Positions 1-30,580 of a stretch of 30,580 bases of DNA are shown in pieces. How positions within the stretch are numbered: position 1 is the first letter of the stretch; the number at the start of each line of letters is the position of its first letter. Source of the DNA: a virus. The stretch is taken from positions 1-30,580 of IMG/VR virus record IMGVR_UViG_3300017732_001590; one strand, written 5' to 3'. The notes beneath the pieces were generated by a model. The model had not been told where the DNA came from. It made no database searches and saw only the letters and a list, made by a program, of their open reading frames with translations. The position numbers and the translations under genes are program-made.

Positions 1-352
1 AACTCGGTAGGTTTGCATGCATCACTCGAATCTTCGTAACCAAATTCTTAGCGGTATCTTGTTTGGTTGCTATAACTAATATGTTCTTATCTGATTGAAA
101 TGTCATCATCCATAAAGAGTATCCAGCAGTTAATGTTGATATACCTAACTGACGAGCTTTCAAAATAACATTATAATTATGATTCTTAAAATCTTTTAAT
201 GATGCTTCTTGAAATGGGTATAACTCAAATGGAACTTTACCTTTCATTGGATGCTGAATGACAGCATACTTTTTCAAAAAATATACTGGATCTTTAGCAC
301 ATTTTAAATACTCTTTTTTGATTACTTCTTTTATTTTATTATTATCAGTCAT
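1..352 (-). CDS. terL: Terminase large subunit, N-terminal part (cut by window edge)
   Basis: Reading leftward from the ATG at 352 gives 117 residues that run off the window. The protein would be the ATPase/nuclease motor that packages phage DNA into the prohead. The visible part has the usual N-terminal layout of T4-like (gp17-type) terminases: a stretch near residues 20-30 (DPVYFLKKY), then the adenine-binding-like YPFQ motif, then the Walker A variant ARQLGIST near residue 70, followed by a hydrophobic strand (NILVIATKQ). The ATPase centre further on and the nuclease domain lie outside the window. The ATG overlaps the TAA of the upstream small gene (TAATG), so the two are probably translationally coupled. 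This gene is the main evidence that the contig is a tailed phage. The family call is from motif recognition, not a search. Confidence 0.9.
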   Translation of the reverse strand, partial: MTDNNKIKEVIKKEYLKCAKDPVYFLKKYAVIQHPMKGKVPFELYPFQEASLKDFKNHNYNVILKARQLGISTLTAGYSLWMMTFQSDKNILVIATKQDTAKNLVTKIRVMHANLPS

Positions 353-726
353 TAATCTGCTATATCCAATATTTTAATTCCAAAGTAAGTGGGAATGGTT
401 ACTGATGCCACCCCATATGTAAAGTATAGCCATTTATTTTCGTACCAACTCGGTTTTGCCAGTTTTGCCTTTTTTATGTAAGCCTCATTTTGTGCCTTTA
501 TCGAGACAATCTGTTTATCTTTTGCTACAAGTAGTAAAGAATCTAACTCCATCTGTTCCTCATATTCCGTTACTAAGCCTTCGTAGATTTTAATCTGAGC
601 TGATTTAGTACTATCAGAATATTGTAATTCTTTAATTTGATTTGCTATTCCCAATACCTGTTCGTCTGTTAAAGTTGTTTGTGCAAACAATGGTATGGAT
701 AACAATAATATCCATAAGTGTTTCAT
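352..726 (-). CDS. Small exported/membrane protein with signal peptide and coiled coil (possible lysis gene)
   Basis: This 124-residue protein begins with a clear signal peptide (MKHLWILLLSIPLFAQ), followed by a mostly helical, charged segment of about 75 residues. A second hydrophobic segment lies near the C-terminus (WLYFTYGVASVTIPTYFGIK). An ATG two codons upstream (732) is possible. The ATG at 726 is preferred because the AGG of ATAGG is then 8 bases away instead of 2. It lies directly before the terminase gene and two genes away from another small membrane/coiled-coil protein (1027-1341). That pairing and topology would fit a spanin- or holin-type lysis pair, but no diagnostic motif or lipobox was seen, so the role is an inference. 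The ...LFAQ cleavage region resembles Bacteroidota signal peptides. Confidence 0.6.
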   Translation of the reverse strand: MKHLWILLLSIPLFAQTTLTDEQVLGIANQIKELQYSDSTKSAQIKIYEGLVTEYEEQMELDSLLLVAKDKQIVSIKAQNEAYIKKAKLAKPSWYENKWLYFTYGVASVTIPTYFGIKILDIAD

Positions 727-735
727 ATTCATTAC

Positions 736-1002
736 CTATCTGTGTAATACATAAACTATACCACTTCCACCAATCACTACTTTCTTTGTTCCAATCGGAT
801 ATAGTGTATCTGCTGACAAAGATGTTCCTGGTATCACTCCACCATTTGCGGCATGAATAACAACATTAGTTACTACTTCACATATAAATGCTGCACCAGC
901 ATTTGAACCAGTCGCATGAAATGTTGTTGAAGAAGGAACTTTTGTTATTCTATTATAATCGCCAGTTGCACGAATTGTAGGTGTTGCTCTGTGCATGCTC
1001 AT
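736..1002 (-). CDS. Small Gly/Ala/Thr-rich protein, possible virion component
   Basis: An 88-residue protein without signal peptide or membrane segment. It is rich in Gly, Ala, Thr, Val and Ile, short on Lys and Glu compared with its neighbours, and ends in a beta-strand-like tail (GSGIVYVLHR). That composition is common in small capsid decoration or fibre-type proteins, but I do not recognise the family. The start ATG at 1002 has an excellent ribosome binding site (AAGGAGAAAACAAT), and an in-frame Met follows two codons later. A short gap (1003-1026) separates it from the upstream gene. Its place one gene before the terminase fits a structural role, which remains an inference. Confidence 0.55.
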   Translation of the reverse strand: MSMHRATPTIRATGDYNRITKVPSSTTFHATGSNAGAAFICEVVTNVVIHAANGGVIPGTSLSADTLYPIGTKKVVIGGSGIVYVLHR

Positions 1003-1026
1003 ATTGTTTTCTCCTTATATATATAA

Positions 1027-1341
1027 TTATTTAGATTTTGAAAACTTTCTTAAAAAAGCTGCTGCATCGTCTACGGCATCCTTTTCGAAAGTTACTTCCA
1101 TCTTTTTTACCTCGTTCTTAGTACGAGTAAGTTTTCTTTTTAAATTTGTTATTTCTTTTTTGTTTTTGGTTTTATTTTCTTCTAATTTTTCCACTTCCTT
1201 TGCAACTTCTTTTTCTTTTTTCTTCTGTTCTTTAATTACTTTACCAAGTTCCTCTACTTCTTTTGATTTTTTAGCACTTAAAATAGTACTTAATCCAAAA
1301 AGTCCTAAAATACCAACTATGAGTTTCTTTAAAAAGTCCAT
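1027..1341 (-). CDS. Membrane-anchored coiled-coil protein (Rz/i-spanin-like topology)
   Basis: A 104-residue protein with one N-terminal membrane segment (about residues 5-22, LKKLIVGILGLFGLSTIL). A very Lys/Glu-rich, heptad-like helix follows to about residue 85, then a short tail. An N-in membrane anchor followed by a periplasmic coiled coil is the layout of inner-membrane spanins (Rz) and of some phage tape or adhesion helpers. The start ATG has a GGAG eight bases upstream. It sits between a small conserved-looking cytosolic protein (1344-1631) and a possible virion protein (736-1002). The lysis role is inferred from topology only. It could equally be another small phage membrane protein. 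Confidence 0.55.
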   Translation of the reverse strand: MDFLKKLIVGILGLFGLSTILSAKKSKEVEELGKVIKEQKKKEKEVAKEVEKLEENKTKNKKEITNLKRKLTRTKNEVKKMEVTFEKDAVDDAAAFLRKFSKSK

Positions 1342-1343
1342 AT

Positions 1344-1631
1344 TTACTTCTCCATTATTTGTTTGTATGTAGATTTACCCTCTAATTTTTTAGTTTTAGC
1401 TGGTTCATCAAAATCACTATCATCATTTTTTTTATATTTTCCGAATCCGTCCTTATCCCTAACCATTTTTTCATCAACGGGTTTTGGTATTCTAAAATTA
1501 ACTACCTTTCTTCCGTTTATTGTTGGCATTCCATAATCATCTTTACCAATTTCTTTTACTTTAATTTTTTTGTTTTTAAATCTACCACCTAAGATGGTAT
1601 CTCCAACATTTATATCTATTGTAATGGCCAT
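1344..1631 (-). CDS. Small phage protein of unknown function, beta-rich N-terminal half
   Basis: This 95-residue protein has a compact N-terminal half with alternating hydrophobic strands (VGDTILGGRFKN, then IKVKEIGKD, then GRKVVNFRI). This pattern suggests a small SH3-like or KOW-like barrel that might bind nucleic acid or protein. The C-terminal half is charged and probably disordered. Proteins with this N-terminal pattern occur in marine T4-like phages as hypotheticals, as I recall, and I cannot assign a function. The ATG overlaps the TAA of the upstream gene (TAATG) and is preceded by AAAGGAGTTAAATA, a strong ribosome binding site, so it is almost certainly a real gene. Confidence 0.6.
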   Translation of the reverse strand: MAITIDINVGDTILGGRFKNKKIKVKEIGKDDYGMPTINGRKVVNFRIPKPVDEKMVRDKDGFGKYKKNDDSDFDEPAKTKKLEGKSTYKQIMEK

Positions 1632-2317
1632 TATTTAACTCCTTTAGGTAACAAATCAACTAAATTACCACCTTTCCATTCTCTACCTTTAACTGCACCC
1701 ATTATTCTGTGGTCTTTCCATTTATTCCATAATTTTTTATTACCTGCAAATACCGATTCTCCACCTTGCTGTACTTGTCTATATCCACTTACACTTCCCA
1801 TTTCCTTAGAACCAGGTTCAGGTGTTGCTGGTACTCCACCACTTTCTGTTCCCTCTGGTGGTGTTGTTGGTTTAATTAAAGTTTGAGCAGTTGTTACAAA
1901 ATTTGCTGTTTCAGGTGGAATGGTATATTCTTGTTTTCTGTGAAATCCGTGTATTCCATAAGTTCTTTGTCTCGGTGATAATGGTGGTGTGTCATCTCTT
2001 AACTCATCAGATTTAATTTCTGAATTACCATCGGGATCACTTAAATATTTGTAAAGTTTACCTGCATCTCTTTTTGCCCGTCTTTCATTATTCTGACTAT
2101 CAGGACCCCCATAGATATTATCTGATGCTGGAAAATCAACTTGTTGCATTCCACGAGTTAAACTTGCAGGTCCTACATATCGTCTTTCACCTCTTTTGGT
2201 AAATAAACCATCGGGCCATGCATCTCCTGTGGTTATTCCAGATCCACCATATCCTGAAGTACCCGTTGGTGAAGCTTCGTTAATTAATTTCCACAATCCT
2301 TTTTCGAATATGTTCAC
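1631..2317 (-). CDS. Putative internal virion protein with capsid-targeting-like leader
   Basis: About 228 residues, starting with a GTG at 2317 (MNIFEKGLWKLINEASPTG). A TTG at 2329 is in frame, but GTG is favoured: GGAG lies six bases before it and it overlaps the TAG of the upstream gene (TAGTG). The first residues form an amphipathic helix ending in INE followed by Ala, which matches the T4 gp21 prohead protease pattern (I/L-x-E, then a small residue). The rest is Gly/Pro/Ser-rich, low in hydrophobic residues and probably extended, with one short Trp-rich patch near the C-terminus (KLWNKWKDH). Nothing identifies an enzyme. It could be a scaffold or core protein, or a cargo protein of the capsid. 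Its start lies exactly where the split ligase-like gene ends. Confidence 0.55.
   Translation of the reverse strand: MNIFEKGLWKLINEASPTGTSGYGGSGITTGDAWPDGLFTKRGERRYVGPASLTRGMQQVDFPASDNIYGGPDSQNNERRAKRDAGKLYKYLSDPDGNSEIKSDELRDDTPPLSPRQRTYGIHGFHRKQEYTIPPETANFVTTAQTLIKPTTPPEGTESGGVPATPEPGSKEMGSVSGYRQVQQGGESVFAGNKKLWNKWKDHRIMGAVKGREWKGGNLVDLLPKGVK
1636..1645 (-). promoter_or_regulatory. Extended Shine-Dalgarno AAAGGAGTTA (gene 1631)
   Basis: Read on the minus strand as AAAGGAGTTAAATA before the ATG at 1631. Also part of the upstream gene's last codons (KGV). Confidence 0.75.
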
Positions 2318-3066
2318 TAATTTCTCCAACTTATCATAAGGTTTTGTCCATCAAGTTTTTCAGTTACATTATCTTCCCTATCTAACTGACCACCTAAACC
2401 TCTTTCTATGATATTTTTTAAATCTTTAAATGTTAAATTTTTATCATCAAAAGGATGTGCCATATGTCCGTATGCTCCACCTTCTGTGATTAATTCTCTA
2501 AGTTCATCATCCCACCAATCTTTTGAAAGTGGTGAATATTTCTCAACATGAAGTCTTGGACGACCACCTTTAAATTTCTTTTTTGTTTTCTTTGCCGCTA
2601 AATCAGTATCTGCTTCGTTATTTTCTTTACGAGTTTTAGCATCAATTCCTGATGCTATAGGTGGGCCGGCCATTTGTTGGTCTTTATCAACTCCCATCCA
2701 CTTCATGACTTTCCAACCCAAATTATCCATTACATTCCGTAAAGTTTTTTTATACTTTTTTACCTCTCCGTGAGATATTGGATTTGTTGCTCTATGTGAC
2801 ATAGTGTAATCTTCTTCTGGATCCATTGCTCCATCACTTAGTATATAATCAATTACTTTCCAACCTAAATCATTCTGTAATGATTGTATCCAATCTTCAG
2901 ACTCGGATTTGTATTGTCCCAAAGATTTGTAAAATGTAGGTGGCCCGTCATCAGTTGGTGCATTATTTGTTGCCGAACCAGCCTCATTTAAAATATCTTT
3001 AATATCATTCTCAACTAAAAAATCACCAATGACATCATCACTAAATTCTTTTAAGTAATCTCTCAT
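2317..3066 (-). CDS. N-terminal fragment of a ligase-like protein, ending just after the KxDG motif
   Basis: A 249-residue protein. Residues 1-29 contain leader-like helices ending in LVEN and ILNE followed by AGS, so it may carry a prohead-protease site. The middle is charged and Lys-rich. The last 60 residues hold a conserved-looking segment (GAYGHMAHPFDD) and then TEKLDGQNL at about 235-243. This is nucleotidyltransferase motif I (K-x-D-G, Lys237) of the RNA/DNA ligase superfamily. The protein stops only seven residues after motif I (SWRN). The expected continuation, G-x-LVAARNKGHLKNGG, is found instead in the fusion gene at 4777-6507, from its residue 225. The gene is therefore a split fragment, either inactive or working together with the other part. 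The ATG overlaps the previous stop codon (ATGA). Confidence 0.7.
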   Translation of the reverse strand: MRDYLKEFSDDVIGDFLVENDIKDILNEAGSATNNAPTDDGPPTFYKSLGQYKSESEDWIQSLQNDLGWKVIDYILSDGAMDPEEDYTMSHRATNPISHGEVKKYKKTLRNVMDNLGWKVMKWMGVDKDQQMAGPPIASGIDAKTRKENNEADTDLAAKKTKKKFKGGRPRLHVEKYSPLSKDWWDDELRELITEGGAYGHMAHPFDDKNLTFKDLKNIIERGLGGQLDREDNVTEKLDGQNLMISWRN

Positions 3067-3617
3067 CTTGTTTCAACTTTGTTTTTATCTAACCACCATT
3101 GAACTTTAGCAACTAACATATCCTCATCTCTACCACCTCGTCTTGCACTAAAACTATTTAAATAATCTTTAACTAAATAGTAAGCTGGTTCTTCATCTTT
3201 TGAACCAGGTCTGATATTTCCTACAACTTGCGATGCTTGCATATCAGTATTTACATGGTACTTTAAATAATCATAATCAAATATACCATCATTATATCCT
3301 GATGTTTGAACCCAATTTAAAATCTTATCACCTTTATCACTTCTCCAATCCCAATCATTTTTGTATTTAGAATGTCCCCATCCTTGTACATAAGCGTAAT
3401 ACTGATACATTAAGTTAGTAGGTTGTCTTTTCTTACCAGGCTTACCTCTATAATCTAATTTATGAAAACCATCTTTCATTACTTCTTTACAAAGTTTTAT
3501 TGTTTTTGATGGTATTTTAGGTTTAGCGCCAGTTGCCTTTTTAGCCATATTTATGACTTTATGAAAGTCACTATGTGTTACAATTCGTTCTACTATTAAT
3601 TCTTTTAATTTAATCAT
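3063..3617 (-). CDS. Phage protein of unknown function with capsid-targeting-like leader
   Basis: A 184-residue protein that starts MIKLKELIVER. This leader is shared with several neighbours and ends in IVE, a plausible prohead-protease site. The remainder is basic and rich in Tyr, Trp and Asp, with no membrane segment. A segment around residues 72-120 (YYAYVQGWGH, then NDWDWRSDKG) could be a conserved core. I do not recognise the family. It lies between the split ligase fragment and a small leader-bearing gene, with ATGA overlaps on both sides, so it belongs to one co-translated string. Function unknown. Packaging into the capsid is inferred from the leader alone. Confidence 0.6.
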   Translation of the reverse strand: MIKLKELIVERIVTHSDFHKVINMAKKATGAKPKIPSKTIKLCKEVMKDGFHKLDYRGKPGKKRQPTNLMYQYYAYVQGWGHSKYKNDWDWRSDKGDKILNWVQTSGYNDGIFDYDYLKYHVNTDMQASQVVGNIRPGSKDEEPAYYLVKDYLNSFSARRGGRDEDMLVAKVQWWLDKNKVETR

Positions 3618-3874
3618 CTTTTTTCCAAATCAAATGCCCTGGTTAACATTGCACCAGCATTTTGAAGTTTAAGACGAGCTTCATCATATTTTTTAAAGTA
3701 TCTCATTAAAGTTCTATTCTTACTCTTTTTAATATCATCCTCAAGTTCATACCAAAGTTTCCCATCTCGTGCCTTATAAATGTAATTACTTCCAACCCTT
3801 AGTAATTTTTGGTGATTCATAGAAATATCATCAAGGTCTACCTTTTCTTCTAATATTTTCTTCATTTTAATCAC
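3614..3874 (-). CDS. Small phage protein with capsid-targeting-like leader (GTG start)
   Basis: This 86-residue basic protein begins MIKMKKILEEK when read from the GTG at 3874. The alternative ATG three codons downstream (3865) would be 13 bases from the GGAG, whereas the GTG is 7 bases away, so the GTG start is favoured. It also restores the MIK- leader seen in neighbours, ending in LEE. The body is helical and charged (RVGSNYIYKARDGKLWYEL near residues 26-44) with no recognisable domain. It is the first gene after the short intergenic gap 3875-3913. It could be a small core or internal protein. Function unknown. Confidence 0.55.
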   Translation of the reverse strand: MIKMKKILEEKVDLDDISMNHQKLLRVGSNYIYKARDGKLWYELEDDIKKSKNRTLMRYFKKYDEARLKLQNAGAMLTRAFDLEKR

Positions 3875-3913
3875 TTATTTTCTCCGATATATATAGTTTC
3901 ACACATATAAATA
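3875..3913. promoter_or_regulatory. Short intergenic gap with late-promoter-like TATAAATA on the plus strand
   Basis: One of few gaps between genes. It contains TATAAATA at 3906-3913 on the plus strand, an exact match to the T4 late promoter core, which would point against the gene direction. On the minus strand the gap reads ACTATATATATCGGAG, where the GGAG serves as ribosome binding site for 3614-3874 and the TATATATAT could be a promoter element for it. In DNA this AT-rich such strings arise by chance, so both readings are weak. Confidence 0.25.
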
Positions 3914-4510
3914 TTAAACTTCTAAACTATTGAGTTTTTCTTCAACTTCTTCTTTAATTTTATTTAATTCTTCGAGGGCCTCGGTAGACATTTTTTCAAC
4001 TTGTTCCTTATTCTGACTCCACTTTTCTTGTTGTAGTTCTATTTCTTTAACACCAACCGAATCATAAATCTCTACTGGTTTAGAAGCCTCTACTTTCCAA
4101 TCTTCTATACTTGAAATTTGGTCTCGTATATAAGAAAGTTGGTTGTTTAACACCTTACTTTCTTCCCACTTCTCGTATTTTCCTTCGATACGAAGTTTAT
4201 TTTCAAATGTTATTTGACAATCAAAACAATGTTGATGTAATCTATACATCTTATCATCTAATCGTTTTTTCATTACCTTTTTACACTTAGGACAAAACCA
4301 AGGCATTCTAGCATCCTTTAATGCAGCTGAGCGTTCATTTTTCTTTTCTCGTTCTAATCTTACTTCTTCTTCTCTTTTTTTCTTTTCGTCCAAATCTTCC
4401 ATCTGAACATAAATCTTTTTCTCAACTTTATCACCACGAGCAACACGCTTAATATTTTCTATTTGTCTTTCTCGTTCTCTGTGATTAGTTGATAAAATAC
4501 TATCACTCAT
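3914..4510 (-). CDS. Zinc-ribbon coiled-coil phage protein
   Basis: A 198-residue protein. Residues 10-67 are a highly charged helix. A zinc-ribbon follows with two Cys pairs, CPKC at 73-76 and CFDC at 95-98, spaced by a basic loop. Residues 105-198 are again a Glu/Lys-rich coiled coil. Two CxxC pairs about 18 residues apart are typical of a single structural zinc site that binds nucleic acid or protein. I recall similar zinc-ribbon hypotheticals in marine T4-like phages, but no function is known to me. The start has an ideal ribosome binding site (AAAGGAGTTAGAGT). It lacks the L-x-E leader of its neighbours. A role in transcription or head assembly is possible but unsupported. Confidence 0.6.
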   Translation of the reverse strand: MSDSILSTNHRERERQIENIKRVARGDKVEKKIYVQMEDLDEKKKREEEVRLEREKKNERSAALKDARMPWFCPKCKKVMKKRLDDKMYRLHQHCFDCQITFENKLRIEGKYEKWEESKVLNNQLSYIRDQISSIEDWKVEASKPVEIYDSVGVKEIELQQEKWSQNKEQVEKMSTEALEELNKIKEEVEEKLNSLEV

Positions 4511-4513
4511 ACT

Positions 4514-4777
4514 CTAACTCCTTTGTAACGAATCAAGTTTAAACTTAAATTTTAAGTCCTCAAGTTCTTGATCTCTTTTCATTAATTCTAATTCGGCTTG
4601 TATTGCCTTAACACTATTTTCTTGTTCTATCTGTGTTTCTAATGTTGATACTCTATTTTCTAACTTGTACCATCCACCACCTAATGCACCTACCAAACCA
4701 ATAATATTAATAATAAATTTAATATTATTCATTTTTTTCATCTTAAAGATTTCTTGTATATCTTCGAAATCTTCCAT
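4514..4777 (-). CDS. Small membrane protein with C-terminal coiled coil
   Basis: An 87-residue protein with a single hydrophobic segment (about residues 19-37, IKFIINIIGLVGALGGGWY), followed by a Glu/Lys-rich coiled coil to the end. The ATG at 4777 overlaps the TAA of the fusion gene upstream (TAATG). Internal Met codons at residues 13 and 16, just before the membrane segment, are alternative starts, with no clear ribosome binding site to decide. The anchor-plus-coiled-coil layout is like Rz/i-spanin or other small phage envelope proteins. It resembles the topology of 1027-1341 without obvious sequence similarity. Function unknown. Confidence 0.55.
   Translation of the reverse strand: MEDFEDIQEIFKMKKMNNIKFIINIIGLVGALGGGWYKLENRVSTLETQIEQENSVKAIQAELELMKRDQELEDLKFKFKLDSLQRS
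4515..4524 (-). promoter_or_regulatory. Extended Shine-Dalgarno AAAGGAGTTA (gene 4510)
   Basis: Minus strand AAAGGAGTTAGAGT before the ATG at 4510. It overlaps the upstream gene's stop codon. Confidence 0.75.
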
Positions 4778-6507
4778 TAGAATGTCATCAATCCTGTTAT
4801 TTGATTAATAGGTGCAAATGCTCCTGTAAATTTAAATGTCTTTCCGTTGTATTTAAAAACTATTCCTTCACTTGGAACTATTGCCTTCAGACCACCAATC
4901 TTATTTAATTTATCCAATTGTAATTTTAATGTGTTAAGTTTTTTCAAATCCTTTTTACTTCTCACATCTTTAATTGCTGCATCTAATTGTTTCTTTACTC
5001 GTTGAACCGTAGAGTCAGGATTTGCTGCTAACCAACCACTTACATTTGTCATTATTTCTGCACCAACTTCAAAGAACAATTCCTCAAATGGTTTCATATT
5101 CTTTTTAACCATTTTTGCGTGGTCTACTTTATCCGTAGTCAATACCCAATCTAAAAATTCAGGATGATTTTTAAAATCTTTTTTAATCATTGGAACTTTA
5201 TACGACTTATCAAAAAATGCCCATCTTTTAGTTAATTTTTTTAATGGTGCCTTTGGAATTGTAAATCCGTGTTGTTTTGCTGCATTAAATATAAATTCTT
5301 CCCAATAGGTTTGGTGATATACTGAAAGTGAATCACTATCTTTTAAGTTATATTGTTTCTGTAATCTATTTAACTTATTTATAAAATACTTTTTCTTCTT
5401 TTCAAAATTTTGATGTTTAGGTACGGTTAAAAAATTAGGTTTTCCAATCTTATATCGTTTCTGTATGTTTTGGTTGACTTGTTTAATCATACCAGCTAAC
5501 ATTCTTGCACTATCTTTGACCTCTCCAATTGCATTTCCTTCATCATCATATTCGAGTGCTCCGTGAAATACGATTTCTGCCTTGTCATAATTTATCACAT
5601 TAGATGACTTTGGCCACATAACCTCAAGATTCATCCAAGCCTTACCATTCTTGAATATTCTGTTTCTTTGTTTTTCAGAAAGAGAACCGATGGCCTTTTC
5701 CAAATCCTTCATAGCAAAACTAAATGCGTCCGATATATCCCCCCTACCTTTAAACTTTGAAATTATTCCACCTGTGGTTAGTGCTGTCTTACCACCATTC
5801 TTCAAGTGTCCTTTGTTTCTAGCGGCTACTAATCTTTCTGTAAGTAAATTTTCTTTGATCTCAAATAACTTTCTAAACTTGTTGGTCATCATTTGATAAA
5901 CACCTTTATCGAAATAACCAAATGCCTGTTTAAATAATTTAGGTCTTTCTTTATCATCTATTTTAGGTGAACCGAGTAATTCTCTCATTACCGTTCCACT
6001 AACTTCTTTTCCACCAACCCTAACTGATTGATGTGGAGCTACCATAAAGTATCCGTGTTCTTCATATCCCTTTAGATTATTTTTGTGTTTTCTATAATCT
6101 TGGAAGTATGATAAACCACCACTTTTTTTCCTACCACCTGCTAGTCTACCAGCATCCTTAGCTCCAAATATATATATCACGGCTGTAGTCTCGGAATCGT
6201 ATTTTTTTAGCACATTATTTGCCACCAATGGAACTTTTTCCTTTATAATACGATTCTTAGGAACACCCATCTTTACCATATGACGAAGTTTTTCTCTGTA
6301 ATTCATAGGGTGTTTAGGTGGTTTTTTAATGTCTGATGTGGTGATGTAAGCATCATCTACCTTTGACTTTAACCACTTGTAAGTTTTTAAGTGATGTGGG
6401 CCAAATGGTTGATACCTACCACCATAGATTCCTACAATCTTTTTAATCTTAGGTCTATCTTCTTCGGGTAGTAAATCTCTTATCAATTCTCTTGTTAATT
6501 TATCCAT
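4777..6507 (-). CDS. Fusion of an NMN-adenylyltransferase-like domain with the C-terminal part of a ligase-like protein
   Basis: A 576-residue protein in two parts. Residues 21-180 look like a cytidylyltransferase-fold nucleotidyltransferase: GGRYQPFGPHH at 29-39 is the (H/G)xGH-type nucleotide-binding motif and VSGTVMREL at 169-177 is the ISGT-x-xR-like motif. This is the pattern of NadM/NadR enzymes that form NAD from NMN and ATP. From residue 225 (RLVAARNKGHLKNGG) the sequence continues as the body of a ligase-like protein, with NLEVMWP (motif III-like) and a C-terminal PSEGIVFKYNGK at 545-556 plus KFTGAF at 559-564 (motifs IV and V). Motif I (KxDG) is missing here and lies in 2317-3066. 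The N-terminus, MDKLTRELIRDLLPEE, resembles the neighbours' leader. GGGAG precedes the ATG. Confidence 0.75.
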   Translation of the reverse strand: MDKLTRELIRDLLPEEDRPKIKKIVGIYGGRYQPFGPHHLKTYKWLKSKVDDAYITTSDIKKPPKHPMNYREKLRHMVKMGVPKNRIIKEKVPLVANNVLKKYDSETTAVIYIFGAKDAGRLAGGRKKSGGLSYFQDYRKHKNNLKGYEEHGYFMVAPHQSVRVGGKEVSGTVMRELLGSPKIDDKERPKLFKQAFGYFDKGVYQMMTNKFRKLFEIKENLLTERLVAARNKGHLKNGGKTALTTGGIISKFKGRGDISDAFSFAMKDLEKAIGSLSEKQRNRIFKNGKAWMNLEVMWPKSSNVINYDKAEIVFHGALEYDDEGNAIGEVKDSARMLAGMIKQVNQNIQKRYKIGKPNFLTVPKHQNFEKKKKYFINKLNRLQKQYNLKDSDSLSVYHQTYWEEFIFNAAKQHGFTIPKAPLKKLTKRWAFFDKSYKVPMIKKDFKNHPEFLDWVLTTDKVDHAKMVKKNMKPFEELFFEVGAEIMTNVSGWLAANPDSTVQRVKKQLDAAIKDVRSKKDLKKLNTLKLQLDKLNKIGGLKAIVPSEGIVFKYNGKTFKFTGAFAPINQITGLMTF

Positions 6508-8093
6508 TATACTCTCCCACCTTTATCGAAGGTTGTAAATTTCTTTAACTTATCAAATGCTCTAAATTTTTTCATCTTTTCTTGTTTTGTCCATTTCATC
6601 TTATCAAATACTTTCATTCTCATGTGTTGTTTTACTATCCAATAAATATCAAGTGGATTACCACCCATTGATTTTATCCACTTGGCGTATTTCTTAACCA
6701 ATTTAGCTGATACATGCTCATGTCCATAATGAGTCCAAAACCCTTTCTTTGGATGTAATTTAGCAGTTGAGTCTTTTCCTATATCGTGAAACAATGCTGA
6801 TAGAGCGAAGTCTATATCACCTGTTTTAAGTGCCCTATTCGTAACAGCAATAGTATGTTTTAAAACATTACCTTCAGGATGTGCATCTCTCCTCTGGTCG
6901 TAGTTTTTTAAATTATACACACGTTTCTTCAAGTCACTTGGTAACGCGTTATAAATGTCTTTGAATTTCTTCGGTTTTTTCCGAACTGCTATTTCATTTA
7001 AGAATTTATCTTTTTCCATATTTTGTATTGCTTTACCGATGTCCCTTCCTTTTAAATCACTTGAAACATCACTACCCCTTACCGATAGTTTAAATCTAAT
7101 TAATTTTTTAAAATCTTTTCCAATGTACTTACCCCATTTAAGAATTTGACCTTTACTCAATTTGGTCTTTTCTTGAAACTTTTTAATCAAAAAAATATTC
7201 TCAGGTTTAAAATTCTGTAATGAATTTAAAAACTGAATATCAACTATTTCTTGAGTAGGATAGGCTAAACCATTTAATTTCCTTATTGAATTTACATCAT
7301 TTTTTCGTAAAATCCAAGCTAAAAATAAAATATAATCGTTTTCATTTATGTATGGAATCTTAACTTGTAATCCAGGTAATATCTGTTTTGTAAATCCTAA
7401 CGAATCAGCAAGCTGTAAATACCTCTTGGGTGATTTTGCCTTTCTAATCGACTTGACAAACTCATCTCTGATTCTTTCTTTACTCACACCTTTAAGACTT
7501 GGATTCTGTCTTAGTGCCCTTTCAGTTTCCTTACCTAACTTACCACCGAGTGCACCTTGAAATCTTAATGCCCTCATCTTTCTTAACGGATCTTCATCAA
7601 ATCTTTCGACAGCATTTCCAACGGTTCGAATCTTCTTCTTTTTTAAATCTGCTATACCACCAACCAAGTCTACAATTTCACCCCTATCCATATCGTAGAA
7701 CAACGCATTTATGGTCAAATCCCTTCTTTTTACATCACCCTCGATGTCGGTATAATCAACTGAACTTGGGCGTCTCCCTTTACCAATATCCTTTCTGAAT
7801 GTTGCTATTTCGTGTCCACCAACTATTACGACACCGAATTGTTTTCCAACCTCTACGGTTTTCAATCCACCTTTTTTTGCTATTTGTAATACCTCATCGG
7901 GTTTAGCATCGGTGGCTAAATCAAAATCTTTTGGACTCTTTCCTAATATTGCATCCCTTACTGCTCCACCCACAACAAAAAGTTTTTTCTTGTTTTTCTT
8001 AAAAAGCTTGTGTATCTTCCTGATGTCAGAGGGGATGTTGAGCCTAAATTTAGAATACTCATTCAACGGAATTAAATTAGAAAGATAAATCAT
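6507..8093 (-). CDS. CCA-adding enzyme / poly(A) polymerase family nucleotidyltransferase with HD domain
   Basis: A 528-residue protein of the class II tRNA nucleotidyltransferase/poly(A) polymerase family, which adds CCA or A tails to RNA 3' ends. Visible motifs are VGGAVRD at 41-47, the metal-binding DFDLAT at 56-61, and RRDLTINA at 123-130. A later segment has the RMRALRF-like neck, and an HD phosphohydrolase-type domain follows with HPEGNVLKHT and LFHDIGK (His-Asp at 436-437). The HD domain suggests additional 2',3'-cyclic phosphodiesterase or phosphatase activity, as in bacterial CCA enzymes. The ATG at 8093 overlaps the preceding TGA (ATGA), so the longer reading to 8129 is not needed. 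The N-terminus (MIYLSNLIPLNEYSKF) carries an LNE that fits the shared leader. Probably RNA end repair; specificity for CCA or A is not decidable here. Confidence 0.88.
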   Translation of the reverse strand: MIYLSNLIPLNEYSKFRLNIPSDIRKIHKLFKKNKKKLFVVGGAVRDAILGKSPKDFDLATDAKPDEVLQIAKKGGLKTVEVGKQFGVVIVGGHEIATFRKDIGKGRRPSSVDYTDIEGDVKRRDLTINALFYDMDRGEIVDLVGGIADLKKKKIRTVGNAVERFDEDPLRKMRALRFQGALGGKLGKETERALRQNPSLKGVSKERIRDEFVKSIRKAKSPKRYLQLADSLGFTKQILPGLQVKIPYINENDYILFLAWILRKNDVNSIRKLNGLAYPTQEIVDIQFLNSLQNFKPENIFLIKKFQEKTKLSKGQILKWGKYIGKDFKKLIRFKLSVRGSDVSSDLKGRDIGKAIQNMEKDKFLNEIAVRKKPKKFKDIYNALPSDLKKRVYNLKNYDQRRDAHPEGNVLKHTIAVTNRALKTGDIDFALSALFHDIGKDSTAKLHPKKGFWTHYGHEHVSAKLVKKYAKWIKSMGGNPLDIYWIVKQHMRMKVFDKMKWTKQEKMKKFRAFDKLKKFTTFDKGGRV

Positions 8094-9004
8094 ACTTGGT
8101 CTATTATTCCTTCTCTGTCCTTGTACCATTTTCTAAATTTTGCTGGTGTACCGATTGTTATTTTGTTCTTGGGGACATATTTGAGAATTTCTTTTTGCCA
8201 AGGTCCTGGTTTATTGTCTCCCCATTGTTGCATCCAATATCCATCCCTTGTAATCCTCTCCATTACAAAAACATCTATAATCTTAGGATTATATATAAGA
8301 ATTTCATTCCACCATGCCGATGGTTTATCTTCTGGATTTATAAGATTCTTCTTTATTTTTGATTTATTCTTTACCAACCACTTGTTTTGCCAATCAAACC
8401 ACTCTTTTATAAATTTACTAATATAAGGTCCTGCTTCTTTTACTGTTAATTTTTTATATTCATCATATTCAATTTCATCATCTGTCATCCATAAGTCATG
8501 AAATACCGCATCTATTCGTCTAATTTTATTTTCCATTGTTTCAAGTTTCTTAAAGAATCCAGCTCTTTTCATAGCATTTTTAAAAATCATTCTATCACCA
8601 GTTATGTAATGTGATTCTATCCATCTACGACCAGTCTTATCGGGTACTGTATCGAAGTCCATGTATCGTTTAGCAAGTAAGTTTCCCCTAACATAAAATA
8701 TAACTCCACCCGTACCTGTTTGAATACCTCTACCTTTAGCAAGTGGTGAGTCATTGTTAGCACGAGTGAATGTTGATATGGATTTTTTCTTACCTATTAT
8801 CTTACCAATTGTTTTTATGTGGTCTGGATTAGTAACATGAAATGAACTAATAGGTATTTTACCAAACATCTTTTCGTGTAATTTAGGATAGAGTGCTATC
8901 TTATCCCCATATTTTATATTATCTAATGTTTTTCTTGTATGAGCAGGATACCACTTATTATCGTCTAACCAATCTTCTGTTAATAATTGTTTTAATTTAA
9001 TCAT
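8090..9004 (-). CDS. Leader-bearing phage protein, weakly ADP-ribosyltransferase-like
   Basis: A 304-residue protein starting MIKLKQLLTEDW at the ATG 9004, one base after the previous gene's stop (9006). The longer reading to 9043 would overlap that gene and hide the leader. The leader ends in LTE. The next 110 residues have the order SFHVT (near 50), a basic helix, SISTFTR, then a strand ending FYVRGN and GRRWIES. A strand ending in an S-T-S-like box is reminiscent of R-S-E class ADP-ribosyltransferases, but the catalytic Glu motif is not certain. T4 packages such an enzyme (Alt) in its capsid, so the leader makes the idea attractive. The Trp-rich C-terminal half has no family I recognise. 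Treat the function as unknown. Confidence 0.55.
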   Translation of the reverse strand: MIKLKQLLTEDWLDDNKWYPAHTRKTLDNIKYGDKIALYPKLHEKMFGKIPISSFHVTNPDHIKTIGKIIGKKKSISTFTRANNDSPLAKGRGIQTGTGGVIFYVRGNLLAKRYMDFDTVPDKTGRRWIESHYITGDRMIFKNAMKRAGFFKKLETMENKIRRIDAVFHDLWMTDDEIEYDEYKKLTVKEAGPYISKFIKEWFDWQNKWLVKNKSKIKKNLINPEDKPSAWWNEILIYNPKIIDVFVMERITRDGYWMQQWGDNKPGPWQKEILKYVPKNKITIGTPAKFRKWYKDREGIIDQV

Positions 9005-9005
9005 A

Positions 9006-9365
9006 CTATTTCTCAAAATCCGTTGAATAATCTTGACCACCATATTTATCCCAACTTGCTATAGTGTCATAAAAATCTTCATATTTAAGTCCAGTATTGA
9101 TAACTCTCTTTATCACCTGAACTCTCTGAATACTCTTATCATCACCTCTACCTTTTGCTGCATCATATGGATTATCCGCCTTTGGAAAATGAAGTTGAGT
9201 ATATCTACCCTTCTCAAACCAAGGCTCGGGTTTACTACTATCCACTCCTAACTTTCGTTTTCTTCGTGGATTCGTCCAACCTGTTTCGGGTTCACCTGCA
9301 TCCGAACCGCCCGTTGAACCGTTGTTATGTGAATACTCATTAAGTATATCCACAAGTTTAATCAT
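9006..9365 (-). CDS. Small leader-bearing phage protein of unknown function
   Basis: A 119-residue protein that starts MIKLVDILNEYS, nearly identical in its first ten residues to the P-loop kinase at 9662-10450 (MIKLVDLLNEG). The ATG at 9365 overlaps the end of the ferredoxin gene by eight bases (ATGATTAA), with GAGAG upstream. The longer frame to 9389 lacks support. After the leader comes a Gly/Ser/Asn-rich linker, a basic Pro/Trp region, and a short helical segment near the C-terminus (QRVQVIKRVINTGLKYEDF). It has no Cys and no membrane segment. It may be an internal protein whose leader is removed after LNE. No enzymatic motif was seen. Confidence 0.6.
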   Translation of the reverse strand: MIKLVDILNEYSHNNGSTGGSDAGEPETGWTNPRRKRKLGVDSSKPEPWFEKGRYTQLHFPKADNPYDAAKGRGDDKSIQRVQVIKRVINTGLKYEDFYDTIASWDKYGGQDYSTDFEK

Positions 9366-9660
9366 TGAACTCTCTACCAAAAAATTCATAATTTAATTTT
9401 GTATACTTTTCCCATTCTTCAGGAACATCATCTTCTTCAAAAATCGCCTCAACTGGACATTCAGGCTCACAAGCCCCACAATCGATACATTCTTCTGGAT
9501 CGATGTAAAGTTGTTTTCCGTCAGGATTAAATCCATCTGCCTTTGCCTCATCTCCTCTACCTTCTCTGTCATCAGGTCCGTGAATACAATCAACAGGACA
9601 AACTTCTACACAAGCTGTATCGCAAGTACCCACACAAGGTTCTACTATTATAAACGCCAT
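9358..9660 (-). CDS. 7Fe-type bacterial ferredoxin
   Basis: A 100-residue ferredoxin. Cys9, 17 and 21 (C-x7-C-x3-CP) with Cys25, and the second group CIDCGACEPECP (Cys58, 61, 64, 68), match the [3Fe-4S][4Fe-4S] class of Azotobacter FdI-like ferredoxins. An acidic insert of about 20 residues (28-50) separates the groups. All ligands are present, so it should be functional as an electron carrier in the cytosol. The ATG has an ideal AAAAAGGAGTTAAA upstream. It has no L-x-E leader, unlike both neighbours. Candidate partners in the window are the radical-SAM protein (11794-14718), which needs a reductant, and perhaps host enzymes. Such small ferredoxins are acquired by some marine phages as metabolic genes. 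Confidence 0.92.
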   Translation of the reverse strand: MAFIIVEPCVGTCDTACVEVCPVDCIHGPDDREGRGDEAKADGFNPDGKQLYIDPEECIDCGACEPECPVEAIFEEDDVPEEWEKYTKLNYEFFGREFND

Positions 9661-9661
9661 T

Positions 9662-10450
9662 TTAACTCCTTTTTAACATTTGCTTTAAATCTTTTTTTGG
9701 TACTAAACTTTGTTGTTTCATCCATTTTTTTGCTATTTTATTTTTAACTGGTTTTTTCATAAACTTATCAATTCCTTGACCAACTAACATCTTAAATTTC
9801 TTTTCTGCCTGTTTTGGTTCTAAGTGTTTATTGTTATCCACAATTAAAAAATTACTACCACCGAACAACCCTTGAAAGAATGCCATATTTTTCTGAACAT
9901 CTTTCCAACTATCCTCTACCACATCTGCTGGTAATACTCGTGGTCTTGTTTCGTTTCTTTGCTGTGCAACTTCTAATGAGGTTGTTACGAAAACCATATA
10001 AGTATCATAACCTAAATCTATCAATCTTTTTCTTTTCTTTTGTACGGATTTAAATTTATGACCAGTTCCATCGATAATAACGCCCAAACGACCTTCCAAG
10101 TATTGTGCCATTCTCTGTTTATTTAGTGATTTAGCATAACCTCGTAAACCACTATATCCTGCATAATCTGGATCTGTAAGTTGTTTAAATAATTCGTCAG
10201 GAAACTTTTGAATGTTAAGGTAATCTACGGATGAATCTTGCCCATAAAATTTCTTTAAAAGCATTTCTAATTCTTGGTCTTGATTAACCATTTTTAATCC
10301 ATACTTGGAAACATTTATTTTTTCAGGAATACCGAATAAACCCTTTGCAACATAGGATTTACCACTACCAGGTCCTCCAGCCAAGAATATACCTTTAAAG
10401 ATACCTGGATCTCGAACTCCTTCGTTTAGTAAATCTACCAATTTTATCAT
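9662..10450 (-). CDS. P-loop kinase (zeta-toxin/polynucleotide-kinase-like) with capsid-targeting-like leader
   Basis: A 262-residue P-loop phosphotransferase. After the leader MIKLVDLLNEG comes IFLAGGPGSGKS (Walker A at 25-32). VIIDGTGHK near residue 130 is a Walker-B-like strand with a substrate Asp, and QQRNETRPR near 165-175 is an Arg-rich lid. This is the architecture of zeta-toxin/PNK/adenylylsulfate-kinase-like small-molecule or polynucleotide 5'-kinases; the substrate is not certain. The ATG at 10450 has GGAG seven bases upstream, while the reading to 10456 would need a TTG. It is the first gene after the gap 10451-10516 and heads the block that also encodes the CCA/poly(A)-type enzyme and ligase-like pieces. 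A role in nucleic-acid end repair is therefore possible. Confidence 0.75.
   Translation of the reverse strand: MIKLVDLLNEGVRDPGIFKGIFLAGGPGSGKSYVAKGLFGIPEKINVSKYGLKMVNQDQELEMLLKKFYGQDSSVDYLNIQKFPDELFKQLTDPDYAGYSGLRGYAKSLNKQRMAQYLEGRLGVIIDGTGHKFKSVQKKRKRLIDLGYDTYMVFVTTSLEVAQQRNETRPRVLPADVVEDSWKDVQKNMAFFQGLFGGSNFLIVDNNKHLEPKQAEKKFKMLVGQGIDKFMKKPVKNKIAKKWMKQQSLVPKKDLKQMLKRS
9663..9672 (-). promoter_or_regulatory. Extended Shine-Dalgarno AAAGGAGTTA (ferredoxin gene)
   Basis: Minus strand AAAGGAGTTAAA before the ATG at 9660. It contains the stop of the kinase gene. Confidence 0.75.
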
Positions 10451-10516
10451 AAGCAAACTCCGTTTAGGTGTAATGATTCACTAATAAATATAAGAAAAGG
10501 AAAATTTTAGAAGTTA
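10451..10516 (-). promoter_or_regulatory. Largest intergenic gap; probable promoter/leader of the 10450-1344 block
   Basis: This 66-base AT-rich stretch separates the sugar cluster from the leader-protein block and is the longest non-coding stretch in the window. On the minus strand it reads ...TTCTTATATTTATTAGTGAATC... and ends in CGGAGTTTGCTT before the ATG at 10450, so it holds the ribosome binding site and probably a promoter. On the plus strand AATAAATA occurs at 10483-10490, close to the T4 late core but in the antisense direction. No GC-rich hairpin or U-tract terminator was seen. Confidence 0.35.
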
Positions 10517-11797
10517 TTAGATGGATTCGCCTATACCGATGTGAATAACTTTATAGTCCTCTGATGTAGGAATGTATCTCCAAGGATCAATTATTACTGA
10601 ACCTTTTTCAAACGGAAAACTTGTAAATTCAGGATGTTTAGTTCCGATAAAATATAATTGAGAATGATTCTCAGTTTCACTATCATCGTACATTTCCTTT
10701 ATTTTTTCCCAAGGCTCATCAACATACGGATCCCATATAAATACTCCATGTCCTCTTTCTTCTAATATATTCTGTAATAAGATGGATGGACTGCCTGTTG
10801 CAATGTTGGTTTCAGGTTTGAAAGATTTTCCGAGTATATTTATTCCTCTATCTTCAGCATGTTTTTCTATCAAATCGGCTAACCAATCAGTTTGATTTTC
10901 TCGTTGTTTCATTATATTATCAAACCAATCATGAGATAAATCTAACTCTTGTGATAACCAACTAAGTGCTATGTTATCTCTTGGGTGACATCCACCACCA
11001 TCTCCCATACCACCTGACCAATAGGATTCGGCTAATATTCTTTTAGTACCAAGTGATAACGCATTCATCACATCATCACAATTGGTATTAGGTAGTTTAT
11101 GACACATTTCCATTACGGTATTTGCAAAAGATAATTTTGTAGATATAAAAGTATTGTAAGAAACCTTAATCAATTCGGCATTTTCAATTGTAGTTTCAAA
11201 CACAGGAGCATGTGTTATTGTTTTGTAAAACTTTCTTGCAGTTTTTAATGCCCAATCATCATCTTGACCAAATAAAATAAATTCAGGATGTAAAAAATCT
11301 CTCATTGTTGTTCCCATAGCAATAAAGAATGGATTGTAACACAATTTAAAATATGGATTGTGGTCTATAATTGGTTTAATTTCTTTACGGATTGTACCAG
11401 GTAAAACCGTAGAAATAATAATAACCACTTTTGGTCGCTGTTCATCCCATATTTCTATTTCTAAATCTTTAATACCTTGTTTTAAATAAGTGTAATCAAA
11501 ATCTTTTCTATGCTTTGGTATCCGTGTAATTCCTTCAAATTCATCTCCGTGTGGTGTCTGAATCGGAACGAAAATAATATCAGATTCCTGTACAACTTCT
11601 CTTATCGATTTTATTTCTATCTTACTTTTATCTAAATGGTCTTGAGCCCATATTTCCTGATATTGAAGTTTCTTTGTATCGACAATTTCTTTAACTTGTT
11701 CTGAAGGATCATAACCTACTACTTTATGACCTCTCGATTCTACTGCCAAAGCACAAGGTAAACCAAGTTTACCCAATCCTATAAATCCTACATTCAT
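10517..11797 (-). CDS. UDP-glucose/GDP-mannose dehydrogenase family enzyme
   Basis: A 426-residue NAD-dependent sugar-nucleotide dehydrogenase that oxidises C6 of an NDP-hexose to the uronic acid in two steps. Visible are the N-terminal Rossmann motif (VGFIGLGKLGLP), the Thr-rich active-site loop (STVLPGT near 129-135), the central ENAELIKVSYNTF with Lys211 and Asn215, and the catalytic Cys270 in GGGCHPRDN. A C-terminal NAD-binding-like domain contains GKSFKPETN. Length is normal for the family (about 390-450). Substrate (UDP-Glc, UDP-GlcNAc, UDP-ManNAc or GDP-Man) cannot be told. The ATG overlaps the stop of the radical-SAM fusion gene and has AAAAGGAGTTA upstream. As the last gene of the sugar cluster it would supply a uronic acid for the glycan. 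Confidence 0.88.
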   Translation of the reverse strand: MNVGFIGLGKLGLPCALAVESRGHKVVGYDPSEQVKEIVDTKKLQYQEIWAQDHLDKSKIEIKSIREVVQESDIIFVPIQTPHGDEFEGITRIPKHRKDFDYTYLKQGIKDLEIEIWDEQRPKVVIIISTVLPGTIRKEIKPIIDHNPYFKLCYNPFFIAMGTTMRDFLHPEFILFGQDDDWALKTARKFYKTITHAPVFETTIENAELIKVSYNTFISTKLSFANTVMEMCHKLPNTNCDDVMNALSLGTKRILAESYWSGGMGDGGGCHPRDNIALSWLSQELDLSHDWFDNIMKQRENQTDWLADLIEKHAEDRGINILGKSFKPETNIATGSPSILLQNILEERGHGVFIWDPYVDEPWEKIKEMYDDSETENHSQLYFIGTKHPEFTSFPFEKGSVIIDPWRYIPTSEDYKVIHIGIGESI

Positions 11798-14718
11798 GAT
11801 ACTAACTCCTTTTCTAACTCATCCATCTCTTTATGAATAAGTTCTTTTGAATTATAAAAAATTTCTTGATTATGTTTTATTTTAGGTAAAACAGAAACAT
11901 ATTTTTCGTGTAATTCTTCTTTAGGTAAATTACACACTCTTTCTACTTCGTTCATTATAAAGAAAAATCTTTCCTTATCGTTTTCAATTTCATCATAACT
12001 TTCATCAAACATTTCTGGAAAAGTTTCAAATCCTCTACTCCGTAAATGTTTTAATGTATATGCACATCCCAATAAAATCATAGGGTGTAATAGCATAGTT
12101 CTATAAACTTTTTCTGTTATAAATTTAAATTCATTTGGACTATCAAAACCACTACCAAGTACTGAATCCATTACGAATGAAAAATAACTATTCTCAAAAT
12201 ACTTATGTGGAATCGCCTTTTTATCCTCTAATATTGGCCATTTATTATCAAGAGACGCCCTTATTTCTGTTTCATCAAATTCATCTAAATTTACAAATCT
12301 GGCAGTTGAATCGGTCATTTCTGTAAATTTTCCACTTGGATTTATATGCTGTACCATATCTAAAACTAATGGAAGTTTTTTCCATTCCTCATATTCAAAG
12401 GAATTTGGATACCAATTATTTTCTACTGCAGTATCAGTTGAATTATATGCTTTATTCATTTCTTCTGCACTTTTCAAAGAATTATGATAATCAATTTCAT
12501 CTTGATTTCCAAAGTATGCTGAAACATACCCCTTATCTAAAATATTTCTTCTAAATATTTCATTTAAAGAAAACTTTCTATGTATGTGCAAAGTAGAACA
12601 GAGTGCAATATATGTTTTTGGTTTTCTATGATTTTCTAAAAATTTAAAATACTCATCTGTATAAGGTATCTTGTTACCAAATAAATATTTTTTTCTAACA
12701 AGAAATTCAATTTGATAAAATTCCGAATCTACCCCAACAACATTAGGATGAAGATTTTTTGCAGTATTACTATCTAAAATTTTTACTTTGCCTGATTCAA
12801 CCCCAACTTTTTCTAAATCGTTTAATATTTTATTTACCATCCACCTCTCTAATATTTCACCATGATGATTTAATATCAAAGGATATTTTATATTTGAATT
12901 TTTATAACTATGTGTTTTCTGATCAAACTGAGAATCATTAAAATTAGTTTGATTGGTTATCATGGGTGAATCATAATGTTCCCCCTCATTATTATAACTT
13001 GCATCTTTTATAGCAGCAGAATCATCACCTATATAATCATTGATTTTAGGATATGCTCCACCATATTCATAATGATTAAAAATTGGTGATGGAAATCTGT
13101 CGTCTGTACTATTCCAAAATCCACCAGTTTCACATATAATTTCTATAACATCAAATCGAGTTGGTACTTTGTTATCTTTTCTATCAAGAGTAACTTTACT
13201 CATTTCTTCAATATTATTTCGTGCAACCTTACCGAGTTTATTCTCTATTTTATCTAAAAATAATTCATCAGTATGATACTCTTTCCACGCAGAATCTCTA
13301 AATTTTAATATTTCATCAGATGATAATTGTTTTGAAGTTGTTGGTTTTGTATCGTATGAGTGAAACGAATACGAACTATATTTTTTATTTAAAAAGTAAT
13401 CTGAACTATCTTTGTACCATTGAGTACCAGGCAATGATATTGCAGGGTAGGCATTCCACCCAACGGTATTTAATTCTTTACTAAACTCTAAGGTTTCTTT
13501 CATAGTATCTAAGGTATCGGTTGGTAAACCAAAGATATAATTTGCCATAACATGAATATTGGCATCTTCTACTTTTTTAACCACATCCTTAATGTCTACA
13601 TCTTCAAATTTACCTTTAGAAACTTCTAACCTTATACTTTTCTGTGAACTTTCAATACCAAGTGCCAACCATCTTATTCCTGCATCTCTTAATAATTTTA
13701 AAACTTTTGGTTTTTTAATAGTATCTACTCTTGAATATGCCCACATTATTAATTCAGAACCATATCCTCTTTCTATCAATCCCTCACATAAAGGTACATA
13801 ATATTTTGGATTAAGTAAAAACATCTCATCAATAATTCTAATAGTTTTTACTCCCATCCCTACCAACTTATCAAATTGTTTTAATATAAACTCAGTTGAC
13901 CAAAACCTCATTTTATTATAGTTACCGGCAACACCTATTTCTTCATTATCATCCCTATTAATCATATTAATCATACAAAATTCACATTGAAATACACAAC
14001 CTAACGATGTGTATATAGAAGCATAAGGTGTTCTTTTTTTCTCATCGTATTCTGCATGCCACATTGGTGAACGATACAAATCAAAAGGTTTTTCTTTATA
14101 TGGTAATAAATCCCAAGCATATCCAGGTAAATCTATATCCATTCTTTCTTGTGGTACAACTTGTTGTGGTTCTGTTAATATTTGTGTTTTTTTATGTGAT
14201 TCATCTATCCTATAACCAATACCTTTTACTTTTTGTAAATAATCCGTAATCCAAATTTCTTCACGATCTAGTTTTAAAATTTCCCACAAAGAATAAACAC
14301 CTTCGTTTGTAAAAACAATATCAACACTCAATTCTTCTCTCAAAACTTTAGTAGGCAATGCCTGTACATGAGAACCCAAAAAGGATATCGGAGCTCTCGG
14401 ATGTATCCATTCTTTTGCTTTTAATAACTTAGACAATCGAAGTGCACCTTCCATTTGTGCAGTTCCACCATTTACATTTTCTCCATATACACAAAAGACT
14501 ATTAATTTTGGATTTATATCAAAAACACGTTTAATGAATGTATCATCATCAAGTTTTTCTGCCAATACATCAATTATCTTTACTTTGTGTTTTTTAGAAC
14601 GACAAGATTCTGCTAATAATAAGGCCCAATATGGTGTTCCTATGGCAGAATATTCATTTGAAAGATTTTGATATACCTCTTTTGAACTCGCAGGATTTAT
14701 AAATAGTACATCCGTCAT
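11794..14718 (-). CDS. B12-binding-type radical SAM protein fused to a phage glycosyltransferase-like module
   Basis: A 974-residue fusion. Residues 1-150 look like the Rossmann-like cobalamin-binding domain usual in B12-type radical SAM enzymes. The [4Fe-4S] motif CVFQCEFC (C-x3-C-x2-C at 241, 245, 248) opens the radical-SAM barrel, which ends near residue 510; GLPTDT is a typical later strand. From about residue 600 to the end the protein is a full copy of the module shared with four neighbouring genes. That module has a Rossmann-like half, then HR within TLHIHRKF, then YFSFV, TEK at 868-870, HPM, and TFPEMFDESYDE at 899-910. The fusion would combine methylation or a radical modification with transfer of the sugar. 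The 2.9 kb frame is uninterrupted, so it is not a sequencing join within the gene. Confidence 0.82.
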   Translation of the reverse strand: MTDVLFINPASSKEVYQNLSNEYSAIGTPYWALLLAESCRSKKHKVKIIDVLAEKLDDDTFIKRVFDINPKLIVFCVYGENVNGGTAQMEGALRLSKLLKAKEWIHPRAPISFLGSHVQALPTKVLREELSVDIVFTNEGVYSLWEILKLDREEIWITDYLQKVKGIGYRIDESHKKTQILTEPQQVVPQERMDIDLPGYAWDLLPYKEKPFDLYRSPMWHAEYDEKKRTPYASIYTSLGCVFQCEFCMINMINRDDNEEIGVAGNYNKMRFWSTEFILKQFDKLVGMGVKTIRIIDEMFLLNPKYYVPLCEGLIERGYGSELIMWAYSRVDTIKKPKVLKLLRDAGIRWLALGIESSQKSIRLEVSKGKFEDVDIKDVVKKVEDANIHVMANYIFGLPTDTLDTMKETLEFSKELNTVGWNAYPAISLPGTQWYKDSSDYFLNKKYSSYSFHSYDTKPTTSKQLSSDEILKFRDSAWKEYHTDELFLDKIENKLGKVARNNIEEMSKVTLDRKDNKVPTRFDVIEIICETGGFWNSTDDRFPSPIFNHYEYGGAYPKINDYIGDDSAAIKDASYNNEGEHYDSPMITNQTNFNDSQFDQKTHSYKNSNIKYPLILNHHGEILERWMVNKILNDLEKVGVESGKVKILDSNTAKNLHPNVVGVDSEFYQIEFLVRKKYLFGNKIPYTDEYFKFLENHRKPKTYIALCSTLHIHRKFSLNEIFRRNILDKGYVSAYFGNQDEIDYHNSLKSAEEMNKAYNSTDTAVENNWYPNSFEYEEWKKLPLVLDMVQHINPSGKFTEMTDSTARFVNLDEFDETEIRASLDNKWPILEDKKAIPHKYFENSYFSFVMDSVLGSGFDSPNEFKFITEKVYRTMLLHPMILLGCAYTLKHLRSRGFETFPEMFDESYDEIENDKERFFFIMNEVERVCNLPKEELHEKYVSVLPKIKHNQEIFYNSKELIHKEMDELEKELVS
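11803..11812 (-). promoter_or_regulatory. Extended Shine-Dalgarno AAAGGAGTTA (dehydrogenase gene)
   Basis: Minus strand AAAGGAGTTAGTATC before the ATG at 11797. It lies inside the end of the radical-SAM fusion gene. Confidence 0.7.
11991..12033. repeat. GT-module repeat, copy 1 of 5
   Basis: This stretch encodes the GFETFPEMFDESYD part of the module. Its plus strand (catcataactttcatcaaac... aagtttcaaatcc) is closely similar at the DNA level to copies at 15754, 16830, 18283 and 26065. The similarity partly reflects protein conservation, but it could also serve as recombination points. Confidence 0.6.
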
Positions 14719-15524
14719 TTGTATAACCTTCTAAATTCTTTATATAAAAAATCTGCCCATAATGAATGTGATTTTTCATCAGGATGTGAACCATTAAATC
14801 CACTCCATCCACCCTTAGTATTTTTAAATGTATTTACTTTATTATCCCACTCAAGAATACCACCTGTTTTCTTTTTCACCTCATCCATTATCCAATCTTC
14901 TTGACATTGATGGTAAATTTTATCAAGGTTATACAAATTTTCATAATTACCTTGTATGTGATGTAATACATTATTCTCCATAGAAAAATAAAAGTAGTAT
15001 TTTATATTATATTTTTCTAATAATTGTTGCATTGCAAATACTCGTAGGGCAGTTTCTTCGTTAAAATAATTATCATCAAAATAATACTTTACATATTGTT
15101 CCCAAAAGTTTTGTGATGGTGACATACCTAAAAATGGGCCGTGGTCTTTATTACCTGCGGGATCTCCACTAGCATCCATTCCATTATTATTGGAAGCAGA
15201 CATATATTCTGGTTGAACAGCAAAATTTATTGATTCATACATATTAGCAATATCATTATACCTTTCTGTTCTTACCGATTGTGACCAACCTAAAACTATA
15301 AAAGTATCTTTCAACTTATCTTTATTATTAAAAATCCAATCTTTTGTTGTCCTATAAATTCTATTATTAGAACTTCCATTTTGTGAATGGTTTATTTCTT
15401 CAACTCCCATTTTATCTGAAAGTACTTTACTCCATCGATGGGTAAATTGCCAATTACTATCATTTGGATTTTGTAATTCATCTCCCCAAACAAAGCTACA
15501 ACCATTTGTATATAAATATTTCAT
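14715..15524 (-). CDS. SGNH-hydrolase-like protein (paralog 1)
   Basis: A 269-residue protein that begins MKYLYTNGCSFVWGDEL. The GCSF box places a Ser at residue 10, as in the GDSL box of SGNH hydrolases. NGSSNNR near 50 matches the Asn/Gly blocks, GWS near 79 follows, and the C-terminal NGSHPDEKSHSLWA resembles the final block but has Asn where the catalytic Asp (DxxH) is expected. SGNH enzymes in glycan clusters are usually O-acetyl esterases or transferases acting on sugars. It is a paralog of 28344-29087, sharing the RWSKxLSDK and EEIN segments and an RTTxDW motif. ATG and stop overlap the neighbours by a few bases. Activity is uncertain because of the altered Asp. Confidence 0.65.
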   Translation of the reverse strand: MKYLYTNGCSFVWGDELQNPNDSNWQFTHRWSKVLSDKMGVEEINHSQNGSSNNRIYRTTKDWIFNNKDKLKDTFIVLGWSQSVRTERYNDIANMYESINFAVQPEYMSASNNNGMDASGDPAGNKDHGPFLGMSPSQNFWEQYVKYYFDDNYFNEETALRVFAMQQLLEKYNIKYYFYFSMENNVLHHIQGNYENLYNLDKIYHQCQEDWIMDEVKKKTGGILEWDNKVNTFKNTKGGWSGFNGSHPDEKSHSLWADFLYKEFRRLYK

Positions 15525-16642
15525 AACACATTCCTAATTTGTTCATCCATTGCCAACTTCATAACATTGAGTAATTCAGTATAGGAATGTTGATTTATAT
15601 TACAATTTGCGTATTTTTTTAATATTTTTTTATTGTGAATAATCTTAGGTTTAACCATTTCTAATAAATCTTGTAATTCTTGATTTGACTTGTCTTGTAG
15701 TTTTTTTAAATTATCTATAATAATTTCTGTCCGTTTTTTCAAATCATTTTCTTCATCATAACTCTCATCAAACAATTCAGGAAAAGTTTCAAATCCATAT
15801 TTTTTAATCCACTTTAATAGACTTGGTGAACCCAAAACCATAAATGGTTGATTGTACATTATTGGAAAATAAAATTTTTCTGTAAATCTTATATTAAATT
15901 TATGATATTCTGATTCTGTAACTACACTACAAAATGCATCTTTATAATAAGGAAGTATGGAATGAACTGAACTTAAATGTGATGTTTCTTGTTGATGGAT
16001 ACCACGGTGTGGGCCCAATCCCAAATCATCAAGATAAACTTCTTTCCATCTTGCAGAAACATGACCATCCTTTAACAAATTATTTTCTTTTAATTTATAA
16101 TATAATAATTCACGATGATCTCCTTTACTACTCATAGGACAGATAAATAATTTACTTCCGTCAAATTTTACTTCTTCTGTATAATCGTTAAGTGTATTCT
16201 TATGAGTATCCAAAGATGATATTAAACAATGGTTAAAGGAAACACTATTAAATCTCATTTTCTTATCAAGATTGATGTGGTCATAGTATTTATACATTCC
16301 ATGATTTGGCCCTTGATATATTATTTTTTCCATTGGTATGTTACACCACTTAAAAAAATTGTAATAATCTTTAATGGTATCTTTATGAAACATCCACTCC
16401 ACAGGTTCATATATTACAAGATAATCAAATTCAACTTCTAATAAGGCCTGTTTTGCACTAACCCAAGATGAATGATTAGAATTATCTTTAAAACTACATT
16501 TCCAATATTCCTCTTGGTCATAACACGGCCAAGGAAATTGTATGATTACAAATTTCTTATCATAATGTCTTTCAAAATAATTATTAATTACTTCGACTCC
16601 ACCATAGTTCCATCCGTCTGGCCAAGGTTTATGTAAAATCAT
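15521..16642 (-). CDS. Glycosyltransferase-like protein with the DESYDE module
   Basis: A 373-residue protein carrying the same module as four other genes in the window. The order is a Rossmann-like N-terminal half, LFICPMSSKGDHREL (the HR box), CSVVTESEYH, RFTEKFYFP (TEK), QPFMVLGS, and GFETFPELFDESYDEEND. A short helical tail ends in IHNKK. The TEK...P...GS.xxL arrangement recalls the nucleotide-sugar site of fucosyltransferase-type (GT10-like) and GT-B enzymes, but this is a weak resemblance. Probably a sugar transferase acting in the cytosol on a lipid- or protein-linked glycan. It forms an ATGA overlap with the next copy (16639), which fits gene duplication followed by divergence. Confidence 0.65.
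   Translation of the reverse strand: MILHKPWPDGWNYGGVEVINNYFERHYDKKFVIIQFPWPCYDQEEYWKCSFKDNSNHSSWVSAKQALLEVEFDYLVIYEPVEWMFHKDTIKDYYNFFKWCNIPMEKIIYQGPNHGMYKYYDHINLDKKMRFNSVSFNHCLISSLDTHKNTLNDYTEEVKFDGSKLFICPMSSKGDHRELLYYKLKENNLLKDGHVSARWKEVYLDDLGLGPHRGIHQQETSHLSSVHSILPYYKDAFCSVVTESEYHKFNIRFTEKFYFPIMYNQPFMVLGSPSLLKWIKKYGFETFPELFDESYDEENDLKKRTEIIIDNLKKLQDKSNQELQDLLEMVKPKIIHNKKILKKYANCNINQHSYTELLNVMKLAMDEQIRNVL
15754..15796. repeat. GT-module repeat, copy 2 of 5
   Basis: Plus strand catcataactctcatcaaac... aagtttcaaatcc. Very close to copies at 11991, 16830 and 26065. It encodes GFETFPELFDESYDE. Confidence 0.6.
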
Positions 16643-18108
16643 ACTTTAATTTCCTGTAACGAATTTAAAACTATCTGTTCTTTGTCAATTTTTTCCATAA
16701 CTGATTGATTGTGTTTAATTGTTGGTAATAACTGTATATAAATATCATGTAACTCATCAAATGACATATTAATTACTCTATGTACTTCTAATGTTACAAA
16801 TTTAATCCTTTCTACATAATCTTCTATTTCATCATAACTCTCGTCAAACAATTCAGGAAAAGTTTTAAACCCCAGCCCCCTAAGATATTTTAAATGATAA
16901 GGTGCTGTATAAAAAATACACGGATGAAACATCAAAGATTGTATTGTTTTGTCTGTACTTTTATGAATAGTACTATGTATATTATCGTCAAGATAAGGAT
17001 CGTGTTCAATAAAATCTATCGGTGGACTTTCAGTAACAATTGAAAAATAAGAGTTTTTATAATTTATATATCCTGGAGTATTTTCTACTATTGAACCACC
17101 ATATGGTGCATAACCAAATTTTTGAATTGTTCTATCGTGTCGATATTCAGCATCTTTTCCAGCAAACCATTGTTGAACAATTCGTTTTTCATCTATGTTA
17201 TCTATCTCATCAACTATTTTCTCATCACTCAAATCATATTTTTCCCAAACTCTTTTTATATTTTTTGGTAAAATAAAATCTTTATGTGTTATATGTGATA
17301 ATTGTGCCTCATCGATATCAGCGTGTTTTGAATGTGTTGCACCTTTGTCTAATAACAAAGGAAGTTTTGATAAAAAATCCTTGACTTCTTCTTGAGATAT
17401 TGTTAAATTTAATACACCAAAAAACTCATATATAAAATCTTCAAGTTCGTCTGGTTGGTCTTTACAAGAACCACAAGATATTAAACCATATTCATCAAGT
17501 TTATGTTGAAGTAAATATGCAATTAATCCAGCTCGGTATGGATGTAATGTACCATTGAATGTCACATACTTAAATGGCTTTCTATACTTTGTTAAATAAT
17601 TAGTTTGATTTTCATCGTATGGAACTACATCATCAAACATTTTCAAATAACATTCTGAATATCTATATGGTGCCCAATCAATTGTTAAATTATTTTCAAG
17701 TGGTAACGAACAATTTCCTTTATCTTTTATTTTGAAATTAATATTACCATCAAAAATATAAATATTATCCGTGTTAAATCCCCTTTTCTCAAATAAATCA
17801 AATAGGTAAATACGAACCGTAAGTAAAACTTGCTCAGTTCTTCTATCTAATATCAATATTAATTTATTTTGGTTTACTAAATCTTTTACTCTTTCGTAAT
17901 TAGACCAATCAAAATCAATAGATTTAGTTACAAAATTCCAAGGCGGAATATTAACAAAAAATAAATTTGTATATTCATCACTTAAATCTTCATATTTCGT
18001 TATAGGATTTTCGAAAAATGGATTATTAGTTTTGTAATGTATTTCCCAATTTACACAAGGTTCTAAACTACAATCTTTAGGTATAAATTGTCTATATGGA
18101 TATTTCAT
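16639..18108 (-). CDS. Glycosyltransferase-like protein with the DESYDE module (TEK replaced by TDK)
   Basis: A 489-residue member of the same paralogous family. The Rossmann-like N-terminal half contains LILILDRRTEQ and IYIFDGNIN. The HR-box equivalent reads TFNGTLHPYRAGL, followed by an insert of about 100 residues, SYFSIVTES, STDKTIQSL, FHPCIF, and GFKTFPELFDESYDEIED. The otherwise conserved T-E-K is T-D-K here, and the HR box is YR. The copy may therefore differ in substrate or activity. It overlaps the next copy upstream by 17 bases. It has no signal peptide or membrane segment, so it is probably cytosolic. The glycan role is inferred from cluster context. Confidence 0.62.
   Translation of the reverse strand: MKYPYRQFIPKDCSLEPCVNWEIHYKTNNPFFENPITKYEDLSDEYTNLFFVNIPPWNFVTKSIDFDWSNYERVKDLVNQNKLILILDRRTEQVLLTVRIYLFDLFEKRGFNTDNIYIFDGNINFKIKDKGNCSLPLENNLTIDWAPYRYSECYLKMFDDVVPYDENQTNYLTKYRKPFKYVTFNGTLHPYRAGLIAYLLQHKLDEYGLISCGSCKDQPDELEDFIYEFFGVLNLTISQEEVKDFLSKLPLLLDKGATHSKHADIDEAQLSHITHKDFILPKNIKRVWEKYDLSDEKIVDEIDNIDEKRIVQQWFAGKDAEYRHDRTIQKFGYAPYGGSIVENTPGYINYKNSYFSIVTESPPIDFIEHDPYLDDNIHSTIHKSTDKTIQSLMFHPCIFYTAPYHLKYLRGLGFKTFPELFDESYDEIEDYVERIKFVTLEVHRVINMSFDELHDIYIQLLPTIKHNQSVMEKIDKEQIVLNSLQEIKV
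16830..16872. repeat. GT-module repeat, copy 3 of 5
   Basis: Plus strand catcataactctcgtcaaac... aagttttaaaccc. It encodes GFKTFPELFDESYDE and is nearly the same as copies 2 and 5. Confidence 0.6.
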
Positions 18109-19447
18109 TTAAAAAATTATTTCGTTGTTCCACCGAGTATACTTTATAAAAGTGCTTATAATTGTGTTTCAATATATCTTTTATTGACCAATACCATTCA
18201 TGTAATTCTTCTAATGATTTCTCACATAATTTATTAATCTCTTTTTCTATAGCCAGAAATCTTTGTCCTGTATCATCAATGTTATCATATGACTCATCAA
18301 TAAAAGGTTCAAATGTTTTAAAACCATATTCCTTTAATTTTTTCAAACTACCAGCGTTACCTACATAAACAAACGGATGAAAATTGAGAATAGGTTTCCA
18401 AGTCTTTTCTGTAAATCCTATTGAATTACCATTTTTCTCTCGTGTTTCAAAATGTGATTCTGTACATATAGTAAAATATGTATCTAAATAATGTGGAATA
18501 ATATTATTAATAACTGAATGACATACTGTAAAATCTTTTTTATCTAAAACTAAAGGTAGTTTTTTCTTGAGATCATCGGCCCCATTTTCGTACTTACTTT
18601 CTACCTCTTTATCATTTAAAAGATATCCGTAATGTTGCGACTTTAAATAATCTTCCTCTTTGTCAACAACATCCCAACTACTCATACCATAATCAGGAAA
18701 TGATACTATACCTTTATCTAAATTATTATTGATATCTAAAGATAAAACTACTAATGCTCTATGTTCTTTGGGAAGTCTGTTATAGCATAAAAAATATTTA
18801 CTTCTTACATTATTCTCACCATCTTCCCATTTTTCTCTATTTTCTATACTTCTTGAATGTCCACCATGATATAAATTATTTTTATGTTCGTTATTAAATC
18901 TATCAACGGTATTAGTACAATAATTAGAAACTACCATTTTAATATCATTAATATCTGATTCTTCATTCAACAATACATTAGCATCACTATATATTACATT
19001 TTTTAATGGTATTTCTTTTTTTAATAGTTTTTTTACAAACTCATCATACAATCTAAATAAAGAATCACCATGTATAGAATCTTCTTCATATCCATAATAT
19101 ACTAATAATTTTGCTTGATTATTACGAAGATGTTCTAAAGTTGTATTCGGAATAAAATCTAAAAATGATGTGTTGACATCCTTATTAGACCAAATATCTA
19201 TACCTATCGAATGTCCAAAATTTCTCACACATCCAGGATATACATATTTTTCATTTTTTATTTTCGATACTAATTTAATATCTACATCTTGATTTTCAAA
19301 ATATTCACCAATTACAAAACCAGAATCACAAGGGAAGTAGTCAAATGATTTATACTCAATACAATTATCTATCGGTGTGAATCTTCCTTGTGTAGTTACT
19401 CTTGGTGGGCCTTCATCTGAAAATTTATCAACTCCTATTGTTAACAT
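18092..19447 (-). CDS. Glycosyltransferase-like protein with the DESYD module
   Basis: A 451-residue protein of the same family, with a Rossmann-like region (LLVYYGYEEDS and NVIYSDANV), the HR box FLCYNRLPKEHRAL, TYFTICTESHF, GFTEKTWKP, FHPFVYVG, and GFKTFEPFIDESYDNIDD. The start is taken as the ATG at 19447, which gives only a 20-base overlap with the preceding SDR gene and a GGAT upstream. The frame is open to 19510, but that would overlap the SDR gene by 83 bases. The N-terminus (TIGVDKFSDEGPP) differs from the other copies and may carry an accessory function. It lies directly after the branched-sugar candidate genes and may transfer their product. Confidence 0.62.
   Translation of the reverse strand: MLTIGVDKFSDEGPPRVTTQGRFTPIDNCIEYKSFDYFPCDSGFVIGEYFENQDVDIKLVSKIKNEKYVYPGCVRNFGHSIGIDIWSNKDVNTSFLDFIPNTTLEHLRNNQAKLLVYYGYEEDSIHGDSLFRLYDEFVKKLLKKEIPLKNVIYSDANVLLNEESDINDIKMVVSNYCTNTVDRFNNEHKNNLYHGGHSRSIENREKWEDGENNVRSKYFLCYNRLPKEHRALVVLSLDINNNLDKGIVSFPDYGMSSWDVVDKEEDYLKSQHYGYLLNDKEVESKYENGADDLKKKLPLVLDKKDFTVCHSVINNIIPHYLDTYFTICTESHFETREKNGNSIGFTEKTWKPILNFHPFVYVGNAGSLKKLKEYGFKTFEPFIDESYDNIDDTGQRFLAIEKEINKLCEKSLEELHEWYWSIKDILKHNYKHFYKVYSVEQRNNFLNEISI
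18283..18324. repeat. GT-module repeat, copy 4 of 5 (diverged)
   Basis: Plus strand tatcatatgactcatcaataaa... It encodes GFKTFEPFIDESYDN and is the most diverged copy, with the Pro and Glu of FPE swapped. Confidence 0.5.
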
Positions 19448-20378
19448 ACCAATCCACAGTTTTTTTAATTCCTTCTTCAAAAGACCACTTTGGTTCAAAT
19501 CCAAGTTCATCTTTAATTCTTTCGGTACTTACCATTCTAAAAGGTATCGTGGTTGGTTTTGTTTCATCATATTGTACTTTTGGATTTTTATTTGTGGCCT
19601 TTAAAACTGCATCTACAATATCACCAACTGTAATTGCTGTTCCAGCCCCAACATTATATGGTCTCATAGATTCTCCCTTTTCTAAAACTAACAATCCACC
19701 ATCAACTACATCTCTGACATATAAAAAATCCCTAACAACATCTGATGTTCCCCAAACCACAAACGGATCCTCACCACTTAAAACTCTGTTAATTAGTGCA
19801 GGAACTACATGACAAGTTTTAGGATTAAAGTTGTCAAATGGCCCATACATTGCAGTTCCTCTTGCTAAGGCTATTTTTAAATTGGAAAATCCACTTACAA
19901 ACTCCATTAGTTTTTCTCTATACCTTCTCATCCACCCATAACCAAAGTAAGATTCATGTGGTTCTTCATCCCAATATTCATCTTCTGTAATTGGATATCG
20001 TTTATCTGGATAACCAGTAGAACTATTTATATCCAAATAACCTTTAAGTTCACATTTTGCTGCGGCCTCTAAAACATTTGCAGTACTATTAATGTTATGT
20101 AACAATACTTGAACATTAGTTCTTACTTCTGATGGATTTGTTATGTAACCACCACAATGAATAACATAGTCAGCACCTTCTAATAGTTTAATACAATCTT
20201 CAAGTTTAAATAAATCTATATTTTCTATAACTTTAATTCTATCATCTTCTATTTCCATAGGTCTAACATGAGTGTGAGTGGTAACATCGGCACCTCTTTC
20301 AAGTAGTTCAAGTATAAAGTTTGTTCCTACGAAACCACTTCCACCCGTTACAACAACTTTTTTATCTTTATAAAACAT
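19428..20378 (-). CDS. NDP-sugar epimerase/reductase (extended SDR)
   Basis: A 316-residue extended short-chain dehydrogenase/reductase. TGGSGFVG at 11-18 binds NAD(P); HCGGYI and NSSTGYP (Ser/Thr of the triad) follow. The segment expected to hold Y-x3-K reads YGWMRR at 147-152, so the triad Lys is replaced by Arg. The C-terminal ALARGTAMYGPFDNF and VVRDFLYVRDV are typical of sugar-nucleotide members such as GDP-fucose synthase and 4-reductases. Its ATG directly abuts the stop of the ColD-like gene. A likely job is reduction or epimerisation of the branched keto sugar made by the two enzymes upstream, as YerF does in yersiniose synthesis. That role is inferred. Confidence 0.82.
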   Translation of the reverse strand: MFYKDKKVVVTGGSGFVGTNFILELLERGADVTTHTHVRPMEIEDDRIKVIENIDLFKLEDCIKLLEGADYVIHCGGYITNPSEVRTNVQVLLHNINSTANVLEAAAKCELKGYLDINSSTGYPDKRYPITEDEYWDEEPHESYFGYGWMRRYREKLMEFVSGFSNLKIALARGTAMYGPFDNFNPKTCHVVPALINRVLSGEDPFVVWGTSDVVRDFLYVRDVVDGGLLVLEKGESMRPYNVGAGTAITVGDIVDAVLKATNKNPKVQYDETKPTTIPFRMVSTERIKDELGFEPKWSFEEGIKKTVDWYVNNRS

Positions 20379-21563
20379 TTATGACTCCTCATTTAATTTA
20401 GTACATAATTCTATTATTTGATTTTCTTTTAATTCAGGATGATTCCCAACATACAATCCAAACTGATGTATGTAATCAGAATTTGGTAAATCACCAGCAT
20501 AGTAATCATATTTTTCTAAATATGGTTGTTTAGCCTGATTACCACCACCAGCAGTTCCTACTCTGTATTCTACTTGGTTATCTTCTAATATATCACATAC
20601 TCTAATAAATCTGTCTTTATCATTGTTTAAAACTATTAATGGTAGTGCAAAATTACTATTTCCATCTGTTTGATAATCAGTTTTGAACACAGACGAATCT
20701 AATTTACCTAACCAAAGATATAAATTATCTACTCGTTTATCTATATTATAATCTAATCTTTTTATTTGAGATAAACCAAGTATTGCATTTAATTCTTGAT
20801 TTCTCATATTATAACCTGGTACTGCAAAAGTAAAAAGTGGGTTTAAATCAGGATGTGATATTTCGTATTTTTTTTGTAATTTTCTTCCCAATTCATCATT
20901 TTGTAAATAATCCAATCGAGTCATTCCGTGTGAACGAAACATTTTTGCATATTGATATATTTCATCATCATTTGTACAAACCATACCACCTTCGATTGTT
21001 GTCATGTGGTGTCCAAAATAAAATGAAAAATTAGACACATCACCAAAAGTTCCTATTTTATTACCTTCGTATGTTGCACCATGAGATTCACAACAATCCT
21101 CAATTAAGAATAAATCATTGTCCTTACAATATTTTACCAACTCGTGTGTTATTGCGTTGAAACCCAAACAATGAACAAGTGTAACTCCAATTGTATTTTT
21201 ATTTACAAAAGATTTTATCTTTTCTAAATCAGTAGAAAAGGTTTCCAAAGAAACATCTACAAAAACTGGCTTTAATCCAAGATTCACGATAGGTGATACA
21301 TCACTCACCCAACCTAAAGTTGGAACTATAACTTCACCAACTCCCCTCATTTCTTTCATAATAGAAACCATTATGTAATTTGCTGAGGCTCCTGAATTTA
21401 CAAAAACACTATGTTTCACATCTAACCATTCCGACCAAACATTTTCAAACTCTTTTACTTTACTTCCTTGAGTAAATCTTGCATTATCGATACTGATGTA
21501 ATCAATAAGTTGTTGTTTATCTTCTTGAGTTATACTATCGTTTATAAGTTGCCATTTAAACAT
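20379..21563 (-). CDS. DegT/DnrJ/EryC1-fold sugar dehydratase, ColD-like (His in place of PLP Lys)
   Basis: A 394-residue fold-type-I PLP protein of the DegT/DnrJ/EryC1/StrS family. NSGASANYI near 56-64 binds the PLP phosphate, LIEDCCESHGA near 153-163 holds the pyridine-binding Asp, and FSFYFGHHMTTIEGGM at 179-194 is the site of the usual internal aldimine Lys. Here the Lys is replaced by His185. This is the hallmark of 3-dehydratases such as ColD (GDP-4-keto-6-deoxymannose 3-dehydratase) and RfbH, not of aminotransferases. RfbH also needs a [2Fe-2S] cluster and ColD does not. No such Cys cluster is seen here, so the ColD type is preferred. It would remove the 3-OH of a 4-keto-6-deoxy sugar nucleotide. 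The ATG overlaps the stop of the thiamine-diphosphate enzyme (TAATG). Confidence 0.82.
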   Translation of the reverse strand: MFKWQLINDSITQEDKQQLIDYISIDNARFTQGSKVKEFENVWSEWLDVKHSVFVNSGASANYIMVSIMKEMRGVGEVIVPTLGWVSDVSPIVNLGLKPVFVDVSLETFSTDLEKIKSFVNKNTIGVTLVHCLGFNAITHELVKYCKDNDLFLIEDCCESHGATYEGNKIGTFGDVSNFSFYFGHHMTTIEGGMVCTNDDEIYQYAKMFRSHGMTRLDYLQNDELGRKLQKKYEISHPDLNPLFTFAVPGYNMRNQELNAILGLSQIKRLDYNIDKRVDNLYLWLGKLDSSVFKTDYQTDGNSNFALPLIVLNNDKDRFIRVCDILEDNQVEYRVGTAGGGNQAKQPYLEKYDYYAGDLPNSDYIHQFGLYVGNHPELKENQIIELCTKLNEES

Positions 21564-23419
21564 TAATCATTACCCCATTCTTCATCATTCGTATTGGATG
21601 GATAAAATCTTCCATTTTGATATTTGATTGGTTCAATATACATATTTGAACTGAACTCATCTTCCTCTAAATAAGGATACATATCCTCGATTGGTGTTTC
21701 CCAACCGATTATCTTTGGATTATAATTATGATATTCATGACAATTTAAATCCATAACAATAGGACCTTCGTGATTCAAAAACTCTCTAATCTGTTCTCGG
21801 ACTTTTTCATAATCTGAACCATCGTCCACTATCATCGTAGGTATTTTATACGCCTCAACAATATCTTTAAAGTTTGGTGGATTGTATCCTATAGGCCCAC
21901 ATGCTTCCATCCTACCCTCAAAATTAGTTTCTTGGAATGCCTTAGTTATACCATAAATATGATTATTCATAATGATAGTTTTTAAGGGAATGTCATAATT
22001 TAATAAAGTTTGTAGTTCTTGTATATTCATATTGAATCCACCATCACCAATCACACAAACTACATTTTGTGATTTATCTGCTGCTACTGCTGCTCCAAGT
22101 CCACCAGCAAACGAGAATCCCATAGGTGAGTTTCCATTATTTGTAAAGTATCTTTGACCAGTTTTTGTTTCAAATGCGTGATTAGTAACCACAATGTTAC
22201 CCCCACAATCACCACAGAATATATCATTACTTTTCATTTCTTCTGATAGAATACGAGTAAATGCATATGGATGTACATACTTGGTTGGTTTAAACATATC
22301 CTTTGTTACAGGATCATATTTATCTCTCCAACCTTTTACTCTATCTACCCACCAAGTAAAATCAGGTAAAGTTTCCGTTCTCTCTAAAATTAATAACTTT
22401 TTCTGTAAAATATTAATAAATAATTTTGCATCTGAGTAAATACATTCATCAAATGGAACTTGCTGTAGTTTCTTTTGTAATCCAGGTATATCAACATCTA
22501 CCGTATATTTTTTAGCATTTCTAGCAAAACTATGTATGTTACCACCAGTAATTCTACCTGATATCCTACTACCTATTGCTAATAATAAATCAGAATTTTG
22601 GATTCCAAAGTTTCTTCCTTTTCCACCATAAGTTCCAATCCTACCACCAAAATATTCATAATCATCACATACAACATCAAGTGCGTTCCAAGTTGGAAAC
22701 ATAGGAATCTTTAAAGTTTTACCGAGTTGTAATAATTCATCAATGGCACCACTTAATCTAACTCCACCACCAATCATCAAACAAGGTCTTTCACTATTTT
22801 TAAAATCTTTAATGAAGTTATCAACTTGTTCCTCAATTTTAGAAACATTATATGTATCCCCAACCGTATCTTCAAATCCAACCAAACTATCAACATCTTC
22901 TATATCTTGTTTTTGAATATTTAATGGTATATCTAACAATACAGGACCAGGACGACCTTCTTTTGCTTTATGTATAGCATATTCAAGTTCATACTTAACA
23001 TCATTTTTATCTGTTATCATCTTTGCATATTTTGTAATAGGTTCTACTATTCCAACTATATCTGTCTCTTGAAATCCTATCTGTCTGATACTTTCATTAG
23101 GTCTCATAAACTGAGAATTAATTTGACCAGTTATAAATAAACACGGAACACTATCGTAAAAACAATTTCCGATTGGTGTGACAAGATTCATTCCACCAGG
23201 ACCACTTGTAGACATTGCAACTCCTATATCACCACTAACTTTTGAATAACCTTCGGCAGCAAAACCACCACCTTGTTCGTGCATAGTTGCTATGTATCGT
23301 ATGTTATCATTTCTCGTAAATCCATCAACTAAATCTCCGTTAGCGTGTCCATACACAACGAATATTTCTTTTACCCCTATATCGGATAGATGGTTTATTA
23401 TATAATCTGCTACTTTCAT
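21563..23419 (-). CDS. Acetolactate-synthase-like thiamine-diphosphate enzyme (possible YerE-type sugar carboligase)
   Basis: A 618-residue protein with the three-domain layout of acetolactate-synthase-like ThDP enzymes. The N-terminal PYR domain has the activating Glu48 in MHEQGGGFAAEG and TSGPGGMN, a central FAD/ADP-type domain follows (LMIGGGVRLSGA), and the C-terminal PP domain has GDGGFNMNIQEL and NNHIYG. It could decarboxylate pyruvate and join the two-carbon unit to an acceptor. YerE of Yersinia, of this superfamily, adds the C2 unit to a 3,6-dideoxy-4-keto sugar nucleotide. Its position directly before a ColD-like dehydratase and an SDR makes that the best guess. A plain acetolactate synthase for branched amino acids is less likely, since no IlvC or IlvD is nearby. 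The TAATG overlap couples it to PanB. Confidence 0.85.
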   Translation of the reverse strand: MKVADYIINHLSDIGVKEIFVVYGHANGDLVDGFTRNDNIRYIATMHEQGGGFAAEGYSKVSGDIGVAMSTSGPGGMNLVTPIGNCFYDSVPCLFITGQINSQFMRPNESIRQIGFQETDIVGIVEPITKYAKMITDKNDVKYELEYAIHKAKEGRPGPVLLDIPLNIQKQDIEDVDSLVGFEDTVGDTYNVSKIEEQVDNFIKDFKNSERPCLMIGGGVRLSGAIDELLQLGKTLKIPMFPTWNALDVVCDDYEYFGGRIGTYGGKGRNFGIQNSDLLLAIGSRISGRITGGNIHSFARNAKKYTVDVDIPGLQKKLQQVPFDECIYSDAKLFINILQKKLLILERTETLPDFTWWVDRVKGWRDKYDPVTKDMFKPTKYVHPYAFTRILSEEMKSNDIFCGDCGGNIVVTNHAFETKTGQRYFTNNGNSPMGFSFAGGLGAAVAADKSQNVVCVIGDGGFNMNIQELQTLLNYDIPLKTIIMNNHIYGITKAFQETNFEGRMEACGPIGYNPPNFKDIVEAYKIPTMIVDDGSDYEKVREQIREFLNHEGPIVMDLNCHEYHNYNPKIIGWETPIEDMYPYLEEDEFSSNMYIEPIKYQNGRFYPSNTNDEEWGND

Positions 23420-24345
23420 TAATCCCTCTTTGTAGTTATTGGTGTAACACTATGTTTGGGTTTTGCTAAATTCTCAACCCTATCTTTTTCATACTTCCAA
23501 GATGTATCACCAAGTAGTTTTTCAAGTTCTTCTTCTTTAATTTCATAAAAGTTTTCTTCTGCTGGAAACTGACCACCCTTTACTTCTGATTTATAATCTT
23601 CAAGTGCCGATTGTATCAACTGACCTGCTTCACAATATCTCTTTACAAACTTAGATTTAAACTCCCAAAACAATCCTACTAAATCGTGAAGAATAACAAG
23701 TTGTCCATCAACTCTATCTCCTGCACCAATACCATAAACTGGTATATCAAGTGTTTCTGCTATTATTCCTGCTGGTTCGGTTGGCATTGCTTCTAATAAT
23801 AATGCTGAACATCCAGCATCTTGTAATCTTTTTGCTTGGTCTAACACTATCTCAGCACTCTTTGCTGTTTTACCTTGAACTTTATATCCACCAAGTTTAG
23901 CACGAGTATGTGGTGTTAATCCCAAATGACTCATAACCATAATACCTGAATCACATATTGCCTTGATTCTATCAACCATTGCTCCCTCAACCTTTACCAT
24001 ATCCATACCAGCAACTATGAATCTTCCAGCGTTTCTAACTGCCAATTCATTTGATTCTTGGTAGGACATATAAGGCATATCACCGATTAAGAAAGCATCT
24101 TTTGCTCCTCGTGATACTGATTCACAATGGTTTATCATCTCATCCATTGTAACGGGTATAGTTGTTTTGTATCCGTGTGTTGTCATCCCACAAGAATCAC
24201 CTACAAGTATTGCATCAACACCTGCCTTATCTGCTATTAGTGATTGTGGATAATCATAAGCGGTAACAAGACAAGTTTTTTCTTTTGTTCTCTTATGTTT
24301 TCTTAATTTTATTATTGTAGTTTTTGTTCTACTATCTGCTGGCAT
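23419..24345 (-). CDS. panB: 3-methyl-2-oxobutanoate hydroxymethyltransferase (ketopantoate hydroxymethyltransferase)
   Basis: A 308-residue PanB: the TIM-barrel enzyme that adds a hydroxymethyl group from methylene-tetrahydrofolate to 2-oxoisovalerate, giving ketopantoate for pantothenate and CoA. The expected motifs are present: VTAYDYP near 27-33, the metal site VGDSCGM at 48-54, a second Asp in LIGDMPYMSYQ, the Glu in MVKVEGAM, VMSHLGLTPH, LLLEAMPTEP with the catalytic Glu, and PVYGIGAGDRVDGQ. Length is normal apart from a C-terminal extension of about 40 residues. The ATG has an ideal AAAAAGGAGTTA upstream. PanB in a sugar cluster is unexpected. It may supplement host CoA synthesis, or hydroxymethylate another keto compound used in the glycan. 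No panC or panE is in the window. Confidence 0.93.
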   Translation of the reverse strand: MPADSRTKTTIIKLRKHKRTKEKTCLVTAYDYPQSLIADKAGVDAILVGDSCGMTTHGYKTTIPVTMDEMINHCESVSRGAKDAFLIGDMPYMSYQESNELAVRNAGRFIVAGMDMVKVEGAMVDRIKAICDSGIMVMSHLGLTPHTRAKLGGYKVQGKTAKSAEIVLDQAKRLQDAGCSALLLEAMPTEPAGIIAETLDIPVYGIGAGDRVDGQLVILHDLVGLFWEFKSKFVKRYCEAGQLIQSALEDYKSEVKGGQFPAEENFYEIKEEELEKLLGDTSWKYEKDRVENLAKPKHSVTPITTKRD

Positions 24346-24349
24346 TTTG

Positions 24350-24359
24350 TAACTCCTTT
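24350..24359 (-). promoter_or_regulatory. Extended Shine-Dalgarno AAAGGAGTTA (panB)
   Basis: Minus strand AAAGGAGTTACAAA before the ATG at 24345, in the 14-base gap behind the oxygenase gene. Here it is not constrained by coding, which supports selection for the motif itself. Confidence 0.75.
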
Positions 24360-25235
24360 TTAATAATAACTAATTGGATGCTGATCATAACCAAATTTTC
24401 CTCCTGGTGAAAATATTGCCTGTTTTCTTGCAAATCGTTCATCTCCCCTAAATAAATAGGGTGTTGAATGATAATCATCACATAAAACTAGCCTAAAATC
24501 CACCGAAACTCTTGTGGTCAAATCATTTTTAGGTCTGTCCATAGTCGTGTGTAGACAATACCCATTAAAAATCATAACATCTTTTAATCCTTTAAGATTA
24601 TTTGATTTACTATGTAAATATTTTTTTAAATCAGTATCCTCTCTATTTTTAGAAAAGTATTCAGAATCGTGATTATATTTAGAAAGAATTTTCTTAGAAG
24701 TTTTTAAATCTAATACTCTAAATCCTAAATCTTTATTTTGTGTAATAGGACACCAAATATTTATTTCTCGTGTGTGGTGACCGTTCATCCAATCTGAATG
24801 CCACATAGGAAAAATACTACTTTCCATATTAGGAAAATGAACTCTAAAATTAGGTACGGATTGAAAATAAAAATCTTTTCCCAATAATTTATAAATCTTT
24901 TTTAATACTTTCTCAACATATTCTTTTTTAAATTTTTCATCTTGATTATATAATAATTCACCTACTTTATTAACAGCAGATTTATAACCATCACCCTCAA
25001 AAGTAAAATAACTTTTTGGAAATTGTTTATGAAGTTTTTCTAAATCATCGTGTTCAATATTATTCTTTTCCATAATTCTAATAAAAAAATCATAAAAGGG
25101 TTTTTCAATTTCGTTTTTTACGAAATTCATATCAGATCCTAATATTTTACTTAGAGAAGATTTTTCACTAAGTTCTTCTCTAATATACTTTCTTCGAGCC
25201 CACGACTCTATTTCATCAAAGTATGGAATAGTCAT
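24360..25235 (-). CDS. 2OG-Fe(II) oxygenase-like protein (StrG/phytanoyl-type)
   Basis: A 291-residue protein that looks like a non-haem iron oxygenase using 2-oxoglutarate. MWHSDWMNGHH at 144-154 gives H-x-D (His146, Asp148). DVMIFNGYCLHTTMDRP near 219-235 gives the distal His229, and TTRVSVDFRL has the 2OG-binding Arg242. Members act as hydroxylases, desaturases or epimerases on small molecules, including amino-sugars and antibiotic sugars. The start is set at the ATG 25235 because GGAGAAGTAGAG immediately precedes it. The frame to 25271 would overlap the preceding gene by 56 bases. It follows another, shorter oxygenase-like gene. The two may modify the same glycan or precursor. Substrate unknown. 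Confidence 0.7.
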   Translation of the reverse strand: MTIPYFDEIESWARRKYIREELSEKSSLSKILGSDMNFVKNEIEKPFYDFFIRIMEKNNIEHDDLEKLHKQFPKSYFTFEGDGYKSAVNKVGELLYNQDEKFKKEYVEKVLKKIYKLLGKDFYFQSVPNFRVHFPNMESSIFPMWHSDWMNGHHTREINIWCPITQNKDLGFRVLDLKTSKKILSKYNHDSEYFSKNREDTDLKKYLHSKSNNLKGLKDVMIFNGYCLHTTMDRPKNDLTTRVSVDFRLVLCDDYHSTPYLFRGDERFARKQAIFSPGGKFGYDQHPISYY

Positions 25236-25869
25236 CTCTACTTCTCCAAGTTTCGGGCAACTTATCATCATTTTTAATACAAAAACCAGTAAGTGTATAT
25301 CTACTTTCCTTTGACCAATTATTTGTCGGTGTAACCCAATGAGGTATACCCATAGAATGATTATGTATCACTAATCTGTTTGGTTGTGGTAAAATAGTTT
25401 TAATATCATTATCAATTGACATATGTAGTAATCCACCCCAATCATATTTCCAAGTTTCTTTTTGAAAATGCATCACATATCCAATATAACCCATATAATC
25501 ATCTACATGGGTTCTTAAAAAATCTTTACCATTTCTATTATACTTTGTTGCCTGATGTCTACCTTTACCAGACTTTCCATCCGTAATAGATTCAATAATA
25601 GGTTTTATATATTTTTTATAAATCTCCAAAACTCGTGGACTATGAGATACACCTTGACTTCCATAAAAATGATTTGTATACACCTCATCTACTGATGGGA
25701 AATATTCATCACCACTATTCCACAATTCATATCTATCATCAAATGATTGTGCAATTTCTTCATACTCACCTTCTTGAAAAATATCTACTATCTCATTGTA
25801 AATATCAATAGGTAAAAAATCATCAATTACCACATATCCGTTTTTATTATATTTTATTTTATAATTCAT
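25216..25869 (-). CDS. 2OG-Fe(II) oxygenase (prolyl-4-hydroxylase-like)
   Basis: A 217-residue protein with the double-stranded beta-helix pattern of 2OG-Fe(II) oxygenases. LRTHVDDYMG holds H-x-D (His121, Asp123), WGGLLHMSI is the central strand, and MGIPHWVTPTNN with His177 is followed by SRYTLTGF with Arg190, the likely 2OG anchor. The spacing H-x-D...about 55...H...13...R is typical. Similar small oxygenases are widespread in T4-like marine phages; their substrates are mostly unknown. The ATG abuts the previous gene by an 11-base overlap. In this cluster a sugar or an acyl/amino group may be hydroxylated. Unlike 24360-25235 it is single-domain and short, so the two are not recent duplicates. 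Confidence 0.75.
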   Translation of the reverse strand: MNYKIKYNKNGYVVIDDFLPIDIYNEIVDIFQEGEYEEIAQSFDDRYELWNSGDEYFPSVDEVYTNHFYGSQGVSHSPRVLEIYKKYIKPIIESITDGKSGKGRHQATKYNRNGKDFLRTHVDDYMGYIGYVMHFQKETWKYDWGGLLHMSIDNDIKTILPQPNRLVIHNHSMGIPHWVTPTNNWSKESRYTLTGFCIKNDDKLPETWRSRDDYSIL

Positions 25870-26923
25870 TTGGATTTTTCATAATTTTTTCATATAAATC
25901 CGATACTAATTTGTCTCTATCCCAATCATGAAAAAGTCGTTGATTGTATAGTATCTTATCGTAAACGGAATCATACATTTCTTTTAATTCTTCTAAAGAT
26001 TTTTTATTAAGTTCTAAAATGTTATTTAATACTGCATCATATCGTCCACGAACATCTTCTATCTCATCATAAGACTCATCAAAAAATTCAGGAAAAGTTT
26101 TAAATCCTAAACCTTTTAAATACCTTAATGTATAAGGACATCCCAAAACTATAAATGGATGAAAAAATAAAGCTCTCCAAGTTTTCTCAGTTATTTTTAA
26201 TGGTGTGTTTGGATAATCTTTTACTAACTCCTCTGGTATCTGACTATTAAACCAAGTTTCCGTAACAACAGAAAAATATGAATCTTGAAAATATTTAATA
26301 TGTGTTTGTATTGACAGATGTTCATCACTTTCATCAGCACCATCTAATCTTTTTTTGTTACCAGACCAAAAATCCTTTGAAAGTTCTACTTTTGCCCATA
26401 CAGCGTTCCAATCTATTTTTATTTGTTTTTTAACCCAATCATAAAACTCCTCACCACCAAAATTATTTGAATAATGAGAATCTTCTAAACAATTATTTTT
26501 GTATAAATCATCTAATAATACTACTCTATGTGGTTGAAATGAACCGTTCATACATAAAAATTTCTTTGTTTTAAGTTTATTATCATTTTCTTGAAATAAA
26601 AATTTCTTATAATATTCCCAACCTACTCCATCTCCAAGTGGACAATATAAATACTCATCCCAATTCTCAACAAAATCAAGTGGAAGATTAAGATTACCCT
26701 CTATAATAACAAAATCATCTTTAGTCATGTTATATCTATCTTTCATTACTTCCAACAATTTTTTTATTCTTAGAGCATCTGAAGCTTCGTGACGAGTTAA
26801 AATAAGTGTTCTTTTATTGAAATCAATTTTACTATACCACCTATACCAATCATACGGATCCTTTTGAGTTGGCAAACCTCTACCACCATCTAATATCCGT
26901 TTTAGTGTTATTACATCACTCAT
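25859..26923 (-). CDS. Glycosyltransferase-like protein with the DESYDE module
   Basis: A 354-residue protein and the most compact member of the family. It has the Rossmann-like half (RTLILTRHEASD and FVIIEGNLN), the HR box KFLCMNGSFQPHRVVL, SYFSVVTETWF, KITEKTWRALFFHPFIVLGC, and GFKTFPEFFDESYDEIED. An N-terminal segment of about 30 residues precedes the fold. This copy best shows the GT10-like T-E-K-x-W-R-A-L pattern of alpha-1,3-fucosyltransferase-type enzymes, so it probably transfers a sugar from a nucleotide donor (perhaps GDP-linked). It lies between an SDR and the oxygenases, away from the other four copies. The ATG overlaps the SDR gene's stop by eight bases. Confidence 0.68.
   Translation of the reverse strand: MSDVITLKRILDGGRGLPTQKDPYDWYRWYSKIDFNKRTLILTRHEASDALRIKKLLEVMKDRYNMTKDDFVIIEGNLNLPLDFVENWDEYLYCPLGDGVGWEYYKKFLFQENDNKLKTKKFLCMNGSFQPHRVVLLDDLYKNNCLEDSHYSNNFGGEEFYDWVKKQIKIDWNAVWAKVELSKDFWSGNKKRLDGADESDEHLSIQTHIKYFQDSYFSVVTETWFNSQIPEELVKDYPNTPLKITEKTWRALFFHPFIVLGCPYTLRYLKGLGFKTFPEFFDESYDEIEDVRGRYDAVLNNILELNKKSLEELKEMYDSVYDKILYNQRLFHDWDRDKLVSDLYEKIMKNPNEL
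26065..26107. repeat. GT-module repeat, copy 5 of 5
   Basis: Plus strand catcataagactcatcaaaa... aagttttaaatcc. It encodes GFKTFPEFFDESYDE, about 8 kb from the nearest other copy. Confidence 0.6.
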
Positions 26924-27827
26924 TGATTTTTAAATACCACTCAATGGTATTATGTATTCCTTCTGTTAAAGATACATTTGGTGTAAACCCATAACTTTCT
27001 GCACGTTCTGTACTCATTATTCTTTTCATATCACCCATAGGTTTTGTAGTATCCCACTTAATCTCTTTACCAAAATATTTAGAAACTATTTCTGCAACTT
27101 CCTTGATGGTTACTCCTGTTCCACTTGCAAGATTAACTGGTTCATTTACTTCGTTCTGTACCATATGTAACATTCCACGTGCCACATCTTCAGCATAAAT
27201 TAAATCTCTTATAGGTGAACCATCACCCCACACTTCCAATACATCATTTTCAAAGGCCTTTTTAATTAATGATGGAACAACCATAGACCATTCACCAAAA
27301 TTATCATAAGGACCATATACATTAGCAGGTCTAACTATTGAACAATTTTTATTGTTGGTTTCTTCCATATACGATTGAACATTTAATTCTCCCATTCTTT
27401 TTGCCCAGCCAGGATACCAATCGTGTTTTGACGGAAATGTTTCCCATACGTCATCCTCGTAAAAAACTTCTGCGGGATGGTACACACCTACTGAACTTGT
27501 GTATAAATACCACTTACATTTAGAATTAAAAGCTGCTTCAGCCATATTTGCACCAAACTGAACTTGTGGAACACTAAATGTCGCTGGAGATTCTATCACT
27601 CGTTTTGGTGAACCTTTAAGTCCGGCGAGATTAAAAATAAAATCTTTACCTTCACATATTTCTTCACAAAATTTTCTACTTCTTAAATCACCTTCGATAT
27701 CAACGGGTAATTGTGAAGTTGGTAAATCTACTCTTGTAACATTAGCATCTAAATCTTTTAATAATTTTATTAAAAAATGTGCCACCATTCCACCACCACC
27801 TGTTACTAATACACTTTTATTTTTCAT
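26916..27827 (-). CDS. NDP-sugar epimerase/reductase (extended SDR)
   Basis: A 303-residue extended SDR. VLVTGGGGMVAHFL at the N-terminus binds NAD(P), NLAGLKG follows, then YTSSVGVY with the triad Ser. The Y-x3-K region reads WYPGWAKRMGE: the Tyr (138) lies four residues from the Lys (143), so the usual Y-x3-K spacing is off by one. IVRPANVYGPYDNFGEW and PIRDLIYAEDVARG are typical of sugar-nucleotide epimerases and GDP-fucose synthase-like reductases. The ATG is set at 27827; the longer frame to 27851 would overlap the preceding gene more. It probably acts on the 4-keto sugar made by the dehydratase at the right edge. Exact reaction unknown. Confidence 0.8.
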   Translation of the reverse strand: MKNKSVLVTGGGGMVAHFLIKLLKDLDANVTRVDLPTSQLPVDIEGDLRSRKFCEEICEGKDFIFNLAGLKGSPKRVIESPATFSVPQVQFGANMAEAAFNSKCKWYLYTSSVGVYHPAEVFYEDDVWETFPSKHDWYPGWAKRMGELNVQSYMEETNNKNCSIVRPANVYGPYDNFGEWSMVVPSLIKKAFENDVLEVWGDGSPIRDLIYAEDVARGMLHMVQNEVNEPVNLASGTGVTIKEVAEIVSKYFGKEIKWDTTKPMGDMKRIMSTERAESYGFTPNVSLTEGIHNTIEWYLKINE

Positions 27828-28347
27828 TATAAAAATCTCCTTGTTCCACAATCATTGTAGAACCTTCGTTTTCGTAAGCCTTTTTAAATGCAGGAAATAT
27901 TTCTTCAGGCTCATTTAATAAAACTACATCAATTTCTGTTAAATTATCTTTCATCATCTGAGTGTAATCTCGTGTGTGTTGTATCCCACCATCCAATGGA
28001 AATTTAGCCCCAATGGAAGTTCTAATAATGACCTTTGGTTGAAATATATTTTCTGTCATATATTTAACCTTGTCTAAATGGTTCATTAATGCATCCATAC
28101 ACCTCATTAAAAAATCAAATCGTGGAAAACAACTAATTGGAACATATCCATCTAATGCTAATCCTGTACTCATTCCCATTTGAACTTCCTCAAAAACAGG
28201 AAGTTCTATCATTTTCTCTGATGGTAAAGTATTTAATGTATTATAAATGGCATTACCACTATATAAAACTGATTGTCCAAGAAAAACTGTATCATCTTTC
28301 TCACTCAACCACTCCATACTTCTTATTAATTCATCTTTGTATTTCAT
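27817..28347 (-). CDS. Mini E1 beta-like protein (transketolase PYR domain only)
   Basis: A 176-residue protein that matches the pyrimidine-binding domain of E1 beta/transketolase-type ThDP enzymes. FEEVQMGMSTGLALDGYVPI near residues 52-71 holds the activating Glu, then an aromatic strand ISCFPRFDFLMR, and a segment ending GGIQHTRDYTQMM. Canonical E1 beta chains are about 320-340 residues with a C-terminal transketolase_C domain, which is missing here. Its partner with the diphosphate-binding domain is the 29089-29718 gene; an SGNH-type gene is inserted between them. Together they could form a small alpha/beta carboligase or decarboxylase making a modified acyl or keto sugar. The ATG overlaps the SGNH stop by a few bases. 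Confidence 0.75.
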   Translation of the reverse strand: MKYKDELIRSMEWLSEKDDTVFLGQSVLYSGNAIYNTLNTLPSEKMIELPVFEEVQMGMSTGLALDGYVPISCFPRFDFLMRCMDALMNHLDKVKYMTENIFQPKVIIRTSIGAKFPLDGGIQHTRDYTQMMKDNLTEIDVVLLNEPEEIFPAFKKAYENEGSTMIVEQGDFYNEK

Positions 28348-29087
28348 AATATATTTTTAACCTTTACATAAAGTTCTTCTGATAATTTCTCGTGTGCTTC
28401 AATACCAGGATGTCCGTGATATCCGTGTTCGTCATCTTTAAAATCAATTCCAAAACTTTTTAATTTTTCTGCTATATGATGAAAACTATTAATTGATTTA
28501 TTATAATTCCACCAATGATTTTTATCAAGAAACAACTTATATTTATTTTCTTTAATTACATCAACTTGTAATCCAATTGCATCAAAAAATAAGTAAGATA
28601 TATTATTTGATTGAAAAAAAGATTGTAATGAAATTATTTTTCGTAAGTAATTATCCTTAACTTCTTTTTTGTTGTGATGTTCTTTCCAATACTGAATTAC
28701 ATATTTTTGTAATCTCTTGTCATCCCTATCATTATGAGTAGGTTCTCCATTTGAAACTTGTACATATCTATCCAAGTAATTATCATAAAACTCAAATCTA
28801 TCATAGCCTGTCCAACCAATAACAAATAAAGTTTCACTTAAATCTTCAATATGGTTAAGTGCCCAATCCATAGTAGTTCTAAATATTTTATCATTTGAAT
28901 TACCATGTCTGGCCTGATTTATTTCTTCTAAATCAAGTTTATCTGAAAGTAATTTACTCCACCTCTCATCAAATCCAATATCCCACTCCGTGTGTTTTAA
29001 TTTTAATCTTTTTATCCGTTCATCAGAATATTCAATTAAACAAGAACCATCAGACATACTATCTCCACCAACATACAAATATTTCAT
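28344..29087 (-). CDS. SGNH-hydrolase-like protein (paralog 2)
   Basis: A 247-residue protein starting MKYLYVGGDSMSDGS. The GDS box at 8-10 is the classical nucleophile block. HGNSNDK follows, then GWTGYD, and the C-terminal HGHPGIEAHEKL in place of the usual DxxHP block, so the Asp may be missing. It is similar to 14715-15524 (RWSKxLSDK, EEIN, and RTTxDW segments). The ATG at 29087 lies one base from the stop of the E1 alpha-like gene (29089), which fixes the start; the frame to 29138 would overlap it by 50 bases. It separates the two halves of the ThDP pair. A role in O-acetylation or deacylation of the glycan is inferred. Confidence 0.65.
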   Translation of the reverse strand: MKYLYVGGDSMSDGSCLIEYSDERIKRLKLKHTEWDIGFDERWSKLLSDKLDLEEINQARHGNSNDKIFRTTMDWALNHIEDLSETLFVIGWTGYDRFEFYDNYLDRYVQVSNGEPTHNDRDDKRLQKYVIQYWKEHHNKKEVKDNYLRKIISLQSFFQSNNISYLFFDAIGLQVDVIKENKYKLFLDKNHWWNYNKSINSFHHIAEKLKSFGIDFKDDEHGYHGHPGIEAHEKLSEELYVKVKNIL

Positions 29088-29088
29088 A

Positions 29089-29718
29089 TTAAAATAATAC
29101 CCAATTTCCTGTTCCATGATGTGGAAATCCTCTGTCATATTGATAGTAAATTACACCATATGGGATATCTCTTTTTTTATAATTCCAAGTTTCATCTGTT
29201 GGTGTATTGGTACTCATATTATTATCCTCAACAACAAATTGTAATGGTAAATCAAAATTAGTTGCGTATTTATGTGCCTCATAAAAGATACCCGTTTCAA
29301 AGGCCATATCTCCTATAAAACACCAAGCCTTTTGTTTAGAACCCTTCCGTTTTAAAGATAGTGCCGTACCAAGTGCAATAGATATAGTTCCACCCACAAT
29401 AGAAGATGAGTAAAGCTTAGGTTTTTTAGAATGTACACTCATACTTCTACCACGAACTACCAAATCCATTAGTGTGTCTCGTGGAACACCATGTAAAAGT
29501 GCATGATGGTGATTTCTATGTCCACAAAAAACCCAATCATCAGGATGTACATATTGAAATATTTCTATCAATTCCTTTTCGTTATTTTTAGTTAAATGAA
29601 CAGGAGCTTTTATTTCAGTATTTTCATACTTCTCTTTGACTTCTTCTTCAAATTCGATTAAATCGGATTCTGTTATTTTAATATCTCTTACTTTTTCTAA
29701 TGTGTATGGTATATTCAT
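29089..29718 (-). CDS. Mini E1 alpha-like thiamine-diphosphate protein (PP domain)
   Basis: A 209-residue protein that matches the diphosphate-binding half of E1 alpha/transketolase enzymes. CGHRNHHHALLHGVP near 65-79 resembles the E1 alpha HRxHxxxLxxG region, SSIVGGTISIALGTAL near 105-120 is next, and the ThDP/Mg motif begins GDMAFETG (136) and ends DNN at 165-167, with normal spacing of about 30 residues. Canonical E1 alpha is about 330-400 residues. Here the C-terminal part is cut short, about 40 residues after the motif. The ATG at 29718 overlaps the RmlC stop (ATGA), which decides the start over 29769. It pairs with 27817-28347. Similar short E1-like pairs are seen in sugar and natural-product clusters. 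Confidence 0.78.
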   Translation of the reverse strand: MNIPYTLEKVRDIKITESDLIEFEEEVKEKYENTEIKAPVHLTKNNEKELIEIFQYVHPDDWVFCGHRNHHHALLHGVPRDTLMDLVVRGRSMSVHSKKPKLYSSSIVGGTISIALGTALSLKRKGSKQKAWCFIGDMAFETGIFYEAHKYATNFDLPLQFVVEDNNMSTNTPTDETWNYKKRDIPYGVIYYQYDRGFPHHGTGNWVLF

Positions 29719-30191
29719 CTGTCTCTCCCAAATAAAGTTGGATTGTTGTGGGGCCATTCGAATGACCACATCTCATCATCCCATTTTATGACAAATTGTT
29801 TATCTATATCATTGTAATTCCCATCAAATGCCTGTTTGTAATGAAATGTACAATCATCACTTAGAACAAAGTGTCCATTTGCACAACCAGGTGGAACTAA
29901 AACTTGTTTTCTGTTTTTAGCTGATAATACAAACGAATCCCAATCTCTATATGATGGTGAGCTAGGTCGATTATCTGCAACTATAAGGTAAAATTCTCCT
30001 TGTACACAATTTATAAGTTTCCAAGTTTTATCATCTCCGTGTAAACCTCGTAGTGTATTTTTTCGTGAATGTGAAAATTTATCAAGTCTCCAATTTAGTC
30101 TTGGATATTTTTCACTATCCCAAGTTGTGTAAATATCACCTCTGAAATCTTCCCAAGCATCTATTTCAAAAGTCTCTAATCCTTCAATCAT
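29715..30191 (-). CDS. dTDP-4-dehydrorhamnose 3,5-epimerase-like (RmlC family) cupin
   Basis: A 158-residue cupin of the RmlC family. FSHSRKNTLRGLH at 39-51 ends in the catalytic His51, VPPGCANGHFVLSDD gives the second strand, and CTFHYKQ carries the Tyr. Standard RmlC proteins are about 180 residues, so this is slightly short. RmlC inverts C3 and C5 of a 4-keto-6-deoxy sugar nucleotide. The sugar here may be GDP- rather than dTDP-linked, given the ColD-like gene. The start is the ATG 30191, since GGAG lies nine bases upstream and it overlaps the previous stop (ATGA). The longer frame to 30206 would need TTG. It is the second gene in reading order after the SDR at the right edge. Confidence 0.88.
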   Translation of the reverse strand: MIEGLETFEIDAWEDFRGDIYTTWDSEKYPRLNWRLDKFSHSRKNTLRGLHGDDKTWKLINCVQGEFYLIVADNRPSSPSYRDWDSFVLSAKNRKQVLVPPGCANGHFVLSDDCTFHYKQAFDGNYNDIDKQFVIKWDDEMWSFEWPHNNPTLFGRDR

Positions 30192-30580
30192 AAAACTTTT
30201 CTCCAATAATTTAATAAATCATCACAAATTTCTTCTAATCCTTTTATTGGTTTCCAACCTGTTTTCTCTCGGAATTTATCACTACTTGGTATTTGTAATG
30301 TAATATCAGTTGGTCTAACTCTTGCAGGATCAAGTTCTTTTATAAAGGCTTTAGGATTTATTGATTTTGATATTAACATATCTAATGCATCTCCAACCGT
30401 ACAAGTGTAATCACCACCTATATTATAAACTTCACCAGAATCACACTTATCTACGGCCAACCAATAGGCATGAACTGCATCTTCTATATGATTATAAGTT
30501 CTAACGGAATCGAGATTTCCGTGTTTAATAGGATGTGTTGGGAAACTTGGGGCATATGGTGGAAAGTTTTCATCTTTTTC
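30188..30580 (-). CDS. NDP-sugar dehydratase (GDP-mannose 4,6-dehydratase/RMD-like SDR), C-terminal part
   Basis: The gene runs in from the right edge; the last 130 residues are visible. They begin before VRTYNHIEDAVHAYW (the typical substrate-domain helix), then GEVYNIGGDYTCTVGDALDML, and end with LDPARVRPTDITLQIPSSDK, then TGWKPIKGLEEICDDLLNYWR. The RPTD... and GWKP...L...YWR pattern is characteristic of GDP-mannose 4,6-dehydratases and the related GDP-6-deoxy-4-keto-mannose reductases (RMD). The reading frame is open to the edge, so the gene starts outside. If a dehydratase, it would provide the 4-keto-6-deoxy sugar needed by the ColD-like enzyme. The N-terminal NAD-binding motif is not in view, so the exact class is not settled. 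Confidence 0.8.
   Translation of the reverse strand, partial: EKDENFPPYAPSFPTHPIKHGNLDSVRTYNHIEDAVHAYWLAVDKCDSGEVYNIGGDYTCTVGDALDMLISKSINPKAFIKELDPARVRPTDITLQIPSSDKFREKTGWKPIKGLEEICDDLLNYWRKVL

Follow-up and report, generated by a model that had tools for sequence, protein, structure and literature searches.

A sugar gene cluster of a marine phage encodes two small proteins, here referred to as PP and PYR, which resemble the alpha and beta chains of pyruvate dehydrogenase E1 and which, as we propose with moderate confidence, act together as a C2 carboligase on a nucleotide-linked 4-keto-sugar in a phage nucleotide-sugar pathway. This function is favoured because of the sugar-gene context of the pair, the existence of full-size E1-type branching pairs and the gene sets of the Campylobacter GDP-heptose pathways. 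The suggestion of an earlier, sequence-only reading that the pair might be a minimal ThDP carboligase is plausible and fits the gene context. The PP/PYR proteins form a family without a name, which is common in viruses related to the phage and present in some bacteria. Two-chain ThDP enzymes consisting of PP and PYR only are already known, and so is E1-type sugar branching; searches of the open-licence literature revealed neither an evident phage ThDP sugar enzyme nor a miniature E1-type pair in the sugar clusters of phages.

Genes of the window

The window, by which we mean the whole stretch of DNA analysed, is a virus record of 30,580 bases that includes a partial terminase gene (PHROG terminase match 3e-27). 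Its minus strand carries a long sugar gene cluster, which contains the following genes:

20379-21563, minus strand: RfbH/ColD-like PLP enzyme (NCBIfam, below cut-off)
21563-23419, minus strand: acetolactate-synthase-like ThDP enzyme (NCBIfam, below cut-off)
23419-24345, minus strand: PanB (NCBIfam, above curated cut-off)
26916-27827, minus strand: SDR reductase/epimerase (Pfam Epimerase 1.3e-36)
27817-28347, minus strand: PYR chain, E1-beta-like, with catalytic Glu53, 176 aa, without transketolase_C (Transket_pyr 8.8e-7)
28344-29087, minus strand: inserted SGNH-type (DUF6071) gene between PP and PYR, 744 bases, 247 aa (PF19547 3.2e-19)
29089-29718, minus strand: PP chain, E1-alpha-like, ThDP diphosphate/Mg-binding subunit, 209 aa (Pfam E1_dh 2.1e-16)
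29715-30206, minus strand: RmlC-like NDP-4-keto-sugar 3,5-epimerase, directly upstream of PP (Pfam dTDP_sugar_isom 1.3e-32)
30188-30580, minus strand: NDP-sugar 4,6-dehydratase-like SDR, C-terminal part (complete in the twin record)

The PP, SGNH and PYR genes, whose positions and lengths had been correctly given by the sequence-only reading, are packed as one operon: a single base separates the PP stop codon from the ATG of the SGNH gene, and the SGNH stop codon overlaps the ATG of PYR (ATGA). The start of the SDR gene in turn overlaps the end of PYR by 11 bases; the best NCBIfam match of this SDR is GDP-L-fucose synthase, below cut-off. The same PP-SGNH-PYR order is present in a near-identical twin record (L077), in which the genes are arranged as 4,6-dehydratase-like SDR, RmlC, PP, SGNH, PYR and SDR. 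The dehydratase-like SDR is complete there (L077:6500-7531, 343 aa), and its LegB/RmlB/gmd-type matches lie below cut-off. An assembly artefact or truncation is ruled out by relatives with similar chain lengths and ends and by the agreement of the twin record with the window (99.95% over 9,489 bases).

Domain composition and predicted fold

In the PYR chain, Pfam detects only Transket_pyr, with 29.2 bits just over the curated cut-off of 27, and no Transketolase_C (TKC) domain was matched in its 176 residues, as had been claimed for the beta chain. Neither PP nor PYR passes any NCBIfam model at its cut-off; the best match of PP is the pyruvate dehydrogenase E1-alpha model TIGR03182, with 87.4 bits against an equivalog cut-off of 393.85. 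Profiles built from 30 PP and 33 PYR proteins have human pyruvate dehydrogenase E1-alpha (7.4e-15) and E1-beta (7.4e-12), respectively, as best PDB matches. The best matches of the pair are thus of the E1 type, and neither RhiEF nor ComDE is among the matches listed.

For structure prediction, single chains were folded, among them a natural fused homologue of 402 aa from locus L157. The AF2 model of the window's PP protein (mean pLDDT 93.8) aligns with human E1-alpha (1ni4_A) over 194 residues with a Z score of 19.6 and an rmsd of 2.6; split transketolase and DXS reach lower Z scores of 14.6 and 14.2, respectively. In the model of the fused homologue (pLDDT 92.7, pTM 0.93), the PYR half matches E1-beta (1w85_B) with a Z score of 24.0, covering residues 1-176 of 324, and the whole model aligns with transketolase over 351 residues (Z 21.2). 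Judging from these models, both domains have the pyruvate dehydrogenase E1 fold. Since both domains find structural matches and the E1-beta alignment ends at residue 176 of 324, the PYR and PP cores are present and the third domain is absent. PP and PYR would together constitute one E1-type ThDP enzyme reduced to its two cofactor-binding domains, which is probably a tetramer of the alpha2beta2 type that binds ThDP where PP and PYR meet.

Distribution and conservation of the family

Searches of viral contigs with the PYR and PP proteins yielded 31 and 15 loci, respectively, and a PP alignment retrieved 369 stretches from the viral contigs and, from genome contigs, 27 loci. The viral gene-order counts given below rest on the best 80 of the 369 stretches and are biased to close relatives; removal of six duplicates left 74 distinct loci. 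The bins of the 27 genome loci include Chloroflexi, Gammaproteobacteria, Pelagibacteraceae, SAR116, Parcubacteria-type and Bacteroidales ones; however, some of them may be viral contamination, as one (L074) is 98.6% identical over 12,468 bases to a viral locus (L139).

A fused form, in which both domains reside in one protein of about 400 aa, is found in the cyanophages S-SM2 and P-TIM68, where it is annotated as 'transketolase central region-containing protein', and was matched at 57 viral loci, counted with duplicates. The window's PP and PYR proteins match positions 4-199 and 237-404 of the 405 positions of phrog_34187, a PHROG family of unknown function, with E-values of 6.7e-51 and 1.7e-27. 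One relative (L153) has an in-frame fusion of PYR with a glycosyltransferase-like domain. Relatives of the split form have PP chains of mostly 195-215 aa and PYR chains of 175-186 aa, approximately. The sequence-only reading was therefore right that the chains are short; however, this is not a peculiarity of the window, as the same lengths recur in relatives and small size is a trait of the family.

A residue audit covered 100 PP and 94 PYR sequences after removal of duplicates and of the window's twin, with cofactor-site roles and numbering that we take from human E1. H41, G136, D137, N166 and H200 of PP are kept in 100/100 sequences and R68 in 99/100, and E53 and H124 of PYR, the latter presumably corresponding to the E1-beta histidine (His128 in human), are kept in 94/94. 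Practically the whole family thus retains the residues assigned to the ThDP site. In the S-SM2-type fused protein, Asp occupies the column in which the Mg-binding Asn is found in split-form proteins. In eight close pairs, dN/dS values range from 0.010 to 0.217, which indicates purifying selection.

Gene order and the inserted SGNH-type gene

The alpha and beta genes of the window are separated by the SGNH-type gene, which had been taken as a sign of insertion, and the relatives agree with this. No more than 102 nt lie between PP and the PYR gene behind it in 63/74 distinct viral loci (from the best 80 of 369), including the closest relatives of the window, and the two genes are adjacent in 24/27 genome loci, the other three of which show no PYR; the three-gene order is hence not shared by all relatives. 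The inserted SGNH gene is considered derived because PP and PYR are adjacent in most viral and genome loci. One gene lies between PP and PYR in three viral loci (L077, L084 and L148), several genes lie between them in five, and three show no PYR within their stretch. Among the 31 loci of the PYR-protein search, L025 and L027-L031 likewise have the two genes apart. In a FastTree phylogeny of both domains, L077, L084 and L148 lie apart from each other among relatives with adjacent PP and PYR genes, from which we infer that their insertions were separate events.

The middle gene of the window matches DUF6071, and the label 'SGNH' derives from its motif only. Of the relatives examined, the twin alone shares with the window the presence of this gene between PP and PYR, and a pattern search of viral_contigs for close relatives of it found the twin record only. 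The paralogue that had been noted 13 kb away exists (14715-15524, at a distance of 12.8 kb); however, the idea that the inserted gene was copied from it finds no support, since the two share only 30% identity over 191 aligned positions, which rules out a recent duplication. A further SGNH paralogue in the twin record shows 29% identity over 275 positions. The gap genes of L084 and L148 have SGNH-like motifs by eye and are not close to the window's SGNH gene; they have no Pfam match, and the notion that all single-gene inserts are DUF6071 genes is unsupported. In the window and in L084, both the SGNH and the PYR gene start with ATG or GTG followed by AAATA. This shared start might help recombination, which is a weak idea because other such SGNH proteins in the window also begin with MKY. 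The gene order would represent a clean case of a gene that has slipped between the two subunits of one enzyme.

Neighbouring genes and proposed pathway

Neighbour classes were built from the same loci in which they were counted, and a TK_N class was dropped as it may pick up PP itself. In the 74 viral loci, genes near PP encode SDRs (67/74), RmlC-like epimerases (66/74), 4,6-dehydratase-like proteins (52/74), DegT-family proteins (46/74), PfkB kinases (33/74) and nucleotidyltransferases (19/74). The 27 genome loci contain GHMP kinase (15/27), 4,6-dehydratase-like (13/27), RmlC (11/27) and SIS (7/27) genes, and the 57 fused viral loci contain Zn-alcohol dehydrogenase (56/57), S-SM2-type kinase (41/57) and SIS (32/57) genes and no RmlC gene (0/57). 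The names HldE, HddA, HddC and GmhA are applied to neighbours on the basis of the Pfam domains of one representative each. Gene orders such as hddC-gmhA-PP-PYR-4,6-dehydratase-hddA in L050 suggest a link to modified heptoses. A search of the 65.8-kb twin record for a heptose nucleotidyltransferase gave a single PF01467 match, which lies within a frame of 581 aa and, with 19.8 bits, stays below the cut-off of 21 bits; a GmhA-type isomerase was not found there with PF13580. The heptose link thus rests on the relatives, and the twin record may be incomplete.

The neighbouring genes suggest, but do not prove, the substrate of PP/PYR. In the proposed pathway, the 4,6-dehydratase-like SDR and the RmlC-like epimerase would supply a 4-keto-6-deoxy sugar (hexose or heptose). 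PP/PYR would decarboxylate a 2-keto acid (pyruvate being the most likely one) and transfer the resulting C2 unit to the nucleotide-linked sugar at its keto carbon; the SDR would reduce the product and a glycosyltransferase would place it on a glycan, the unusual branched sugar probably being used for a surface coat. The SGNH gene, as a later insertion, may serve to acylate or deacylate the same glycan. Against the branching reading, the RmlC-like gene is found in only 11/27 genome loci and in 0/57 fused viral loci. As the partners differ between the split form (RmlC) and the fused form (Zn-alcohol dehydrogenase), the acceptor may differ between these branches. Furthermore, the window's acetolactate-synthase-like enzyme is itself a candidate for sugar branching, and the DegT-family genes are potential competitors for the 4-keto group. 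Further points against the branching reading are the Asp in the Mg-binding column of the S-SM2 fused protein, the full size of the known C2-branching pairs, with their transketolase_C domain, and the lack of a clear heptose nucleotidyltransferase or isomerase in the twin record.

It is tempting to speculate, if only tentatively, that miniature E1 carboligases form a widespread, so far unrecognised class, with which marine phages and some bacteria produce nucleotide heptoses or hexoses with a C2 branch as building blocks of surface glycans, and which would comprise the first E1-type branching enzymes outside antibiotic pathways; in the window, a second, YerE/ErwE-like branching module (PanB, the acetolactate-synthase-like enzyme and a 3-dehydratase-like enzyme) would accompany the pair, so that two branched higher sugars might be made.

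Alternative functions

PP/PYR could also be a transketolase- or DXS-like enzyme that acts on free sugar phosphates and makes or reshapes a ketose of the sedoheptulose-7-phosphate type for heptose synthesis. All three groups of loci have genes of the heptose-pathway type in the neighbourhood of the pair, namely those for PfkB kinase and nucleotidyltransferase in split viral loci, GHMP kinase and SIS proteins in genome loci and S-SM2-type kinase and SIS proteins in fused loci, and the full-length alignment of the fused model with transketolase points in the same direction. However, sequence and per-domain structure are nearer to E1 than to transketolase or DXS, as seen from the Z scores of PP and its best NCBIfam match, separate split-transketolase-like genes also occur (in 11/107 and 10/107 loci), and the RmlC and 4,6-dehydratase partners belong to steps that come after nucleotide activation; a transketolase-like function is considered unlikely.

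A simple 2-keto-acid decarboxylase or lyase that makes an aldehyde for a neighbouring enzyme would resemble the two-chain phosphonopyruvate decarboxylase RhiEF, which is described in passages of PMC12141560 as an active heterotetramer of separate PP and PYR chains. The Zn-alcohol dehydrogenase encoded near nearly all fused relatives could reduce such an aldehyde. This function appears quite improbable for a pair whose sequence, including the E1-beta histidine (H124), appears E1-like rather than decarboxylase-like. That the genes represent a decayed or catalytically inactive relic of a full-size E1, further split by the SGNH gene, might be concluded from both chains having about half the usual length and lacking transketolase_C; with the same size and similar termini in dozens of relatives, invariant catalytic columns and low dN/dS values, this explanation is largely refuted by conservation and hardly credible.

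Should the C2-carboligase reading be correct, hundreds of viral sequences of 'unknown function' or labelled 'transketolase-like' would be small C-C bond-forming, sugar-decorating enzymes. This would show how phages diversify their surface glycans, extend E1-type sugar branching beyond secondary metabolism and provide very small ThDP carboligases for biocatalysis, both chains together comprising 385 residues here.

Comparison with known systems

The closest known form is the phrog_34187 protein of cyanophages S-SM2 and P-TIM68, which shares the two domains and their order and is also encoded in sugar gene clusters. However, it consists of one fused chain and is partnered by a Zn-alcohol dehydrogenase instead of RmlC, whereas the window has two open reading frames with a third between them. 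In split-gene transketolases, the C-terminal chain comprises PYR and TKC, the latter of which is missing from the window's PYR chain. In sulfopyruvate decarboxylase (ComDE), PP and PYR reside on separate chains. The same holds for RhiEF according to passages of PMC12141560; two-chain minimal ThDP enzymes of this type have no third domain, as is the case here. RhiEF and ComDE belong to the decarboxylase branch, however, while the best matches of the window's pair are of the E1 type.

Full-size C2-branching E1 pairs have a beta chain with transketolase_C, which the window's PYR chain lacks. The ThDP/Mg-site residues expected of these alphaKADH2 pairs (GD..N in PP, Glu and His in PYR) are present. 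According to passages of the respective papers, the attachment of a two-carbon branch to keto-sugars has been proposed or shown for AviB1/AviB2 and Pau11/Pau12 (PMC4425429, PMC4753412), C2 branching by EvdU5/EvdS3 is put forward as a hypothesis (PMC10338323), and KbDH-alpha/beta performs C2 branching in vitro with sugar analogues and pyruvate (PMC12247030). AviB1/AviB2, Pau11/Pau12 and KbDH-alpha/beta are encoded by separate E1-alpha- and E1-beta-type genes and act on a 4-keto-sugar, and PP is likewise on its own chain here. Pau11 and Pau12, with 325 and 345 aa (PMC4425429), belong to antibiotic pathways, whereas the window's chains of 209 and 176 aa are encoded in phage clusters of the surface-glycan type.

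The Campylobacter GDP-heptose pathways, which include DdahB/MlghB, DdahC/MlghC and a PLP C3-dehydratase, employ the same set of dehydratase, epimerase and reductase; passages of PMC7949155 and PMC10440746 describe 4,6-dehydratases, RmlC-like epimerases and fucose-synthase-like reductases, and a ThDP enzyme is unmentioned in these passages. A review assigns E1-type branching to secondary metabolites and YerE-like branching to cell-surface sugars (passages of PMC12247030). YerE-like enzymes, as described there in part for yersiniose, erwiniose and caryophyllose, catalyse the reaction proposed here, namely the ThDP-dependent C-branching of a nucleotide-linked keto-sugar for surface polysaccharide; however, they consist of one long chain of the acetolactate-synthase type, a candidate for which is encoded by a separate gene of the window (21563-23419).

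Relatives of the PP and PYR chains

In 57 viral loci (L157-L213, not de-duplicated), PP and PYR are fused in one chain of around 400 amino acids. A gene for a Zn-alcohol dehydrogenase is located close to the fused gene in 56 of these loci, and RmlC, the epimerase gene commonly found near split viral pairs, is near it in none of the 57. The fused gene together with the alcohol dehydrogenase is a second, distinct module type. L074, a contig binned as part of a Gammaproteobacteria MAG, shares 98.6% identity over 12,468 bases with the IMG/VR viral contig L139; thus, the bin probably contains a phage contig.

In the viral contig L153, a 591-amino acid open reading frame (5214-6989) joins a PYR domain in frame to a glycosyltransferase-like domain, which by eye resembles the family of window 25859-26923. 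RenH of the renieramycin cluster (plasmid MK748462.1) possesses a PP-like stretch with 28% identity to the window PP (E 4e-10) and is another E1-like enzyme within a biosynthetic cluster.

Other genes of the window

20379-24345 (-): consecutive genes for PanB, an acetolactate-synthase-like ThDP enzyme and an RfbH/ColD-like PLP enzyme (NCBIfam)
9358-9660 (-): ferredoxin-like protein gene, FdxA-type matches under cut-off

The ferredoxin-like gene adjoins the phage sugar cluster. A motif of the type 'GFxTFPE(F/M/L)FDESYDE' recurs in the C-terminal part of several proteins (15521-19510, 25859-26923, 11794-14718), which apparently form a paralogous glycosyltransferase-like family; a Pfam scan of two of them (25859-26923, 15521-16642) returned no match.

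PanB exceeds the NCBIfam cut-off, and the RfbH/ColD-like enzyme carries His-His in the region where lysine is customary. Speculatively, the three-gene row resembles a YerE/ErwE-type sugar-branching module, and PanB could supply a hydroxylated 2-keto-acid donor.
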